A stretch of DNA of 64,000 nt from Kineococcus sp. NBC_00420 (GTDB lineage: Bacteria; Actinomycetota; Actinomycetes; Actinomycetales; Kineococcaceae), in contig NZ_CP107930.1 in NCBI RefSeq assembly GCF_036021035.1, forward strand, positions 5,046,006 to 5,110,005. Reading direction: 5' to 3'. Positions within the stretch are counted from its first letter, which is position 1. Every line of letters begins with the position of its first letter. Under the pieces are notes generated by a model. It searched no databases. It had not been told where the DNA came from and saw only the letters and a list, made by a program, of their open reading frames with translations. Both the position numbers and the translations under genes were made by a program. This document shows positions 1 to 64,000 of the stretch, piece by piece.

Positions 1-177
1 GCGCCGGCGGCCTCGCCCTCGGGCGGGGACGCGCGCAAGGACCGGGTGGTCGAGGCCCTGGTCGGGCTGGGTTACCCGCTCAAGCAGGCCGGTGACGTCG
101 TGGAGGTCGTGCTCGACGACGACCTCGACGTGCCGGGCGTCCTGCGGGCGGCGCTGCGCCACCTGTCGGGTCGCTGA
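1..177 (+). CDS. ruvA: RuvA C-terminal end (partial)
   Basis: This is the last 58 codons of an open frame that enters from the left edge and stops with TGA at 175-177, overlapping the ruvB start codon by one base. The end reads like domain III of the Holliday-junction-binding protein RuvA: a small helical bundle around [11 protein letters not shown], followed by a terminal helix. That domain contacts RuvB and modulates its ATPase. The family assignment rests mainly on this C-terminal pattern and on ruvB following with no gap, the usual ruvC-ruvA-ruvB order. The rest of the gene lies outside the window. Confidence 0.85.
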
Positions 178-1247
178 TGGAGGACCGGCTGGTGACGACG
201 GGGGCCGACGAGCACGAGCGCGCCGCCGAGTCCGCGCTGCGCCCCCACGGTCTCGACGAGTTCGTCGGGCAGAAGGTCGTGCGGGAGCAGCTCGCGCTCG
301 TCCTCGACGCCGCCAAGGCGCGCGGGATGCCCAGCGACCACGTCCTCTTCTCCGGTCCGCCCGGGCTGGGCAAGACGACGCTGGCGATGATCGTGGCCTC
401 CGAGATGGGCGCCCCGTTGCGCCAGTCCAGCGGTCCGGCCATCCAGCACGCGGGGGACCTCGCGGCGGTGCTGAGCTCGCTCGACGAGGGTGAGGTGCTG
501 TTCCTCGACGAGATCCACCGGATGGCCCGCCCGGCCGAGGAGATGCTCTACATCGCCATGGAGGACTACCGCGTCGACGTCATCGTCGGCAAGGGCGCGG
601 GGGCCACGGCGATCCCGCTGGAGCTGCCGAAGTTCACCCTGGTCGGGGCGACGACCCGGGCCGGCCTGCTCCCGGCGCCGCTGCGCGACCGGTTCGGCTT
701 CACCGGCTACCTCGACTTCTACACGCCCGCGGAGCTCGTGCAGGTGTTGCGCCGCAGCGCTTCCCTGCTCGGGGTGCAGCTCACCGCGGAGGGGGCCGCC
801 GAGATCGGCGGCCGCTCGCGGGGGACGCCCCGCATCGCCAACCGGTTGCTGCGCCGGGTCCGCGACTGGGCGCAGGTGCGGGGGTCGGGGATCGTCGACC
901 GGCACGCGGCCCGGGCGGCGCTGGAGGTCTACGAGGTCGACGAGCGCGGCCTGGACCGCCTTGACCGCGCCGTGCTCGACGCGTTGTGCCGGCGCTTCGG
1001 CGGCGGGCCGGTGGGTCTCTCGACCCTGGCCGTCGTCGTGGGGGAGGAGGCCGAGACCGTCGAGACGGTCGCCGAGCCCTTCCTGGTGCGCGAGGGGCTG
1101 CTGGGACGGACCCCGCGGGGTCGGATCGCCCTGCCCGACACCTGGGCCCACCTGGGACTCACCCCGCCCCGCAACGCGCCCGTGGGGACGGCCTGGGCGT
1201 TCGCTCCCGAGGGCGACGAGACCGACGAGGACCCCTCGCAACCCTGA
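177..1247 (+). CDS. ruvB: Holliday junction branch migration DNA helicase RuvB
   Basis: RuvB is the hexameric AAA+ motor that drives branch migration of Holliday junctions held by RuvA. The 356-residue product has normal family length. Walker A is GPPGLGKTT at about residues 60-68, Walker B is FLDEIH at 109-114, a sensor segment GATTRAGLL lies near 157, and the arginine-finger region PLRDRFG follows. The C-terminal third is the winged-helix DNA-binding domain. The ATG overlaps the ruvA stop by one base, so the two are probably translationally coupled. The N-terminus is short and lacks any extra domain. Confidence 0.97.
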
Positions 1248-1280
1248 GCGTCGCTGGGCTGGGCCGGACGGGTGAGCCTC

Positions 1281-1286
1281 TAGACT
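1281..1286 (+). promoter_or_regulatory. candidate -10 element upstream of yajC
   Basis: TAGACT matches the actinobacterial housekeeping TAnnnT hexamer. It lies 34 bases after the ruvB stop and would give yajC-secDF a leader of roughly 130 nucleotides. No clear -35 box is visible. Confidence 0.4.
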
Positions 1287-1421
1287 CCACGGGCGAGTCG
1301 GTCCCGGGTGGGTCCCTGCGGAACCTCACAGGGCCTCACCGCGTTGGCCCGGCCGTGCCGGCACCGGGTCGGCGCAAGCACCGGTGAGTCGTCGATCCCA
1401 CCGGTGCGGAGAGGTTTTGTC

Positions 1422-1784
1422 GTGGGTGGTGGCAGCAGCCAGCTGATCTTCCTGCTGATCATGGTCGCCCTGTTGGTGTTCATGTTCAGCCGGACGCGCA
1501 AGCAGCAGAAGGCTCAACAGCAGATGCAGACCGGGGTCGCGCCCGGGGCCAGGGTCATGACGACCTCGGGCATGTTCGGGACCGTCGTGGAGATCGAGGG
1601 TGACGAGGTCGTCCTCGAGATCGCCCCCGGCCTGCAGACCCGGTGGACCCGCCGGGCCGTCGCCCGCGTGGTGGCGCCGACCGAGGTGGCTCCCCTCGAG
1701 GAGAGCGTGGACCCGGGCGACGGTGCTCTCAGCCTGCAGAAGCGCGACGACGACACCGCGGGCGGTGCCCCGCGCGCACAGTGA
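1422..1784 (+). CDS. yajC: preprotein translocase accessory subunit YajC
   Basis: YajC is a small bitopic membrane protein that associates with SecDF at the SecYEG translocon. The 120-residue product has a single N-terminal membrane segment (LIFLLIMVALLVFMF, about residues 8-22), a basic patch RTRKQQKAQQQ, and the conserved core GARVMTTSGMFGTVVEIEGD. An acidic, low-complexity C-tail follows. The frame is open upstream to 1308, but GTG at 1422 is preceded by GGAGAGG at 1408-1414 and starts just before the membrane helix, so I chose it. secD and secF follow in the same direction, the standard arrangement. Confidence 0.93.
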   Translation: MGGGSSQLIFLLIMVALLVFMFSRTRKQQKAQQQMQTGVAPGARVMTTSGMFGTVVEIEGDEVVLEIAPGLQTRWTRRAVARVVAPTEVAPLEESVDPGDGALSLQKRDDDTAGGAPRAQ

Positions 1785-1826
1785 CTACTGATAAGACAGC
1801 AGTCGTCCACTAGCAGTGACAAGCTT

Positions 1827-1863
1827 GCGCTGACCGGGTGAACATCCGTCACCCGGTGAGCGC
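1827..1863 (+). promoter_or_regulatory. stem-loop in the yajC-secD intergenic leader
   Basis: A 9-bp perfect stem (1833-1841 with 1849-1857, 7-base loop) is extended by five further pairs (1827-1831 with 1859-1863) after a single G:G mismatch. It ends 17 bases before the secD GTG. It may be an attenuator, partial terminator or processing site that adjusts SecDF relative to YajC; function is inferred from position only. Confidence 0.45.
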
Positions 1864-1879
1864 CGTCCCGAGGTATTGA

Positions 1880-3871
1880 GTGTCCAACGACAGGCCGACG
1901 TCCACCAGCGGGTCCCCGAACCGGCCGCCCCGCGTGCGCCGCGGTGCGCCCATCCGCCGACCCCACCCGGGCCGCACCCTCGCGGTGCTGGTCCTCGTCG
2001 TCGTCGCGATGTTCGCGTCGGTGGCCGCCGGTTCGATCTGGAGCACGGCGAAGTGGTCGCCAGGGTTGGCGCTCGACCTCGAGGGCGGGACCCAGATCGT
2101 CCTGACGCCCCGCTCGACCAACGGCGGGACGGTGCCCACCGAACAGGTCCAGCGCGCGGCCGAGATCATCCGGCAGCGCGTCGACGCCACCGGGCTCAGC
2201 GAGACGGAGGTGTCGGTCCAGGGTGGGCAGAACATCTCCGTCTCCATCCCGGGTCAGGCCACCCGTGAGCAGCTGAACCTCATCTCGCAGTCGGCGCAGA
2301 TGCGCATGCGCGTCGTGCTCTACGACGAGCCCGTCACGCCGGCCGCCACCGGCACGCCCACGGACGGGGCCACCCCGACCGACGGAGCGACGCCCACGGA
2401 CGGTGCGTCGGTGGCCCCCACCGACGGGGCGACCCCGACGGGCGCAGCGACACCGGACCCGACGCAGAGCGCGGACGGCGCCGCCGCCCCCGCCGCGTTG
2501 CAGGCCGCGACGACCGCCCCCACCGACGCCGCCACCGCCGCGGTGACGCCGCCGACGTTGGCCGAGATCGCGACGCCGACCGCCACCCCGGGGCCGGGTC
2601 AGCCCAGCGGCACCCCGGCGGCCTCGCCGACCGACGCGAGCGACTTCGACAACTACCAGACCATCCCGGACCTCGCGGCCCTGTTCCAGAACCTGGACTG
2701 CTCCGACCCGGCCCAGCGCGGGCGGGGCATCGCCGACGACCCGACCAAGGTGCTCGTCACCTGCAGCCAGGACGGCACGTTCAAGTACGTCCTCGGCCCG
2801 GCCGAGCTCGAGGGCACGCAGCTCACCAGCGCGGTCGCCACGACCGCGACGAACAGCTCCGGCGTGAACACCGGCCAGTGGGTCGTGCGGTTGAAGTTCA
2901 ACAGCGCGGGTGCCGACGCGTTCTCGAAGCTCACCACCCGCATCTCGACGCTGCCTTCGCCGCAGAACCAGTTCGCGGCGGTCCTCGACGGCCTGGTCAT
3001 CACCGCTCCCACGGTGTCCCAGCGCTTCGGAGCCGACGTCGACATCGAGGGGAACTTCACCCAGGCCAGTGCCGAGGCGCTGGCCCAGCAGCTGCAGTTC
3101 GGCGCGCTGCCGGTGTCGTTCGTCGTGCAGACCCAGGAGCAGGTCTCCGCGACCCTCGGCTCGGAGCAGTTGCGCCACGGGCTGCTCGCCGGGTTGATCG
3201 GTCTGATCCTCGTCGTCGCCTACTCGCTGGTCCAGTACCGCGCGCTGGGCCTGGTGACCATCGGCAGCCTCGTGCTGGCGGCGGCGCTGAACTTCGGGGT
3301 CATCCTGCTGCTGAGCTGGCTGCAGGGTTTCCGGCTCAGCCTGGCCGCGATCGCCGGGCTCATCGTCGCCATCGGCATCACCGCCGACTCGTTCATCCTG
3401 TTCTTCGAACGCGTCCGCGACGAGATCCGCGACGGCCGCATCCTGTCCTCCGCCGTCGAGGCCGGCTGGTTCCGCGCCCGGCGCACGATCCTCGTCTCCG
3501 ACGCGGTCAGCCTGCTCTCGGCCGTGGTCCTCTACGTCCTCGCCGTCGGCAACGTCCGGGGGTTCGCCTACACCCTGGGCATCACGACGATCATCGACGT
3601 CGCGATCGTGATCCTCTTCACCCACCCCGTCGTCGCACTGCTGGCGAAGACGAAGTTCTTCGGCGGTGGGCACAAGTGGTCCGGTTTCGACCCCGAACAC
3701 CTCGGGTCCGTCGTGGCCCGGGTCGCCCTGCACCACGGCGAGCACCGGCCCACCGTGGCCGAACGCCGTGCGGCGGAACGGGAGAAGGCCCGGGCGACGT
3801 CCGGGTCGGGCAGCGGTCAGGGTGAGGGCGAGCCGGACGCCGGCCGCGACGAGAACGAGGCGGGTTCCTGA
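1880..3871 (+). CDS. secD: protein translocase subunit SecD with long Ala/Pro/Thr insert
   Basis: SecD is the RND-type Sec translocon subunit that, with SecF, uses the proton motive force to pull exported proteins out of the channel. The first membrane helix is at about residues 33-51, the P1 periplasmic domain begins with LDLEGGTQIVL, and five more helices fill about residues 430-590. They include the conserved stretch AGLIVAIGITADSFILFFER. At 663 residues it is longer than average because of an insert at about 149-253, rich in Pro, Thr, Ala and Gly with repeats of TDGATP. The start is GTG at 1880. The stop overlaps the secF ATG. The C-terminal tail is charged. Confidence 0.95.
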   Translation: MSNDRPTSTSGSPNRPPRVRRGAPIRRPHPGRTLAVLVLVVVAMFASVAAGSIWSTAKWSPGLALDLEGGTQIVLTPRSTNGGTVPTEQVQRAAEIIRQRVDATGLSETEVSVQGGQNISVSIPGQATREQLNLISQSAQMRMRVVLYDEPVTPAATGTPTDGATPTDGATPTDGASVAPTDGATPTGAATPDPTQSADGAAAPAALQAATTAPTDAATAAVTPPTLAEIATPTATPGPGQPSGTPAASPTDASDFDNYQTIPDLAALFQNLDCSDPAQRGRGIADDPTKVLVTCSQDGTFKYVLGPAELEGTQLTSAVATTATNSSGVNTGQWVVRLKFNSAGADAFSKLTTRISTLPSPQNQFAAVLDGLVITAPTVSQRFGADVDIEGNFTQASAEALAQQLQFGALPVSFVVQTQEQVSATLGSEQLRHGLLAGLIGLILVVAYSLVQYRALGLVTIGSLVLAAALNFGVILLLSWLQGFRLSLAAIAGLIVAIGITADSFILFFERVRDEIRDGRILSSAVEAGWFRARRTILVSDAVSLLSAVVLYVLAVGNVRGFAYTLGITTIIDVAIVILFTHPVVALLAKTKFFGGGHKWSGFDPEHLGSVVARVALHHGEHRPTVAERRAAEREKARATSGSGSGQGEGEPDAGRDENEAGS

Positions 3872-4863
3872 TGGGCATGGCGCAACTGGGCAACCGGCTC
3901 TACACCGGTGAGTCCTCCTTCGACTTCGTCGGCCGCCGCAAGCTGTGGTTCCTCATCGCGGGTGCACTCGTGCTGATCTCGGCGATCCTGCTGGTCAAGC
4001 CCGGACTCACCTACGGCATCGAGTTCGAGGGGGGCGCGGAGTTCCGCGTCTCCGGGACCACGAACCAGGACGCCGCCCGCGAGGCGGTCCAGGCGGTCCT
4101 CCCGGACGCCGTGCCGACGGTGACCACCGTCGGCGGGAACGGGCTCCGGGTCCAGACCGAGACGGTCAGCACGACGCAGCTCGACGAGATCCGGGCCGAG
4201 CTCGCGCAGAAGCTCGGGGTCTCCCAGAACGACGTGAACCCCTCGAGCATCGGTCCGAGCTGGGGTGCTGACGTGACCAACAAGGCCCTCACCGGTCTGA
4301 TCGTCTTCCTCGTCATCGTGTCCATCGTCATGGCGCTGTACTTCCGGGCCTGGACGATGGCGATCGCCTCGCTCGTCGCGCTGTTCCACGACCTGCTGAT
4401 CACCGCCGGGGTCTACGCCCTCGTCGGCTTCGAGGTCACGCCGGCCTCGGTGATCGGGTTCCTGACGATCCTCGGCTACTCGCTCTACGACACCGTCGTG
4501 GTCTTCGACAAGGTCCGCGAGAACACCGACGGCGCCTTCCTCAAGAAGGACCGCACCTTCGGTGACGCGGCCAACCTCGCGATCAACCAGACCGTCGTGC
4601 GTTCGGTGAACACGACCGTCGTCGCCCTGCTGCCCGTCGCCGCGATCCTCTTCATCGGGGACCTGCTGCTCGGCGCGGGCACGCTGCGCGACATCAGTCT
4701 CGCGTTGTTCGTCGGCATGCTCGTCGGGGCGTACTCGTCGATCTTCGTCGCCACGCCGCTGCTGGTCGTGCTCCGCTCCCGCGAGGCGCGGGTCAGGCAG
4801 CTCGACCGCGACGTCCGCGAGGGCGTCACCGCCGAACCCGTCACCGCGGGCGACCCCGCGTGA
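3871..4863 (+). CDS. secF: protein translocase subunit SecF
   Basis: SecF is the partner of SecD in the proton-driven export motor. The 330-residue protein has membrane helix 1 at about 25-42, the signature YGIEFEGGAEFRV just after it, a small extracytoplasmic domain, and five C-terminal helices containing the family motif LGYSLYDTVVVFDKVREN. The ATG overlaps the secD TGA by one base, so translation is probably coupled. Its own stop overlaps the apt GTG. Length and all core motifs are normal. Confidence 0.96.
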   Translation: MGMAQLGNRLYTGESSFDFVGRRKLWFLIAGALVLISAILLVKPGLTYGIEFEGGAEFRVSGTTNQDAAREAVQAVLPDAVPTVTTVGGNGLRVQTETVSTTQLDEIRAELAQKLGVSQNDVNPSSIGPSWGADVTNKALTGLIVFLVIVSIVMALYFRAWTMAIASLVALFHDLLITAGVYALVGFEVTPASVIGFLTILGYSLYDTVVVFDKVRENTDGAFLKKDRTFGDAANLAINQTVVRSVNTTVVALLPVAAILFIGDLLLGAGTLRDISLALFVGMLVGAYSSIFVATPLLVVLRSREARVRQLDRDVREGVTAEPVTAGDPA

Positions 4864-5417
4864 GCCGGGTGCTGACCGTGCCCGACGCCGAGCGCGTCGC
4901 GGCCACGGTGGTCGCCGGCTTCCGCGACGTCCCCGACTTCCCCGAACCGGGAGTCGTCTTCAAGGACATCACCCCGCTGCTGGCCGACGCGTCGGCGTTC
5001 GCGACGGTCGTCGCGGCGCTGGCGGAGGTGGCCCGGGCGACCGGCGCCACCGCCGTGGCGGGGATCGAGGCCCGCGGGTTCATGCTCGCCGCCCCGGCCG
5101 CCGAACGCGCCGGGCTGGGGTTCTGGCCGATCCGCAAGGCCGGGAAGCTGCCCGCGCCCGTGCACCGGCGCGACTACGCCCTGGAGTACGGCACCGCCGC
5201 CCTGGAGCTGTCCGCGCACACCGTCGGTGCGGGGGAGCGGGTCCTCGTCGTCGACGACGTCCTGGCCACCGGCGGAACGGCCCGCGCGGCGTGCGAGCTG
5301 CTGGAGGAGGCCGGGGCCGAGGTGGTCGGCCTGGCCGTGCTGCTCGAACTGGGGTTCCTCGACGGTCGTCCGCAGCTGGGCCAGCGGCCCGTGCTGGCCC
5401 TGCACACCGAGGCCTGA
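4860..5417 (+). CDS. apt: adenine phosphoribosyltransferase
   Basis: This enzyme converts adenine plus PRPP to AMP in purine salvage. The 185-residue product carries the PRPP-binding motif VLVVDDVLATGGT at about residues 127-139, the Apt-specific start of the core (FPEPGVVFKDITPLL), and the segment AGIEARGFMLA. The GTG start overlaps the secF stop by four bases, which puts it in the yajC-secDF transcript. The order secD-secF-apt-rel is widely conserved in Actinobacteria. An upstream in-frame start would fall inside secF. Confidence 0.95.
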   Translation: MSRVLTVPDAERVAATVVAGFRDVPDFPEPGVVFKDITPLLADASAFATVVAALAEVARATGATAVAGIEARGFMLAAPAAERAGLGFWPIRKAGKLPAPVHRRDYALEYGTAALELSAHTVGAGERVLVVDDVLATGGTARAACELLEEAGAEVVGLAVLLELGFLDGRPQLGQRPVLALHTEA

Positions 5418-5460
5418 GCGCAGGTCGGCCCGTCCTCCTCCCCTTCCGTCCGCGTTCACC

Positions 5461-5466
5461 TAGACT
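5461..5466 (+). promoter_or_regulatory. candidate -10 element of the RelA/SpoT gene
   Basis: TAGACT lies 26 bases before the ATG at 5493, in the 75-base gap after apt. The purine-rich CGGAGGGG at about 5480-5487 would be the ribosome binding site. No obvious -35 hexamer is visible. Confidence 0.4.
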
Positions 5467-5492
5467 GGTGCCCGGACGAACGGAGGGGCGAC

Positions 5493-7931
5493 ATGGCCGA
5501 CGGCACCGAGACTCACGCCACTGCCACGAGTGCGCCCGACACACCGGCGCAGGTGGAATCCCCGACGCAGGGGTCCGTGGTCCCCGCACCGGCACCGCAA
5601 CGCCGTCCCCCCACGGGCCGACCCAACGGGCCGGAACGACGTCGCGGCACGGAGGCGCAGCACACCGGTCCGGTCACCGCCGGGCGGATGCTCTCGCGCC
5701 TCGCGCGCTTCGGTCAGCACCGCCAGTCCAGCGTCTCGCCCGTGCTGGAACCGCTGCTGCGCACCGTCTCCAACACCCACCCGAAGGCGGACCTGTCCGT
5801 CGTCGAGAAGGCCTTCGACCGCGCCGAGCGCGCGCACGACGGCCAGCGCCGCAAGAGCGGCGACCCCTACATCACCCACCCCGTCGCGGTCGCGACGATC
5901 CTCGCCGAGCTCGGCATGACCCCGTCGACGCTCGCCGCGGCGCTGCTGCACGACACCGTCGAGGACACCGACTACACGCTGGCGAACCTGCGCGCCGACT
6001 TCGGTGACGAGATCGCCGTCCTCGTCGACGGCGTCACGAAGCTCGACAAGGTCACCTACGGCGACGCCGCGCAGGCCGAGACCGTCCGCAAGATGGTCGT
6101 GGCGATGGCCAAGGACATCCGCGTCCTGGTCATCAAGCTCGCCGACCGCCTCCACAACGCCCGGACCTGGCGCTACGTGTCGGCGGCCTCGGCGGAGAAG
6201 AAGGCCCGCGAGACCCTCGAGATCTACGCCCCCCTGGCCCACCGCCTGGGCATGAACACCATCAAGTGGGAGCTGGAGGACCTGTCGTTCGCGACGGTCT
6301 ACCCCAAGGTCTTCGACGAGATCGTCCGCCTCGTGGCCGACCGGGCGCCCGCGCGCGAGGAGTACCTGCAGGGCGTCCGCGAACAGATCGAGGACGACCT
6401 CAAGAGCGCACGGGTGCGGGCGACGGTCACCGGCCGGCCCAAGCACTACTACTCGATCTACCAGAAGATGATCGTGCGCGGCCGCGACTTCGCCGAGATC
6501 TACGACCTCGTCGGGGTGCGGGTCCTGGTCGACTCCGTCCGCGACTGCTACGCCGTCCTCGGTGCGCTGCACGCGCGCTGGAACCCGGTCCCCGGCCGGT
6601 TCAAGGACTACATCGCGATGCCCAAGTTCAACATGTACCAGTCGCTGCACACGACGGTCATCGGGCCCGAGGGCAAGCCCGTCGAGATCCAGATCCGCAC
6701 CTACAACATGCACCAGCGCGCCGAGTACGGCGTCGCGGCGCACTGGAAGTACAAGGACGATCCGAACGCCGTCGGCGGCGGCGGGGCGCAGAACGAGATG
6801 GACTGGCTGAAGGCCGTCGTCGACTGGCAGCGCGAGTCCGCCTCCAGCGACTTCCTCGACGACCTGCGCTGGGAGATCAACGCCGGTCAGGTGTTCGTCT
6901 TCACCCCCAAGGGCGACGTGCAGGAACTGCCGGCCGGTTCCACCCCGGTCGACTTCGCCTACGCCGTGCACACCGAGGTCGGCCACCGCACGATGGGCGC
7001 CCGCGTCAACGGCCGCCTCGTCCCGCTGGAGTCGACCCTCGACAACGGCGACCTCGTCGAGATCTTCACCTCCAAGGCCGACGGCGCCGGGCCCAGCCGC
7101 GACTGGCTGCAGTTCGTCAAGAGCCCGCGAGCGCGCAACAAGATCAAGCAGCACTTCTCGAAGGAACGGCGCGAGGAGGCGATCGAGGACGGCAAGGACG
7201 AGATCGCCCGGGCGATGCGCAAGCAGCACCTGCCGTTGCAGCGTCTGCTGTCCCACGACTCGCTGCTCGTCGTCGCCCGCGAGCTGAACCACCCCGACGT
7301 CTCGGCGCTCTACGCGGCGGTGGGGGAGCGTCACGTCTCCGCGGCCCACGTCGTCGAGAAGCTCATCGCCGCCGTCGGCGGGGAGGCCGCCGCCGAGGAG
7401 GACCTCGCGGAGGCGACCACTCCGGGCCAGACCCGGCCGAGTCGCAGCAGCGGTGACGCCGGGGTCGTCGTGGCCGGTGCGGACGACGTGTGGGTCAAGC
7501 TCGCCCGGTGTTGCACGCCCGTGCCGCAGGACCCGATCGTCGGGTTCGTCACCCGGGGTGCCGGTGTCTCGGTGCACCGGGAGGACTGCGAGAACGTGAC
7601 GATGCTGCGCAACGAGCCCGAGCGGATCGTCGACGTGCAGTGGGCCTCGGCCATCGCGACCGGTCAGACCCGGCTCTTCCTGGTGCAGATCCAGGTCGAG
7701 GCGCTGGACCGGGCGCGTCTGCTCTCCGACGTCACCCGGGTCCTCTCGGACAACCACGTGAACATCCTGTCCGCGACGGTGTCGACGAGCCGGGACCGGG
7801 TGGCCCTGTCGAAGTTCTCCTTCGAGATGGCCGAACCGAACCACCTCAGCCAGGTGCTGAACGCGGTGCGCCGCGTCGACGGGGTCTTCGACGCCTACCG
7901 GGTCATGGCGTCGCGTCCGACGAAGGCCTGA
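5493..7931 (+). CDS. relA: bifunctional (p)ppGpp synthetase/hydrolase (RelA/SpoT homologue)
   Basis: This enzyme makes and degrades (p)ppGpp, the stringent-response alarmone. The 812-residue product has a low-complexity N-terminal extension of about 85 residues. The HD hydrolase domain follows, with its metal-binding segment LLHDTVEDT at about 151-159 and upstream [12 protein letters not shown] both intact. The synthetase domain contains [18 protein letters not shown] near 369, and RFKD is the loop form typical of bifunctional enzymes. A TGS domain starts near 467 ([17 protein letters not shown]), and a zinc-finger/helical region with RCCTPVP and a C-terminal ACT domain (about 727-800) complete the long-RSH layout. 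Both catalytic halves look active. Confidence 0.95.
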
Positions 7932-8532
7932 CCTCCTCCCGCGGGCGGGGTGCCCGCGGGAGGTCGAGGGCCCGGCGGGCGGTGCGCACCCCGCCGCGCC
8001 CGCGGGCCCGGTCGCTGGCGTCCCGGAGGTCGCCGTCCGCCAGCAGTCCCGCGTCGAGCATCCGCTCGCGCAGCCACGGTGCGCGGTGGGGTCGGACGGC
8101 GGCGACGTCGAGCAGCGTGCGGGCGGGCGTCGTGAGGGCCAGCCCCGCGAGGTCCTGCACGTCACCGGGTGCGGGCCGCACCCGGGAGAAGCTCAAGCGC
8201 AGCGGAGCGTGGGGGAGTTCGGGGAGTCGCCCGCCCGCGACCTGGACCTCGTGCGGTGCGGGCAGCGGTCGGCCCAGGTGCACCCAAGCCGCGGCGTCGG
8301 CGATGACCACGACACCAGTGGGGACGAACAGCGCGAGGGCGCGGGCGCGCAGGGCCGCGTCCAGGGTCACGTCGGCCGCGAGGATCACGTCCCCGACGAC
8401 CTGCTGCAGGAGCCCGTCGCGGACCTCACGGTCAGCCGCCGCCGCTGCGGCCCGACCCTGCGGTCGCCACGGGGTGTCACCGTTGCCGGCGGCACCTCGG
8501 ACCAGGACGGAGGTCAACCACTCGTCGCGCAC
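7903..8532 (-). CDS. AbiEi/DUF559-family-like protein lacking the nuclease end
   Basis: The function is not established. The predicted 209-residue product resembles the middle of actinobacterial proteins annotated as type IV toxin-antitoxin AbiEi-like antitoxins. The shared parts are [14 protein letters not shown], then an [17 protein letters not shown] helix and a [15 protein letters not shown] helix. In those families this leads into a DUF559/Vsr-like nuclease, which is missing here. I took GTG at 8532 as the start because longer versions run into the DUF349 gene. The last 29 bases overlap the end of the convergent RelA gene, whose terminator hairpin lies inside this coding sequence. No partner toxin gene is adjacent. 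Confidence 0.55.
7935..7963. terminator. perfect 12-bp hairpin after the RelA gene
   Basis: 7935-7946 pairs perfectly with 7952-7963 around a 5-base loop, starting four bases after the RelA stop codon. It has no T-tract, which is common for terminators in high-GC Actinobacteria. It sits inside the 3' end of the convergent gene on the minus strand. Confidence 0.6.
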
Positions 8533-8594
8533 GCCACCCAGTCCACACCGTGGACGGGGACGTGCGCGACGAACGGCTCGGACCTGTGGACAGC

Positions 8595-10217
8595 TCAGGC
8601 GTCGCGCAGGGTGGCCTGGGCGGCGTCCAACCACGCACGACGGGCCCGGAGGGCTTCCTCGGCGCGGGCCAGCGCCCGGGCGTCACCCTGGGTGCGGGCC
8701 TTCTCGACGTCGGCCTCGAGGTCGCGGATGGCGTTCTCGAGCTGGCTGGCGAGGCCACCGGCCCGGGCCTGGGCCTCGGGGTTGGACCGCGACCAGCGGG
8801 CCTGCTCGGCGTCGCGGACGGCGGTCTCGACGGCGCGCAGGCGCCCCTCGACCCGGCCGAGGTCGGTGCGCGGCACCTTGCCCGCGGCCTCCCAGCGGTC
8901 CTGGATGGAGTTGAGGGCCTTCTTGGTCGCGTTGAGGTCCTTGATCGGCAGCAGCGCCTCCGCCTCGAGCAGCAGGGCCTCCTTCGCGACGAGGTTCTCG
9001 CGGAACTCCTCGTCCACCTCGTCGTTGGCCGCGGTGCGCGCGGCGAAGAAGACGTCCTGAGCCGCGCGGAAGCGGTCCCACAGGGTGTCGTCGTCCTTGC
9101 GGCCGAGGCGGCCGGCCGCCTTCCAGCGGTCCATCAGGGCGCGGTAGGCGTTGGTCGTGCCGCGCCAGTCGGTGGAGGTGGACAGCGCCTCCGCCTCGGC
9201 GACGAGGGTCTCCTTCTCGGAGCGGATGGTGCTGCGTTCCTCACCGAGGGCGGCGAAGTGGTGGCGGCGCATCTTGTCGAAGGCGCTGCGGGCGTGGCTG
9301 AAGCGCTTCCACAGGTCGTCCTCGCTGCGCTTGTCGAGGCGACCCTCGCGCTGGGCCGCCTTCCACTCCTCGAAGAGGGTGCGCAGGCGTTCGCCGGAGG
9401 AACGCCACTGGACCTTCTCGGGGTCCTGACCGGCGATCTGCTCGGCCTCCTCGACGATCGCGAGCCGACCGGCGCGCAGCGTCTCGCGCTGGGCGGCGCG
9501 GGCGCGGTCGGCGGCAGCCCGGGCCTCGTCGGCGACGGTGGCCAGCGCCTCCACGCGGGCGCCGAGGGCGTCGAGGTCACCGACGGCGCGGGTCTCGGCG
9601 AGCGCGGTGCGCAGCGTGGCGACCCCGGAGACGATGTCCTTGCCGGCCAGTTCGGTGCTGCGCAGGCGCTGCTCGAACAGGTCGACCTGGGCGACGACCT
9701 CCCCGTACTTGCGCACGAAGTAGGCGATCGCCTCCTCGGGTGTCGCGTCGGGGTAGGCGCCGACCTCGTGCTCACCGTCGGCGCGGCGCACCCAGACGGT
9801 GCCGTTGTCGTCGACGCGCCCGAAGGCGGCGGCCGCCTCGCGGTCCACCGAGGTCAGGTGCCCGACCTCGGGGCCCGCCTCGGTGGTCGTCGGCGCGACG
9901 ACGGCCGGGGCGGGGGTGGGACGCGGGCGCGGCGCGGCCGGGGTGGGACGCGGGCCGGGAGCCGGGGTGGGGTCGACCGGCTGCTCCGCCGGAGGGCCGG
10001 CCTCGGGCTGCGGCTCCGCCGTCACCTCGGAAGGTTCCTCCGACGACGACTGCGGCGCCTCCGACGCCGGGTCGGCCTCGGCCGCCGGCGTCTCGGCCGC
10101 CGTCGCGTCCTGCTGCGCGGCAACCGTCTCCGGTGCCTCCGGGGTCGCTTCGGTCGGGGTCTCGGGGGTGTCCGCCACGTCCGTGAGGGACGCCGGCTCC
10201 TGGGGCTGCTCGGTCAC
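8595..10217 (-). CDS. DUF349 coiled-coil protein
   Basis: No enzymatic function is known. The 540-residue product has about 120 N-terminal residues of disordered Pro/Ala/Glu-rich sequence. Several DUF349 repeats follow from about 200 onward, each an antiparallel helical hairpin with patterns such as WKAAQREGRLD, WKAAGRLGRKDDDTLWDRF and WEAAGKVPR. The protein is predicted to be cytoplasmic and almost entirely alpha-helical after the linker. Genes of this family often lie beside rel in Actinobacteria, as here. The start is GTG at 10217, with TAGAAT at 10225-10230 on the same strand exactly seven bases upstream, pointing to a leaderless mRNA. Confidence 0.85.
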   Translation of the reverse strand: MTEQPQEPASLTDVADTPETPTEATPEAPETVAAQQDATAAETPAAEADPASEAPQSSSEEPSEVTAEPQPEAGPPAEQPVDPTPAPGPRPTPAAPRPRPTPAPAVVAPTTTEAGPEVGHLTSVDREAAAAFGRVDDNGTVWVRRADGEHEVGAYPDATPEEAIAYFVRKYGEVVAQVDLFEQRLRSTELAGKDIVSGVATLRTALAETRAVGDLDALGARVEALATVADEARAAADRARAAQRETLRAGRLAIVEEAEQIAGQDPEKVQWRSSGERLRTLFEEWKAAQREGRLDKRSEDDLWKRFSHARSAFDKMRRHHFAALGEERSTIRSEKETLVAEAEALSTSTDWRGTTNAYRALMDRWKAAGRLGRKDDDTLWDRFRAAQDVFFAARTAANDEVDEEFRENLVAKEALLLEAEALLPIKDLNATKKALNSIQDRWEAAGKVPRTDLGRVEGRLRAVETAVRDAEQARWSRSNPEAQARAGGLASQLENAIRDLEADVEKARTQGDARALARAEEALRARRAWLDAAQATLRDA

Positions 10218-10224
10218 CCGCCTG

Positions 10225-10230
10225 ATTCTA
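10225..10230 (-). promoter_or_regulatory. -10 element for a leaderless DUF349 mRNA
   Basis: TAGAAT on the minus strand ends seven bases before the GTG at 10217, the spacing at which transcription would begin on the start codon. No ribosome binding site is visible between them. Confidence 0.55.
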
Positions 10231-10323
10231 GGTCCCTCGGGCCCCGATCGGAGCAGGCAGTCACGGCGTGCCCGGTCCTGATCGCGGGCCGTGAGCGACG
10301 TCGTCCCTGTCGGCGGCGCGAAC

Positions 10324-10329
10324 TAGGGT
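10324..10329 (+). promoter_or_regulatory. -10 element for a leaderless hydrolase mRNA
   Basis: TAGGGT ends seven bases before GTG at 10337, predicting initiation at the start codon. This spacing favours 10337 over the in-frame GTG at 10328, which would overlap the -10 box. Confidence 0.55.
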
Positions 10330-10336
10330 GCGTGAC

Positions 10337-11029
10337 GTGCTCATCGACACGGTCGAGGCGACCGTCTTCGGGACCAACTGCTACGTCGTCGCACCCCGGG
10401 CCGGGGAGGAGTGCGTCGTCGTCGACCCGGGGGTCGACGTGGCCGACCGCCTGGCCGAGGTCCTGCGCCGGCACCGCTTGAAACCCGCCGCGGTCCTGCT
10501 GACCCACGGGCACCTCGACCACACGTACTCCGTCACCCCCGTGTGCGGGGTGCACGGTGTCGCCGCCACGATCCACCGCGCCGACGCGTACCGGCTGAAC
10601 GATCCGCTGGCCGGGATCGGAGCCCCCCTGCGCCAGGCCCTGGAGGCCACGACGGGCACCGTGCAGTGGCGCGACCCCGACGACGTCGTGACCGTCGAGG
10701 ACGGGGCCTCCCTGCAGGTCGCGGGCCTCTCGATCGCCGTCCAGCACGCACCCGGGCACACCGAGGGGTCCGTGCTCTTCTCGGTCGACCGGGCCGGGGA
10801 GCCCGACCTGCTGCTGTCCGGGGACGTGCTCTTCGCGGGCTCCATCGGACGGACCGACCTGCCCGGCGGGGACCACCAGGCGATGCTGCGCAGCCTGCTG
10901 ACGCGGGTGCTGCCGCTGGAGGACGCCACCGACGTGCTGCCGGGGCACGGTCCGGCGACGACGATCGCCCGCGAACGTGCGACCAACCCCTACCTGCAGC
11001 AGCTGGCCCGTCTCGCCGGCGGGTCCTGA
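10337..11029 (+). CDS. MBL-fold hydrolase, glyoxalase II-like
   Basis: This is a metallo-beta-lactamase-fold hydrolase of the hydroxyacylglutathione-hydrolase-like group; the substrate is unknown. It has the metal motif THGHLDH near residue 55, APGHTEGS for the next ligand, SGDVLFAGSIGRTD with the bridging aspartate, and a C-terminal PGHGP. Starting at GTG 10337 gives 230 residues beginning MLIDTVEATVFGTNCY, typical for this group; the in-frame GTG at 10328 adds three residues. In other Actinobacteria the homologue sits between rel and hisS. Here a pentapeptide gene follows convergently instead. Confidence 0.9.
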   Translation: MLIDTVEATVFGTNCYVVAPRAGEECVVVDPGVDVADRLAEVLRRHRLKPAAVLLTHGHLDHTYSVTPVCGVHGVAATIHRADAYRLNDPLAGIGAPLRQALEATTGTVQWRDPDDVVTVEDGASLQVAGLSIAVQHAPGHTEGSVLFSVDRAGEPDLLLSGDVLFAGSIGRTDLPGGDHQAMLRSLLTRVLPLEDATDVLPGHGPATTIARERATNPYLQQLARLAGGS

Positions 11030-11031
11030 GG

Positions 11032-11718
11032 TCAGTCCGCCACCCGCAGTCCGAGGTGCTCGGCGAGCAACGGCGCGAGGCGGAGGAGCTGGAGCTCGCT
11101 GATCCGGGCGCCGCGCAGCGACCCGACCCCGCTGACGGCCTCGAGGTCGGCCCCGCTCAGGTCGACACCGCTCAACCGGGCCGAGGTCACGTCCAGGTGC
11201 CCGATCCGGCAGTCGAGGAACCGCACCCGCGTGAGGCCCGCGCCGGAGACGTCGACCTCGCGCAGGTCGCACCCGGTGAAGGTGACGTCGGTCAGCGACG
11301 CCTCGCGCAGGTTCACGAAGTCGAAACGGCCACCGCGGACGGCCACGCGCGTCCACTGCGCCGCGGACAGGTCCCACGCGCCGATGCGGCAGTCCTCGAC
11401 GACCACCTCCTGCCAGGTGGAGGAGCGCCACGGCGCCTCGGTCGCGGCGAGCGCGGCGATCCGCACGTCGACCAGGCGGGCCCCCGCCAACGCCAGCCCG
11501 TCGGCGCGCACCCGGGACAGCACGCACCCCAGGAACCGCGCGTCCCGGGCGTCGACGCCGCTGAGGTCCCCGCAGGTCGCCTCGCCGAAGAGGAGTCCGT
11601 CGTGGGACTCACCCGCCCTCGGTGGCCGCGTCGCCGCCTCGAGGGTGGACTCGTCGAGCGGGAGGTCGGGGGTGGGCGTCGCCGGCTCCTCGGAGCGGCG
11701 GCTGGGCTTCTTCGGCAC
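11032..11718 (-). CDS. pentapeptide-repeat protein
   Basis: The 228-residue product contains tandem pentapeptide repeats of the A(D/N)LxG type from about residue 55 to 210. Examples are LSGVDARDARFLGC, LREASLTDVTFTGCDLREV and LSGVDLSGADLEAV. Such repeats form a right-handed quadrilateral beta-helix, and some family members bind DNA gyrase or act as scaffolds; the role here is unknown. The start is GTG at 11718, just before VPKKPSRR, because the upstream in-frame extension enters the PAS gene. The gene converges on the hydrolase with only two bases between the stops. Confidence 0.8.
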   Translation of the reverse strand: MPKKPSRRSEEPATPTPDLPLDESTLEAATRPPRAGESHDGLLFGEATCGDLSGVDARDARFLGCVLSRVRADGLALAGARLVDVRIAALAATEAPWRSSTWQEVVVEDCRIGAWDLSAAQWTRVAVRGGRFDFVNLREASLTDVTFTGCDLREVDVSGAGLTRVRFLDCRIGHLDVTSARLSGVDLSGADLEAVSGVGSLRGARISELQLLRLAPLLAEHLGLRVAD

Positions 11719-11752
11719 GGCGCCACTGTGCCCGATCAGCTGCGGTGCCGGA

Positions 11753-12424
11753 CTAGCCGGCGCCGACGTCCTCCGCCGCGAAGCCCAGCACCCGCGCGCC
11801 ACCGCCGGGACCGTTGAGGACGCGTCCGCGCGCGAGGACCACCCCGTGCCGCGGCGGCGCGATCCGGAAGCGCACGTCGTAGGGCAGCCCGGTCGAGGCG
11901 GAGGAGCGCAGCGCCGAGGAGACGAGTGAGCGGTCCTCGTCGTGGACGCTGCGCCGCAACCACTCCGGCAGCGACGCGACCCCCGGGTGCTGGCCGAGGC
12001 CGTAGAGGACGCCGCTGCGGGCGTCCCAGGCGACGGTGTCCGCGGTGGCGTCGTACTCCCACGCCCCGGTCGACTCGCTCGGCAGCGCGGCCTCCCCGGC
12101 GACCCGCAGGTCGATGAGGCGGCCCATCGGCGGCAGGACCCCGGCGAGGCGGGCTCGCAGGGCGGGCGGCACGAGGTGCAGGGTGGCGGAGCTGCGGACG
12201 TCGGCGAGGACCCGGGCCAGCGCCTCGTAGCCCAGACCGTCCCCCTGGACGACGAGCCGGTCGTCCACTCCGTGCTGGTCGTCGACGGCGACGGCGTCCA
12301 CGAGCACGGTCAGCACCGGGTCGGGAGCCTCGGGGAGCTCGTCCCCCCAGAGGGCCTCCAGGTCCGCGCGCACGCGCTCGGCGCGGTGGCGCAGGTGGTG
12401 CTCGTGGCTCAGGGCGTCCGACAC
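11753..12424 (-). CDS. PAS-domain protein
   Basis: The 223-residue product starts at GTG 12424 with a GGGAGG ribosome binding site just upstream. The N-terminal half is unassigned. The C-terminal half, from about residue 118, reads like a PAS fold with a PAC-type end: WEYDATADTVAWDARSG, then LPEWLRRSVHDEDRSLV, then YDVRFRI. PAS domains sense small ligands, redox state or light and usually sit in larger signalling proteins. Here no kinase, GGDEF or HTH domain is attached, so it may be a stand-alone sensor or adaptor. The pentapeptide-repeat gene follows in the same direction. Confidence 0.6.
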   Translation of the reverse strand: MSDALSHEHHLRHRAERVRADLEALWGDELPEAPDPVLTVLVDAVAVDDQHGVDDRLVVQGDGLGYEALARVLADVRSSATLHLVPPALRARLAGVLPPMGRLIDLRVAGEAALPSESTGAWEYDATADTVAWDARSGVLYGLGQHPGVASLPEWLRRSVHDEDRSLVSSALRSSASTGLPYDVRFRIAPPRHGVVLARGRVLNGPGGGARVLGFAAEDVGAG

Positions 12425-12939
12425 GCAACCTCCCGGGGACGATCGACGTCGGACATCCCCCAGCCGACGCGCGCAGCCGTCCGAGCGCAGGCTCCAGCGC
12501 GGCTGGGGTCAGTCAACCGTTCCCACGACGCTCCGACAAGGGGCGCGCGCCGGGCGTGCGCCACCCGGCGCGGTTCCGCTCGCGAACGATCACGAGTCCA
12601 GGATGGTGGACGCGCGATGCAGGGCCCCAACCTGTCGACGTCGTGGACACGTCGAAAGTCACGAGATCACGTAGGCCCACCCGTGGTGGGCTCGCCAGCT
12701 TCCTCGCTGACATCAACCCTGGGACCGGCTACCTGGACCGAGCGTCGCTGCGCTACGCCGCCCTGCTCGTCGGCTCGGGCACTCCCAGCCGTTCTGGGCG
12801 CCCTGCGCCCGACGTCACGGTCATCCCGCGTCGTGAGCGCTGCCGCCGGCGGCCGCGACGCTGCGGCCTCGCCGAAGAGCAGACGCGCGACGCAGGCGCG
12901 GTGTCTCGAGCGAACGGCACCCCTCCCTAGGGTTCGACG
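12425..12939. other. 515-bp intergenic region without a convincing gene
   Basis: Several short frames cross this stretch on both strands, but none has a good ribosome binding site, recognisable motif or consistent third-position GC preference. It contains the start-side region of the PAS gene at the left and the GNAT promoter at the right edge. A plus-strand frame at 12556-12930 with a locally protein-like middle (INPGTGYLDRASLRY) could be a gene relic, but I cannot identify it. Confidence 0.5.
12928..12933 (+). promoter_or_regulatory. -10 element for a leaderless GNAT mRNA
   Basis: TAGGGT ends six bases before the ATG at 12940. Transcription would start at or next to the A of the start codon, and no ribosome binding site can fit. 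Confidence 0.6.
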
Positions 12940-13452
12940 ATGACCGAGGTGAGGCCCGCCGTCCTCGAGGACGCCGACCAGCTCGCACGCATCCACGTCG
13001 ACACCTGGCGCGCCACCTACACGGGCCTGATCCCCGACACGGTGATCGCGGGACTGTCGCTGAACAGCTCCGTCCAGCGGTGGCGTGACGTACTGCCCAC
13101 CACCCCGCCACGACACTGCTTCGTCGCTCTCGACGTCACCGGAGACGTCATCGGCTTCGTGCGTCGCGGCCCCAGCCGCGACGAGGGAGCAGCACCCACC
13201 ACCGGTGAGGTCCAGTCCCTCTACGTCCACCCCGAACACTGGAACACCGGGGCCGGGCGAGCACTGCTCGACACCGCCACCACCGAGCTGCGCGACGACG
13301 GCTTCACCGACGCGACCCTGTGGGTCCTGACCGGCAACGCCCGCGCCCGGCGCTTCTACGAACGGTGCGGCTGGCACACCGACGGGCGCACCCAGCACGA
13401 CCACCGCCGGGGCGTCGTCCTGGACGAGGTGAGCTACCGGCGCGGCCTCTGA
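12940..13452 (+). CDS. GNAT family N-acetyltransferase
   Basis: This is a 170-residue acetyl-CoA-dependent acetyltransferase of unknown substrate. The N-terminus VRPAVLEDADQLARIHVDTWRATY is typical of GNAT proteins related to RimI and of spermidine-type acetyltransferases. The acetyl-CoA loop is NTGAGRALL at about 100-108, after the beta-4 strand SLYVHPEHW. The C-terminal beta-5 to alpha-4 segment contains NARARRFYERCGW. The ATG directly follows a -10 element, so the mRNA is probably leaderless. The neighbours give no clue to the substrate. Confidence 0.88.
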   Translation: MTEVRPAVLEDADQLARIHVDTWRATYTGLIPDTVIAGLSLNSSVQRWRDVLPTTPPRHCFVALDVTGDVIGFVRRGPSRDEGAAPTTGEVQSLYVHPEHWNTGAGRALLDTATTELRDDGFTDATLWVLTGNARARRFYERCGWHTDGRTQHDHRRGVVLDEVSYRRGL

Positions 13453-13787
13453 CCCGCTGACTGACCCGCTGACATCCATCCGGTCACCCCGCGGTGCGCG
13501 CGGTGGCTCCGGGCCGGCCACCCCCGGCACCACGCCGGAACGGGGCTCCGCAGACGCTGCCGCGTCACGTCGGCCCAGCCGCTCTCTCGCCAGCCGGCCC
13601 GTTCCCGCCGGGAACTTCTAGACGTCGTGGGGCGCAGAGGGTCTCACCCGTTCGTCCGAGTGCGATTCACCCGTTCACCGATCCCGATCGGGGTTCAGAC
13701 CGGGACGTTGAGGGCCGAAGTAATGGGGGACACCACCGGGCAGCGGATCGACCGCCGTCCGCAGCCCCACCTACGGAAGGACCTGAC
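13453..13787 (+). other. 335-bp region upstream of the roadblock module
   Basis: No gene is seen. The motif TCACCCGTTC occurs twice (near 13644 and 13667), about 23 bases apart, and could be a regulator or sigma-factor target. GGAAGGA at 13775-13781 is the ribosome binding site of the downstream gene. No standard -10/-35 pair stands out. Confidence 0.4.
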
Positions 13788-14156
13788 GTGACCAACGTCG
13801 ACGCCACCCTGAAGGCCTGCCTCGAGATCGACGGCGCCACCGCCGCGGCCCTCGTCGACTACGAGTCCGGCATGTCGCTCGGCCAGGCCGGGGGCGGCGC
13901 CCTCGACCTCGACGTCGCCGCCGCCGGCAACACCGACGTCGTCCGCGCCAAGCTGCGCACCATGCAGCGCCTGGGCCTGTCCGAGAACATCGAGGACATC
14001 CTCATCACCCTCGGCACCCAGATCCACCTGATCCGTCTCATCCAGTCGCAGTCCGGCCAGGGCCTGTTCCTGTACCTGGTCCTCAAGAAGGACTCCTCGA
14101 ACCTCGCCATGGCCCGTCGCCAGCTGACGATCCTCGAGCGCGACCTCGCGATCTGA
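13788..14156 (+). CDS. roadblock/LC7-domain protein (first of two)
   Basis: The 122-residue protein consists almost wholly of a roadblock/LC7 (MglB-like) domain: the starting helix and strand ATLKACLEIDGATAAALVDYESGM, in shorter units ATLKACLEIDG and AAALVDYESGM, then helix LGLSENIEDILI and strand THIQ-like IHLIRLIQSQ. Such domains dimerise and bind small Ras-like GTPases, often as GAPs or regulators. GTG at 13788 has a strong GGAAGGA site seven bases upstream; the frame is open further upstream without support. It precedes a Ras-like GTPase and a second roadblock gene, so the three probably form one switch module. Confidence 0.82.
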   Translation: MTNVDATLKACLEIDGATAAALVDYESGMSLGQAGGGALDLDVAAAGNTDVVRAKLRTMQRLGLSENIEDILITLGTQIHLIRLIQSQSGQGLFLYLVLKKDSSNLAMARRQLTILERDLAI

Positions 14157-14191
14157 CGATCCCACCGCACCACCGCACCACCGCACCACCC

Positions 14192-14239
14192 GTCGGCGGT
14201 CGGCCGGACGCCTCACCGCGTCCGCGTCCGACCGCCGAC
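14192..14239 (+). terminator. 19-bp nested stem-loop inside the roadblock-GTPase operon
   Basis: The outer stem pairs 14192-14203 with 14228-14239 (12 bp, perfect). The inner stem pairs 14205-14211 with 14218-14224 (7 bp) around a 6-base loop. It lies between the roadblock stop (14156) and the GTPase start (14275), so it may act as a partial terminator that lowers expression of the downstream genes. An 8-bp direct repeat (about 3.4 copies) precedes it at 14164-14190. Confidence 0.55.
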
Positions 14240-14274
14240 GCGCGCAGCCCCCACCCCGCCTCCCGAGGAGCTCC

Positions 14275-14874
14275 GTGAGCAGCCCCGCCCGCAAGATCGT
14301 GGTCACCGGACCCTTCGGGGCCGGCAAGACCACGTTCGCCACCACCGTCACCGCAGGCCTCGGGGGTGGGACGCTCGTGACCACCGAGACCGGGGTCAGC
14401 GACGAGACGGCCGCGCTCAAGACCTCCACGACCGTCGCGATGGACCACACCAGCTTCACGGTGCCCGCCCCCGCCACCGCCGGCTGGGACGACGTCAGGG
14501 TCAACCTCTTCGGCACCCCGGGCCAGGAACGGTTCTCCTTCATGTGGGAACTGCTGGCCCGGAACATGGACGGCTACCTCGTCCTCGTCGACGCCAGCCG
14601 CTCCACCAGCATCGAAGCGGCCGCCGACATCGTCGGGGCCTTCCAGCGCATCGCCCCGGCCGTCCCGCGCCTGGTCGCGGTCAGCCGCTGGGCCGACCCC
14701 GCCGGCACCCGCGCCCGACTGGGCCAGCTCCTCGGCACCTCGCCGTCGGCGCTCATCGCCTGCGACCCCCGCGACCTGTCCCAGTGCACGGCCGTCCTGA
14801 CGGTCCTGCTCGACGGCGTCCACACCCTCGAGAGCCGCCGCGTCGCCGCCGGCACGGACGGAGCCACAGCATGA
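14275..14874 (+). CDS. Ras-like small GTPase (MglA/CvnD-like)
   Basis: The 199-residue protein is a P-loop GTPase of the group that pairs with roadblock proteins. G1 is GPFGAGKTT at about residues 12-20, with a Thr-rich switch I. G3 is LFGTPGQERF near 80, the usual DxxG replaced by FGTPG. In the G4 position the expected NKxD is SRWAD, so guanine recognition is atypical, as in CvnD-like proteins. GTG at 14275 is preceded by GAGGAGC. Its stop overlaps the next roadblock ATG. No sensor kinase or DUF742 partner of the streptomycete conservons is present. Confidence 0.82.
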   Translation: MSSPARKIVVTGPFGAGKTTFATTVTAGLGGGTLVTTETGVSDETAALKTSTTVAMDHTSFTVPAPATAGWDDVRVNLFGTPGQERFSFMWELLARNMDGYLVLVDASRSTSIEAAADIVGAFQRIAPAVPRLVAVSRWADPAGTRARLGQLLGTSPSALIACDPRDLSQCTAVLTVLLDGVHTLESRRVAAGTDGATA

Positions 14875-15260
14875 TCGTGAAGCAGCACGCGATGCGCGTC
14901 AGCGGCGCCCTCAAGCGCGACATCCCGGGGCTGCGGCGGATCCTCGTCGCCCGCACCGACGGCCTCGCCTTCCACGACGACGGCCCCGAACGCGACCACG
15001 AGTCCGCGGCCGCCATCGTCGCGACCGTCCTCGGCATCGCCCAGCGCGCCGCGGACGCCAACGTCCTCGGCCCGTTCCAGTCCACGACCGTCAAGGGCAG
15101 CGACGGCGCTCTCGTCGTGTACGCGATCACCACCAGCCACATCCTCGCCGTCGTCACCGACCCCTCCGTCAACCTCGTGCTGCTCGACCGCCTCGCCCTC
15201 AAGCTGGTCGCCGACCTCGCCGGCGCCGAGTCCGGCGCGACACCGGCCCGCGCCCGCTGA
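14871..15260 (+). CDS. roadblock/LC7-domain protein (second of two)
   Basis: The 129-residue protein has the roadblock layout: helix LKRDIPGLRRILVARTDGL, strand-helix HESAAAIVATVLGIAQRA, then GSDGALVVYAI and a final helix LALKLVADLA. It is diverged from the first copy, so the two may form a heterodimer or play different roles (for example GAP versus scaffold) around the intervening GTPase. The ATG at 14871 overlaps the GTPase stop (ATGA). The C-terminal tail is short and Ala/Arg-rich. Confidence 0.78.
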   Translation: MIVKQHAMRVSGALKRDIPGLRRILVARTDGLAFHDDGPERDHESAAAIVATVLGIAQRAADANVLGPFQSTTVKGSDGALVVYAITTSHILAVVTDPSVNLVLLDRLALKLVADLAGAESGATPARAR

Positions 15261-15297
15261 GCCCTCGGGGGAGTGCTCCCCGGGGTGCGGCGTTCCG

Positions 15298-15303
15298 TAG
15301 GAT
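15298..15303 (+). promoter_or_regulatory. candidate -10 element of aspS
   Basis: TAGGAT lies 43 bases before the aspS GTG at 15347. A GAAGGGA ribosome binding site follows at about 15334-15340. Confidence 0.45.
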
Positions 15304-15346
15304 CGTCCGTGCGCACACCGCGCTCTGACGATCGAAGGGACCTCCC

Positions 15347-17137
15347 GTGCTCCGCACCCACGAGGCCGGCAGCCTGCGCGCCGGTCACGCCGGACAGACC
15401 GTGACGCTCACCGGCTGGGTGGCGCGTCGACGGGATCACGGGGGAGTGGCCTTCCTGGACCTGCGCGACGCCTCGGGTGTCGTCCAGGTCGTCGCGCGCG
15501 ACGAGATCCTCGACGCCGGCGGCGCCCGCGACCTGCGCAACGAGTACTGCATCCGCATCACCGGAGACGTGCGGCTGCGCCCCGACGGCAACGACAACGC
15601 CAACATCCCCACGGGTGCGGTCGAGGTCGACACCACGGCGCTGGAGGTCCTCTCCGAGGCCGCACCGCTGCCGTTCCAGATCGACGACCACCTCACCGTC
15701 GGTGAGGAGGCCCGGCTGAAGTACCGCTACCTCGACCTGCGCCGCACCGGCCCCGCGAACGCGCTGAAGCTGCGTTCGGCCGCGAACAAGGCCGCGCGCA
15801 CCGTGCTCGAGGAACACGCGTTCACCGAGGTCGAGACCCCGACGCTGACCCGGTCCACCCCCGAGGGGGCGCGCGACTTCGTCGTCCCCGCCCGCCTGTC
15901 CCCGGGTTCCTGGTACGCCCTGCCGCAGAGCCCGCAGCTGTTCAAGCAGTTGCTGATGGTCGCCGGCATGGAGCGCTACTACCAGATCGCCCGCTGCTAC
16001 CGCGACGAGGACTTCCGCGCCGACCGGCAGCCGGAGTTCACCCAGCTCGACATCGAGATGAGCTTCGTCGAGCAGGACGACGTCATCGCCCTCGGCGAGC
16101 AGATCGTCTCCGCGCTCTGGAAGCTCATCGGCTACGACGTTCCGCTGCCGATCCCGCGGATGACCTTCGAGGAGGCCATGCGCCGCTACGGCTCCGACAA
16201 GCCCGACCTGCGCTTCGGCATCGAACTCGTCGAGTGCGCCGAGTTCTTCGCCGACACCAGCTTCCGGGTGTTCCAGTCGCCCTACGTCGGTGCCGTCGTC
16301 ATGCCGGGCGGCGCCTCCCAGCCGCGCAAGACCCTCGACGCCTGGCAGGAGTGGGCCAAGCAGCGCGGGGCCCGCGGGCTGGCCTACGTCCTCGTCGGCG
16401 AGGACGGCGAACTCGCCGGTCCGGTCGCCAAGAACCTCTCCGACACCGAACGCGCCGGTCTCGCCGCGCACGTCGGCGCGAACCCGGGCGACTGCATCTT
16501 CTTCGCCGCCGGCGCCGTGAACCCCTCCCGTGCGCTGCTCGGAGCCGCCCGCGCCGAGATCGCCCGGCGCACCGGCGCGATCGACGAGAACGCGTGGTCC
16601 TTCCTCTGGGTCGTCGACGCACCCATGTTCAAGTCCGCGGCCGAGGACGACGACGTGTCGATCGGCGGCGGGAACTGGAACGCCGTCCACCACGCCTTCA
16701 CCGCCCCGAAGCCCGAGCACCTCGACACCTTCGACACCGACCCGGGGTCCGCGCTCACCAACGCCTACGACATCGTCTGCAACGGCAACGAGATCGGCGG
16801 CGGCTCGATCCGCATCCACCGTCGCGACGTCCAGGAACGCGTCTTCGCGGTCATGGGCATCTCCGAGGCCGACGCGCGGGAGAAGTTCGGCTTCCTCCTC
16901 GACGCGTTCTCCTTCGGCGCCCCGCCGCACGGCGGGATCGCCTTCGGCTGGGACCGCGTCGTCGCCCTGCTCACCGGCTCCGACTCCATCCGCGAGGTCA
17001 TCGCCTTCCCCAAGTCCGGCGGCGGCTACGACCCGCTGACGGCCGCGCCCGCGCCCATCACGGCGCAGCAGCGCCGCGAGGCCGGGGTCGACTTCACGCC
17101 CGAGGCCAAGAAGCCGGCGGAGACCGTCGAGGCGTGA
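15347..17137 (+). CDS. aspS: aspartate-tRNA ligase, probably non-discriminating
   Basis: This is a class II aminoacyl-tRNA synthetase of 596 residues, normal bacterial length. The N-terminal OB-fold anticodon-binding domain includes [18 protein letters not shown]. Motif 2 is [15 protein letters not shown], and motif 3 is [10 protein letters not shown] near the end. The GAD insertion domain lies between them. Counting from this start, residue 31 is His and residue 81 is Gly. These match the identity determinants reported for non-discriminating AspRS, which charges both tRNA-Asp and tRNA-Asn and needs GatCAB to finish Asn-tRNA. The stop overlaps the PAP2 gene start. Confidence 0.96.
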
Positions 17138-17775
17138 TCCGGTCCGCCCTGGGGTGTGCCGTCCTGTTCGTGGCGCTCGCGGTCCTCGTGACCACGGGCG
17201 CCACGGCGCGTCCGGACCGGTTCCTCTCCGAGCTCGGGACGGCCGCCGCGGGTGCCCATCCCACGCTGACGCGGGTCGCCCAGGTCGTCGAGGCCGTCAC
17301 CCAGCCCGTGTGGGTGTACCTGGCGGGTCTGCTCGGCGTCGTGGCCGTCTGGCGCCGCGGGCGTCGGCGGGCCGCGGTGGCCTCGCTGGTCGCGGGTGCG
17401 GTCGCGTCGGTGACGTCCCCGGCGTTGAAGGCGGCCTTCGACCGGGAACGTCCGGCCGTCGACCTCGGGTACACCACCGCCGGTGGCGGGTCGTTCCCCT
17501 CCGGGCACGCCCTGGCGTCGGCGACGGTGGTGCTGCTGTTCGTGCTCGTCCTGGTGCCCGTCCGGTGGCGTTCCCGCGCGATCGTCCTGGGTTGCCTGGA
17601 ACTCGGGGTGGTCGCGGTGGACCGGGTCTGGGTGGGCGCGCACTGGCCCAGTGACGTGCTGGCCGGGTTCCTGCTGGCGGGTCTGATCGTCCTGCTCGCC
17701 GCCCGGTCCGCGTCAGAGGGTGACGGTGACCCAGCCGGTGCGGCGGGTGGTCCCGGTCCCGAGGCTCGCGGGTAA
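17134..17775 (+). CDS. PAP2-family membrane phosphatase
   Basis: The 213-residue polytopic membrane protein belongs to the type 2 phosphatidic acid phosphatase family, which hydrolyses lipid phosphates such as undecaprenyl pyrophosphate. The three signature motifs are present: KAAFDRERP at about 98-106 (KxxxxxxRP), PSGH near 123, and the HxxxD of [11 protein letters not shown] near 165. GTG at 17134 overlaps the aspS stop by four bases, so it is likely co-transcribed with aspS. The last 63 bases overlap a small minus-strand frame, and the C-tail beyond the last helix is Gly/Ala/Pro-rich. Confidence 0.87.
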
Positions 17776-17943
17776 CGCCGCGGGGGAGACCTCGCTGACG
17801 CGCACCGGTGCGCGGTGGCCGACGTCGGCGGTCGTGGGTTCGGCCTGCGCCGCCCCGGCGAGTCCGAGGCTGCCCACCCCCGTGACGAGGCCGACGGCGA
17901 GGAGGCGGCGGGGGAGGCGGTTCGTGCGGGTGCGCTGCGTCAT
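17713..17943 (-). CDS. small putative secreted protein
   Basis: This is an unrecognised 76-residue frame starting at ATG 17943. It begins with a classical Sec signal pattern: a basic n-region (MTQRTRTNRLPRR), a hydrophobic core (LLAVGLVTGVGSLGLAG) and a probable cleavage site after AAQA. The mature part of about 42 residues ends [12 protein letters not shown]. It overlaps the 3' end of the PAP2 gene by 63 bases on the opposite strand, which lowers confidence. The signal peptide is the only positive evidence; it could be a real small exported peptide or a chance frame. Confidence 0.4.
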   Translation of the reverse strand: MTQRTRTNRLPRRLLAVGLVTGVGSLGLAGAAQAEPTTADVGHRAPVRVSEVSPAALPASLGTGTTRRTGWVTVTL

Positions 17944-18013
17944 GACGTCATCCTGGGGCCGGGGGTTCTGCGTGGCCCTGGAGGTTCCTGTGCCCTGACC
18001 CAGCCGGCTCCCG

Positions 18014-18055
18014 ACGAGCGCGAGCCTGGTCCCGCGGGACCACGCTCGCGCTCGT
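18014..18055. terminator. strong hairpin after the GT39 gene
   Basis: 18014-18025 pairs perfectly with 18044-18055 (12 bp), continued by a 5-bp inner stem after a short internal loop. It lies 11 bases beyond the stop of the minus-strand glycosyltransferase gene (18066) and would end that operon. Confidence 0.6.
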
Positions 18056-18065
18056 GCCGACCGGG

Positions 18066-20159
18066 TCAGGAGGCCGTGAGGTCGTAGACCGTCGTGCCGT
18101 CGACCGTGGTCGCGGTGAAGTTCGCCGCGACCCACTCGGAGATCTCGTTGGCGTCGTCGCTGCCCCCGGAGGTGGTGGAGGCCATCGAGGAACTCGCGAT
18201 GTAGTAGTGGATGTCGCCGGCCGCGACGTGGGCCTGGAACTGGGCCAGGGTCGGCGCCGGGTCGGTGCCGTTGAACCCGCCGACGGCCATGACCGGTTCC
18301 TGGGTGGCGAGCTGGTACCCGGCCGCGTTGTTCGAACCCGTCGTGGCCGCGACCCAGGAGTAGGAACCGGCGTCGGCCTCGAGGAGGGCGGTGAGCGCCG
18401 CGCCGGGGGTGCTGGCGCCCAGCAGGCCGCCGACGCCGCCACCCCGCGCGGACCGCGTCCCGAGTCCGGTGCCGGCGGAACCCGTCGGGCCGCCCACACC
18501 GGTCGGCGGCCCGAACGTCCGCTGACCGCTCTGACCGCTCTGACCGCCGGCCCCGCCCTGGGCGAACATCCCGCTGAACTGACCGCCCCCGCGGGTGCCG
18601 GGCATCCCGCCGGCCATGCCGAAACCGGAGGACACCGTCGGGCCTGCGGAGACGATCGCCCCGGTGTGGGCGGTCGACGCCGTCTGCAGGGAGTACGAGG
18701 CGGGGCCGGCGAGGACCGCGATGGCGGCCGCGACGGCCCCGGCCTGCCGCAGTGAACTCCGCAGCTGGCCGGACACCGGGCCACGGACGAACGCCGCCGC
18801 GACGAACCCGGCGACGGCCAGGACCCCGGCCACCAGGACGACCCAGCGCAACCACGGGACGAAGTCGGCGCTGCGGGAGAGCAGGACGACGGACCACGCC
18901 GTGCTGACCGCGACGACGACCGCGAGGACGGGGAGCGCCCACCGGGCCGACCGCAGCCGCCACAGGTCCACCGCACCCGTCGCGACCAGAGCCGCGACGG
19001 CCGGGGCCAGGGCCACCGTGTAGTAGGGGTGGATGATCCCGGACATGAAGCTGAAGGCCACGAACGTGACCAGCAACCAGCCGGCCCAGGCGAGGTAGCC
19101 GGCGCGGCGGACGTCGGTCCGCGGGGCGCGTCGGGTCACGACGAACCCGGCGATCGCGAGCAGGAACGCCGCGGGCAGCAACCACGAGACGTTCCCGCCG
19201 AACTCGGAGGAGAACATCCGCCCGAGACCGGTCTCGCCCCAGCCGTGGGTGGCGCCGACGCTTCCGGTCTCATCGCCGGTCAGGCGGCCGAAGCCGTTGT
19301 AGCCGAACGTCAGTTCCAGGAACGAGTTGTCCTGCGAGCCGCCGACGTAGGGGCGCCAGGAGTCCGGGACGAGTTCGACGACCGCGACCCACCAGCCGCC
19401 GGCCACCACCACGGCCGCTCCTGCGAGCAGCAGGTGCCGGACGCGCCGGCCGAGGCCGTGCGGGGCCGCCCACAGGTAGGCCAGGCCGAGGCCGGGCAGG
19501 ACGAGGAACACCTGCAACTGCTTGGTGAGGAAACCCAGGCCGACGAACACCCCCGCCCAGTACAGGAATCGGGCCCGTCCGGTGTCGACCGACGTCAGGA
19601 CCGCCCAGGTGGCGGCGATCATCAGCAGGACCAGCAGGGCGTCGGGGTTGTTGAAGCGGAACATCAGGACCGCGACGGGTGTGGTGGCCAGCAGCGCTCC
19701 GGCGATCAGACCGGCCGCGGGGGTGCTGCGCCGGCGGACGGTCGCGTACAGCAGCGCCACCGCGGCGACGCCCTCGAGGGCCTGGGGCACGAGGATCGAC
19801 CACGACGACAACCCGAAGACGCGCACCGACAACCCGGTGACCCACAACGCCGCCGGGGGTTTGTCGACGGTGATGGCGTTCGCCGCGTCGGAGGAGCCGT
19901 AGAACCAGGCCTCCCACGACTGCGACCCCGCCTGCGCGGCCGCGGAGTAGAAGGGGTTCGCCCACCCCGACTCCGACAACCCCACCAGGTAGAGCACACC
20001 GGTGGTCAGGAGGAGGACGAGCAGGGCGGGTCGGACCCAGCGCGGATCGGCGTCGCGACCCCGCCAGACCGACGTCGCCGCGCGTCGCCACCGCCCGGTG
20101 CCCGGCGAGGTGGCGGCGGTACGCTCGAACCGCGGGACGGCGTCGGAGGTGGTGCTCAT
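18066..20159 (-). CDS. GT39-type polyprenyl-phosphate-dependent glycosyltransferase (YkcB-like)
   Basis: The 697-residue membrane protein resembles the ArnT/PMT-like family annotated as putative mannosyltransferase YkcA/YkcB. Such GT-C enzymes transfer sugars from polyprenyl-phosphate carriers on the outer membrane face. After a cytoplasmic tail and the first helix, an extracytoplasmic loop carries ESGWANPFYSAAAQ and ITVDKPPAALW near 98, the acidic/DKPP region of the catalytic site. About 11 helices follow to about 490. Then comes a Gly/Ser/Gln-rich linker (about 505-575) and a soluble C-terminal domain ending in TVYDLTAS. The ATG overlaps the stop of the upstream GT2-GtrA gene. The linker is unusually Gly-rich. 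Confidence 0.88.
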   Translation of the reverse strand: MSTTSDAVPRFERTAATSPGTGRWRRAATSVWRGRDADPRWVRPALLVLLLTTGVLYLVGLSESGWANPFYSAAAQAGSQSWEAWFYGSSDAANAITVDKPPAALWVTGLSVRVFGLSSWSILVPQALEGVAAVALLYATVRRRSTPAAGLIAGALLATTPVAVLMFRFNNPDALLVLLMIAATWAVLTSVDTGRARFLYWAGVFVGLGFLTKQLQVFLVLPGLGLAYLWAAPHGLGRRVRHLLLAGAAVVVAGGWWVAVVELVPDSWRPYVGGSQDNSFLELTFGYNGFGRLTGDETGSVGATHGWGETGLGRMFSSEFGGNVSWLLPAAFLLAIAGFVVTRRAPRTDVRRAGYLAWAGWLLVTFVAFSFMSGIIHPYYTVALAPAVAALVATGAVDLWRLRSARWALPVLAVVVAVSTAWSVVLLSRSADFVPWLRWVVLVAGVLAVAGFVAAAFVRGPVSGQLRSSLRQAGAVAAAIAVLAGPASYSLQTASTAHTGAIVSAGPTVSSGFGMAGGMPGTRGGGQFSGMFAQGGAGGQSGQSGQRTFGPPTGVGGPTGSAGTGLGTRSARGGGVGGLLGASTPGAALTALLEADAGSYSWVAATTGSNNAAGYQLATQEPVMAVGGFNGTDPAPTLAQFQAHVAAGDIHYYIASSSMASTTSGGSDDANEISEWVAANFTATTVDGTTVYDLTAS

Positions 20160-21475
20160 GCGTGCTCCTGCGGGGTGTCGACGGCCTGCTCGGCCCCGGG
20201 TTGGTGGTGCCTGCGGCTGCGGAACACCCAGGAGCGCAGCAGCAGGAAGCGGACGACCGTCGCCGCGAGGTTCGCCGCGGTGAGGACCGCGAGTTCGACG
20301 CCGCGACCGGCGTCGGGGTTTCCCGCGTGCAGCGCCGACAGGCTGCCGGCGGTGATGGCCCAGCCGAGCAGGAACACGAACAGCCCCTGCGCCTGGTGCC
20401 GTCCCGCCCCGTCCCGCCCGCGGACCCCGAACGTCACGCGACGGTTCAGGGCGGTGTTCCCGACCGCGGTGACGAGGAGGGCGACGAAGTTCGCGACCTG
20501 GGCGCTGCCGAACTCCTGGAACAGCAGGTACAGCAGGGCGTAGGCGGCCGTGCTGGTCAGCCCGACCGCGATGAACCGGGTGAGCTGCCCCGCGAGCGAG
20601 GTCGGGACACCGGCGAGGGCGGCGGGCTGGGGGCCGCGGCCGAGGCTGGCGCGGATCTCCTTCAGCGGCAACCGGCCCGAGGCCATCGCCCCCGCGAGCC
20701 GGCGGATCCCGCGCAGGTCGGCCACCGCGGTGGCGACGATGTCGACGGTGCTGTCGGGGTCGTCGACCCAGTCGACCGGGATCTCCTGGATCCGCAGGCC
20801 GGACCGTTCGGCGAGCACCAGCACCTCGGTGTCGAAGAACCAGCCGGTGTCCTCGACGAGGGGCAGGATCTCCCGGGCCACGTCGGCGCGGAGGGCCTTG
20901 AAACCGCACTGGGCGTCGGTGAAGCGCACCCGCAGCGTGCCGTGCAGGATCAGGTTGTAGCAGCGGGAGATGATCTCGCGCTTCGCGCCGCGGACGACGT
21001 GGGAACCCTTCGCCAGCCGCGAACCGATGGCGACGTCGGAGTGGCCGGAGAGCAGGCCCGCGACCAGCGGCAGCAGGGCCGCGAGGTCGGTGGAGAGGTC
21101 GACGTCCATGTAGGCGAGGACCTCGGCGTCGGAGGCGGACCAGACCCGGTTCAGCGCCCGCCCGCGCCCCTTCTCCTCGAGCCGGACGTGGCGGACGTCG
21201 GGGAGTTCCTCGGCCAGGGCGCGGGCGACCCGCGGGGTGCCGTCGGTGCTGGCGTTGTCGGCGACGGTGATGCGGGTGCGGAAGGGGAAGCGGGCCACGT
21301 GCGCGTGCAGGCGGCGGACGCAGGGTTCGAGGTCGGTCTCCTCGTTGAAGACGGGGACCACGACGTCCAGGACGGGAGCCCCGGAGGTGGCGGCGGTGGT
21401 GCCCCAGGTGGCGGTGTCCGCGGCCGGCCGGGGCCGGGGTGGCGTCGTCCCCGTGGAGGAGGTGGTCGCTGTCAT
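20156..21475 (-). CDS. GT2 glycosyltransferase fused to a GtrA-like membrane domain
   Basis: The 439-residue protein has an N-terminal GT-A glycosyltransferase family 2 domain (about 33-260) like dolichyl-phosphate mannose/glucose synthases. It has VPVFNEETDL at the nucleotide-sugar site, YMDVDLSTD (DxD) near 121, and CGFKALRADV downstream. The C-terminal GtrA domain (about 300-425) has four membrane helices. Such proteins make and flip polyprenyl-phosphate sugars, which the GT39 enzyme encoded next would use as donor. I start at ATG 21475; the frame extends upstream without support. The stop overlaps the GT39 start codon. Confidence 0.88.
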   Translation of the reverse strand: MTATTSSTGTTPPRPRPAADTATWGTTAATSGAPVLDVVVPVFNEETDLEPCVRRLHAHVARFPFRTRITVADNASTDGTPRVARALAEELPDVRHVRLEEKGRGRALNRVWSASDAEVLAYMDVDLSTDLAALLPLVAGLLSGHSDVAIGSRLAKGSHVVRGAKREIISRCYNLILHGTLRVRFTDAQCGFKALRADVAREILPLVEDTGWFFDTEVLVLAERSGLRIQEIPVDWVDDPDSTVDIVATAVADLRGIRRLAGAMASGRLPLKEIRASLGRGPQPAALAGVPTSLAGQLTRFIAVGLTSTAAYALLYLLFQEFGSAQVANFVALLVTAVGNTALNRRVTFGVRGRDGAGRHQAQGLFVFLLGWAITAGSLSALHAGNPDAGRGVELAVLTAANLAATVVRFLLLRSWVFRSRRHHQPGAEQAVDTPQEHA

Positions 21476-21561
21476 GGTCCCAACGTCGTCCCGCGACCTC
21501 CGGGTGCCGTGGGCTGCCGCTGTGGTCGACCTGTGAGACCCCGCGCCCGCGACCACCGGTC

Positions 21562-23085
21562 TCAGCTCGAGGGCAGGGTGACGCGGAACGCCGTGCGACC
21601 GGGGCGGCTGTCCACCGTCACCGACCCGTGGTGGGAGGTCACCACGGCCTGCACGATCGCCAGCCCGAGGCCGGTGCTGCCGGCGGCCCGGGAACGCGAG
21701 GAGTCCGCGCGGGCGAACCGCTCGAACACGCGGGGCAGGACGTCGGGGTCGATGCCGGGACCGTCGTCGACGACGTCGAGGTGGGTCCTCGCGCCGTCCG
21801 GCACGATCCCGACGGTGACCGTCGTCCCCGGCGGGGTGTGGGTGCGGGCGTTGGCGAGCAGGTTCGTCAGCACCTGGTGCAACCGGCCCGGGTCACCGAC
21901 GACCTCGACGGCTTCGTCGGGCAGGTCGAGGCGCCACCGGTGGTCGCGGCCGGCGACCTGCGCGTCGCTCACCGCGTCGAGGACGGTCATCGTGAGGTCG
22001 ACGCTCTCGCGGTCCAGCGGACGGCCGGAGTCGAGGCGGGCCAGCAGCAGCAGGTCCTCGACGAGACCCGTCATGCGGACCGCCTCGGACTCGACTCGGC
22101 CCATGGCGTGCGCGACGTCGGGCGGGACCTGGTCACGGGAACGGCGGGTCAGCTCGGAGTACCCGCGGATCGCGGCCAGCGGGGTGCGGAGCTCGTGGCT
22201 GGCGTCGGCGACGAACTGCCGGACGCGCTGCTCGGAGGTGTGCCGGGCCTCGAGGGCGGACCCGACGTTCTCCAGCATCCGGTTCAGCGCGAGGCCGACC
22301 TTGCCGACCTCGGTGGCGCCGTCGGCGTCGGCGTCGGGCACGCGCAGCGAGAGGTCGACCTCGCCGCGGTCCAGCTCGAGTTCGGAGACCCGGGCCGCCG
22401 TGGTCGCGACCCGTTGCAGCGGAAGGAGATCACGCCGCACCAGGAAGGAACCCACGACGGCCGCGACGGCGACACCGCCGAGGATGACGGCGATCTCGAC
22501 GCCCACGACGGTGAGCAGGGTCCGGTTCACGTCGGCCAGCGGCAAGCCGGTGACCTGCAGCGACCCGTCGTCGAGGATGGTGGCCGCGATCCGGTACCGG
22601 CCCAGACCGTCGAGGTCCACGGTGAGTTCCTGGCCGGCGGTGATCTCTTCCAGGACGTCGGACTGCGCGGCGCTCAGCTGACGGACGCAGGGGGTCTGCG
22701 TGGAGGTCGAGTCGTCGTAGACGCCGGACTGCGACGTCAGCAGTTTCCCTCCGGAGTAGCGCGCGTACAGGGTCCCGTCGGTCTGACCCGGTCCGACGAA
22801 GGACGGGGTCGTGCCGTCGCTGCACGTCGTCCGGTCGAACTGCTCCGGGGGCGGGAAGTTCCCGCCGCTGCCCCCACCGCGGTCGGGGTCGCCGACGAAG
22901 CGCTGGGAGCGGTTCACCGTCGCGTCCAGCTGCTTCTCGACCCGGCCCATGAGCGAGAAGTAGAGCGCCCCCGCCGTCACCACCCCGATGACGAGTCCGA
23001 CCGCGACCAGCAGTGCGCTCGTCGTGAGCACGAGCCGGCTGCGCAGGGTCTGGGGCCGGCGCAGCCGGGAGAACGGGGAGGGCAT
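21562..23085 (-). CDS. two-component sensor histidine kinase
   Basis: The 507-residue membrane kinase has an N-terminal helix (about 16-43), a periplasmic sensor region of about 150 residues, a second helix near 195-215, and a HAMP linker. The dimerisation/phosphoacceptor segment is DASHELRTPLAAIRG with His near 298. The ATPase boxes are NLLANARTHTPPGT (N), DDGPGIDPDVLPRVFERF (G1/F) and STGLGLAIVQAV (G2). It lies 28 bases downstream of the response-regulator gene. The sensor part contains a Gly-rich loop and Cys residues; the ligand is unknown. The downstream glycosyltransferases suggest it controls envelope glycan modification. Confidence 0.93.
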   Translation of the reverse strand: MPSPFSRLRRPQTLRSRLVLTTSALLVAVGLVIGVVTAGALYFSLMGRVEKQLDATVNRSQRFVGDPDRGGGSGGNFPPPEQFDRTTCSDGTTPSFVGPGQTDGTLYARYSGGKLLTSQSGVYDDSTSTQTPCVRQLSAAQSDVLEEITAGQELTVDLDGLGRYRIAATILDDGSLQVTGLPLADVNRTLLTVVGVEIAVILGGVAVAAVVGSFLVRRDLLPLQRVATTAARVSELELDRGEVDLSLRVPDADADGATEVGKVGLALNRMLENVGSALEARHTSEQRVRQFVADASHELRTPLAAIRGYSELTRRSRDQVPPDVAHAMGRVESEAVRMTGLVEDLLLLARLDSGRPLDRESVDLTMTVLDAVSDAQVAGRDHRWRLDLPDEAVEVVGDPGRLHQVLTNLLANARTHTPPGTTVTVGIVPDGARTHLDVVDDGPGIDPDVLPRVFERFARADSSRSRAAGSTGLGLAIVQAVVTSHHGSVTVDSRPGRTAFRVTLPSS

Positions 23086-23113
23086 CCGGGGATCAGCTCC
23101 GACGGATCGAGGG

Positions 23114-23869
23114 TCAGCTGGCGACGGCGATGACCCCGTCGGCGGGCTTGAGCACGTAGCCGGCGCCGCGGACGGTGTGGATCATCGGGTTGCGGCCGGC
23201 GTCGAGCTTGCGGCGCAGGTAGGAGATGTAGAGCTCGACGATGTTCGCCTGGCCGCCGAAGTCGTAGTTCCAGACGCGGTCGAGGATCTGCGCCTTGGAC
23301 AGCACCCGGCGGGGGTTGCGCATCAGGTAGCGCAGCAGTTCGAACTCGGTGGCGGTGAGCTTGATCTCCACGCCGTCGCGGGTGACCTCGTGGCTGTCCT
23401 CGTCGAGGACGAGGTCGCCGACGGCGAGGACGGGTTCCTGCTTCGCCGCGGCGAGACCGGAACGCCGCAGCAGGCTGCGCAGCCGGGCCACGACCTCCTC
23501 CAGGCTGAACGGCTTCGTGACGTAGTCGTCACCCCCGGCGGTGAGACCGGCGACGCGGTCCTCCACGGCGTCCTTCGCGGTGAGGAAGAGGACGGGGACG
23601 TCGGTCGCGTCGGCGCGCAGGCGCCGCAGGACCTCGAGACCGTCGATGTCGGGGAGCATGATGTCGAGGATCACGGCGTCGGGACGGAACGTCCGGGCGG
23701 CGCGGACCGCGTCGAGACCGTTGCCGGCCGTCTGCACCTCCCAGCCCTCGTAGCGCAGGGTCATGCTGAGCAGCTCCGACAGCGTCGACTCGTCGTCCAC
23801 GACGAGGACCCGCAGAGCGGTGCCGTCGGGGCGGGTGAGTTCCGATCGGCGGTTGGTGGTCGCGGTCAT
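23114..23869 (-). CDS. OmpR/PhoP-family response regulator
   Basis: This 251-residue response regulator partners the downstream kinase. The receiver domain begins LRVLVVDDESTLSELL, with the phosphoacceptor Asp in AVILDIMLPDIDG near 67 and the conserved Lys in DDYVTKPFSLEEV. The C-terminal winged-helix DNA-binding domain contains LTATEFELLRYLMRNP and HTVRGAGYVL. ATG at 23869 was chosen over a longer upstream frame because it sits just before the receiver and has GGAGCC ahead. It is the first gene of the four-gene minus-strand operon ending at 18066. Confidence 0.95.
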   Translation of the reverse strand: MTATTNRRSELTRPDGTALRVLVVDDESTLSELLSMTLRYEGWEVQTAGNGLDAVRAARTFRPDAVILDIMLPDIDGLEVLRRLRADATDVPVLFLTAKDAVEDRVAGLTAGGDDYVTKPFSLEEVVARLRSLLRRSGLAAAKQEPVLAVGDLVLDEDSHEVTRDGVEIKLTATEFELLRYLMRNPRRVLSKAQILDRVWNYDFGGQANIVELYISYLRRKLDAGRNPMIHTVRGAGYVLKPADGVIAVAS

Positions 23870-24028
23870 GGCTCCATGCTCGACCCTCAACCTGCCAGCT
23901 GTCGTGGGAAACCCTGAGACGGACCTGTGTGTCGTCACTGGATCGGACCACTGAGGACCCTGTGACTGCTGGTGCGCCACTCCACCCATTCACCACGCTT
24001 CTAGGGCCCTGTCCCGCAACCCCTCTGC

Positions 24029-24493
24029 TCAGGAGGCGGCGAGTTCCCCGTCGACGACGGGCCGGGCCAGCGCGAGGACCTGCTCGACCGCGGGGCGGGC
24101 GGTCGAGGTCGTGCACTCGGCCCCCCACGCGGCGCACAGCCGGCGCACCCGCTCCACGAAGCGGAGGGCGCTCGCGTCCACGGCGGTGACCTCGCGGACG
24201 TCGAGGTGCACGCGGGCCCGGGTGGTCGTCAGGTGGGCGCAGTGCTGCTCCACCCGGTGGGCGATCCGGGCGAGCTCCTCGGCCAGGACGAGGTCGACGT
24301 CGCCGGTGAGCGTGATCGTGAACCGGTCCCCGTCGGTGCGGGTGCTCACGCCGGAAACGGCGACGGCGTCCCGGGACTCGGCGGGGGTCTCGAGCGGGGC
24401 CCAGGTCCGCGTCGCGCCCGGGAGCTCGGCACCCCGCAGGGTCCCGGTGCCCGAGCGGGTGACGAGGTGGATGCGGAGGGGTGTGTGGGTCAT
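24029..24493 (-). CDS. STAS-domain protein (anti-sigma antagonist-like)
   Basis: The 154-residue product has a C-terminal STAS domain of about 100 residues. [20 protein letters not shown] is the first strand-helix unit, with the conserved segment [22 protein letters not shown], where the Ser of DASAL occupies the usual phosphorylation position. STAS proteins bind anti-sigma factor kinases or other partners and act in switch modules. The N-terminal 50 residues are unassigned. ATG 24493 has a weak GAGG upstream; the longer frame runs into rarA. No anti-sigma or sigma gene is adjacent, so its partner is unknown. It is divergent from rarA. Confidence 0.75.
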
Positions 24494-24595
24494 CGCGGCA
24501 GCCTCGCTGCGCGGTGTGGGTGGGAGTGCGGAGGAACCTGTGACCCGGCTGCGTGTGGCGTGCCGTGTGCTGCGTGCCGTGTCCGGGGGAGCACG

Positions 24596-24601
24596 TACCT
24601 T
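24596..24601 (+). promoter_or_regulatory. -10 element for a leaderless rarA mRNA
   Basis: TACCTT ends six bases before GTG at 24608, matching the leaderless spacing seen at other genes in this window. There is no ribosome binding site between them. Confidence 0.5.
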
Positions 24602-24607
24602 GTCCGC

Positions 24608-25987
24608 GTGGCCGACCTCTTCTCCAGCGCGAGCGCGGAGGACTCCGTGGGCGCGGACGGGACGAGGATCCCGTCGGTGCTCGCCGGGGCGCCGCTGGCC
24701 GTCCGGATGCGACCGCGCTCGATCGACGAGGTCGTCGGTCAGCAGCACCTCCTGCAACCCGGCTCACCCCTGCGCCGCCTCGCCGCCGACGGCGACCTCG
24801 GCCGCGCCGGCCCGGCCTCGGTGATCCTCTGGGGCCCCCCGGGAACGGGGAAGACGACGCTGGCCAACGTCCTCGCGCACTCCGGGGGTCGCAGGTTCGC
24901 GGAACTCTCCGCGGTCACGGCGGGAGTGAAGGACGTCCGCAAGGTCATGGAGGCCGCCCGCGACGACCGCGACCTCTACCGCCGCCAGACCGTGCTGTTC
25001 CTCGACGAGATCCACCGCTTCACCAAGGCCCAGCAGGACGCGCTGCTGCCCGGGGTGGAGAACCGCTGGGTGGTGCTCGTCGCCGCCACCACGGAGAACC
25101 CGAACTTCTCCGTCGTCACCCCGCTGCTGTCCCGCTCGCTGCTCCTGACGTTGCAGCCGTTGACGATCGCCGACGTGGAGGGGTTGCTGCGCAAGGCGGT
25201 CGAGGACCCCCGCGGGCTCGCGGGGGAGGTCACGATCGACGACGACGCGCTCGCCCACCTCGTGCGGGTCGCCGACGGCGACGCCCGGCGCGCGCTGACG
25301 GCCCTCGAGGCCGCGGCCGGGACGGCGCTCGACGACTCCGCGGCCGGGACGGCGCGGATCACCCTCGTCCACGCCGAACGCGCCCTGGACCGCGCCGCCG
25401 TCCGCTACGACCGGCAGGGCGACCAGCACTACGACGTGGCCAGCGCCCTCATCAAGTCGATGCGCGGTTCCGACGTCGACGCCGCCCTGCACTACCTGGC
25501 CCGCATGATCGAGGCGGGGGAGGACCCCCGCTTCATCGCCCGGCGGATCGTCATCGCGGCCTCCGAGGACGTCGGGATGGCCGACCCCTCGGCCCTGCAG
25601 ACGGCCGTCGCCGCGATGCACGCCGTGGCCCAGATCGGGATGCCGGAGGCGCGGATCGTCCTGGCCCAGGCCGTCGTGCACAACGCGACGGCGCCGAAGT
25701 CCAACGCCTCCTACCTCGGCATCAACGCGGCGATCGCCGACGTCCGTGCGGGTCTCGGCGGGTCGGTCCCCCCGCACCTGCGCGACGCGCACTACTCCGG
25801 CGCGCAGAAGCTCGGCCACGGCAAGGGCTACGTCTACACCCACGACGTCCCCGCCGGGGTCGCGGAGCAGCAGTACGCCCCCGACGAACTCGTCGGCAAG
25901 GACTACTACGTCCCCACCGACCGGGGTTTCGAGAACCAGGTCCGCGAGCGCCTCGCCCGGCTGCGCCGGATCCTGCGGGGTCGCTGA
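24608..25987 (+). CDS. rarA: replication-associated recombination protein A
   Basis: RarA (MgsA) is an AAA+ clamp-loader-like ATPase acting at stalled forks. The 459-residue product starts with ADLFSSASA, then [15 protein letters not shown]. Walker A is [10 protein letters not shown] near 75, Walker [15 protein letters not shown] near 135, sensor 1 ATTENPNF, then the helical lid and the C-terminal tetramerisation domain with [13 protein letters not shown] and the end motif [15 protein letters not shown] at 24608 gives the family's usual N-terminus; the open frame upstream is antisense to the STAS gene. The pemK-like gene starts 17 bases after the stop. Confidence 0.95.
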
Positions 25988-25992
25988 GCCGG

Positions 25993-25998
25993 TACGTT
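25993..25998 (+). promoter_or_regulatory. -10 element for a leaderless PemK-like mRNA
   Basis: TACGTT ends six bases before GTG at 26005. It lies in the 17-base gap after rarA, so the PemK-like gene may be transcribed independently of rarA. Confidence 0.45.
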
Positions 25999-26004
25999 CC
26001 CCGC

Positions 26005-26556
26005 GTGCCCGGTCTCCGTTCCGCCCTCACCCGCCTCCTCGCGATCGGCGGTCGCGCGGCGCTGCGCGAGCTCGAACGCCAGACCGCCGCGCCCCGGCGG
26101 ACACCCACCTCCGCCGACGCCGGTCGTGAACGTCCCCGTCCGCGTCGCGGCGGTGCCGCGGTGGCCTCCGGCGGGGTGGCGATCGAGTACGCGCCCCGCG
26201 CGGACGGTCGCCCCGACCCGGGCGAGGTCGTCTGGGCGTGGGTGCCCTTCGAGGAGATGGACGGGCGCGGCAAGGACCGCCCGGTGCTCGTCGTCGGCCG
26301 CTCCGGCGACGACCTCGTCGGGCTGATGATGACGAGCAAGGACCACCACGACGGGAGGGACCGGGACCCCGCGGACGGCCGGGTCTGGATCGACGTCGGC
26401 TCCGGCCCCTGGGACCGCCAGGGCCGCCCCAGCGAGGTCCGCGTCGACCGCGTGCTGACCGTCTCCCCGCGCGACGTGCGCCGCGAGGGTTCCGCTCTGG
26501 ACCGCGCCCGCTTCGACGCCGTCGTCGCCGAAGGCCGCCGCCTCCACGGCTGGTGA
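26005..26556 (+). CDS. PemK/MazF-like protein
   Basis: The 183-residue product has a basic, poorly ordered N-terminal part (about 1-60). A domain resembling the PemK/MazF ribonuclease fold follows: GEVVWAWVPFEEMDGRGKDRPVLVVGR, here split as GEVVWAWVPFEEMDG and KDRPVLVVGR, then LVGLMMTSKDHH. It continues WIDVGSGPWD and a DRVLTVSPRDVRREG segment. In toxins of this family the G-x-V-W and KxRPVLVV parts form the core beta-barrel. No antitoxin gene is beside it, and the N-terminal extension is unusual, so a housekeeping or orphan role is possible. The start is GTG 26005. Confidence 0.72.
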   Translation: MPGLRSALTRLLAIGGRAALRELERQTAAPRRTPTSADAGRERPRPRRGGAAVASGGVAIEYAPRADGRPDPGEVVWAWVPFEEMDGRGKDRPVLVVGRSGDDLVGLMMTSKDHHDGRDRDPADGRVWIDVGSGPWDRQGRPSEVRVDRVLTVSPRDVRREGSALDRARFDAVVAEGRRLHGW

Positions 26557-26621
26557 GGCCGCCGGGTCGTGGCGTGGATCCCCGACCGACCGCTCCACGC
26601 AACCCGCTGGACGGGGACGGG

Positions 26622-26627
26622 TAGGGT
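26622..26627 (+). promoter_or_regulatory. candidate -10 element of alaS
   Basis: TAGGGT lies 109 bases before the alaS ATG and gives a leader of about 100 nucleotides containing the C-rich 21-bp repeat. AGGAGG-type pairing (GGAGG at 26724-26728) is the ribosome binding site. Confidence 0.4.
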
Positions 26628-26649
26628 CGATGGCTGTACTGAGCACCAC

Positions 26650-26700
26650 CCCCGCACCACCCCGCCCCACCCCCGCACCACCCCGCCCCACCCCCGCCCC
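26650..26700 (+). repeat. C-rich 21-bp tandem repeat in the alaS leader
   Basis: A unit built from CCCCGCACCACCCCGCCCCA repeats with a period of 21 bases for about 2.4 copies. It is nearly free of G pairs that could form a hairpin, so it should be single-stranded in the mRNA leader. Function is unknown. Confidence 0.7.
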
Positions 26701-26736
26701 ACACGGCAGCAGACCCAGCAGCAGGAGGCACGTCCG

Positions 26737-29418
26737 ATGCAGACGGCAGAGATCCGTCGTCGGTGGCTCGACTTCTTCGAGCGCAAGGGGCACACCATCG
26801 TGCCCAGCGCCTCGCTGGTGTCGACCGACCCGAGCCTCATGTTCACCGTCGCCGGGATGGTGCCGTTCATCCCCTACCTCACCGCTCAGGTGCCCGCGCC
26901 GTACAAGCGCGCGACGAGCGTGCAGAAGTGCCTGCGGACCCTCGACATCGAGGAGGTCGGCAAGACCACCCGGCACGGCACGTTCTTCCAGATGAACGGC
27001 AACTTCTCCTTCGGCGACTACTTCAAGCGCGAGGCCATCACCTTCGCCTGGGAACTGCTGACGACACCCGAGGCCGACGGCGGCCTCGGCTTCGACCCGA
27101 CGCGGCTGTGGACCACGGTCTACCTCGACGACGACGAGGCGTTCCGGCTGTGGCAGGAGATCGGCATGCCCGCCGAGCGCATCCAGCGCCGCGGCAAGGC
27201 CGACAACTACTGGAACACCGGCCAGCCCGGCCCCGGCGGCCCCTGCTCCGAGATCTACTACGACCGCGGTCCCGAGTTCGGCGCCGAGGGCGGCCCCGAG
27301 GCCGACGAGGACCGCTACATCGAGATCTGGAACCTCGTCTTCATGCAGTACCAGCTCTCCGCGGTGCGCTCGAAGGTCGACTTCGACGTCGAGGGCGAGC
27401 TCCCCGCGAAGAACATCGACACCGGCATGGGGCTCGAACGCGTCGCGTTCCTCAAGCAGGGCGTCGACAACATGTACGAGATCGACGAGGTCCGCCCCGT
27501 CCTCGACTACGCGGCGCTCGCGGCCGAGAAGGACTACGGCGCCAACCACGAGGACGACGTCCGCATGCGCGTCGTGGCCGACCACGTCCGCAGCGCCCTC
27601 ATGCTCATCGGCGACGGCGTCACCCCCGGCAACGAGGGCGCGGGCTACGTGCTGCGTCGCCTGATCCGTCGTGCGGTCCGCGCGATGCGCCTGCTCGGCT
27701 TCGAGGACGAGGCGCTGCCGATCCTGCTGCCCGCCTCGATGGAGGTCATGAGCGCCTCCTACCCGGAGCTGCGCACCGACTTCGACCGGATCTCGAAGGT
27801 CGCCTACGCCGAGGAGCAGGCGTTCCGGCGCACCCTCGTCTCCGGCACCGCGATCTTCGAAACGGCTGTGGCGCAGACGAAGGCGGCGGGCGGCTCGACG
27901 CTGACCGGCGACCGCGCGTTCCAGCTGCACGACACCTACGGGTTCCCGATCGACCTCACCCTGGAGATGGCGTCCGAGGCCGGCGTCACCGTCGACGAGC
28001 CGGGCTTCCGCACGTTGATGGCCGAGCAGGTCGGCCGGGCGAAGGCGGACGCGAAGGCGAAGAAGCTCGGCGGGCTGGACCTGTCGATCTACCGCCAGAC
28101 GCTGGAGCAGCTGACCGCGCCGGTCACCTTCACCGGCTACGAGCTCGCCGAGGGCGAGGCGCGGATCTCCGTGGTCCTGCAGGGCGGGGTCTCCACGCCG
28201 TCCGCCCCGACCGGCAGCGACGTCGAGGTCGTCCTCGACCGCACGCCGTTCTACGCCGAGGGCGGTGGCCAGCTCGCCGACCACGGCACGATCACCACGA
28301 CCGGTGGCGCCGTCGTCACCGTCACCGACGTGCAGCAGCCCGTCCGCGGGCTCTACGTCCACAAGGGCAGCGTCACCAGCGGTGAGGTCGTCGCGGGGGA
28401 CGGCGCGCACGCCGTCGTCGACGCGAACCGCCGTCGCGCGGTGAGTCGCGCCCACACCGCGACGCACCTCGTGCACCAGGTCGTGCGCGAGCACCTCGGT
28501 GACACCGCCACCCAGGCCGGGTCGCAGAACGCGCCGGGCCGGATGCGCTTCGACTACCACTCCAGCTCCCAGGTCGCGGCGGCCCTCGTGCGCGACATCG
28601 AGGGCGTCGTCAACGAACGGGTGGCCGACGACCTCCCCGTGTCTGCGGCGATCATGGACCGGGAGTCGGCGCTGAACTCCGGGGCCATGGCCCTCTTCGG
28701 CGAGAAGTACGGCGACAAGGTCCGCGTCGTCTCCATCGGCGAGAACTGGTCCAAGGAACTCTGCGGGGGGACGCACACCCTGACGTCGCAGCAGGTCGGG
28801 CTCGTCTCGATCGTCTCGGAGTCCTCCATCGGCTCCGGTGCGCGCCGCATCGAGGCCCTCGTCGGCACCGACGCGTACGCGTTCCTCACGCGCGAGCACC
28901 TGCTGGTCAACCAGCTCACCGAGGTCGTCAAGGCGCGGCCGGAGGAACTGGCCGACCGCATCGGTTCGCTGCTGACCCGTCTCGGCGACGCCGAGAAGGA
29001 GATCGCGAAGCTGCGCGCGGGCCAGGTCCTCGCGCTCGCCCCGACGATCGCCGCCCACCCCGTCGACAAGTTCGGGGTCCACGTCGTCACCTACGACGCC
29101 GGGACGGTCTCGGCCGACGACCTGCGCACGCTCACCCTCGACGTCAGGTCGCGGCTCGGGGACGAACGGCCCACGGTCGTCGCGATCGCGGGGGTCGCCA
29201 AGGACCGCCCGGTCGTCGTCGTGGCCACCAACGCCGAGGCGCGCCGCTGGGGCGTCAAGGCCGGTGAACTCGTGCGCGGCGCCGCGCAGACCCTCGGCGG
29301 GGGCGGTGGCGGCAAGGACGACCTCGCCCAGGGCGGTGGTCAGGACGCGACCAAGGTCGTGGCCGCGCTGCAGGGGATCGAGGACTTCGTCGGCGCCCGC
29401 GTGACCGGCTCGGTCTGA
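26737..29418 (+). CDS. alaS: alanine-tRNA ligase
   Basis: The 893-residue class II synthetase has standard length. The aminoacylation domain starts MQTAEIRRRWLDFFERKGH and contains TRHGTFFQMNGNFSFGDYF (motif 2 region) and DTGMGLERVAF (motif 3). The editing domain carries the zinc ligands HTATH near 573-577 and CGGTH near 675. A C-terminal DHHA1-type C-Ala domain contains a Gly-rich segment (GGGGGGKDDLAQGGG) and ends IEDFVGARV. ATG 26737 has GGAGG nine bases upstream. ruvX starts three bases after the stop. Confidence 0.97.
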   Translation: MQTAEIRRRWLDFFERKGHTIVPSASLVSTDPSLMFTVAGMVPFIPYLTAQVPAPYKRATSVQKCLRTLDIEEVGKTTRHGTFFQMNGNFSFGDYFKREAITFAWELLTTPEADGGLGFDPTRLWTTVYLDDDEAFRLWQEIGMPAERIQRRGKADNYWNTGQPGPGGPCSEIYYDRGPEFGAEGGPEADEDRYIEIWNLVFMQYQLSAVRSKVDFDVEGELPAKNIDTGMGLERVAFLKQGVDNMYEIDEVRPVLDYAALAAEKDYGANHEDDVRMRVVADHVRSALMLIGDGVTPGNEGAGYVLRRLIRRAVRAMRLLGFEDEALPILLPASMEVMSASYPELRTDFDRISKVAYAEEQAFRRTLVSGTAIFETAVAQTKAAGGSTLTGDRAFQLHDTYGFPIDLTLEMASEAGVTVDEPGFRTLMAEQVGRAKADAKAKKLGGLDLSIYRQTLEQLTAPVTFTGYELAEGEARISVVLQGGVSTPSAPTGSDVEVVLDRTPFYAEGGGQLADHGTITTTGGAVVTVTDVQQPVRGLYVHKGSVTSGEVVAGDGAHAVVDANRRRAVSRAHTATHLVHQVVREHLGDTATQAGSQNAPGRMRFDYHSSSQVAAALVRDIEGVVNERVADDLPVSAAIMDRESALNSGAMALFGEKYGDKVRVVSIGENWSKELCGGTHTLTSQQVGLVSIVSESSIGSGARRIEALVGTDAYAFLTREHLLVNQLTEVVKARPEELADRIGSLLTRLGDAEKEIAKLRAGQVLALAPTIAAHPVDKFGVHVVTYDAGTVSADDLRTLTLDVRSRLGDERPTVVAIAGVAKDRPVVVVATNAEARRWGVKAGELVRGAAQTLGGGGGGKDDLAQGGGQDATKVVAALQGIEDFVGARVTGSV

Positions 29419-29420
29419 GG

Positions 29421-29987
29421 GTGCGGCCAGGCGCCCGACTCGCCGTGGACGTCGGGAGCGTCCGGGTCGGCCTCGCGGCGTGCGACCCTGCAGGCGTGAT
29501 CGCCTCACCCGTGCGGACCCTCGTCCGCGATCCGGAGCGCGACGGCGACGTCGCCGAGATCGCGGCCGAGGCCCGCGCGCGGGCGGCGGTCGAGATCGTC
29601 ATGGGTCTGCCGCTGTCGATGGACGGGTCACAGGGCCCGGCGGCCTTGCGCGCGCTCGACTACGCGGCCAAGATCGTCCGAGCCGTCCCGGAGGTGCCGG
29701 TCCGACTCGTCGACGAGCGGCTGAGCACCGTCGACGCGCACCGGTTGCTGCACGCCGCCGGCAAGAAGGAGAAGCAGTTCCGCGCGGTGGTCGACCAGGC
29801 CGCCGCGGTGGTGCTGCTGCAGTCAGCGTTGGACGCCGAGCGTGCAGGTCACGCGCCCGGACGGGTGATGGAAGGACCGAAGGGGCGCCGCAAGGCCCGC
29901 CACCGCGGGCACGGTGTGACCTCTGAGGGTCAGCAGGCCGCGGAAGGACAGGCACGTCCCGACGCCACGGAGGGCAGGGGCTCATGA
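29421..29987 (+). CDS. ruvX: Holliday junction resolvase-like RuvX (YqgF)
   Basis: This is an RNase H-like fold protein of the YqgF family, linked to rRNA processing and recombination. It has LAVDVGSVRVGLAACD with the first catalytic Asp, IVMGLPLSMDGSQGPAA, and VDERLSTVDAHRLL with the second acidic residue. The core ends near residue 145, and a basic, low-complexity tail of about 40 residues follows. The start is GTG 29421, and the stop overlaps the mltG start by four bases. The alaS-ruvX-mltG-aroE order is the standard actinobacterial arrangement. Confidence 0.92.
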   Translation: MRPGARLAVDVGSVRVGLAACDPAGVIASPVRTLVRDPERDGDVAEIAAEARARAAVEIVMGLPLSMDGSQGPAALRALDYAAKIVRAVPEVPVRLVDERLSTVDAHRLLHAAGKKEKQFRAVVDQAAAVVLLQSALDAERAGHAPGRVMEGPKGRRKARHRGHGVTSEGQQAAEGQARPDATEGRGS

Positions 29988-31090
29988 TGGACCTGATGGA
30001 TCTTCCCGACACCCGCTCGGACGGGTCACGGCGGCGACGCCGCCTCCGCCGCCGACGCGCGCTCGTCGCGATCGTCGCGGCGCTGGCCGTCATCGGGGGC
30101 GGGACGTGGGCGGCCTGGGGCACCCTCGGACCGGTCGTGGCCCACTTCACCGAGAGCGGCGACTGGGACGGCTCGGGCACCGGGAGCGTCGACGTCAAGG
30201 TCGCCAGCGGCGACACCGGCCGGGCCATCGGCCGCACCCTCGTCGACGCGGGCGTGGTGAAGACCCAGAACGCGTTCGTGTCCGCTGCGCAGGCCCAGCC
30301 GAAGTTCTCCGGGATCCAGCCCGGCACCTACCGGCTGAAGGAGCACATGTCCGGCACCGCCGCCGTCGCGCTGATGCTCGACCCGAGCGCCAAGGTCACC
30401 ACCAAGCTGACGATCCCCGAGGGGCTGCGGGCCGAGCAGGTCTACGCGCTGATCGAGAAGAACACCTCCATCGCCGACGCCGACGTCCGTGCGGCGCTGG
30501 CGAACCCGGCCGCGCTCGGTCTGCCGGCGTCCGCGAACGGCAACGTCGAGGGCTACCTCTTCCCCGCGACCTACGACGTCGACCCCGACGAGACCGCCGT
30601 GGAACTGCTCACCGCGATGGTCGCCCAGTCGACGAAGGTGATGGCCGACCTCGGCGTCACCCCCGAGCAGATGCACGACGTCGTGGTCGAGGCGAGCATC
30701 GCGCAGAAGGAGGCGCGCAGCGCCGAGGACATGACCCGGGTGACGCGCGTCCTCGACAACCGGATGGCGATCGGGATGAACCTGCAGCTGGACTCCACGG
30801 TCAGCTACGCGGTGAACTCCTCCAACGTCGTGACGACCACCGCCGAGCAGCGGGCGACCGACTCGCCCTGGAACACCTACCTGCACCCCGGCCTGCCCGC
30901 CGGGCCGATCAGCAACCCCGGCGCGGACGCCCTGCGCGCCGCCCTGGCCCCCGCCGACGGCCCGTGGCTGTTCTTCGTGACGGTGAACCTCGAGACGGGT
31001 GAGACCCGCTTCGCGACCACCATCGAGGAGCACAACGCCAACGTCGCGCTGTTCCAGCAGTACCTGCGGGAGCACCCGGAGGGCAAGTGA
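29984..31090 (+). CDS. mltG: endolytic murein transglycosylase MltG
   Basis: MltG cleaves nascent glycan strands and sets their length. The 368-residue protein has a basic cytoplasmic tail, one membrane helix (about 28-45, LVAIVAALAVIGGGTWAAW), then the LysM-like and YceG domains. The conserved segments are TIPEGLRAEQV, the catalytic Glu region ASIAQKEARS near 238, RVLDNRMAIGMNLQLDSTV and SPWNTYLHPGLPAGPISNPG. The start codon overlaps the ruvX stop by four bases; an alternative in-frame ATG lies one codon later. The length is normal and no domain is missing. Confidence 0.95.
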   Translation: MMDLMDLPDTRSDGSRRRRRLRRRRALVAIVAALAVIGGGTWAAWGTLGPVVAHFTESGDWDGSGTGSVDVKVASGDTGRAIGRTLVDAGVVKTQNAFVSAAQAQPKFSGIQPGTYRLKEHMSGTAAVALMLDPSAKVTTKLTIPEGLRAEQVYALIEKNTSIADADVRAALANPAALGLPASANGNVEGYLFPATYDVDPDETAVELLTAMVAQSTKVMADLGVTPEQMHDVVVEASIAQKEARSAEDMTRVTRVLDNRMAIGMNLQLDSTVSYAVNSSNVVTTTAEQRATDSPWNTYLHPGLPAGPISNPGADALRAALAPADGPWLFFVTVNLETGETRFATTIEEHNANVALFQQYLREHPEGK

Positions 31091-31111
31091 CGTCACGATG
31101 AGGGCCTCACG

Positions 31112-31972
31112 ATGAAGGCCGCGGTCTGCGGTTCCCCCATCCGGCACTCGCTCTCGCCCGCCCTGCACCGCGCGGCGTACGCGGCGCTCGGGCTGGAGGG
31201 GTGGAGCTACGACCTGCTCGAGGTCGACGAGGAGCGGCTGCCGGCCGTGATCGGCGACCTCGACGCCGGCTGGGCCGGGCTCAGCCTCACGATGCCGCTC
31301 AAGCAGGCGGTCGTGCCGCTGGTCGACGAGGTCAGCGACTTCGCCCGCGCCGTCGGCTCCGTCAACACCGTCGTCGTCACCCCTCGACTGGACCGGCGCA
31401 ACACCCCGGGGCGGCGCGGGGTGCGGTTGCGGGCCGAGAACACCGACGTCATCGGTCTGGTGACCGCGCTGGCCGAGGCCGGCGCGTCGCGGATCCGCCG
31501 GGGCGTCGTGCTGGGCGGGGGAGCGACTGCGCGGTCCGCCGTCGTGGCCCTGCTGCAGGCCGGTTGTCCCCGACCCGTCGCCGTGGTCAGGTCCCCCGAC
31601 CGGGCGGCGGAGCTGCGCGGGGTCGCCGCCCGCCTCGGCGGCGAGGTGGAGATCCGCGACTGGTCCGAGCTGGCCGTGGCGTTGTCCGCGGACGTCGTCA
31701 TCTCGACCGTCCCCATCGGCGGCTCGGACGCGATGACCGACGCCGTCCTCGGTGCCTTCCGCCCGGTGTGGTGGCCGCTGCTGCTCGACGTGGTCTACGC
31801 GCCGTGGCCGACCCCCGTCGCGCAACGCTGGGGCGGGGTCGTCGTCGGCGGGTTCGAGATGCTGCTGCACCAGGCCGTCGCCCAGGTGGAGCTGATGACC
31901 GGGCGGGACGGGCCGGTGGAGGCCATGCGTGCGGCCGGGTTGGCGGCGTTGGCGGAGCGGGCGCGCGCCTGA
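31112..31972 (+). CDS. aroE: shikimate dehydrogenase
   Basis: AroE reduces 3-dehydroshikimate to shikimate with NADPH. The 286-residue product starts KAAVCGSPIRHSLSPALH (the shikimate-binding S-x-S). It has the catalytic Lys in LTMPLKQAVVP, AENTDVIG for the paired Asp, and the dinucleotide loop VLGGGATARSAV. The last helices are normal (GFEMLLHQAVAQ). It starts at ATG 31112, 21 bases after mltG. The short gap contains a duplicated TCACGATGA, creating a five-codon frame whose stop overlaps the aroE start. The other aro genes in this window lie 15 kb away, beyond the pilus island. Confidence 0.93.
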   Translation: MKAAVCGSPIRHSLSPALHRAAYAALGLEGWSYDLLEVDEERLPAVIGDLDAGWAGLSLTMPLKQAVVPLVDEVSDFARAVGSVNTVVVTPRLDRRNTPGRRGVRLRAENTDVIGLVTALAEAGASRIRRGVVLGGGATARSAVVALLQAGCPRPVAVVRSPDRAAELRGVAARLGGEVEIRDWSELAVALSADVVISTVPIGGSDAMTDAVLGAFRPVWWPLLLDVVYAPWPTPVAQRWGGVVVGGFEMLLHQAVAQVELMTGRDGPVEAMRAAGLAALAERARA

Positions 31973-31995
31973 TCCACCCTCTCGTGGGGATCAGG
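31968..31995. terminator. hairpin overlapping the aroE stop
   Basis: 31968-31975 pairs perfectly with 31988-31995 around a 12-base loop that could add a few weak pairs. It sits between the convergent aroE and the membrane-protein gene ending at 32007 and may terminate both. Confidence 0.4.
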
Positions 31996-32006
31996 CACGC
32001 CTGTCC

Positions 32007-32645
32007 TCAGGAGGCGGTGAACCGCGCCTGGGAGAGGTCGACGGTGAGCTGCGCGGTCGGCGGGGTCGTGCGGTCCGGGTCGGTGGTCGCGCTGGCCACG
32101 GTCCACACCGCCAGCGTCGCCGGCCCGTCGCCCCAGGCCGCGTCGCGGGCGAAGACGTGCTTGTCGGTCACGGGCCGGTCGACCGCGACGTCCAGGGCCC
32201 CGGTCGCGGGGCACGAGGCGCTGCTCTGCTCCGAGGCCGACGCCGCGAGGGCGTCCGACGTCGCCCACCACGACCCACCGGGGGCGGAGTCGCTCGCGCA
32301 CGAGAGCTGGACGTCGCGACCGGTCGTCGTGGACCAGGTCAGCGCCACCGAGACCGTCCTCGCCGACACGACCACCGACGTTGCCTCCACGCGCACCGCG
32401 CCGTCGTCGACGGAGGCGGTGCGGCCCTCGCCGGGCTGGGTGGTGAGGTCGTACGTCCCGAGCTGGGGGAGGTGCGCACCGGCCTGGGCCACCTCGTGCG
32501 CCTCGCGGGCCGAGCGGACCAGCAACGACGCGATCGTGACCAGGACGCCGACCGCGACGACGGCCGCGATCCCACCCAGCCACACCAGCGGCCCACCCCG
32601 CTGCCGCCGCGTCGTGCCCCGGTCGTCCATCGCCTGCTGACTCAC
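32007..32645 (-). CDS. single-pass membrane protein of unknown function
   Basis: I do not recognise this gene. The 212-residue product has a short basic cytoplasmic tail and one membrane helix (about 18-42, LVWLGGIAAVVAVGVLVTIASLLV). The extracytoplasmic domain of about 165 residues is rich in Thr, Ser, Val and Asp, has two Cys that could form a disulfide (QLSCASD and SASCPAT), and ends LSQARFTAS. Strand-rich composition suggests a beta-sandwich. GTG 32645 begins just before the basic tail. It lies divergent from the pilus island. Confidence 0.6.
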   Translation of the reverse strand: MSQQAMDDRGTTRRQRGGPLVWLGGIAAVVAVGVLVTIASLLVRSAREAHEVAQAGAHLPQLGTYDLTTQPGEGRTASVDDGAVRVEATSVVVSARTVSVALTWSTTTGRDVQLSCASDSAPGGSWWATSDALAASASEQSSASCPATGALDVAVDRPVTDKHVFARDAAWGDGPATLAVWTVASATTDPDRTTPPTAQLTVDLSQARFTAS

Positions 32646-32891
32646 TGCTGTCCCCTCGGGTTCCCTGTCCTGCGTGCGGGCAACAGCTTCCACCCCTCGC
32701 CTGGGAGGTGCCGGACGGGGACCGCGGCGGCGCACGTGACCTTCGTCGCGTCCACCGAGGAGGTGCACCACCCGAACGGGCCAGCGTCGTGATCGTCGCT
32801 CTCAAGGGGGTCCCCACCCCGACCGATGAGCACAGGGGAGTGCTGGAGGTCAGCGCTCTCCTTCGTCGTGGTCGTGTGTGTGGGGAGCGAG

Positions 32892-34310
32892 ATGGACAAC
32901 GCTGGTCAGGGCGGACAGCCCTCGGAGGCTTACGTCCCGGTGAACTTCCGACCGGGCGGGGGCGACGGGGTGCCTTCGGCGCGCCCGAACATCAGCGCGC
33001 TCCTGAAGCAGCTGGAGAGCGACGAGGCCGTGATCGCCGCGCCGCCCGCTCCCGCTCCCCAGGAGTTCCAGCTGGCGCCCGTGGTGGAGGAGGTGCCCCG
33101 GCACTCCTCCGCGCCCCTCGCTGTCCAGCCCGTCGCCCCGGTGCCTGTCGGCGTGCCCGTCGTGGCGCAGCTCGTCCCCGAGGCCCGGACCGAGCACCCC
33201 GAACCCGAGGCGCTCGTGACCTCGGGCGGTGACCCCGACCGCGGCGCGACCGTCCGCATCAACGAGGTCCTCATCCGCGCGCTGGAACTGGGGGCCTCCG
33301 ACGTCCACTTCACCGTCGGGACGCCCCCCTCCGTCCGGGTGTCCGGCGAGGTCGAGCCGATGGACGAGTTCCCGCGGATGACGACGAACGTGCTGCAGGA
33401 GATGATCTACGCGATCCTCACCCAGAAGCAGCGCGAGACCTTCGAGGCCAACCTTGAGCTCGACTTCGCCTACCAGGTGCCCGGGCACTCCCGCTTCCGC
33501 GTCAACGTCTACCGCCAGCGCGAGTCGACCGGGGCGGCGTTCCGCCAGATCCCCTTCGACATCAAACCCCTCGAGGACCTCGGCGTCCCGCCCGTGGTCG
33601 GTTCCTTCGCGAGCCTGCAGCGCGGGTTCGTCCTCGTGACCGGTCCCACCGGTTCCGGGAAGTCGACGACCCTCGCCTCGGTGGTGGACCTCGCGAACCG
33701 GACCCGCAAGGACCACATCATGACCGTCGAGGACCCCATCGAGTTCCTGCACCGGCACAAGAGCTGCATCGTCAACCAACGCGAGGTGGGGGAGGACACC
33801 AAGTCCTTCGCCAACGCGCTGAAGAGCGTGCTGCGCCAGGACCCCGACATCATCCTCGTCGGCGAGATGCGCGACCTCGAGACGATCTCGGTGGCCCTCA
33901 CCGCCGCCGAGACCGGTCACCTCGTCTTCGGCACCCTGCACACCTCCAGCGCCGCCTCCACGATCGACCGCGTCATCGACGTCTTCCCGCCCCACCAGCA
34001 GACCCAGATCCGCACCCAGTTCGCCGGCGCGATCCAGGGGATCGTCTGCCAGACCCTCTGCAAGCGCGCCGACGGCCGTGGCCGCGTCGTGGCCACCGAG
34101 GTGCTCGTCGCCACCCCCGCCATCCGCAACCTCATCCGCGAGGGCAAGACCCACCAGATCGGTTCGGCCATGCAGGCCGGCGCCCAGTTCGGGATGCACA
34201 CCCTCGACCAGCACCTGGCCGAACTCGTGAAGACCCGTCAGATCACCTTTGAACACGGCCTGGAGAAGTGCTCCGCCGCCGACGAGTTCCGTCGCCTGAC
34301 CGGGCGCTGA
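32892..34310 (+). CDS. pilT: type IV pilus retraction ATPase PilT
   Basis: PilT is the hexameric ATPase that depolymerises type IV pili. The 472-residue product has an unusual Pro/Val-rich N-terminal extension of about 120 residues before the normal PilT core (NEVLIRALELGASDVHFTVG). Walker A is VTGPTGSGKSTTLAS near 252, followed by an Asp box VEDPIEFLH. Walker B is DPDIILVGEMRD with the catalytic Glu, and a His box TGHLVFGTLHT follows. The PilT hallmark AIRNLIREGKTHQI near 416 separates it from PilB. ATG 32892 is preceded by GGGGAGCGAG. No PilB is present in the window. Confidence 0.93.
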   Translation: MDNAGQGGQPSEAYVPVNFRPGGGDGVPSARPNISALLKQLESDEAVIAAPPAPAPQEFQLAPVVEEVPRHSSAPLAVQPVAPVPVGVPVVAQLVPEARTEHPEPEALVTSGGDPDRGATVRINEVLIRALELGASDVHFTVGTPPSVRVSGEVEPMDEFPRMTTNVLQEMIYAILTQKQRETFEANLELDFAYQVPGHSRFRVNVYRQRESTGAAFRQIPFDIKPLEDLGVPPVVGSFASLQRGFVLVTGPTGSGKSTTLASVVDLANRTRKDHIMTVEDPIEFLHRHKSCIVNQREVGEDTKSFANALKSVLRQDPDIILVGEMRDLETISVALTAAETGHLVFGTLHTSSAASTIDRVIDVFPPHQQTQIRTQFAGAIQGIVCQTLCKRADGRGRVVATEVLVATPAIRNLIREGKTHQIGSAMQAGAQFGMHTLDQHLAELVKTRQITFEHGLEKCSAADEFRRLTGR

Positions 34311-34324
34311 GAGAGGACAGACTG

Positions 34325-35590
34325 ATGGCAACCGCCACCAAGGCGCCGGCGAGGCCCGCTGGGCGCCAGCAGCACTCGACGTTCGAGTACTCCGCGCGTG
34401 ACCGTGCGGGGAAGCTCGTCAAGGGAACTCTCGAGGCGAACGACTCCCAGGCGGTCGTCCAGCGGCTCGCCTCGCAGGGCATGGCCCCGGTCTCCATCGT
34501 GGAGTCGAAGGCCGGCAAGGGCATGCAGATGGAGATCAGCCTCCCCGGCTCGAACCGGGTGAAGCTGAAGGACCTGGCGCTGATGTCCCGACAGTTCGCA
34601 ACGATGGTCTCCTCGGGACTGTCGCTGCTGAAAGCGCTGTCGATCCTCGCGGAGCAGACGGAGAGCAAGAAGCTCGCGGTGACGTTGCATGAGGTGCGCG
34701 GAGAGGTCGAGAGCGGAACATCGCTGTCCACCGCGCTCGCCCGGCACACCAACGTGTTCCCACCCCTGATGATCAACATGGTGCGCGCCGGCGAGGTCGG
34801 CGGTTTCCTGGACCAGGTCCTCGTCCAGTTGGCCGAGAACTTCGAGTCCGAGGTGAAGCTCAAGGCCAAGGTCAAGTCGGCCATGACCTACCCGGTCGTG
34901 GTGTTCATCATCGCGATCGTCGCCGTGATCGGCATGCTGCTCTTCATCGTCCCGATCTTCGCGAGCATGTTCGACTCCCTCGGTGGCGACCTGCCGCTGC
35001 CGACGAAGATCCTCGTAGCGCTGTCCCACGGCCTCCGCGTGGGCGGCCCGGTGATCCTCGTGATCGCGATCGTGGGACCCGTCCTCTGGCGGAAGATCAA
35101 GAACAAGGACGAAGTCCGCAACGTCGTCGACCCGATCAAGCTGAAGATGCCGATCTTCGGCCTCCTGGCCCAGAAGATCGCCCTCTCCCGGTTCACCCGC
35201 AACCTCGGGACGATGCTGCACTCGGGGGTGCCGATCCTGCAGAGCCTCGAGATCGTCGGCAACGCTTCGGGCAACGTCGTCATCGAGCGGGCGTCTAGGG
35301 ACGTCATGGAAAGCGTGCGCGGTGGTAAGTCGCTGGCCGGTCCGTTGGCCGAGCACGCCGTGTTCCCAGCCATGGTCGTTCAGATGATGAGCGTCGGCGA
35401 GGACACCGGTGCACTCGACGCCATGCTGCACAAGATCTCCGACTTCTACGACCAGGAGGTCGAGGCGACGACCGAGGCCCTCACCAGCCTCATCGAGCCC
35501 CTGATGATCGCCTTCCTCGGCGGAATCATCGGCGCCATGATCGTCGCCATGTACATGCCCATCTTCGGTGTGTTCAACCTCATCCAGTGA
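34325..35590 (+). CDS. pilC: type IV pilus platform protein PilC
   Basis: PilC is the inner-membrane platform on which pilins are added or removed by the motor ATPases. The 421-residue product has an N-terminal KATAP-rich tail with the usual FEYSARDRAGKLVKGTLEA. Two T2SSF domains follow (LMSRQFATMVSSGLSLLKAL and LSRFTRNLGTMLHSGVPILQ), with three main membrane helices, the last near the C-terminus (MIAFLGGIIGAMIVAMYMP). The start is ATG 34325, 14 bases after pilT. The stop overlaps the first pilin gene start, so translation is probably coupled. Confidence 0.93.
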   Translation: MATATKAPARPAGRQQHSTFEYSARDRAGKLVKGTLEANDSQAVVQRLASQGMAPVSIVESKAGKGMQMEISLPGSNRVKLKDLALMSRQFATMVSSGLSLLKALSILAEQTESKKLAVTLHEVRGEVESGTSLSTALARHTNVFPPLMINMVRAGEVGGFLDQVLVQLAENFESEVKLKAKVKSAMTYPVVVFIIAIVAVIGMLLFIVPIFASMFDSLGGDLPLPTKILVALSHGLRVGGPVILVIAIVGPVLWRKIKNKDEVRNVVDPIKLKMPIFGLLAQKIALSRFTRNLGTMLHSGVPILQSLEIVGNASGNVVIERASRDVMESVRGGKSLAGPLAEHAVFPAMVVQMMSVGEDTGALDAMLHKISDFYDQEVEATTEALTSLIEPLMIAFLGGIIGAMIVAMYMPIFGVFNLIQ

Positions 35591-36003
35591 CCGGAACACG
35601 GCGTTCGGCGTTCGTCGACCAGGGTTTCACCCTGATCGAGCTCCTCGTCGTCATGATCATCATCGGGATCCTGACGGCCATCGCGATCCCGGTGACGATC
35701 GCGCAGCGGCAGAAGGCCGTGGAGTCGTCGCTGAAGAGCGATCTGCGGACGGTCGCGGAGTTCGAGGAGAGCTACGCCCACGACGGGCAGGACTACCTGG
35801 CGGTCGCGAAGACCCAGACGCCTGACATCGCGGGCAAGGTCTCGCTCTCCCCGGGCAACTCCGTGGAGGTGACGCTGAACGGTGCTTCGACGGCCTACTG
35901 CATCGTCGTGAGCAACCCGAAGACCCCGAAGGCCTGGGTCTTCGTCTCCACTCAGGGTGGCCAGCAGACGGCCGGCGTCCAGGTCTGTCCCACCTCCTTC
36001 TGA
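35587..36003 (+). CDS. pilA: type IV pilin (first copy)
   Basis: The 138-residue prepilin has a short leader ending DQG, then FTLIELLVVMIIIGILTAI, the class III signal with Glu at mature position 5 that the peptidase in this island would cut and methylate. A globular domain with two Cys near its end (TAYCIVV and VQVCPTSF) probably forms the D-region disulfide loop. GTG 35587 overlaps the pilC stop by four bases. It is closely similar to the second pilin at the 5' end, which points to a tandem duplication. A 13-bp terminator hairpin follows. Confidence 0.9.
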   Translation: MTGTRRSAFVDQGFTLIELLVVMIIIGILTAIAIPVTIAQRQKAVESSLKSDLRTVAEFEESYAHDGQDYLAVAKTQTPDIAGKVSLSPGNSVEVTLNGASTAYCIVVSNPKTPKAWVFVSTQGGQQTAGVQVCPTSF

Positions 36004-36011
36004 GTCGACCA

Positions 36012-36046
36012 AACGGTCCGTGAGTGTTCGTTGCTCACGGACCGTT
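36012..36046 (+). terminator. perfect 13-bp hairpin between the two pilin genes
   Basis: 36012-36024 pairs perfectly with 36034-36046 around a 9-base loop, nine bases after the first pilin stop. There is no T-tract. It would separate pilT-pilC-pilin 1 from the second pilin transcript. Confidence 0.75.
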
Positions 36047-36210
36047 CGCATGCGCGCGTTCGCCCGTTGATCCTTCCGGGTGATCACGTGACCGAGGGGC
36101 TCAAGGACCTTCTCGCCCGCACCGAAGAACTACTTGTCAGAGCCGCCACACCGGAAAGCCGGTGCGCGACCCGCGAGCGGCTCCGGAACTACCCGAAGGG
36201 GAGCATCGAC
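36047..36210 (+). promoter_or_regulatory. structured leader of the second pilin gene
   Basis: This 164-base untranslated leader contains nested pairings: 36140-36146 with 36177-36183 (7 bp) encloses 36149-36154 with 36159-36164 (6 bp, AAAG tetraloop). The frame is open through it, but it uses AT-ending codons (cta, ctt, aga, aca) unlike its neighbours, so it is not coding. The structure ends just before the ribosome binding site and could regulate pilin translation or mRNA stability. It does not match c-di-GMP riboswitch consensus that I know. Confidence 0.45.
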
Positions 36211-36630
36211 ATGCTCGCTCGCATCCGCAAGTCCATGAACGAGAAGGACCAGGGCTTCACCCTGATCGAGCTCCTCGTCGTCATGATCATCATCGGCATC
36301 CTCGCCGCGATCGCCATCCCGGTCTTCCTGAACCAGCGCAAGAAGGCCGTGGACTCGTCCATCAAGTCGGACCTGAAGACCATCGCCACCGCCGAGGAGA
36401 CGGCCTACACCGACAAAAACGCCTACGTGGCGGTCGCCGGCGGCACCGGCACCCTGACCATCGGCGACACCGTCAAGGTCAGCTCCGGCAACACCTTCAC
36501 CGTGAAGCTGGTCGACACGACCGGCTACTGCATCGAGGGTTCTGCGGCCACTGGCAAGGCGACCCAGACCTGGGTCTACAACAGCACCGCTGGTGGTCTG
36601 CAGGCCTCCTCCGTCACCGCCTGCGTCTGA
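36211..36630 (+). CDS. pilA: type IV pilin (second copy, probable major pilin)
   Basis: The 139-residue prepilin has leader MLARIRKSMNEKDQG, then FTLIELLVVMIIIGILAAIA and IPVFLNQRKKAV, the classic N-terminal helix with Glu5. The globular part has two terminal Cys (TGYCIEG and VTACV) for the disulfide loop. ATG 36211 has AAGGGGAG seven bases upstream, the best ribosome binding site in the island. It also has its own leader and is bracketed by terminators, which suits a highly expressed major pilin. The 5' coding sequence is almost identical to pilin 1 over about 50 bases. Confidence 0.92.
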   Translation: MLARIRKSMNEKDQGFTLIELLVVMIIIGILAAIAIPVFLNQRKKAVDSSIKSDLKTIATAEETAYTDKNAYVAVAGGTGTLTIGDTVKVSSGNTFTVKLVDTTGYCIEGSAATGKATQTWVYNSTAGGLQASSVTACV

Positions 36631-36642
36631 TCCGATCGCACT

Positions 36643-36683
36643 GAGGTGGGTGCCGTCCACGGTTCGTGGACGGTACCCACCTT
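36643..36683 (+). terminator. 16-bp hairpin after the second pilin gene
   Basis: 36645-36660 pairs with 36666-36681 around a 5-base loop with only one G-T wobble, and two further weak pairs extend it. It starts 12 bases after the stop and isolates the pilin from the minor-pilin genes. Confidence 0.75.
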
Positions 36684-36733
36684 CCGCACGTGAACCTGGC
36701 GTCGTCCGACGCCCACCGCCATCGGGAGCTCCA

Positions 36734-38080
36734 GTGAAACTGCGTCAGGAACGCCGGCGTGACGAGGGTTTCACCCTCATCGAGGTCGTCGTATCGATGC
36801 TGATCTTCGCCGTGCTGTCCTCGGCGGTGGTCGGCCTCGTGGTCAAGACCCTCCAGACTACGACGAAGGCGGACAACAAGAGCGCTGCCTCGAACCTCGC
36901 GGACGCCAAGAAGGAATACCTGATCGGCACCGACTGGGACAGCGTGGTCAGTGGGAGCAACACGGTCGACGCCGACGGAGACCCCTGGACGAACGCCACC
37001 CAGGGTGTCCAGTACACGGTGAAGACCACCGTGGCGCTGGTGCCCAACTCCGACAGCTTCTGTTCCACCAACGGCGCCGAGCTCACCCGCAAGCTCATCC
37101 GGGTCGACGTGAGCTGGCCCGGGATGGGCAGCACCGACGCCGTCACCAACAGCACGTTCCGCCGCGTCTACCAGTCCGACTCCGCGTCCCAGCCGGGCGC
37201 CGCCGCCTGGCAGGTCAACACGCCTGGATTCTCTCCCACCGGTGCCGTGAGCTACGCGGGCCTGTCTGGCCTGACTGCCAGCGCCTACGACAGTTCCACC
37301 GGCGCCCTCGCCGCGACCGGGGTCACCGACTCCAACGGGTGCGTCGTGATGTCGAACCTGGACGCTGGGAAGTACAGCGTGATCGTCAACCAGGCGGACT
37401 ACGTGGGCCAGGACAACAAGCAGCAGCAGAGCACCGACGTCACGGTTCAGGCCGGCAAGATCTCCGTCCCCGATCCGTTGCGCTACGCGCCGGTCTCCTC
37501 GGCGAAGCTCAAGCTGGTCCAGGTCGCGGGCTACAACCCGCCGTCCTCGCTCGCGAGCTGGACCGGGTTCTCCTCGACCCTCTACGCCGACACCATCAGC
37601 GGTTACGACCAGCGTTCGGCCTGCGTCGGAGCGGCCAGCGCGCTCAGCACCCCGTGCCTGGGTAGTGACGGGACCATCGGACGCCTGTACCCCAAGGCTT
37701 ACAGCGGCTGGCTGGGTCTGTGCGCGGATGTCAACGCAGCGTCCACCAAGGCCACCTCCGGCGACTTCACACCACGCTGGACCGCGGCGGACGTACCGAC
37801 CGTCAATGTCCAGCTCGGGTCGGCGGCATACCAGCTGACGTCGATCCTGACGACGCAGACCTGGGCCGTCACCGCGACCTACACCAACCCGACCGCCTCG
37901 TGCACGGGGCAGACGATCTCACTGGGGAACGCCTCGTCCAACTCGGCGTACAAGGTGGGTCTGCCGCTCGGAACGTGGACGATCACCGCTACGTCCGCCA
38001 CCGGCAAGGTGTCCTCGAAGAACGTCACGGTCACGAGCTCCAGTGCCCCCGTGGTCACGAGCCTCGCGGTGACGTTGTGA
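36734..38080 (+). CDS. large prepilin-like protein with carboxypeptidase-regulatory-like domain
   Basis: The 448-residue product begins with a class III prepilin signal (RRRDEG then FTLIEVVVSMLIFAVLSSAV, Glu at +5). The large ectodomain has a middle portion, TASAYDSSTGALAATGVTD through NLDAGKYSVIVNQADYVGQ, reading like a CarboxypepD_reg/SpaA-type beta-sandwich, and a similar sandwich may end the protein. Such modules occur in surface adhesins. It is probably a minor pilin displayed at the pilus tip. GTG 36734 has GGGAGC upstream, and the stop overlaps the next prepilin start. Confidence 0.82.
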   Translation: MKLRQERRRDEGFTLIEVVVSMLIFAVLSSAVVGLVVKTLQTTTKADNKSAASNLADAKKEYLIGTDWDSVVSGSNTVDADGDPWTNATQGVQYTVKTTVALVPNSDSFCSTNGAELTRKLIRVDVSWPGMGSTDAVTNSTFRRVYQSDSASQPGAAAWQVNTPGFSPTGAVSYAGLSGLTASAYDSSTGALAATGVTDSNGCVVMSNLDAGKYSVIVNQADYVGQDNKQQQSTDVTVQAGKISVPDPLRYAPVSSAKLKLVQVAGYNPPSSLASWTGFSSTLYADTISGYDQRSACVGAASALSTPCLGSDGTIGRLYPKAYSGWLGLCADVNAASTKATSGDFTPRWTAADVPTVNVQLGSAAYQLTSILTTQTWAVTATYTNPTASCTGQTISLGNASSNSAYKVGLPLGTWTITATSATGKVSSKNVTVTSSSAPVVTSLAVTL

Positions 38081-38841
38081 CGCGGCGGCTGCGTGCGGCC
38101 TTCGCACCCGACACGGTGCGCGACGCAGGCTTGACGCTGGTGGAGGTCGTGGTCTCGATGGCCATCGGAGCACTCCTGTTGGCCCTCGTCACCTCGTTCA
38201 CCGTCAGGGAACTGCGGACCATCGACTACGCCGACAAGCGGGGGACTGCGCAGAACCAGATCGCGACCACGCAGGACTTCATCGCGCAGAAGACGCGGAC
38301 GATGGTCGCCTACGTGGGTAGCACGCCGCTGGACGACCCCTCTGGCAAGGACATCAACGGCCCGGTCGCCGCGACGACGGAGACTGTGGGGTTCTACAGC
38401 TTCGTCACGAGCGTGGACGTCAGCGGGACGTCGGTCGCTCCGGTGGAGGAGGTCTGGCTCTGGGTCCAGACGTCCGGGACGAAGCGCCAGCTGTGCTCGC
38501 AGACCAGGGCGCGCACCCGGTCCGCCACGGACAGCGGGAAGCTGGCCGCCCTCTCGCCGGACCTCAACGTGGCCACGAACCGGACCTGCCGCGTGCTCAT
38601 CGCCGACCTCGCCGTCGTGGACAGCACGCGACCTGTCTTCCAGTACGTGACCGCCGCGTTCGACCCGCTCTCCGGGGTTCCCAGCGGTAACCAGGTCGTC
38701 AGCGCGCCGGCGACCGATTCCTCCGCGATGCGCGCCCTGTACGTGAACCTGCGTGTCAACGCCGGCACCGGAGTGCACCCCGTGGTCCTCGAGAAGACCT
38801 CGTTGATCCAGCTGCTGAACAAGATTGGACGGAACCCGTGA
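38077..38841 (+). CDS. prepilin-like minor pilin (PilW-like)
   Basis: The 254-residue product has the class III signal VRDAG then LTLVEVVVSMAIGALLLALV, with Glu at +5 and Leu instead of Phe at +1. The ectodomain of about 215 residues includes two Cys (RQLCSQTR and NRTCRVL). Size and position resemble PilW/PulJ-type minor pilins, which help initiate pilus assembly. GTG 38077 overlaps the preceding stop by four bases, and its own stop overlaps the following gene, so the minor-pilin genes form a tightly coupled set. Confidence 0.8.
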   Translation: MTRRLRAAFAPDTVRDAGLTLVEVVVSMAIGALLLALVTSFTVRELRTIDYADKRGTAQNQIATTQDFIAQKTRTMVAYVGSTPLDDPSGKDINGPVAATTETVGFYSFVTSVDVSGTSVAPVEEVWLWVQTSGTKRQLCSQTRARTRSATDSGKLAALSPDLNVATNRTCRVLIADLAVVDSTRPVFQYVTAAFDPLSGVPSGNQVVSAPATDSSAMRALYVNLRVNAGTGVHPVVLEKTSLIQLLNKIGRNP

Positions 38842-40661
38842 TGCGCAGGTTCGCCCGACGCAGCGATGACGGTTTCACCATGCTGCCCGTGCTCGCGGCC
38901 ATGGTCCTGGTCATGGGGCTCGTCCTCGTCGGGATCGGCTACGCCGTGGCGGCGCACAAGACCGCTCGCGTCTCCCAGGACAGCAAGGGAGCGGCCTCGG
39001 CCGCCCAGGCCGGACTGCAGGACTACATCTCGCGTGTCAACGGCTGCGCCGACTACTACGCGGCGGTGCCGAGCTGCACGACCGTCACGGTCAACCCCGG
39101 TCTGCGCACCTCGGCCAGCCAGACCAACGTGGCCGTCGTCCAGGGCAGCTCGGGCACCGACCAGGCGGTGTACTCGCAGCGAGTGCTCGCCTCGCCGGCG
39201 GGCACCGTGGCGGCCGGGACGTTCAGCACGTCCATCAGGGTCAAGGTCACCGGTCAGATCGTGAACCAGAACACCGGTGCCGTGCGGGAGAGCCGGACCA
39301 TCGTCGCCGACCTGAGCCGCGCGGGGTTCCTGGAGTACCTCTACTTCACCGACTACGAGACCTTCAGTCCCGCCAACACGCGCCTGATCAAGACGGCGAC
39401 CTCCGACACCGCCGACGATTCCTACACGATCAAGGACTACGCGACGGGTGGTTCCTACTCGCTCCAGAAGAACAAGAGCTACGGAATCGCGCAGCCCACG
39501 CTGGACCAGCTGACCGCCGGTTGCCAGAGGTACTACTACTCGACCAAATCGGGGGCTACGACCATCCCCGGCCGAGCGAACTTCCCACGCACGGTGACCG
39601 GTCCCGGCCTCCCGGCCGCCGGGGTGCAGTACTGGCCGACGACCACGTCCCCGGTCATCGGCTCCCTCGCCAGCTACCAGTGCCTCACCATCAGCTTCAG
39701 CGGGAACGACAGCTTCGACGGCAAGGTGCACTCCAACGACGGCATGAGCCTCAGCGGTCCCGTGCTGTTCAAGAAGAACGTCACGACCGGCTGGGCTCCC
39801 GGCGCCGGCAACCCCTGGTACGGCGGGAACAATCCGAACCCGGCCGGGCAGGTGCCGGTCCGCGCGTCGACGCTGTCCATGCCCAAGACGACCGACTCCC
39901 AGGCCGATGTGGCAGCGAAGAGCGGCTGCGTCTACACCGGACCGACCCAGATCACTTTCCTGGCCAACGGGAAGATGAAGGTCCTGAGCCCCAAGACCCA
40001 GGGGACGTCGGTCAACACCGGGTGCGCCATCGGCACGGGGTACATGACGACTGAGCAGACCGTGGCGGGACCGACCAACGGTGTCATCTACGTCCAGAAG
40101 ACCACCGACGCGGGAACCTGCCTCAGCTGGCAGACGACCAAGGACGACGTCACGAACTACGACAACTCCGGCTGCACCACCGGTGACGCGTTCGTCCAGG
40201 GCACCGTGAGCGGCCGGTTCACCGTCGCCGCCCAGCACGACATCGTCATCACGGGGAACATCCTCTACAACGACTGGAGCGTCGGGGCGGACGTCCTCGG
40301 GCTGATCGGTACGAACAACGTCGCGGTCTGGCACCCGGTGAACGCGTCGAACCAGAACCTGACGGCCACCGCGAACCTCGAGATCGACGCGGCCATCGCG
40401 TCGACGGGCAACAGCTTCACGGTGTTCAACTACAGCGGCGGTGGAACCAAGATGGGGACCCTGACCGTCCGTGGGGTCATCGTGCAGCGGTTCCGTGGAC
40501 CGGTTGCCACCGGCAGCGGGTCGAGCACCGCCAGCGGTTACGCCAAGGACTACCGCTACGACGACCGGTTGAACAGCAACCCCCCGCCGGCGTTCATCCA
40601 GCCCGAGTTCGACGCGTGGGACATCTCCAGCACCACCGTCGTGCAGCAGAGTTCGAACTGA
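38838..40661 (+). CDS. 607-residue minor pilin-like protein lacking Glu5 (PilX/GspK-like)
   Basis: The N-terminus SDDG then FTMLPVLAAMVLVMGLVLVG is a class III-type signal and helix, but position +5 is Pro, not Glu. Loss of Glu5 is also seen in the tip pseudopilin GspK. The ectodomain is very large (about 560 residues), Thr/Ser/Gly/Asn-rich with several Cys, and unrecognised in detail. Segments such as SFSGNDSFDGKVHSNDGM and DIVITGNILYND look like a beta-helix or adhesin-type repeat. It ends just before the prepilin peptidase gene. The start is GTG 38838 or ATG 38841. Confidence 0.75.
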   Translation: MMRRFARRSDDGFTMLPVLAAMVLVMGLVLVGIGYAVAAHKTARVSQDSKGAASAAQAGLQDYISRVNGCADYYAAVPSCTTVTVNPGLRTSASQTNVAVVQGSSGTDQAVYSQRVLASPAGTVAAGTFSTSIRVKVTGQIVNQNTGAVRESRTIVADLSRAGFLEYLYFTDYETFSPANTRLIKTATSDTADDSYTIKDYATGGSYSLQKNKSYGIAQPTLDQLTAGCQRYYYSTKSGATTIPGRANFPRTVTGPGLPAAGVQYWPTTTSPVIGSLASYQCLTISFSGNDSFDGKVHSNDGMSLSGPVLFKKNVTTGWAPGAGNPWYGGNNPNPAGQVPVRASTLSMPKTTDSQADVAAKSGCVYTGPTQITFLANGKMKVLSPKTQGTSVNTGCAIGTGYMTTEQTVAGPTNGVIYVQKTTDAGTCLSWQTTKDDVTNYDNSGCTTGDAFVQGTVSGRFTVAAQHDIVITGNILYNDWSVGADVLGLIGTNNVAVWHPVNASNQNLTATANLEIDAAIASTGNSFTVFNYSGGGTKMGTLTVRGVIVQRFRGPVATGSGSSTASGYAKDYRYDDRLNSNPPPAFIQPEFDAWDISSTTVVQQSSN

Positions 40662-41452
40662 TGCCGGCCCTGGTGGCCTTCGCCGGCCTCGTGGGCCTGG
40701 CCATCGGCTCGTTCCTCAACGTGGTCATCCACCGCGTACCCCGGGACGAGTCGGTGGTCCACCCGCCGAGCGCCTGCCCACGCTGCGGTCTCGGGATCAC
40801 CGCGCGGGACAACGTCCCGCTGGTGTCCTGGATCTTCCTGCGCGGACGGTGCCGGGGGTGCGATCTCCCGATCAGCCCACGCTACCCGTTGGTCGAACTC
40901 CTCACGGCCCTCCTGTTCGCCGGGGTGACTCTGGTCGTAGGCCTCTCCTGGGCGCTGCCGGCCTACCTCTACCTGGCGGCGGTCGCAGTGGCCTTGGCGG
41001 CGATCGACATCGACGTCCAGCGACTACCCGACAAGATCGTCCTTCCCTCCTACGGGGTCGCTCTCGTCCTGCTCGCGGTCGCGAGCCTGGGTGACGGGAA
41101 CTGGGGAGCACTCGTCCGGGCCGTCGTCGGTGGTCTCGCGCTGTTCCTCCTCTACGCCGTCATGGTGGTCGTCTACCCCCGGGGGATGGGGCTGGGCGAC
41201 GTGAAGCTCGCCGGGGTCCTGGGTCTGTACCTGGGCTGGTGGGGATGGTCGGCGTTGGCCGTCGGCGCCTTCGGCGCCTTCGTCCTCGGTGGAGCGGGAG
41301 CACTGCTCGTGGTCGCGACCAGGCGTTCTGGGCGCGGCACCCGCATCCCCTTCGGTCCGTACATGCTCGCGGCCGCCCTGGCGTCCCTCGTCGTGGCGGC
41401 ACCCATCGCCGGCTGGTACCTCGACCTCATGGGCATTGCCCCGACCGGGTGA
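40661..41452 (+). CDS. pilD: prepilin peptidase / N-methyltransferase
   Basis: PilD cleaves class III signal peptides and methylates the new N-terminus. The 263-residue polytopic protein has the N-terminal domain with GSFLNVVIHRVPRDES and four Cys in CPRCGLG and CRGCDLP for the methylase part. The peptidase aspartates are in AIDIDVQRLPDKIVLP and the GxGD motif GMGLGDVKLAGVLG. ATG 40661 shares its A with the preceding stop. It would process the pilins and minor pilins encoded just upstream. Confidence 0.94.
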   Translation: MPALVAFAGLVGLAIGSFLNVVIHRVPRDESVVHPPSACPRCGLGITARDNVPLVSWIFLRGRCRGCDLPISPRYPLVELLTALLFAGVTLVVGLSWALPAYLYLAAVAVALAAIDIDVQRLPDKIVLPSYGVALVLLAVASLGDGNWGALVRAVVGGLALFLLYAVMVVVYPRGMGLGDVKLAGVLGLYLGWWGWSALAVGAFGAFVLGGAGALLVVATRRSGRGTRIPFGPYMLAAALASLVVAAPIAGWYLDLMGIAPTG

Positions 41453-41555
41453 GAGCGATCACCCCGGGTGTCGGAACTGCTCAAGCACATAGCACCACAA
41501 TCCGATCATCACTGTGAAGCGTGAGCCCGCCGGGCTCCCAGACGAAGGAGGCGAC

Positions 41556-42602
41556 GTGCCCGCTCGCAGCGCGATCGGTCTCGACCTCGGTACCTCGGGT
41601 GTCCGTGCCGCCGAGGTCTCCTACGGCCGCGAAGGTATCACCCTCGAGAAGTTCGGGCAGGTCGCGCTCCCCGACGGCGCGGTGCGCGACGGGGAGGTCG
41701 TCGACCGCGAAGCGGTCGTCACCCAGCTGAAGGCGCTCTGGAAGGGTAGCGGGTTCACCGGCAAGAAAGTGGCGCTCGGAGTCGCGAACCAGAGGGTCAT
41801 CGTCCGCCAGATCGACCTGCCGTGGATGCCGCTCGCCGAGCTCAAAGCGGCTCTGCCGCTGCAGGTCCAGGACTACCTCCCGATGCCGGTGGAAGAGTGC
41901 GTCATCGACTTCCACCCCACCGAGGAGATCCACGACGGGGACCAGCGCCGTCTGCGCGGCCTGCTCGTGGCCGCGTCGCGCGACATGGTGTTGAACAACG
42001 TCGCCGCCGTCGAGGCCGCTGGTCTGCGGGTCACCTCCGTGGACCTCACGTCCTTCGCGGTGTTGCGCAGCGTGGGCAAACCCCACGGGGACGTGGCGAC
42101 CGAGGCGCTCCTGGACATCGGTGCCCGGGTGTCGAACCTCGTCATCCACTCCGCGGGACAGCCTCGTTTCGTCCGCGTACTGCTGAGCGGTGGCCAGGAC
42201 GTCACCGATGCGATCGCCGAACGTCTGGGGCTGCCAGCACAGATCGCCGAGGCCGTGAAGCGAGGTGGCACCGAGGAGCTGACGCAGAGCGAGCTGGGCA
42301 TGGTCCAGAGCGCGGTCGACCTCATGCTCGAGGTCTTCGTCGACGACATCCGCAGCTCGCTGGACTACTACGCGGCCTCCAACGCCGGGTTTCCGATCGA
42401 GCGCATCGTCATCTCTGGCGGTGGTTCGCTGATGGCCGGCGTGTGCGAACGGCTCGAGGCGGCGACCCGCAAGAAGGTCGTGTGGGCCAACCCGATTGAG
42501 GGGCTGCACCTGGGGCGCACCGGTCTCGACGAACAGCAGCTGTCCACCGTCCAGCCTCTGGCCGCAGTTCCCGTCGGCCTCGCCCTCGGAGTGATCTCAT
42601 GA
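41556..42602 (+). CDS. pilM: type IV pilus assembly ATPase-fold protein PilM
   Basis: PilM is an actin/FtsA-fold cytoplasmic protein that binds the PilN N-terminus. The 348-residue product has the ATPase-fold start AIGLDLGTSGVRAAEVSYG, DLPWMPLAELKAALPLQVQDYLPMP (split as DLPWMPLAELKAAL and QVQDYLPMP), TEALLDIGARVSNLVIHS and ERIVISGGGSLMAGV. GTG 41556 is preceded by GAAGGAGG; the longer frame from 41514 lacks support. The stop overlaps the pilN ATG. The 103-base gap after pilD is the only place for a new promoter here. Confidence 0.9.
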   Translation: MPARSAIGLDLGTSGVRAAEVSYGREGITLEKFGQVALPDGAVRDGEVVDREAVVTQLKALWKGSGFTGKKVALGVANQRVIVRQIDLPWMPLAELKAALPLQVQDYLPMPVEECVIDFHPTEEIHDGDQRRLRGLLVAASRDMVLNNVAAVEAAGLRVTSVDLTSFAVLRSVGKPHGDVATEALLDIGARVSNLVIHSAGQPRFVRVLLSGGQDVTDAIAERLGLPAQIAEAVKRGGTEELTQSELGMVQSAVDLMLEVFVDDIRSSLDYYAASNAGFPIERIVISGGGSLMAGVCERLEAATRKKVVWANPIEGLHLGRTGLDEQQLSTVQPLAAVPVGLALGVIS

Positions 42603-43246
42603 GTTTTCAGACGCTGGAGGCGGTGGCCTCCCGGACGCGGCCCGTCCGGGTCAACCTGCTCCCCACCGGTTTCGACAAGCCCCGCAGGGAGCGTCGACTC
42701 CGGATCGGCCTCGGGATCACCCTGCTGGCCGTCGTCGCTGCGAGCGGTGCCGGCTACTACATCACGTTGGGGCACGTCGGAGACGCGAACTCGCGCCTCG
42801 AGACGGCTCAGTTCCAGACAGCGGAACTGCAGCGGGCCCAGCAGCCGTACGCCGAGGTTCCGAAGATCCTGGCGCGGGTCAAGGCGGTCCAGGATGTGCG
42901 CGACCAGGTCTCCGCGTCGGACGTGCCGTACTACGCGATGCTCGACCGCCTCGCGACCGCAGCCCCGGCGGACCTCTCGATGTCCACGATCACCTTCGCA
43001 TCGGCGGCTGCGACCAACGGCTCGGCGTCACCGGCCGCCACGGCGTCGGCCGGGACGGCGGGAACCCTGACCATCTCCGGCAAGGCGTTGTCCATGGACA
43101 CGATCGCGGCCTGGATGGACAGCATCGACGCGGTGCCGGGTTTCGCAGGTGCTGCGATCAGCGACGCCAATCGCGACGACCAGGGCGTCATCACCTTCAA
43201 CGCGACCGTGACGCTGACCAGCGCCGCCTTGTCGTCCAACCAGTGA
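42599..43246 (+). CDS. pilN: type IV pilus alignment protein PilN
   Basis: PilN is a bitopic membrane protein linking cytoplasmic PilM to PilO. The 215-residue product carries the PilM-binding motif VNLLPTGF at about 17-24, a basic stretch, one membrane helix (about 40-57, IGLGITLLAVVAASGAGYYI), a coiled-coil-like segment (LETAQFQTAELQRAQ) and a C-terminal ferredoxin-like domain ending with ITFNATVTL. The ATG overlaps the pilM stop by four bases. Family length and layout are normal for a Gram-positive pilus system. Confidence 0.88.
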   Translation: MSFQTLEAVASRTRPVRVNLLPTGFDKPRRERRLRIGLGITLLAVVAASGAGYYITLGHVGDANSRLETAQFQTAELQRAQQPYAEVPKILARVKAVQDVRDQVSASDVPYYAMLDRLATAAPADLSMSTITFASAAATNGSASPAATASAGTAGTLTISGKALSMDTIAAWMDSIDAVPGFAGAAISDANRDDQGVITFNATVTLTSAALSSNQ

Positions 43247-43274
43247 TCAGCCCCAGGAGAGGAGGACCGACGAC

Positions 43275-43955
43275 ATGACCAGTTCCAAGAACACTGCCTG
43301 GATCGCCGGCACCGGCGTTCTCGCGGTGCTGATCCTGGTGGCCAGCTACTTCCTCCTGATCGCCCCGAAGCGTGCGGAAGCGGCGGACACCGTCGCCCAG
43401 GCTGCCGGCGTCGAGCAGGGCAACGAGACCCTCGCGGCGGAGACGGAACGCCTGAAGGCGCAGTTCGCCACCCTCGACGACCAGCGCGCCCAGCTGGCCG
43501 AGATCCAGGCGGAACTCCCGGCGGAGTCCGAGGTTCCGGCGTTGATCCGTCAGTTCTCCGTCTACGCGGCGGGTGCCGGCGTGAGCGTCAAGACCATCGC
43601 GCCGGGAACTCTCACCGCCTACGCCGGTGACGGCACCACCGCGACGACGACCACCGGGACGACGGCCAGCGGTACGAACGGCGGGATCTCCGTCATGCCG
43701 ATCAGCGTGACCGTCGAGGGTTCCTTCGCCGGTACCGAGCTCTTCGTCAAGAACCTGCAGGCAGACATGCACCGGTACATCCTTGTCGACGGCGTCGCGC
43801 TGGTCGACGAGGACACCACCCTCGCCACCACCATCACCGGCAGCATCTTCGTCCTCGCCGACGACGCCACGGTCACCAGCACCGCGTCCACCGGTACTGA
43901 CGCCACCACGCCCGCCACCAGCGCTGCGGCGACCTCCACCGGGACGGTGAACTGA
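43275..43955 (+). CDS. pilO: type IV pilus alignment protein PilO
   Basis: PilO partners PilN. The 226-residue product has one membrane helix at about 12-30 (GVLAVLILVASYFLLI), a coiled coil (ETERLKAQFATLDDQRAQLAEIQ), then a ferredoxin-like domain with ALIRQFSVYAAGAGVSVKTI and FVKNLQADMHRYILVDGVAL. A Thr/Ala-rich stretch of about 25 residues interrupts the domain, and another forms the C-terminal tail. ATG 43275 has GGAGGAC upstream. The stop overlaps the next gene start. Confidence 0.86.
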   Translation: MTSSKNTAWIAGTGVLAVLILVASYFLLIAPKRAEAADTVAQAAGVEQGNETLAAETERLKAQFATLDDQRAQLAEIQAELPAESEVPALIRQFSVYAAGAGVSVKTIAPGTLTAYAGDGTTATTTTGTTASGTNGGISVMPISVTVEGSFAGTELFVKNLQADMHRYILVDGVALVDEDTTLATTITGSIFVLADDATVTSTASTGTDATTPATSAAATSTGTVN

Positions 43956-45139
43956 TGTCCGAGCAGATCCCGCAGGGGGACTTCTCCCCGGGTTTCGACG
44001 AGATCCCCTCCCGCCGCGGCCTCGACGGCCGCGTTGTGCGAGCCCTCCTGGCCGGGGCGGCCGGTGTCGCCGTCCTCGGCGCCTTCACCGGAGGCTATCT
44101 CTGGGTGAGCAGCAACCCCGGTGCCGACACCGCGAGCGCGGTGACGCCAGGCATCGCCACCGCGTCGACACCGTCCGGGACGTCCACCACCGGGGTCGGT
44201 TCCTTCGGGTTCGCGGGGCGAGACGTCTTCGACGGTTCGTTCCTGCCCCAGGACACCTCCGGTGTCGTCTCGACGTCCGCTTCGGTCAACAACTCGGCGT
44301 CCGGAACCGAAGGGACCACGGTCGGCGTCGGTACTACCGGCAAGACGTCGTCGACCACGACGGGTTCTGGCGCCAAGCCGACGACCAAGCCGACGACCAA
44401 ACCGACGACCGAGCCGACGACCGATCCGAGCACGACGCCCGCTCCGGTCACCACGGGGCCGGCCCCGGTCACGACGGCGCCGGCCCCGGTGAAGTCGGTC
44501 GCGGCGCCCTGGCAGAAGGGTGTCGTGGAGTTCGACTCCTTCGTCGACAACTCCTCTTCCGGGAAGTTCGTCCTCGACGCCGCCGGGATCAGCCCGGTGT
44601 CCGTACGAGTCGCCGCAGGCTCGCTCTTGCCTTCGACGTCCAGCGCCTTCCGTCCCGCCGGTAAGAAGACCGACCGGGCCATGACCGAGGACGAGACCGC
44701 TGTCTGCAGGGCGTTCGTGAAGTCCGCCTCGGCGGTCGACGCGGAGCAGCGGAACCGTGAGACCGAGAACTGCAAGATCATCAGCGACTTCGTCCTGCAG
44801 GCCGTCTTCGTGCCGAGCGGCCAGCTGGCGCTCGCCTCCGGGTCCGAGAGCTCCGGTTGGGTCGTCCCCGTCGGCAAGCGGGTGCCCGATGCCGTCATGG
44901 GCAAGGTCACGGGGACGGTGCGCTGGCTCGGAACGCGCGGCGACTCCTACCTGATCCAGGTGGACGACGAGAATCCGCAGTGGGTCAAGGAGAACACCGC
45001 GGTGGCCGGCACGCCTCTGACGTTCCAGACCAAGGAACTGAAGGAGATCGGCCGGACGGACGTCGTGTCGTTCAGCGACGGCGTCAACCAGTACTTCACC
45101 ATCCTCGGCGGCGGCGAGGGGGCCGGCGTCACGTTCTGA
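43955..45139 (+). CDS. single-pass pilus-operon protein, possible PilP analogue
   Basis: The 394-residue product has a cytoplasmic tail of about 25 residues, a membrane helix (about 30-48) and a long Ser/Thr/Pro-rich extracytoplasmic linker (about 50-185). The linker has FGFAGRDVFDGSF, similar to the GRDPF motif in PilP/PilO-type proteins, and KPTT repeats. The compact C-terminal domain of about 200 residues (VEFDSFVDNSSSGKFVL to LGGGEGAGVTF) has two Cys. The position after pilMNO is that of pilP in Gram-negative systems; no secretin is expected here. Function is inferred from position. Confidence 0.65.
   Translation: MSEQIPQGDFSPGFDEIPSRRGLDGRVVRALLAGAAGVAVLGAFTGGYLWVSSNPGADTASAVTPGIATASTPSGTSTTGVGSFGFAGRDVFDGSFLPQDTSGVVSTSASVNNSASGTEGTTVGVGTTGKTSSTTTGSGAKPTTKPTTKPTTEPTTDPSTTPAPVTTGPAPVTTAPAPVKSVAAPWQKGVVEFDSFVDNSSSGKFVLDAAGISPVSVRVAAGSLLPSTSSAFRPAGKKTDRAMTEDETAVCRAFVKSASAVDAEQRNRETENCKIISDFVLQAVFVPSGQLALASGSESSGWVVPVGKRVPDAVMGKVTGTVRWLGTRGDSYLIQVDDENPQWVKENTAVAGTPLTFQTKELKEIGRTDVVSFSDGVNQYFTILGGGEGAGVTF
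44372..44430 (+). repeat. 12-bp tandem repeat encoding KPTT units
   Basis: Four to five copies of a 12-bp unit (AAGCCGACGACC and close variants) encode Lys/Glu-Pro-Thr-Thr repeats in the linker of the PilP-like protein. Copy number could vary by slippage and change linker length. Confidence 0.75.
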
Positions 45140-45146
45140 CGCCGGC
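45122..45146 (+). terminator. 10-bp perfect hairpin over the stop of the last pil gene
   Basis: 45122-45131 pairs perfectly with 45137-45146 around a 5-base loop and includes the TGA codon. It would end the pilM-N-O operon. Confidence 0.6.
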
Positions 45147-45182
45147 ACCCACTCGAGCCACTCCACCCACTCGGAGCCCTCC

Positions 45183-46655
45183 ATGATGCGCAAGCCCCAC
45201 GCCGTCGCCCGGCGCGCCGCGGCCGCGGTCGTCCTCGCCGGCCTCGTCGGTGGCGCGGCTGCCGGTGCCGCCGACGCCTCGCCGATCCGGTTCGCCGCCA
45301 CCTACGGCGTCGACCGGTACCAGACGTCCGCTTTCGCGGACGGCAACCCCACCGCCACGGCCTTCCTGGTCTCCGGCGACAACTACCCCGACGGTCTCGC
45401 TGCCGGGGCGGTCGCCGGGGCCGTCGGCGGGAACGTCTACCTCGTGCAGAAGAATTCGATCCCGCAGTCCGTCCGGGATCGCATCGTCTACGCGCAGCGG
45501 ATCGTGCTCGTCGGCAGCGAGGCCTCGGTCGGCAGTGACGTCATGTCGTGGTTGCAGCAGAACACCAAGGCCCAACTGTCCCGCGCCCAGGGTCTGGACC
45601 GGTTCGACACGGCGGCCGATCTGTCGAAGCAGTTCTTCCCGCTGGCCGCGGGCACCGCCGCCGACCCGGTGAGCAACGTCGTCATCGCGACCGGGTGGGA
45701 CTACCCGGACGCCTTGACCGGTAGCGCCGCCGCGGCCCACGAGACGTCACCGCTGCTGTTGGTGCAGCGTGATACCGTCCCGGCTTCAGTCGTCGCCGAA
45801 CTCCAGCGGCTCAAACCGAAGGCGATCACGGTCGTCGGTGGTTCCGAGCGGGTGTCCGATACCGTCCTCGCGCAGCTGAAGACCTACACCGCCGGCTCCG
45901 TGGACCGGGTCGCGGGTTCGGACCGCTACCAGACGGCGGACCGGGTCAGCGCCCGGTTCTTCCCCGCCGCGGCCAACGTCACGCTCGTCTCCGGCCAGAC
46001 CTACGCGGACGCGTTGTCCGCGGGAGCCTCGGCCGGCCGGAGCGGGGGGCCACTGCTGCTGACCGCAGAGGACTGCCTGACCGAGGCGACCAACGTCGAG
46101 ATCGAACGCCTCCAGGCCACGGTCGACGAGACGGACGCGTCCCTGAGTTCGTTCGGCTACACCGACCGGATCAGTGAGTCCGCCAACAAGCGTACGAACT
46201 GCCAGCCGACCGGGACCGCGCCGAAGACCTACCTGGACGACCTCACCTACGTCGAGGGCAGCGCGCGCTACCGGATCGACCACGCCACCATCGCGGGGCA
46301 CTTCTACCCGCGATCGACGGCGTTCGACACTGACCCGCGTCACCAGGCGCCGGACACGCAGTACCCCAACGCCGACTACGGCAGCTGGACGCTCGGCGGC
46401 AAGTACTCCCGCTTCAGCACGGTCGCAGGCATCGCCGATGAGAACACCAGCGGCATCAGCTCGATTGTCCGCGTGTACGGCGACGAGCAGTTGCTCGGCG
46501 AGGTCTCGGTGTCCCGGGGCAAGCCGGCGACGCTCGACGTCGATGTGCGCGGCGTCAGCCGGATCAAGGTCACGACGACCACCACCGGGGGCAAGACCCC
46601 TCCCACCACGGCCCGGGCGAACTACGTCTACCTCGGCGACGCGGCTGTCAACTGA
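45183..46655 (+). CDS. secreted cell-wall-binding repeat 2 protein with C-terminal NPCBM-like domain
   Basis: The 490-residue product has a Sec signal peptide (basic start RKPHAVARR, hydrophobic core, cleavage near GAADAS). It carries three cell-wall-binding type 2 repeats, each starting with a DRYQT/DRFDT motif (GVDRYQTSAFADG, GLDRFDTAADLS and GSDRYQTADRVS) and containing LVSGDNYPDGL-like segments. The C-terminal part from about 340 resembles an NPCBM carbohydrate-binding module (DLTYVEGSARYRI, SWTLGGKYSRFST). It probably anchors to wall polymers, possibly beside the pilus. Start at ATG 45183 or 45186. A terminator follows. Confidence 0.85.
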   Translation: MMRKPHAVARRAAAAVVLAGLVGGAAAGAADASPIRFAATYGVDRYQTSAFADGNPTATAFLVSGDNYPDGLAAGAVAGAVGGNVYLVQKNSIPQSVRDRIVYAQRIVLVGSEASVGSDVMSWLQQNTKAQLSRAQGLDRFDTAADLSKQFFPLAAGTAADPVSNVVIATGWDYPDALTGSAAAAHETSPLLLVQRDTVPASVVAELQRLKPKAITVVGGSERVSDTVLAQLKTYTAGSVDRVAGSDRYQTADRVSARFFPAAANVTLVSGQTYADALSAGASAGRSGGPLLLTAEDCLTEATNVEIERLQATVDETDASLSSFGYTDRISESANKRTNCQPTGTAPKTYLDDLTYVEGSARYRIDHATIAGHFYPRSTAFDTDPRHQAPDTQYPNADYGSWTLGGKYSRFSTVAGIADENTSGISSIVRVYGDEQLLGEVSVSRGKPATLDVDVRGVSRIKVTTTTTGGKTPPTTARANYVYLGDAAVN

Positions 46656-46668
46656 AGACCGTCGCTCG

Positions 46669-46699
46669 AAGGCCCGTACCCCACCGGGGTGCGGGCCTT
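46669..46699 (+). terminator. 13-bp hairpin after the cell-wall-binding gene
   Basis: 46669-46681 pairs with 46687-46699 around a 5-base loop with one T-G wobble, 13 bases after the stop. It separates the pilus island from the aro genes. Confidence 0.7.
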
Positions 46700-46714
46700 C
46701 TGCGTGAGCCCGCC

Positions 46715-46720
46715 TAGGAT
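46715..46720 (+). promoter_or_regulatory. candidate -10 element of the aroK-aroB pair
   Basis: TAGGAT lies 41 bases before GTG 46762, just after the terminator. CAGGAGC at about 46750-46756 is the ribosome binding site. Confidence 0.45.
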
Positions 46721-46761
46721 CGGTGTGTCCGCTCGTCCGCAGACCACCGCAGGAGCCGTCC

Positions 46762-48291
46762 GTGATCGTTCTCGTCGGCTTCATGGGCGCCGGCAAGACC
46801 ACCGTCGGCTGGTTGCTGGCCGATCGCCTCGGGCTCCCGTTCGTCGACACCGACCTCGTGATCGAGGATCGGGAGCGCCGGCCCATTCCGGAGATCTTCG
46901 AGAGGGACGGCGAGACCGCGTTCCGCGACGTCGAGCAGTCCGTCGTTGCCGACGTGCTGGCCGGCCCGGAAGCTGTGGTGTCCCTCGGTGGCGGAGCGTG
47001 CGGCCGTGCGGGCACCCGCGTGGTCCTCGGTGCTCACACCGTCGTGCACCTCGACGTCTCCTTCGAGGAGGCGAAGCAACGCACCGCGGGGGACGCCGAC
47101 CGTCCCATGCTGCACCGTCCCGGTCTGGCTGAGCTCCACGCGTCCCGGCGCGAGGTGTTCGACGACCTCGCCGACGTCAGCGTCGGCACCGACGGGCGCC
47201 GCGCCGAGGCCATCGTCCTCGAGGTCCTCGACGGAGTGACCGGCCACGACGGTGTCCTCGTCGCGCCACCTGGTGGTACCTACCGGGTGCATGTCCGGGC
47301 CGGTCTGCTGGCCGGAGTCGGCGCGCAACTACCCACCGTGGGGATGGTCCTCGTCGTGGCGCGGGCAGGGGACCCCTCGCTGAGCTTGCTGACGGCGGGG
47401 ATGTCGGGTGCGGTCCACGTCGAGGAACTGCCGGTCGGCCCCGTGAAGGACCTCGCGACCTACGGTCGCCTCGCGTTGTGCGCCGCGGAGATCGCGCTGC
47501 ACCCCGACGACCTCGTCATCGCGATCGGTGACGAGGCCGTCGTCGATGTCGCTGGATTCCTCGCCGCAACCTACAACCGTGGTATCCGCTGGGCCGTCGT
47601 GCCCCGGTCGTTGGAAACCCTCGTCGACTCCTCGCTCGGGGGGGAGGTCGCTCTGGACCTCCCGCAGGCGCGCGACCTGCTCGGCGCGGTGCACCAGCCC
47701 ATCGCGGTGTTCAGCGATCCGGAGGGGATCTCTCCGGTCACCGATCCGAGGTTCGGGGCCGGTCTCGCGGAGGCCGTCAAAACAGCGCTCGTCGCCGACC
47801 CCGGGGACCTGGAGCTCGCGGTCACCTCCGCCCCGGCCGTGCTGGCCGGGGACGTCGGTGCCGTGGCGGCCCTGGTCCGAAGGGCGGTCGCGACCAAAGC
47901 CAGGATCGTCACGGCCGACGAGCGGGAGGCGGCCGGTCGGTTGCACCTGAACTACGGCCACACGTTCTCCCACGCGTTCGAGCAAGTGCTCGAGCGGGAC
48001 GGAGAAGCCCTGCCGCTCGGGCTGATGGCCGCTGCCCAACTGGCGCGCCGGCTCGGTTTGCTCGACGACGCCGGAGTGGAACTGCACCGGACGGCGCTGC
48101 GCGCGTTCGGGTTGCCGACGGCACACCGGTTCACTCTGGCTGAGCTGATGCCGCTCTGGCTGCGCGACAATAAGTTCAAGAACGGAGTCCGGTTCGTGCT
48201 GTTGCACGGCCCGGGCCGCCCCGAGGCGGGGGTTCCCGCCGACGACGACGCACTGACCGGTGCGCTCGACGACCTCGCGGAGGACAGATGA
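46762..48291 (+). CDS. aroK: shikimate kinase fused to a degraded 3-dehydroquinate synthase-like domain
   Basis: The 509-residue product has two parts. Residues about 1-160 are shikimate kinase with P-loop GFMGAGKTT, the Mg/shikimate segment [29 protein letters not shown] and the lid Arg RPMLH; it looks active. Residues about 165-505 align with the following aroB but have lost key residues. The NAD site GGG becomes GDE ([13 protein letters not shown]), the substrate Lys of VGGKTG becomes LGGEVA, KNLVG becomes RDLLG, and the metal His in HGAAV is lost (DGEAL). GLAEAVK and [11 protein letters not shown] are kept. So the second part is probably not catalytic. The stop overlaps the aroB start. 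Confidence 0.88.
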
Positions 48292-49379
48292 CCACCACAC
48301 CAGAACCCGTCCGGATCACCGTCCCCGGCGAGTCGCCCTACGACGTCCTCATCGGTCGCGGTCTCCTCGGAGAACTCCGCGGTCTGCTCGGACCGAAGGT
48401 CGCCAAGGTCCTCGTCGTCCACCCGCGCGCGTTGCGCTCCACCGGCGAGGCGGTCCGGGACGACCTCGTCGGTCAGGGGCTCGAAGCGATTCTCGCGGAA
48501 GTTCCCGACGGCGAGGAGGCCAAGTCGGCCGAGGTCGCCGCCTTCTGCTGGACGGTCCTCGGTCAGTCCGACTTCACCCGGTCCGACGCGGTCGTGGGGG
48601 TCGGCGGAGGCGCGGTCACGGACCTGGCGGGTTTCGTGGCCGCGACCTGGTTGCGCGGAGTTCGGGTGGTGCAGGTTCCGACCACCCTGCTGGCGATGGT
48701 CGATGCCGCCGTCGGCGGGAAGACCGGGATCAACACCGCCGAGGGCAAGAACCTCGTCGGCTCGTTCCACCCGCCGGTCGGTGTGCTGTGCGACCTCGAT
48801 GCCCTGGACACGTTGCCGCCCCACGACCTCCGCGCCGGACTGGCCGAAGTCGTCAAGTGCGGCTTCATCGCCGATCCGCGGATCCTCGAGCTCATCGAGG
48901 AGGACGTCGCCGCGGCCACCGATCCCCACTCGCCCGTCCTCGCCGAACTCGTCGAACGCGCCGTCCGGGTCAAGGCCCACGTCGTGGGGGAGGACCTCAA
49001 GGAATCCGACCTCCGGGAGATCCTCAACTACGGTCACACGTTCGCCCACGCCGTGGAACTCGTGGAGCGCTACCAGTGGAGGCACGGCGCGGCGGTCAGT
49101 GTCGGTCTCTGCTACGTCGCGGAGCTCGCCCGGATGGCGGGCCGGCTCACCGACAGCGACGCGGACCGGCACAAGGCGGTTCTCGAACGCCTGGGCCTGC
49201 CGACGAGCTACCGGGGCGACCGCTGGCCGCAGTTGCTGGACGCGATGAAGAGGGACAAGAAGTCGCGCGGGGCACTGCTGCGTTTCGTCGTCCTCGACGG
49301 GATCGGCAAACCTTCGCGGCTGGAGGGCCCGGATCCCGCGATGCTGCAAGCGGCCTACGCCGAGATCAGCTCGTCCTGA
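48288..49379 (+). CDS. aroB: 3-dehydroquinate synthase
   Basis: AroB closes DAHP to 3-dehydroquinate using NAD and a divalent metal. The 363-residue product keeps all catalytic elements: [16 protein letters not shown] (NAD), [11 protein letters not shown] and GKNLVGSFH (substrate Lys and Asn), GLAEVVKCG (Glu metal ligand, Lys), [12 protein letters not shown] (Arg-to-His segment) and RHGAAVSVG (second metal His), and the C-terminal [11 protein letters not shown] 48288 overlaps the aroK-fusion stop by four bases. This is the functional synthase beside a degraded copy. Its 3' end overlaps the convergent GT87 gene by 14 bases. No aroC or aroQ gene is nearby. Confidence 0.97.
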
Positions 49380-50547
49380 TCCGGTACGCGACCTGGCGGC
49401 CCACTCGTGGGCGCCACCCGGTGAGCAGCACCAACAGGACGAGCAGTGGGACGGTTTGCAGGGCGGCGACGACCCACCACGCGTTGGACAACCACCTGGC
49501 GTCGTAGAGCACGAACACGGTGACCATCGTCAGCCAGGGACCACGATTGCTGCGGCGCAGAACGTCCACGGCGAGGCAGGCCACGGTGACCGTGGCGAAG
49601 TAGTAGTTCCAGGCCTGCGGGTCGAGGGCGACCCGACCGGCCACCGTGGCGAAGGGGACCAGGTGCGGCTGCCCCCGGAGGACGGCCAGCGAACCAAGCG
49701 TCAGCACTAGGACGAACTGCAGTGGTCGGACCCAGCCGGGGAAGGGGTCGCCGCCCAGACCCAGCAGAGCCAACGGGGAGATCCACCAGACGTCCAGCCG
49801 GGCAGCCGCGAGCGCGGACAGCGTTCCGGGTGCGCCGAGCAGGAATGGTGCCCAGCAGGCAGCGGCGACGAACGCCGCGGTCGCGACCCGCAGGCATCGG
49901 ACCAGTACCGGAGCTGACCAGAGGACAGCGAGGGGGAGCAGACCGACTGCCCAGGGCTTTCCGGCCGCAGCGAGGCCGAGTAGCCCCGCTGAGAGCCAGG
50001 GGATCCATTGCCCATCGCGCGTCCGCGACCAGCAGAGGACGAGGAACGCCACGCCCAGGGCGAGGACGTCCTCGGGATGGCTGAACTCCGCGGCGATGCG
50101 CCACCAGTAGATGGCCGCGAATGCCCCACCCGACAAGACCGTCAGGGAGGTCATCGGATCGGGTGGCCCGCCAGCTCGTCGGGCCCGCTCTAGGACGTAG
50201 CAGAGCAACGGCAAACAGGCGCCCAGAACGGTGACTGCCGTCCAGCCGCGGACGGCGTCCGGGAGCATCGCCACCGGCACGGCCAGGATGAGGGCGGGGG
50301 GACCGATCCACGTGCTGGGCGATGCGATGTACACCCCGAGCGGGGACGTGCCGGTCCGCCCCGTCAAGACCTGCGCGGCGTTGTAGAAGAACGGCCAGTC
50401 GCCGGGCATCCCACCGGACGTCCGCACCTGCCACAGCGCCGGCAAGACACCAGCGGCTAGCAGCAGCGGGTACCGGAAACCCGCTAGGGTCAGGAGCCAC
50501 CCGGGAAGGCCCGTCCAGGTTGCTCGCTGGTCACGTCGGAACTCCAC
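49366..50547 (-). CDS. GT87-like polytopic membrane protein (paralogue 1)
   Basis: The 393-residue protein is predicted to have about ten membrane helices and looks like the DUF2029/GT87 group of GT-C polyprenyl-phosphate-dependent mannosyltransferases. The first extracytoplasmic loop has [17 protein letters not shown] with the catalytic-type Asp. Other family positions are [56 protein letters not shown] and [16 protein letters not shown] 50547 is the only usable start after the neighbour's stop. It is the third of three tandem minus-strand paralogues and overlaps aroB by 14 bases. Confidence 0.75.
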
Positions 50548-50585
50548 CGTGGGGGAATCGGCAGACTGCAGCCCTGGGTTGATCG

Positions 50586-51779
50586 TCAGCCCTGCACCCG
50601 TTGCTGGGGTCTGCGGTGGGGGCTTGCGGACGTGGGAGAGAGGAGCGGCTCGTCCGTCCTGGCCACCATGACGACGGCGGCGACGAGCGGCAACGCCTGC
50701 AGGGCTGCCTCGAGGGGGGTGAAGAGGATGACCCAGCGGACGTCGTACAGCACGAAGACGCTTACGATGGTCAGCCAGGGCCCCGGGCGGCCCCTCCGCA
50801 GGACGTCGGCGGCCAGGCACGCCACGGCGACCGTGGCCAGGTAGTAGTCCCAGGACTGCGGGTCGAGCCCGAGTCGTGCCGCCACCGCCACGAACGGGAC
50901 CAGGTGTGCTCGGCCGCGCGCCACGGCCAGGCCGGCCAGCCCGAAGGCCACAGCGAACTGCAGCGGACGGACCCAGTCCGGGAAACTCTCGCCGGCCAGT
51001 CCGACGAGGGCTAGTGGTGACTCGTCCCAGACGCGCAGGCTGAAGGAACTGAGCGCGGAGAGGGTCCCCGGTGCGGCGATGAGGAACGGCGCCCACCACA
51101 GGACCGCGACGAGTCCTCCGACCACCACGCGCAGGCCACGGATGCGGACCGGGCCGCCGAAGGCGCCCGCCAGCGGGAGGAACCCCACGGCCCACGGCTT
51201 GCCCGCGGCAGCGATCCCCAGCAGGACTGTGGCGAGCCACGGGGTTGACGGGTCGGTGCGTGTTCTGTTCCAGGACAGCACCACACAGGTCACAGCGATG
51301 GCGAGGACGTCCTCGACGTGGGTGAAGTCGGCGACGACCCGCCACCAGTAGATCGATGCGAAGAGCCCACCCGCCAGCACCGTGAGCTGGGTGTGGACGG
51401 CGGACGGCGTGAGGGAACCCGCCGCCCGTTCGAGGAGTCGGCAGCTGAGCGCGAGACACGACCCGAGCAGCAGCACGACGACCGGCTGTCCGATTCGCGG
51501 GTCGAGCAGCGCGAGGGGGAGCGCCAGGAGGACCGCGGGCGGTCCGATCTGAGTCTCGGGTGACACCGCGTACAGGCTCAGGGGCGCGTCGCCGGTCTGC
51601 CCGGCCAGGATGCGGGCTGCGTCGCGGAAGTAGTTCCAGTCGGTGAGCTCGCCCGTGGTGTGCAGGTGCCACAGCCCGGGCACGGTGCCCGCCAGCAGGA
51701 GGACGACGAAGCGCAGCCGCAGCACCACGTTGACCCACCTGGTCACGGGTTGCGTCGAGGCGGCGGGGAACGTCGTCAT
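50586..51779 (-). CDS. GT87-like polytopic membrane protein (paralogue 2)
   Basis: The 397-residue polytopic protein is clearly related to paralogue 1: ELTDWNYFRDAARILAG for the loop Asp, [61 protein letters not shown] and LDPQSWDYYLATV. Like GT-C enzymes it would use a polyprenyl-phosphate sugar on the outer membrane face. Substrate and acceptor are unknown. It starts with MTTFPAASTQPVTRW at ATG 51779 and ends at 50586, 38 bases before paralogue 1 starts. Confidence 0.75.
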   Translation of the reverse strand: MTTFPAASTQPVTRWVNVVLRLRFVVLLLAGTVPGLWHLHTTGELTDWNYFRDAARILAGQTGDAPLSLYAVSPETQIGPPAVLLALPLALLDPRIGQPVVVLLLGSCLALSCRLLERAAGSLTPSAVHTQLTVLAGGLFASIYWWRVVADFTHVEDVLAIAVTCVVLSWNRTRTDPSTPWLATVLLGIAAAGKPWAVGFLPLAGAFGGPVRIRGLRVVVGGLVAVLWWAPFLIAAPGTLSALSSFSLRVWDESPLALVGLAGESFPDWVRPLQFAVAFGLAGLAVARGRAHLVPFVAVAARLGLDPQSWDYYLATVAVACLAADVLRRGRPGPWLTIVSVFVLYDVRWVILFTPLEAALQALPLVAAVVMVARTDEPLLSPTSASPHRRPQQRVQG

Positions 51780-51824
51780 GCGTTGATCATCGGTAACGCA
51801 GCCGCTGCTCTGAATGTGCCGGCG

Positions 51825-53015
51825 TCATGCCGTGCGTGGTCCGGCGTTCCTCCGCGGCGTGCGCAAGCGTGAGACCGCGGGGCCCAGGAGCACAGCTCCG
51901 AGGACCACCGGGAGCAGGGAGGCCTGGATCACAGCGACCTGCCAGTCGTTGGGGACGAGCCACCGGGCGTCGTAGACGAGCAGGACCACGGTGATCGTCG
52001 CCCACGGCATCCTACGTCCACGCACAGCCAGGTCGGCTCCCACGGTCGCGACCGCTAGCACGGCGAAGTAGTAGTCGTAGTTCTGCGCCTCGAGCGACAC
52101 CCTGACCGCGACCGCGAAGGCGATCCCCGCCAGCACGAGGCGACATTGGACCGCGAAGAGGACCAGGAGCGCTCCGACACCGATCTGGAGGGGACGCAGC
52201 CAGGACGGGACCTGGCCACCGACGTCGAGCAGCGACAACGGTGCGGTACTGCTGACGTAGATGTGAAACCCGGACAGGGCGTCGACCGTCCCAGGGGCCC
52301 CCAGTACGAAGGGCAGCCAGGGCAGGGCAGCGGTGGACGCCGCGATCGCGGGAGCGAGGACGAGCCGTCGCCCCCGCGAACCCAGTAGGGCGACCGGCAG
52401 TAGTGCCAGCCCCCAAGGTTTCGCGCCCGCGGCGATGCCCAGGAGGACGGCGCTGGAGACCCACCGCCCCGCGACACCGGCGCGGACAGCAGCGCAGGCC
52501 GCGAGGAGGAGCAGGACGTCGTCCGGGTGGACGTAGCGACCGAAGGCGCTGGGCCACAGCAAGAGGCACGCAGCGCCTGCGGTGAACACCAGCACGGGGC
52601 GGCTGTCATCGCGGCCGAGGTGTTCGTCGGCGGCGCCCTCCAGGAGATGCAGGCACAGCGGGAGGGCGAGGGCGGAGATCGCGGCGATGGTGGTCACCGC
52701 GAGGTGCTGCGGCAACCAGAGGACGACCGGGGTGAGCGCCGCGAGTGGCACGGGTCCGATCTGGACCGTCGGAACGTCCCGATAAAGGTCCAGCGGGCCC
52801 GTGGCGAGGGTGGGCCCGGCGAAGAACAGGTTCGGGGCGACGTCGCCGGAGTGCCCGGTGAACACCAGGGCGGCCATTCGAAAGAAGGTGAAGTCGGAGC
52901 CGGCGCCGAAGGACACCGACGTCTTCACGCCGATCACGACCGCGGCTACGGTCAGGACGGCGAAGCGGTGCCGGATCAGGAACTCAGCACGTCCAGCCCC
53001 CGGACTCAGACGCAC
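51825..53015 (-). CDS. GT87-like polytopic membrane protein (paralogue 3)
   Basis: This 396-residue polytopic protein is the most diverged of the three. It keeps the order of conserved parts: GAGSDFTFFRMAALVFTG for the loop Asp, VQIGPVPLAALTPV, HPDDVLLLLAACAA, IAAGAKPWGLALLPVA, GAPGTVDALSG, SWLRPLQIG and SLEAQNYDYYFAVL. GTG 53015 overlaps the end of the upstream pilin-like gene by 10 bases, so the two are probably co-transcribed and coupled. This overlap is the strongest physical link between the glycosyltransferase-like genes and the pilin-like proteins. Confidence 0.73.
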   Translation of the reverse strand: MRLSPGAGRAEFLIRHRFAVLTVAAVVIGVKTSVSFGAGSDFTFFRMAALVFTGHSGDVAPNLFFAGPTLATGPLDLYRDVPTVQIGPVPLAALTPVVLWLPQHLAVTTIAAISALALPLCLHLLEGAADEHLGRDDSRPVLVFTAGAACLLLWPSAFGRYVHPDDVLLLLAACAAVRAGVAGRWVSSAVLLGIAAGAKPWGLALLPVALLGSRGRRLVLAPAIAASTAALPWLPFVLGAPGTVDALSGFHIYVSSTAPLSLLDVGGQVPSWLRPLQIGVGALLVLFAVQCRLVLAGIAFAVAVRVSLEAQNYDYYFAVLAVATVGADLAVRGRRMPWATITVVLLVYDARWLVPNDWQVAVIQASLLPVVLGAVLLGPAVSRLRTPRRNAGPRTA

Positions 53016-53497
53016 GGCTTCTCGGACAAACCGGTCGATGGCGTGTAGTAGACCTTCTCGCCCACCAAGGGATCCCCAGCCAAACAGAAGTTGCGACCGT
53101 CCGCCGACACGATGCGGACGTCGTTGAACCCGTCCTTGGCGACAGTCAGCTGGGACCGGTCAGTTGTGAAACCGCCGTACAGCGCGTGGAAGTTCTGCTC
53201 ACCGGCGGCCACGTCGTCGATCTCCTGCACGAGGTCCTCACGGACGAAGGTCAGGACCTTGGTGGAGACGGTCGGGTAGGCGAGGTACCCACCGACGCCC
53301 AAGACGACCAGCAGTCCGAGAGTCGTGATCCGGGTCAGGGTTCGGCGCCGCCTCCGGCGTCGCTTGCGGGCTGCCTCAGGGGCCTCGGTCTGTCCGGCCA
53401 TCGACCGTCGGTACTGGCCGGCCGGGTCGAACGTAGGCGCGCGTTTGACCGGACGGAAGAACTCGTCACCTGCGGTCTCCTGCTGTTCCATCAGCAT
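53006..53497 (-). CDS. single-pass protein with pilin-like ectodomain (copy A)
   Basis: I do not recognise a named family. The 163-residue product has a cytoplasmic tail with a very basic run (KRRRRRRRTLTR), one membrane helix (about 57-75, TTLGLLVVLGVGGYLAY) and an ectodomain of about 85 residues. This has a helix (DLVQEIDDVAAGEQNFHAL), strands (YGGFTTDRSQLTV, VRIVSADGRNFCLAG) and a terminal Cys. The ectodomain resembles pilin globular domains and copy B at 55289, but there is no prepilin peptidase signal. ATG 53497 or 53491 (better spacing to GGGAGGAG). It overlaps paralogue 3. Confidence 0.65.
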   Translation of the reverse strand: MLMEQQETAGDEFFRPVKRAPTFDPAGQYRRSMAGQTEAPEAARKRRRRRRRTLTRITTLGLLVVLGVGGYLAYPTVSTKVLTFVREDLVQEIDDVAAGEQNFHALYGGFTTDRSQLTVAKDGFNDVRIVSADGRNFCLAGDPLVGEKVYYTPSTGLSEKPCV

Positions 53498-53655
53498 CTC
53501 CTCCCGTCACTCGTCCTTGACATCATCGACACCTGGTGCGAGACCTTGACGGTCAGACGCGGGCCTGCTCGCTGAAGACGTGTCGGACGCTGAGAACCAG
53601 GGCGATGCCTTGACGTCGGTGGGTTCTTCGCGGAGGACCAGCGGATCGGTCGCTA
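53498..53655. other. flank between copy A and the insertion sequence
   Basis: No gene is seen. This is the left flank of the IS630 element and, with the right flank, would have been one continuous intergenic or pilin-derived sequence before insertion. Confidence 0.4.
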
Positions 53656-54832
53656 GTGGTCTGGTGTGAAAGTTCGTGATCAAGCAGGGGTGCTCTGCCA
53701 GGTGAAAGTGACCGGACGAAGCGATCTGTTGCGGCGTTCAGCCCAGGCTTGAACCATCGCGTCGCAGTCATCGGTGCCCTCGAAGACTCCGTGACGCAGG
53801 ACCTGGCGAACGCAGATCCCGAACACTGATTCGATCGGATTGACCCATGAGGCGTGCACGGGAGTGTGAACGACCGTGACCCCCGGATGCTCGGTGAGCC
53901 ACTGTCGGGTGTGTTTGCTGGTGTGGGCGGACCCGTTGTCCATGACCAGGGTGAAGACCGGACCGTGCTCGGCCTGGAGGTTCTTGAGCAGATCGGTGAA
54001 CGCTGCGGAGTCCATCCGCGCGGTGGCGCGCCGCATCGAGACAGCGCCGGTGGCGACGTCCTGGACGCCGTACCAGGAGATCGTCCCGCGCCGGACGTAC
54101 TCGAACTCGCGGCGGGTGCGTCCCTGCCGATCGCGGGTGTCGGCGCAGACGGGGGTTCGGACGGAGAACGCGGTCTTCTCGTCCAGACTCAGTACCGGGT
54201 ACGGGTCGAGCGCTGCGTTAGCGACGACGTGCTGTACGGCAGCTACTTTTGTGTCGAAGTCAGGGTCGGTGCGCCGATGGATCCAGCCGCGAACCTGGTG
54301 GACCTTCAGCTGCAGTCGGGTCAGGGTGCGGGTGACCCAGGAGGCCGTGACGCCCCAGTTGCGTTCACCCATCTCTGCCGCCAGGGCGGCGTGGGTCCAC
54401 AAGGCCGCCGGCGAGGGAGGTTGAGAGGTGGCCAGGGTGATGAGGTCGCGGACGGCGGTGTCGTCGTAGAGCAGTGGCCGGCCACTGCGTTCAGCGTCCT
54501 GCAGGCCGTCTACGCCTGCCGCGGCGACTCGGCGGGTCCACTTGCGGACGGTGGTGGGGCTGACGGTGAAGGTGTCGGCGACGGTACGGACTTCACCACC
54601 GCTGTCGTGCAGGGCCAGGACCCATCGGGCGCGGTCTGCGTGGCGTTGTTGGCTGGTGGGTCCGGTGGCGATCTTCGTCAACGCTGCCCGCGTAGCATCG
54701 TCGAGGCGCGGCATCGTCGGCAGAAGCATTCCCATGCACACCGACGGTGCCGTGTCGTTGATCACGGACCGGGTAGCGACTTGTGGACCTGTTGCGGCAG
54801 TTCAGTGATCATGAACTTTCGCACCAGACCAC
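53656..54832 (-). mobile_element. complete IS630-family insertion sequence
   Basis: The element is 1177 bp with terminal inverted repeats of 27 bp (53656-53682 and 54806-54832) that differ at only two positions. It is flanked by a TA dinucleotide on each side (53654-53655 and 54833-54834), the target duplication expected for IS630. It carries a single transposase gene whose stop codon lies inside the left repeat. Ends and frame are intact, so insertion is probably recent and the element potentially active. Confidence 0.92.
53680..54765 (-). CDS. IS630-family transposase
   Basis: The 361-residue DDE transposase has an N-terminal helix-turn-helix (VRTVADTFTVSPTTVRKW), a second helical region, and the catalytic RNase H-like domain. 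The first Asp is in VLSLDEKTAF near 190, the second in TLVMDNGSAHTSKHT near 274, and the Glu in ASWVNPIESVFG near 308. The frame is complete with no frameshift. An internal ATG at 54714 (MPRLDDATRAALTK) may be the true start. Its stop lies in the left inverted repeat. The gene runs on the minus strand like the surrounding cluster. Confidence 0.93.
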   Translation of the reverse strand: MINDTAPSVCMGMLLPTMPRLDDATRAALTKIATGPTSQQRHADRARWVLALHDSGGEVRTVADTFTVSPTTVRKWTRRVAAAGVDGLQDAERSGRPLLYDDTAVRDLITLATSQPPSPAALWTHAALAAEMGERNWGVTASWVTRTLTRLQLKVHQVRGWIHRRTDPDFDTKVAAVQHVVANAALDPYPVLSLDEKTAFSVRTPVCADTRDRQGRTRREFEYVRRGTISWYGVQDVATGAVSMRRATARMDSAAFTDLLKNLQAEHGPVFTLVMDNGSAHTSKHTRQWLTEHPGVTVVHTPVHASWVNPIESVFGICVRQVLRHGVFEGTDDCDAMVQAWAERRNRSLRPVTFTWQSTPA

Positions 54833-54835
54833 TAG

Positions 54836-55030
54836 GTCGCGCTCGACGAGGAGCACCCGTTCATTCCCGCGGCTACGGCGTCGAGTCCCCCTCGATCTGG
54901 GTGCTGGCTGCCTTGACCCGCTGGTTCAGGAACACCGGGATGACGGCGGCCACGATGGCCGGGAACGCTCAGCCCGCTCCGGCGATGCCGAGGCCGATGA
55001 GGACCTCGCCCGGGTGGGCGTCCTCGGATG
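54836..55030 (-). pseudogene. decayed type IV pilin remnant abutted by IS630
   Basis: On the minus strand, 54897-54965 reads AIVAAVIPVFLNQRVKAAST, closely matching the major pilin (ILAAIAIPVFLNQRKKAV). Upstream in the same frame is an in-frame stop (54969-54971) and a degraded GEVLIGLGIAGAG, reminiscent of the FTLIELL helix. Downstream a one-base shift restores GDLDAVAAGMN, similar to the pilin SDLKTIATAEE. The remnant ends at the insertion sequence. No intact prepilin signal survives. Confidence 0.65.
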
Positions 55031-55288
55031 GGCGACGAGCTACAGCGGCGCCAGCTGGGCGTCCAGAAGGGTGGTGTGTTCCCGGACTGAGGTGTGCCGC
55101 CGAACTGGGGTGTGCTGCCCAATCGCGAGGGCGTGCCGGCGGAACGCGGGGTGGGCAGGACTCTTCGCAGGGGTGGAGCGAGGACCTGCGGTTGCCTCCG
55201 TGGCGAGGGTCCTCAGGGGATTCGGGCCTGTCCACGTCGTTCTAGCACGATCATCCGTGATGGTGCAGTTCTCCGAGGACCAGACAGG
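55031..55288. other. intergenic stretch between the pilin remnant and copy B
   Basis: No supported gene is seen. Short frames here lack start signals. Part may derive from the lost 5' end of the pilin remnant. Confidence 0.4.
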
Positions 55289-55684
55289 TCACGTGCAGGC
55301 GGTACTGCTGAATCCGGCAGCAGCGGAGTAGAACAACGCCGTCCGTGTCTCCTCGTCGAAGGCGCCGGCGCAGAACCCAGAATCGTCCGCTCGGACGATC
55401 GCGAGGTCCCCGTCCGGTTCTCTCATTCGAAGGTCCGAGAGCTGCGTCGTGTAGCTCCCGTGCGCGGTCTTCCACACGCTCTGCGCGGAGGCCACCTGCT
55501 GCAACTGTTCCCGCAGGCTCGTCGCGGCGCTGGACGCTCGGTCCTTGAGGACGACGGGAAGGGTGACGGCGCTCGCCAGTCCGAGCACGATCAGCACCCC
55601 GGCGCCCACGACGGCGGCGCGGTGCGGTCGTCGACCCGGGTACGGGGGATCGGGGCGGGTGGGGGTCTCCACGTACAGGCTCAC
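55289..55684 (-). CDS. single-pass protein with pilin-like ectodomain (copy B)
   Basis: The 131-residue product has a Pro/Arg-rich cytoplasmic tail, one membrane helix (about 22-45, AAVVGAGVLIVLGLASAVTL) and an ectodomain of about 85 residues. The order is a helix (SLREQLQQVASAQSVW), then HGSYTTQLSDL, LAIVRADDSGFCAGAF, a YSAAAGFSS segment and a terminal Cys. This matches copy A at 53006 (YGGFTTDRSQL, RIVSADGRNFCLAG, terminal Cys) and the pilin fold, but the G-F-T-L-x-E processing site is absent. GTG 55684 has GGAGAGGAG upstream. Confidence 0.65.
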   Translation of the reverse strand: MSLYVETPTRPDPPYPGRRPHRAAVVGAGVLIVLGLASAVTLPVVLKDRASSAATSLREQLQQVASAQSVWKTAHGSYTTQLSDLRMREPDGDLAIVRADDSGFCAGAFDEETRTALFYSAAAGFSSTACT

Positions 55685-55912
55685 ACGCGGTCTCCTCTCC
55701 CTGGTCCAGCGCCGGCGGGGGTCGCTCTGGCGTTGCCCAGGAGTGATCGGGCGCGGCGCCTGCGCGACTGAGGTCCGGAGCCTGCGGGCCACCCGGACGC
55801 GCATCCCACTCCACCGTCCGGCCCAACGGGCGCCCCCGCAGGCTGGGCGCAGGGTGATCGCCGGGACACCCGGACGCCACCCGTGCGGACGGGACGGGGG
55901 CAGTTCGCTCGG

Positions 55913-55918
55913 TAGGAT
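55913..55918 (+). promoter_or_regulatory. candidate -10 element of efp
   Basis: TAGGAT lies 72 bases before GTG 55991 in the gap divergent from copy B. It would start the efp-nusB transcript with a leader of about 65 nucleotides. Confidence 0.45.
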
Positions 55919-55990
55919 GCATCAGCTACACCCGCGCCCGTTCCCGGTCGCCGGGTGATCGACGGACAACGAGATGGACTGAGAGACGAC

Positions 55991-56554
55991 GTGGCATCGA
56001 CGAACGACCTGAAGAACGGCACCGTGCTGAACCTCGACGGCAACCTCTGGGCCGTGGTCGAGTTCCAGCACGTGAAGCCCGGCAAGGGCGGGGCCTTCGT
56101 CCGGACCAAGCTCAAGAACGTCCTCTCCGGCAAGGTCGTGGACCGCACCTTCAACGCAGGCTCCAAGGTGGAAACGGCGACGGTCGACAAGCGCGACATG
56201 CAGTACCTGTACAAGGACGGCGAGGACTACGTCTTCATGGACTCCGCCACCTACGACCAGCTCTACGTCAGCGCGACCACCGTCGGTGACGCCGCCAACT
56301 ACATGCTCGAGTCCACCGAGGCCATGGTCGCGACGCACGAGGGCACCCCCCTCTACGTCGAGCTGCCGGCGTCGGTCGTCCTCGAGATCACCTACACCGA
56401 GCCCGGCCTGCAGGGTGACCGCTCCACCGGTGGCACCAAGCCCGCGACGGTGGAGACGGGCTACGAGATCCAGGTCCCGCTGTTCCTCGAGACCGGCACC
56501 AAGGTCAAGGTGGACACCCGCTCGGGCGACTACCTCGGCCGCGTCAACGACTGA
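55991..56554 (+). CDS. efp: translation elongation factor P
   Basis: EF-P rescues ribosomes stalled at polyproline. The 187-residue product starts [16 protein letters not shown]. Its domain I loop [16 protein letters not shown] carries the Lys (position 33) that is modified in some lineages and left unmodified in others. Domains II and III follow ([41 protein letters not shown]). GTG 55991 was chosen over the longer frame because it gives the normal N-terminus. The stop shares its A with the nusB start. The window contains proline-rich proteins that would need EF-P (SecD insert, PilT extension). Confidence 0.97.
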
Positions 56555-56964
56555 TGGCTGCCCGCCGCAAGGCACGCACGCGCGCGCTGGAGGTCCTCTT
56601 CGAGGCCGACCAGCGCGGGCTGGCACCCCTGGACGTCCTCAAGGACAAGATCGTCCGCGCCGACCCGCCCGTGGGCGAGTACGCGGTCACCCTCGTCGAG
56701 GGCGTCGTCGCCCAGCAGGCCCGCATCGACGAGATCCTCTCGACGTACTCGATGGGCTGGACGATCGACCGGATGCCGGCGGTCGACCGCGCGATGCTCC
56801 GCATCGGGGTCTGGGAGATCCTGCACGCCCCCGACGTCCCCGACCACGTGGCCGTCAGCGAGGCCGTGGAGATCGCGCAGGACCTCTCGACGGACGAGTC
56901 CCCGAAGTTCGTGAACGGGCTCCTGGCCCGGATCGCGGAGCTCAAGGAGACCCTCTCCGCCTGA
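56554..56964 (+). CDS. nusB: transcription antitermination factor NusB
   Basis: NusB binds boxA RNA with S10 in rRNA antitermination. The 136-residue all-helical product has ARRKARTRALEVLFEADQRG at the N-terminus and the core WTIDRMPAVDRAMLRIGVWEI, here noted as DRMPAVDRAMLRIGVWEI, plus AVSEAVEIAQDLSTDESPKF and NGLLARI. ATG 56554 overlaps the efp stop by one base. A large palindrome follows after 15 bases and would end the transcript. Length and motifs are normal. Confidence 0.95.
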   Translation: MAARRKARTRALEVLFEADQRGLAPLDVLKDKIVRADPPVGEYAVTLVEGVVAQQARIDEILSTYSMGWTIDRMPAVDRAMLRIGVWEILHAPDVPDHVAVSEAVEIAQDLSTDESPKFVNGLLARIAELKETLSA

Positions 56965-56979
56965 GTGGGTGGGCGTGCT

Positions 56980-57042
56980 GGAGGGGGATCGTTGCCTCCC
57001 CGATGACGTAGAGCGTCATCGGGGAGGCAACGATCCCCCTCC
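56980..57042. terminator. 29-bp perfect palindrome, copy 1 of a repeated element
   Basis: 56980-57008 pairs perfectly with 57014-57042 around a 5-base loop. It sits between the convergent nusB and AbiEi-like genes and can act as a bidirectional terminator. Its core GGATCGTTGCCTCCCCG recurs in the palindrome at 58085, so it may belong to a mobile or repetitive palindrome family. Confidence 0.8.
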
Positions 57043-57045
57043 GCG

Positions 57046-57978
57046 TCAGCCGACCCGTCGGGCCGCGACAGCGAGGGTCGTGCCCAGTTGCCGGAGGAAC
57101 CCGTCCAGGTCGGCGAGGACGTCGGCGGGGGCGATGGAGACGAGCAGGATCCCGGCTTCCGCGTAGGCCCGCTGCTTCGTCTGGGTACGCCGGATGTCGT
57201 GGGGCGTCGAGTGCCAACGGATCCCGTCGACCTCGAGCGCGACGCCGAGCTCAGGCCAGTACGCGTCGGCCTCGCCGACGACCAGGCCGTTCACGACCAC
57301 CGTCTCGTTCCAGAGCGGCTGCGGCAGGCCGGACGCCGAGATCGCACGGAGGACGGTCGCCTCCGCGGTGCTCCTGACCCCGGCCGACACCTCGCTCAGG
57401 ACGAGACGGGCGTCGGCGGTGCGTTGCGTCGGTCCGTCGAGGACCTCCTCCCTCAACTCCTCCACCGTGCAGCGCCGCTGGTGCAGGGTCGCGCCGAAGA
57501 TCTCGCGGATGCGCTCGAGGTCGGCGCCGTGCCGGGCGGCGTCAGCAGCGGCTCGCGCGGGAGGGACGACGGGGAGGCCGCGTCTGACGCTGACCACGGG
57601 TTCGCGCTGGGTGCGTTCGACGGTGACAAATCCCGTGGACAGGCGTTTCCGGGTCCACGGGATGAGCACGAGGATCTGGTCCCCGATGACGATCCGTTCG
57701 CCGGTGACGCCCAGGACCTCGAGCGCGTGCTCTCCGCTCAGGACCGCGGCCGGACCGCAGTAGGCCAGGGCGCCGAGGCGTCGTTGACGCCGTGACAGCG
57801 TGCCGCGGTGGCCGGCGACGACGCCGGGGAGGACACGCTGCCAGGGGCCTCTGCTCGCCCACCGCGCGATGGTCTTGATCGGCATCCCCAACGCCCTCAG
57901 CTGCGCGTGCGTCGCGATGCGGTCGTTCTCCCGGAGGAGCGTTTCGACAGCGTCCGGGTCGAAAGTCCGTCGAGTCAT
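57046..57978 (-). CDS. AbiEi-like protein with DUF559/Vsr-type C-terminal domain
   Basis: The 310-residue product has an N-terminal helical winged-helix-like region (DRIATHAQLRALGMPIKTI, RWASRGPWQRVLPGV) as in type IV toxin-antitoxin AbiEi proteins, and the middle segment VVPPARAAADAARHG. The C-terminal nuclease-fold domain (about 230-300) has GEADAYWPELGVALEVDG with the acidic DxxE-type core, followed by RRTQTKQRAYAEAGI. Such genes are common in Actinobacteria and their role is not proven. ATG 57978. It is bracketed by two related palindromes. No partner toxin is adjacent. Confidence 0.78.
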   Translation of the reverse strand: MTRRTFDPDAVETLLRENDRIATHAQLRALGMPIKTIARWASRGPWQRVLPGVVAGHRGTLSRRQRRLGALAYCGPAAVLSGEHALEVLGVTGERIVIGDQILVLIPWTRKRLSTGFVTVERTQREPVVSVRRGLPVVPPARAAADAARHGADLERIREIFGATLHQRRCTVEELREEVLDGPTQRTADARLVLSEVSAGVRSTAEATVLRAISASGLPQPLWNETVVVNGLVVGEADAYWPELGVALEVDGIRWHSTPHDIRRTQTKQRAYAEAGILLVSIAPADVLADLDGFLRQLGTTLAVAARRVG

Positions 57979-58084
57979 GCCGAGGATGTTCGGGCGGCGC
58001 GACCGCCTACGTGTCGTGCGGCGGTGCCGGGTGTGGACGGTCGGGTGCTCAGAGCGGCTGTGGAGACGCCGTCGTCACCCCTCC

Positions 58085-58143
58085 GGTGGGATCGTTGCCT
58101 CCCCGGTGACGTCTAGTGGCCTCGGGGAGGCAACGATCCCACC
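58085..58143. terminator. 21-bp palindrome, copy 2 of a repeated element
   Basis: 58085-58105 pairs perfectly with 58123-58143 around a 17-base loop. The inner core GGATCGTTGCCTCCCCG is identical to copy 1 at 56980, while the flanks and the loop differ. Confidence 0.75.
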
Positions 58144-58156
58144 CCCGGGCGCCGAC

Positions 58157-58203
58157 AACGCCGAACGGCCCGGCCCCCACGAGGGGACCGGGCCGTCGGC
58201 GTT
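58157..58203. terminator. long hairpin after bldD
   Basis: 58157-58178 folds back on 58183-58203 with one or two bulges. It ends ten bases beyond the bldD stop and is the likely terminator of the bldD transcript, beside the palindrome copy 2. Confidence 0.6.
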
Positions 58204-58212
58204 CGGGTGGGA

Positions 58213-58707
58213 TCAGCCGTGCTCGACGGCGCGACGCGCGTCGGCGTTGAGCACGCCCCAGGCGATGAACTCGTCGCACAACGTCGTCGCGGGGACGTCG
58301 TAGATGACGGCGAGGGTGCGGAGGTCGTCGGCGCGGATCGAGAGGACCCGGCCGTTGTAGTCGCCACGCTGGGACTGGATGGTCTTCGCGTAGCGGTCGA
58401 GGGGGCCGGCCTTCTCGGCGGGGACCTCCTGGAGACGCTCGAGGTCGAGCACGAGCCGCGGCGGCGGCTCGGAGCTGCCCTGCGGGGCGCCTTCGGGAAG
58501 CAGAGCCGAGACGGGGACTCCGTAGAAGTCCGCGAGTTCTGCCAGTCGCTGAACGGTCACTGCACGGTCGCCACGTTCGTAAGAACCGACGACGACAGCC
58601 TTCCACCGTCCCTCGGACTTCTCTTCGACGCCGTGCAGGGACAGACCCTGTTGAGTACGGATGGCGCGAAGGCGCGATCCGAGTGCGCGGGAGTAGTCCG
58701 ATGCCAT
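58213..58707 (-). CDS. bldD: BldD developmental transcriptional regulator
   Basis: BldD is the c-di-GMP-responsive repressor of development in streptomycetes. The 164-residue product has the N-terminal XRE helix-turn-helix domain (LGSRLRAIRTQQGLSLHGVE, GSYERGDRAVTVQRLAEL) and the C-terminal domain with the c-di-GMP signature RGD...RADD (RGDYNGRVLSIRADD near 117-131). Both match the RxD-X8-RxxD motif. ATG 58707 gives the normal N-terminus (MASDYSRALG); the longer frame from 58743 would start inside a BldD box. Two candidate BldD boxes lie upstream, so it is probably autoregulated. The position between nusB and pyrR is conserved. Confidence 0.95.
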   Translation of the reverse strand: MASDYSRALGSRLRAIRTQQGLSLHGVEEKSEGRWKAVVVGSYERGDRAVTVQRLAELADFYGVPVSALLPEGAPQGSSEPPPRLVLDLERLQEVPAEKAGPLDRYAKTIQSQRGDYNGRVLSIRADDLRTLAVIYDVPATTLCDEFIAWGVLNADARRAVEHG

Positions 58708-58716
58708 ACGAGAATC

Positions 58717-58731
58717 GTCACGGAGCGTGAA
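58717..58731 (-). promoter_or_regulatory. candidate BldD box at the bldD start
   Basis: The palindrome TCACGGAGCGTGA matches the BldD consensus NTNACNCWGNGTNAN at all but one fixed position. It lies ten bases upstream of the bldD ATG, where binding would block transcription or initiation. Confidence 0.6.
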
Positions 58732-58803
58732 CGTCTTCGTCAAGCTGACCTGCCGTTTCCCACCCTGTTCTCAGAGATTCACCACTCTCTCGGCACTCCA
58801 GCC

Positions 58804-58818
58804 ATTACTCCGTGTGAG
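58804..58818. promoter_or_regulatory. second candidate BldD box in the bldD-pyrR gap
   Basis: ATTACTCCGTGTGAG matches the BldD consensus NTNACNCWGNGTNAN at all but the W position. It lies about 97 bases from bldD and 70 bases before the pyrR -10 element, so BldD might influence both genes. Confidence 0.5.
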
Positions 58819-58887
58819 CGTTTGACCCCGCAACGACAGCTCTCGGGAGTCGAGGCGCCCCCGCACGAGGACACCAGCCTGCTCCTG

Positions 58888-58893
58888 TAAGGT
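58888..58893 (+). promoter_or_regulatory. candidate -10 element of the pyr operon
   Basis: TAAGGT is a TAnnnT hexamer 51 bases before the PyrR-binding leader and 94 bases before pyrR GTG 58988. Confidence 0.4.
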
Positions 58894-58944
58894 CCCCGGT
58901 GACCAGCACCCACCGTCACGACGAGGTGGGGAGCCGGTGAAGAC

Positions 58945-58982
58945 GTCCTTTAAGGATCCGTCCAGTGAGGCGGGGAAGGAGG
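58945..58982 (+). promoter_or_regulatory. PyrR-binding leader overlapping the pyrR ribosome binding site
   Basis: The sequence contains GTCCTTTAAGGATCCGTCCA followed by GTGAGGCGGGGAAGGAGG, which corresponds to the PyrR binding loop (TCCAGTGAGGC-type) found upstream of pyr genes. Because AAGGAGG, the ribosome binding site for GTG 58988, is part of it, PyrR binding with UMP would mask translation rather than form a transcription terminator. This is the mode reported for mycobacteria. Confidence 0.75.
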
Positions 58983-58987
58983 TCGCA

Positions 58988-59560
58988 GTGAGCGCTGCCC
59001 ATGACCAGGCAGACCCGTCCGCGCAGGGCAGGGTGCTCCTCGAAGGAGCCGACATCTCCCGTGCCGTGTCGCGCATCGCGCACGAGCTGCTGGAGACCAA
59101 CAGGGGTGCGGACGATCTCGTCCTGCTCGGCATCCCCACCCGCGGGGTCCCCCTCGCGAAGCGACTGGCGGCCAGGCTGGCCGAGGTCGAGGGACGCACC
59201 GTCCCGACCGGCTCCCTCGACGTCACGATGTACCGCGACGACCTGCGCCGCCACCCCACCCGCGAGCTGCTCCCCACGGAGCTGCCGGCCGGCGGGATCG
59301 ACGACAAGGTCGTGGTCCTCGTCGACGACGTCCTCTACTCCGGGCGGACCATCCGTGCCGCCCTCGACGCGCTCAACGACCTCGGCCGCCCCCGTGCGGT
59401 CCGGCTCGCCGTCCTCGTCGACCGCGGTCACCGCGAGCTGCCGATCCGCGCCGACCACGTCGGCAAGAACCTCCCGACGTCCTCGACCGAGCGCGTCAGC
59501 GTCCTGCTGAGCGAGCTCGACGGCCGCGACGCGGTCATGATCACGGGAGGCCTCCAGTGA
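58988..59560 (+). CDS. pyrR: bifunctional pyr operon regulator / uracil phosphoribosyltransferase
   Basis: PyrR binds the pyr leader RNA when UMP is high and represses the operon; many versions also have UPRT activity. The 190-residue product has the PRPP motif [20 protein letters not shown] near 117-136. The core includes [20 protein letters not shown] and [11 protein letters not shown], and [15 protein letters not shown] lies near the end. GTG 58988 has AAGGAGG six bases upstream; the longer frame from 58937 would run through the RNA loop. The stop overlaps the pyrB start. Confidence 0.95.
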
Positions 59561-60522
59561 CCATGCGCCACCTGCTCTCCGCCGCCGACCTCGACCGCGA
59601 CGCCGCCGTCCGCGTCCTCGACGTCGCCGAGGAGATGGCCGCCACCCAGCGCCGGGAGATCAAGAAGCTCCCCACGCTGCGCGGACGGACGGTCGTGAAC
59701 CTCTTCTTCGAGGACTCCACCCGCACCCGCACGTCGTTCGAGGCCGCCGCGAAGCGCCTCAGCGCCGACGTCATCAACTTCTCCGCCAAGGGCTCCAGCG
59801 TCTCCAAGGGCGAGAGCCTCAAGGACACCGCGCTGACGCTGGAGGCCATGGGCGCCGACGCCGTCGTCGTCCGGCACGGCTCCTCCGGCGCCCCGCACCG
59901 GCTCGCGCACGCGGGCTGGACGAAGGGTGCGGTCGTCAACGCCGGGGACGGCACCCACGAGCACCCCACCCAGGCCCTGCTCGACGCGTACACGATGCGT
60001 CGCCACCTCCGCGCCGGCACGGGCGACCTGCAGGGCGCGAAGGTCGTCATCGTCGGCGACGTCCTGCACTCCCGGGTCGCCCGCTCCAACGTCCTGCTGC
60101 TGCACACCCTCGGCGCGCAGGTCACCCTCGTCGCTCCGCCGACGCTGCTGCCCGTCGGGATCGAGGACTGGCCGTGCGCCTCCTCCCACGACCTCGACGC
60201 GACCCTGCGCGCGGCCGATCCCGACGCGGTGATGATGCTGCGGGTGCAGGCCGAGCGGATGGACGCCTCCCAGGGGTCGTTCTTCCCCTCCGCGCGGGAG
60301 TACAGCCGCCGCTACGGCCTCGCCCGCAAGCGGCTCGAACTGCTCAACGACCACGCCATCGTGATGCACCCGGGCCCGATGAACCGCGGGCTGGAGATCT
60401 CCGCCGAGGCGGCCGACTCGGCCCGCTCCACCATCGTCGAGCAGGTCGGCAACGGCGTCGCGGTGCGGATGGCCGTCCTCTACCTGTTGCTGGCCGGCGA
60501 ACTCCCGGGAGGGGACGCGTGA
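59557..60522 (+). CDS. pyrB: aspartate carbamoyltransferase, catalytic subunit
   Basis: PyrB condenses carbamoyl phosphate with aspartate, the second step of pyrimidine synthesis. The 321-residue product has the carbamoyl-phosphate loop [43 protein letters not shown] with the catalytic His/Gln, [13 protein letters not shown] and [14 protein letters not shown] 59557 overlaps the pyrR stop by four bases; ATG 59563 is an alternative start. No pyrI regulatory subunit is encoded, as in other Actinobacteria. pyrC follows with overlap. Confidence 0.97.
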
Positions 60523-61811
60523 ACACCACGATCATCCGCAACGTGAGACCGCTGGGCGGCGAGGCGAGCGACCTGCTGCTGCGCGACGGCCGCATCGCCG
60601 CGATCGGGCCGGGCCTGAGCGCCGAGGGCGCCACGGTGCTCGACGCCACGGGGCTCATCGCGCTGCCGGGTCTCGTCGACCTGCACACCCACCTGCGCGA
60701 ACCCGGTCGCGAGGACGCCGAGACCGTCGAGTCCGGCACCCGCAGCGCGGCCCGCGGCGGCTACACCAGCGTCTTCGCGATGGCCAACACCTTCCCCGTC
60801 GCCGACACCGCCGGGGTCGTCGAGCAGGTCCAGCGCCTCGGCGAGGAGGCCGGCTGGGTCGACGTCCGTCCCGTCGGCGCCGTCACGGTCGGTCTCGCCG
60901 GGCAGCAGCTCGCCGAACTCGGCGCCATGGCCGACTCCCGTGCGGGGGTCCGGGTCTTCTCCGACGACGGGCACTGCGTCTCCGACGCCGTCCTGATGCG
61001 CCGGGCCCTGGAGTACGTCAAGGCGTTCGACGGCGTCATCGCCCAGCACGCCCAGGAACCGCGCCTCACCGAGGGCGCGCAGATGAACGAGGGCACCGTG
61101 AGCGCCGTCCTCGGCCTGCGCGGCTGGCCGAGCGTGGCCGAGGAGGCGATCATCGCCCGCGACGTGCTGCTCGCCGACCACGTCGGCTCGCGCCTGCACG
61201 TCTGCCACCTCTCCACCAAGGGCTCCGTCGACATCGTCCGCTGGGCCAAGGCGCGCGGGGTCCAGGTCACGGCCGAGGTCACCCCCCACCACCTGCTGCT
61301 CACCGACGAACTCGTCCGGGGCTACGACCCGGTCTACAAGGTCAACCCGCCGCTGCGCACCCAGGCCGACGTCGAGGCCGTCCGCGAGGGTCTGGCCGAC
61401 GGGACGATCGACGTCGTCGCCACCGACCACGCCCCGCACCCGGTCGAGGCCAAGGACTGCGAGTGGTCCGCCGCGGCCATGGGGATGACGGGGCTGGAGA
61501 CCGCGCTGAGCGTCGTGCAGCACACGATGGTCGACTCCGGCCTCATCGGCTGGGACACCCTCGCCGACCGGATGTCGTTCGCGCCCGCGCGGATCGGCCG
61601 CCTCGCCACCCACGGTCAGCCGATCGCCGTCGGCAGCGCCGCGAACCTCGTGCTGCTCGACCCGGCCGCCCGCTGGACCGTCGACCCGGCCGCGATGGCC
61701 ACCGCCGGTCGGAACTCGCCGTTCCGGGACATGGAGCTCCCCGGTCAGGTCGTCGCCACGTTCCTGCGCGGGCGCGCGACCGTCCTCGGTTCCCAGCTGG
61801 TGGACGCGTGA
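60519..61811 (+). CDS. pyrC: dihydroorotase
   Basis: PyrC cyclises carbamoyl-aspartate to dihydroorotate. The 430-residue amidohydrolase is of the longer class I type. It has [20 protein letters not shown] with the first metal His pair, VFAMANTFP, a middle His in [30 protein letters not shown] and the metal Asp in ATDHAPH. GTG 60519 overlaps the pyrB stop by four bases. The frame extends upstream antisense-like through pyrB but lacks support there. The next gene overlaps its stop. Confidence 0.96.
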
Positions 61812-62329
61812 AGATCATCGCGGTGATCGTCCTCGTCGCGGCGCTGCTCGTGCTGTGGCGGATGATGTTCATGGGCTACCGCGGTCGTGCGTTGCGCCAG
61901 CGGCGCGACCTGCCGCGCCCGGTCGGGGCCAGGGACTGGAAGGCCATGAGCCGCTCCGTCGAGGGGATCTACGTCTCCACGACCGACGCGGAGAACGCCC
62001 TGGACCGGATCGCCGCCCACGGGCTCGGCAGCCGCAGCGCGGTGCAGCTGGGCTTCGTCGAGGAGGGCATCGGGTTCCTGCGCCAGGGCGCGCGCTCGTT
62101 CGTCGTCCCGATCGGAGACGTCCTCGGCGTCGGCCACGGGCCGGGCATGGTCGGCAAGTGGATCGGCAAGGAGAAGGGGCTCATCGTCCTCCGCTGGAAG
62201 CTGGGGGACAGGGTCGTCGACACGGGAGTGAAACCGCGACACCCCGCCGAGGGTGCGGCGTTCGCGGAGCAGGTGGAGGAACTCGTGCGCAAGCACAAGA
62301 ACACGAAGAACCCCGGAGGTGCCCAGTGA
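61808..62329 (+). CDS. PH-like domain membrane protein of the pyr operon
   Basis: The function is unknown. The 173-residue product has an N-terminal membrane helix (about 2-20, [19 protein letters not shown]) and a cytoplasmic or extracytoplasmic domain of about 130 residues. This resembles a bacterial PH-like domain ([58 protein letters not shown]). The C-terminus is basic. GTG 61808 overlaps the pyrC stop, and its stop overlaps carA. The pyrC-PH-carA placement recurs in Actinobacteria, suggesting a link to pyrimidine synthesis or enzyme tethering. Confidence 0.8.
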
Positions 62330-63488
62330 GCGACCGCGTTCCCGCCGTGCTCGTCCTCGAGGACGGCCGCACGTTCCACGGACAGGCCTACGGCCGCGTG
62401 GGTCAGACCGTCGGTGAGGCGGTGTTCTCCACCGGCATGACCGGCTACCAGGAGACGCTGACCGACCCCAGCTACCACCGCCAGGTCGTCGTCATGACCG
62501 CCCCGCACGTCGGGAACACCGGCTACAACGACGAGGACCAGGAGTCGGGCCGGATCTGGGTCGCCGGCTACGTCGTCCGCGACCCCGCGCGCACCCCCTC
62601 GAACTGGCGCTCGCAGCGCGGTCTCGGCGAGGAGCTCGACGCCCAGGGGGTCGTCGGGATCTCCGGGGTCGACACCCGCGCGCTGACCCGGCACCTGCGC
62701 GAACGCGGCGCGATGAAGGTCGGGGTGTTCTCCGGCGACGCCGCCGCGAAGTCGCCCGCGGAACTGCTGCAGGCCGTGCACGACGCCCCCGACATGGAGG
62801 GCACCGACCTCGCCTCGCTGGTCAGCACCGACGCGGACTACGTCGTGCCGGCCGTGGGGGAGCGGCGGTTCTCCGTCACCGCCGTCGATCTCGGCATCAA
62901 GTCGATGACCCCGCACCGCCTCGCGGAACGCGGGATCGACGTGACCGTCGTGCCCTCGACCGTGACCCTGGAGCAGGTGCTGACCTCCGGGCCGGACGGG
63001 AGCGCCCCCGACGGGGTGTTCTTCTCCAACGGCCCGGGCGACCCGGCCGCCGCGACCCACGAGATCGAGGTCCTGCAGGGGGTGCTGGAGCGCCGGATCC
63101 CGTTCTTCGGGATCTGCTACGGCAACCAGCTCCTCGGTCGTGCGCTCGGGTTCGGGACCTACAAGCTCAAGTACGGCCACCGCGGGATCAACCAGCCGGT
63201 GATGGACCTCACGACCCGCAAGGTCGAGGTCACCGCGCACAACCACGGTTTCGCCGTGGACGGAACCGCCGGGGAGGTTCGCGACACCCCCTACGGGCGG
63301 GCCGAGGTGAGCCACGTCGGGCTCAACGACGGCGTCGTCGAGGGGCTGCGCTGCCTGGACGCGCCGGCGTTCTCCGTGCAGTACCACCCGGAGGCGGCGG
63401 CCGGTCCGCACGACGCCTCCTACCTGTTCGACCGGTTCGTCGACCTCATGGCGAACCCGGTGCACGACGACCACGAGAAGGACGCCTG

Positions 63489-63489
<1 letters not shown>
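62326..63489 (+). CDS. carA: carbamoyl-phosphate synthase small subunit
   Basis: CarA is the glutaminase subunit that passes ammonia to CarB. The 387-residue product has the N-terminal CPSase domain ([32 protein letters not shown]) and the class I glutamine amidotransferase domain with the nucleophile Cys in [14 protein letters not shown]. The His-Glu pair is in QYHPEAAAG, with HNHGFAV nearby. GTG 62326 overlaps the upstream stop by four bases, and the stop shares its A with the carB ATG. Length and motifs are normal. Confidence 0.97.

Positions 63490-64000
<511 letters not shown>

Follow-up and report, generated by a model that had tools for sequence, protein, structure and literature searches.

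The window, by which we mean the whole stretch of 64,000 nucleotides analysed here, encodes a shikimate kinase (SK, AroK) fused to a dehydroquinate synthase (DHQS) domain that is predicted to be catalytically dead, yet is conserved as a protein under purifying selection. Our best reading, held tentatively, is that this DHQS-fold domain binds a ligand and thereby regulates its own kinase.

The fusion gene is one open reading frame running from a GTG at 46762 to a TGA at 48289–48291, and positions 46762–48288 encode 509 residues, the kinase being followed by a 344-residue DHQS domain that opens with a conserved linker, LVAPPGG (Table 1). In the product Pfam recognised SKI with 134 bits (residues 8–157), DHQ_synthase with 74.5 bits and DHQS_C with 95.3 bits, and both halves of the DHQS domain lie above the cut-off, as expected of an AroB by fold and Pfam domains. 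The ATG of aroB overlaps the fusion stop by 4 nt (ATGA). The first-pass annotation had described a fused SK and degraded DHQS followed by an overlapping intact aroB, and this arrangement is borne out by the reading frame, the Pfam matches and the ATGA. When scored with TIGR01357 (curated cut-off 305), the neighbouring AroB reached 350.1 bits and the fusion 185.9 bits; with the bifunctional AroK-AroB model NF010627 (cut-off 565) the fusion reached 224.4 bits, again below the cut-off. The host genome, a single contig of 5.43 Mb, holds two DHQS copies only by PF01761 matches, the fusion and aroB. Its sole convincing SK is that of the fusion, the other PF01202 match spanning 27 profile positions and barely clearing the cut-off (22.2 versus 22.1 bits). 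The fused kinase appears complete in its P-loop, DxD, Arg and GGG residues, with all 18 invariant positions present, these being the positions common to 15 fused SKs, 8 unfused SKs of the family and, among 24 canonical SK rows, to 95% or more.

Table 1. Features of the fusion gene and the adjoining aroB, in window coordinates.
Feature	Position	Strand	Basis or remark
Shikimate kinase (AroK) domain, residues 1–160	46762..47241	+	Pfam SKI; family's invariant residues present
SK Arg147 codon	47200..47202	+	Residue specific to kinases bearing the dead domain
Dead DHQS domain, residues 166–509	47257..48288	+	Pfam DHQ_synthase, DHQS_C; AlphaFold2 and Foldseek
Glu258 codon replacing third NAD-loop Gly (Mtb G107)	47533..47535	+	Residue comparison
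Glu295 codon replacing substrate Lys (Mtb K144)	47644..47646	+	Private to the window's species
Asp413 codon replacing third metal-ligand His (Mtb H265)	47998..48000	+	Residue comparison
GGAGG, ribosome-binding-like site for aroB	48279..48283	+	Read directly; within the final codons of the fusion
Catalytically complete aroB, 363 aa	48288..49379	+	TIGR01357 score; complete active-site fingerprint

Active-site positions were numbered on M. tuberculosis (Mtb) AroB. For the NAD site (the GGG loop and the Lys of GKN) and the metal site we use labels that we take to be correct and that come from outside the source of the pocket residues. At the NAD site the window's domain carries G106D, G107E, T131R and K153R, and of the Glu-His-His metal triad it keeps E186 and H249, H265 being replaced by Asp. 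Among the 11 DAHP-pocket residues, which were taken from PMC6262012, eight are retained (D138, E186, K189, K228, R242, N246, H249 and H253) and three are lost (K144E, N154D and K323N). These three are among the five Mtb residues for which PMC6262012 reports that alanine mutants (K144A, N154A, N246A, H249A and K323A) have lost nearly all DHQS activity. The motif changes claimed in the first-pass annotation (GGG to GDE, VGGK to LGGE and HG to DG, with EAVK and NYGHTFSHA kept) are all present, and alignment on the Mtb AroB positions confirmed the losses rather than restoring a full set of catalytic residues. Since a fixed Glu occupies the pyrophosphate loop and the NAD-site Lys is missing, the NAD-dependent reaction would be impossible, and the window's domain, by sequence, cannot be a DHQ synthase. 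The K144 loss, N154D and K323N are absent from the three sister species, which keep 11/11 pocket residues, and the Lys-to-Glu change at K144 is private to the window's species, 14 of the 15 members of the family described below having Lys. As three pocket residues kept by the sisters have been lost, ligand binding in the window's species may be weakened or gone.

A search beyond the window's species, which the first-pass annotation had proposed, combined a genome-contig scan for exact short patterns, which will miss members, with genus, family, order, class and phylum searches, and yielded 15 distinct fused proteins of the dead type. Four are in the window's genus, three in Micropruina, one each in Agilicoccus flavus and Piscicoccus intestinalis, and six at actinobacterial MAG loci (L049, L050, L051, L052, L055 and L057); a fourth Micropruina locus, L054, was not counted, as its domain duplicates that of L053. 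Within the genus the fusion occurs in 4 of 11 genomes, the other three proteins being 81–82% identical to the window's, and in more distant actinobacteria identity is 43–52%. A full-length open fusion in four species rules out chance similarity, a frameshift or an assembly artefact. In the order sample (198 genomes), no match outside the window's genus was better than 4e-71, the three sisters lying at or below 1.2e-259. Only the window's own protein reached 400 bits in the class sample (394 genomes), for which L150 and L151 of the other ten loci were fingerprinted and L196–L203 left out, and the window's own was the sole dead-type fingerprint among domains long enough in the phylum sample (396 genomes, 30 loci).

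Residues were counted in these 15 domains and in 129 catalytic AroB domains, excluding incomplete domains (L117, L129 and L152), duplicate loci from L185 up and the divergent paralogue L046. The Mtb G107 position is Glu in 15/15 dead-type domains and Gly in 129/129 catalytic domains, a count made without L046, which keeps GGG but differs elsewhere. The NAD-site Lys, K153, is kept in 0/15 dead-type versus 129/129 catalytic domains. In the pocket, D138, E186, K189, K228, R242 and H249 are each kept by all 15, K144 and N246 by 14, N154 and K323 by 12, and H253 by nine. All 11 pocket residues are found in eight members (the three sisters, L050, L051, L052, L055 and L057); three others keep ten, one keeps nine, and three, the window's among them, keep eight. 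The metal His H265 is kept in 5/15 dead-type versus 129/129 catalytic domains, and the metal triad is intact in five members, four of which (L050, L051, L052 and L057) also have the full pocket. These counts indicate that across the family the NAD site has been lost in all members and the sugar-phosphate pocket mostly kept, with the metal site partly eroded.

In a 73-row tree, from which 35 of 108 rows were left out, mostly long branches and near-duplicates and including the genus AroBs L019 and L025, the 15 dead domains formed one clade (support 100/100) that grouped with 12 catalytically complete AroK-AroB fusions (100/97). It is to complete fusions of family f25 and kin that the dead domain is most closely related, and the window's AroB sits among the ordinary AroBs of its family. 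A quick 108-row tree agrees, with support of 98 for the larger group. When the genus's four dead domains were forced together with nine genus AroBs, the tree was 145 log-likelihood units worse (p-AU 6e-7), and a recent local duplication of aroB is rejected as the origin of the dead domain. Since the dead domain groups with AroK fusions and the AU test separates it from the genus AroBs, the fusion came first, most likely derived from a functional AroK-AroB protein, and the aroB of the window is of a different lineage. The proposal of the first-pass annotation, a fused pseudo-enzyme that arose by decay of an AroB duplicate, therefore holds for the pseudoenzyme, as judged from its residues and the selection on it, and fails for the local duplicate. 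A quick kinase tree placed all 12 kinases of the window's family, fused or not, together (95), within a 25-row group (90) that also takes in the remaining dead-type fusions and two more rows, itself nested in a 36-row group with 11 complete fusions (94); one complete fusion, L145, was placed elsewhere by its kinase. From these groupings, the kinase of the window's family derives from the fusion lineage, and its unfused members have probably lost the domain.

An exploratory scan over all SK positions singled out Arg147, which is present in 15/15 dead-type fusions as against 1/12 complete fusions of the related clade, 0/13 other fusions, 0/24 canonical SK rows and 1/8 unfused family SKs. The unfused kinase with Arg147 is that of G048, the genome that bears the longest scar of a deleted domain. 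The linker lies where the domain alignment is loose, at its edge; within it, L166 and P169 occur in 15/15 dead-type domains versus 1/129 and 0/129 catalytic domains, respectively. Arg147 and the linker point to a putative defined contact between the kinase and the dead domain, and their pattern favours action on the domain's own kinase over action on AroB. The best AlphaFold2 model of the whole protein, built from a 12-sequence alignment, had a mean pLDDT of 85.4 and a pTM of 0.73, with the lowest confidence in pocket loop 291–310; two of the five models had mean pLDDT values of 69.7 and 65.6. The best Foldseek match was Mtb AroB (3qbe; E 2.5e-24, TM 0.85 by target length), and the dead domain is predicted to have the DHQS fold.

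A second AroB was found in 14 of the 15 fusion genomes overall (4/4 within the genus and 10/11 outside it, the exception being MAG G202) and in 0/6 genomes whose fusion is catalytically complete (G207, G209, G210, G212, G213 and G214). Outside the genus, nine second AroBs are fully readable and all have the complete residue set; that of G204 is incomplete at its end, its residues being complete up to there. In Micropruina, Agilicoccus and Piscicoccus an ordinary aroK lies near aroB and the fusion is a second kinase; in G201, G203, G206 and G208 it is the sole kinase found.

The anatomy of the sequence, its ancestry, the purifying selection, the co-occurrence of a second AroB, and the conservation of the linker and Arg147 are the observed basis for regarding the dead domain as a regulator of its own kinase; what we infer is that the domain has lost its activity, binds a ligand, closes and controls the kinase. 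The regulatory domain has its ancestor in the AroB part of an AroK-AroB fusion and would have lost NAD binding, leaving the DHQS step to another AroB in the genome. It would still fold as a DHQS and, in the family at large, keep the pocket for the phosphorylated C7 sugar DAHP. Binding of DAHP, 3-dehydroquinate or a related anion in this pocket would close the domain, and closure, acting via the conserved linker and the Arg147 region, would alter the activity, stability or assembly of the kinase, such that step 5 of the pathway would sense flux at step 2. Feedback in the shikimate pathway is usually placed at the first enzyme. If the proposal is true, a sensor derived from another pathway enzyme and joined to shikimate kinase would add a control point to a pathway that is under study for antibacterial targets. 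Several observations weigh against it. The domain has been deleted in sister species (G048, G106 and, more weakly, G092), the pocket is eroding in the window's species and six other members, and H265 is lost in 10/15. In addition, G048 has Arg147 without the domain, one complete fusion has Arg147 as well, and a homologue that keeps its fold can retain pocket residues for packing reasons.

It is possible, though rather doubtful, that these proteins constitute a hitherto undescribed actinobacterial family of DHQS-fold pseudoenzymes that are NAD-free, bind DAHP or 3-dehydroquinate without turnover, and control the kinase of their own chain, providing allosteric feed-forward from step 2 to step 5. 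A dead homologue kept under purifying selection beside an active one, the mark of a regulatory, prozyme-like pseudoenzyme, is what we find here. In one lineage, that of MAG G200, the domain occurs together with a mirror-image fusion, much as though a bifunctional enzyme had been duplicated and its two functions divided by reciprocal decay. The second AroB of this genome (L108) is itself fused to a degenerate kinase domain, which scores 79.4 bits with Pfam SKI versus 141.2 for the kinase of the dead-DHQS fusion. This kinase has lost six of the 18 invariant positions (F46, G50, F54, R55, G77 and G78) and keeps the P-loop, D29, D31, R107 and R129, and G200 therefore seems to hold two AroK-AroB fusions decayed in opposite halves. 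The G200 AroB clusters with its counterparts from G201, G203 and G208 (100/100), a group whose position the 73-row tree leaves without resolution, and 3.3-kb loci spanning the second AroB in each of the latter three genomes yielded no kinase remnant by tblastn.

An unlikely alternative is that the dead domain acts on AroB instead, pairing with the true enzyme as a prozyme-like heteromer partner, lending it an inter-subunit Arg and tethering the kinase to it. The residue at the Mtb R122 position, which we take to be the Arg that one subunit of the DHQS dimer supplies to the other, is Arg in 15/15 dead-type domains; the same Arg would, however, be needed for a homodimer too. ATGA couples the kinase gene and aroB in 11/11 genus genomes and the two are neighbours at L055, but aroB keeps the ATGA in species without the domain, and outside the genus the fusion and the other AroB lie on different contigs in nine of the ten genomes that have both. 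Among the loci examined, linkage to aroB was seen only in the window's genus and that one MAG, and we reject it as a universal clue to function. A Pfam scan of selected ORFs beside the fusion at L047, L048, L049, L050, L055, L057 and L060 found no consistent gene partner; aroE adjoins the fusion at L060, and aroE, aroC and aroB lie near it at L055. A mixed complex would also suit the coexistence in G200 of the fusion with an oppositely degenerate AroK-AroB fusion, and dead paralogues in trypanosomes activate their partners (PMC5201418, PMC3663545). Against such a partnership, the domain is not a recent-duplication paralogue of the local AroB.

The domain might instead be a structural prop whose sole effect is to stabilise the kinase or make it dimerise, neither ligand nor regulation being involved, which we also judge improbable. 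The retention of the fold under purifying selection, the conserved linker and Arg147, and the pocket loss in the window's species are all compatible with a prop. Such a role leaves the full 11-residue pocket of 8/15 members unexplained while the NAD site is lost in all, and the sister kinases manage without the domain.

We hold it decidedly improbable that the domain is a passenger, dying and kept open merely because it is flanked by an essential kinase and the ribosome-binding site of aroB. The deletions in the genus are what could be expected of a passenger, as they are in frame and preserve the aroB start. In G048, 37 residues of the domain's C-terminus are left in frame (62% identity, E 9e-6), G106 retains a shorter stretch, and G092 shows a weaker likeness; two deletions with different end points, in G048 and G106, are well supported, and no countable scar was seen in G014, G134, G120, G032 or G064. 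Both the ATGA overlap and a GGAGG just before it are present in 11/11 genus members, including species without the domain. Its in-frame removal in sister species shows that the genus can do without the domain. The additional losses seen in the species of the window and the long stem branch of the genus's dead-domain clade (0.76 in the 73-row tree) also fit a passenger. The substitution pattern argues otherwise. Across the four genus members, NG86 dN/dS was 0.17–0.24 for the dead domain, near the 0.11–0.28 of the kinase (AroB, 0.05–0.09) and far from the values simulated for neutral, random mutation of the domain (means of 1.13 or 1.35 by base composition, minimum 0.72); only NG86 was used, the maximum-likelihood dS being saturated or unstable (ratio of 0.79 for the window versus G148). 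Differences in the dead domain numbered 283, 214 and 822 at the first, second and third codon positions, placing 822 of 1319 at third positions. On the dN/dS and this third-position excess a neutral passenger is not favoured. Six pocket residues are, moreover, invariant in 15/15 over deep divergence, and in Micropruina, Agilicoccus and Piscicoccus the fusion, as a second kinase, is not beside aroB. A new enzyme carrying out an NAD-independent step on a related sugar phosphate is very improbable, as, despite a metal triad kept without the NAD site in 5/15 (four with the full pocket) and a loop Glu fixed as if selected, H265 is lost in 10/15, the ORFs scanned include no consistent gene neighbour and, to our knowledge, NAD drives the chemistry in the known members of the DHQS fold.

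The window's fusion resembles the bifunctional AroK-AroB proteins (NCBIfam NF010627 / PRK14021) in having the same two domains in the same order, but complete fusions carry the full catalytic set and occur without a second AroB (6/6), whereas the window's lacks the NAD site. The nearest published precedent that we found is Candida albicans Aro1/Dqd1; according to PMC9074039, the DHQase domain of Aro1 is inactive, its step is done by the separate Dqd1, and the presence of the separate enzyme correlates with DHQase-domain loss. As described there, both cases have one dead domain in a fused shikimate-pathway protein and a separate enzyme for the step. However, Aro1 is a fungal five-domain protein whose dead domain is a DHQase and whose separate enzyme has the unrelated type II fold, whereas here the dead domain is a DHQS and the separate enzyme a homologue. 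In the trypanosomatid prozymes of AdoMetDC and DHS a dead homologue is likewise kept beside an active one, although prozymes are separate chains and demonstrated partner activators (PMC5201418, PMC3663545); the window's dead domain shares its chain with a different enzyme and is known from sequence. Within the open-access PMC literature, subscription papers being outside our scope, we found no paper on a dead DHQS domain, and the sole paper with both 'dehydroquinate synthase' and 'pseudoenzyme' (PMC11528492) concerns a TrpC-TrpF fusion.

The loci form a graded series, from complete fusions through NAD-free domains with the metal triad and domains without it to deletion scars, together with one reciprocal pair, on which ideas about how a pseudoenzyme arises and disappears can be tested. 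Such proteins may be labelled bifunctional AroK-AroB by annotation pipelines, but, judged by their residues, they are not.

Among the fusions of a shikimate kinase to a dehydroquinate synthase (DHQS) domain, the NAD site has been lost in those of the metagenome-assembled genome (MAG) loci L050, L051, L052 and L057, and these proteins retain the full metal triad and all residues of the DAHP pocket (11/11). They are the top candidates when probing for ligand binding or an unknown activity. In Agilicoccus, Piscicoccus and Micropruina (L048, L060, L047, L053 and L105), the dead-domain fusion is an additional, second shikimate kinase, and an ordinary aroK-aroB pair is present separately.

The kinase domain of L108, a fusion locus of the actinobacterial MAG G200, has lost 6 of the 18 invariant shikimate kinase positions. 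Judged from sequence, G200 appears to carry both mirror-image fusions; its locus L049 has the one with the live kinase and the dead DHQS. The paralogue found at L046 may be a sugar phosphate cyclase that serves secondary metabolism.

Within the window, a Pfam search of one of the three apparent membrane paralogues (50586–51776, the single one searched) returned no match. The pilus cluster encodes a T2SSE ATPase, a prepilin peptidase, PilM, PilN, PilO and two proteins with N-methylation motifs.

Features at the fetched loci and around the fusion in the window
Feature	Location	Strand or position	Basis
Degenerate shikimate kinase and complete DHQS in one fusion	L108 (G200) 589–2364		residue comparison
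Divergent DHQS-fold paralogue	L046 (G064, sister genus) 1021–2343		altered active-site residue set
Apparent tandem array of three paralogous multi-pass membrane proteins, ~400 aa each	window 49366–53015	minus	translations judged by eye
Type IV pilus gene cluster	window 32826–43955	same strand as fusion, upstream	
CWB2/NPCBM cell-wall-binding protein	window 45183–46655	directly before fusion, after pilus cluster
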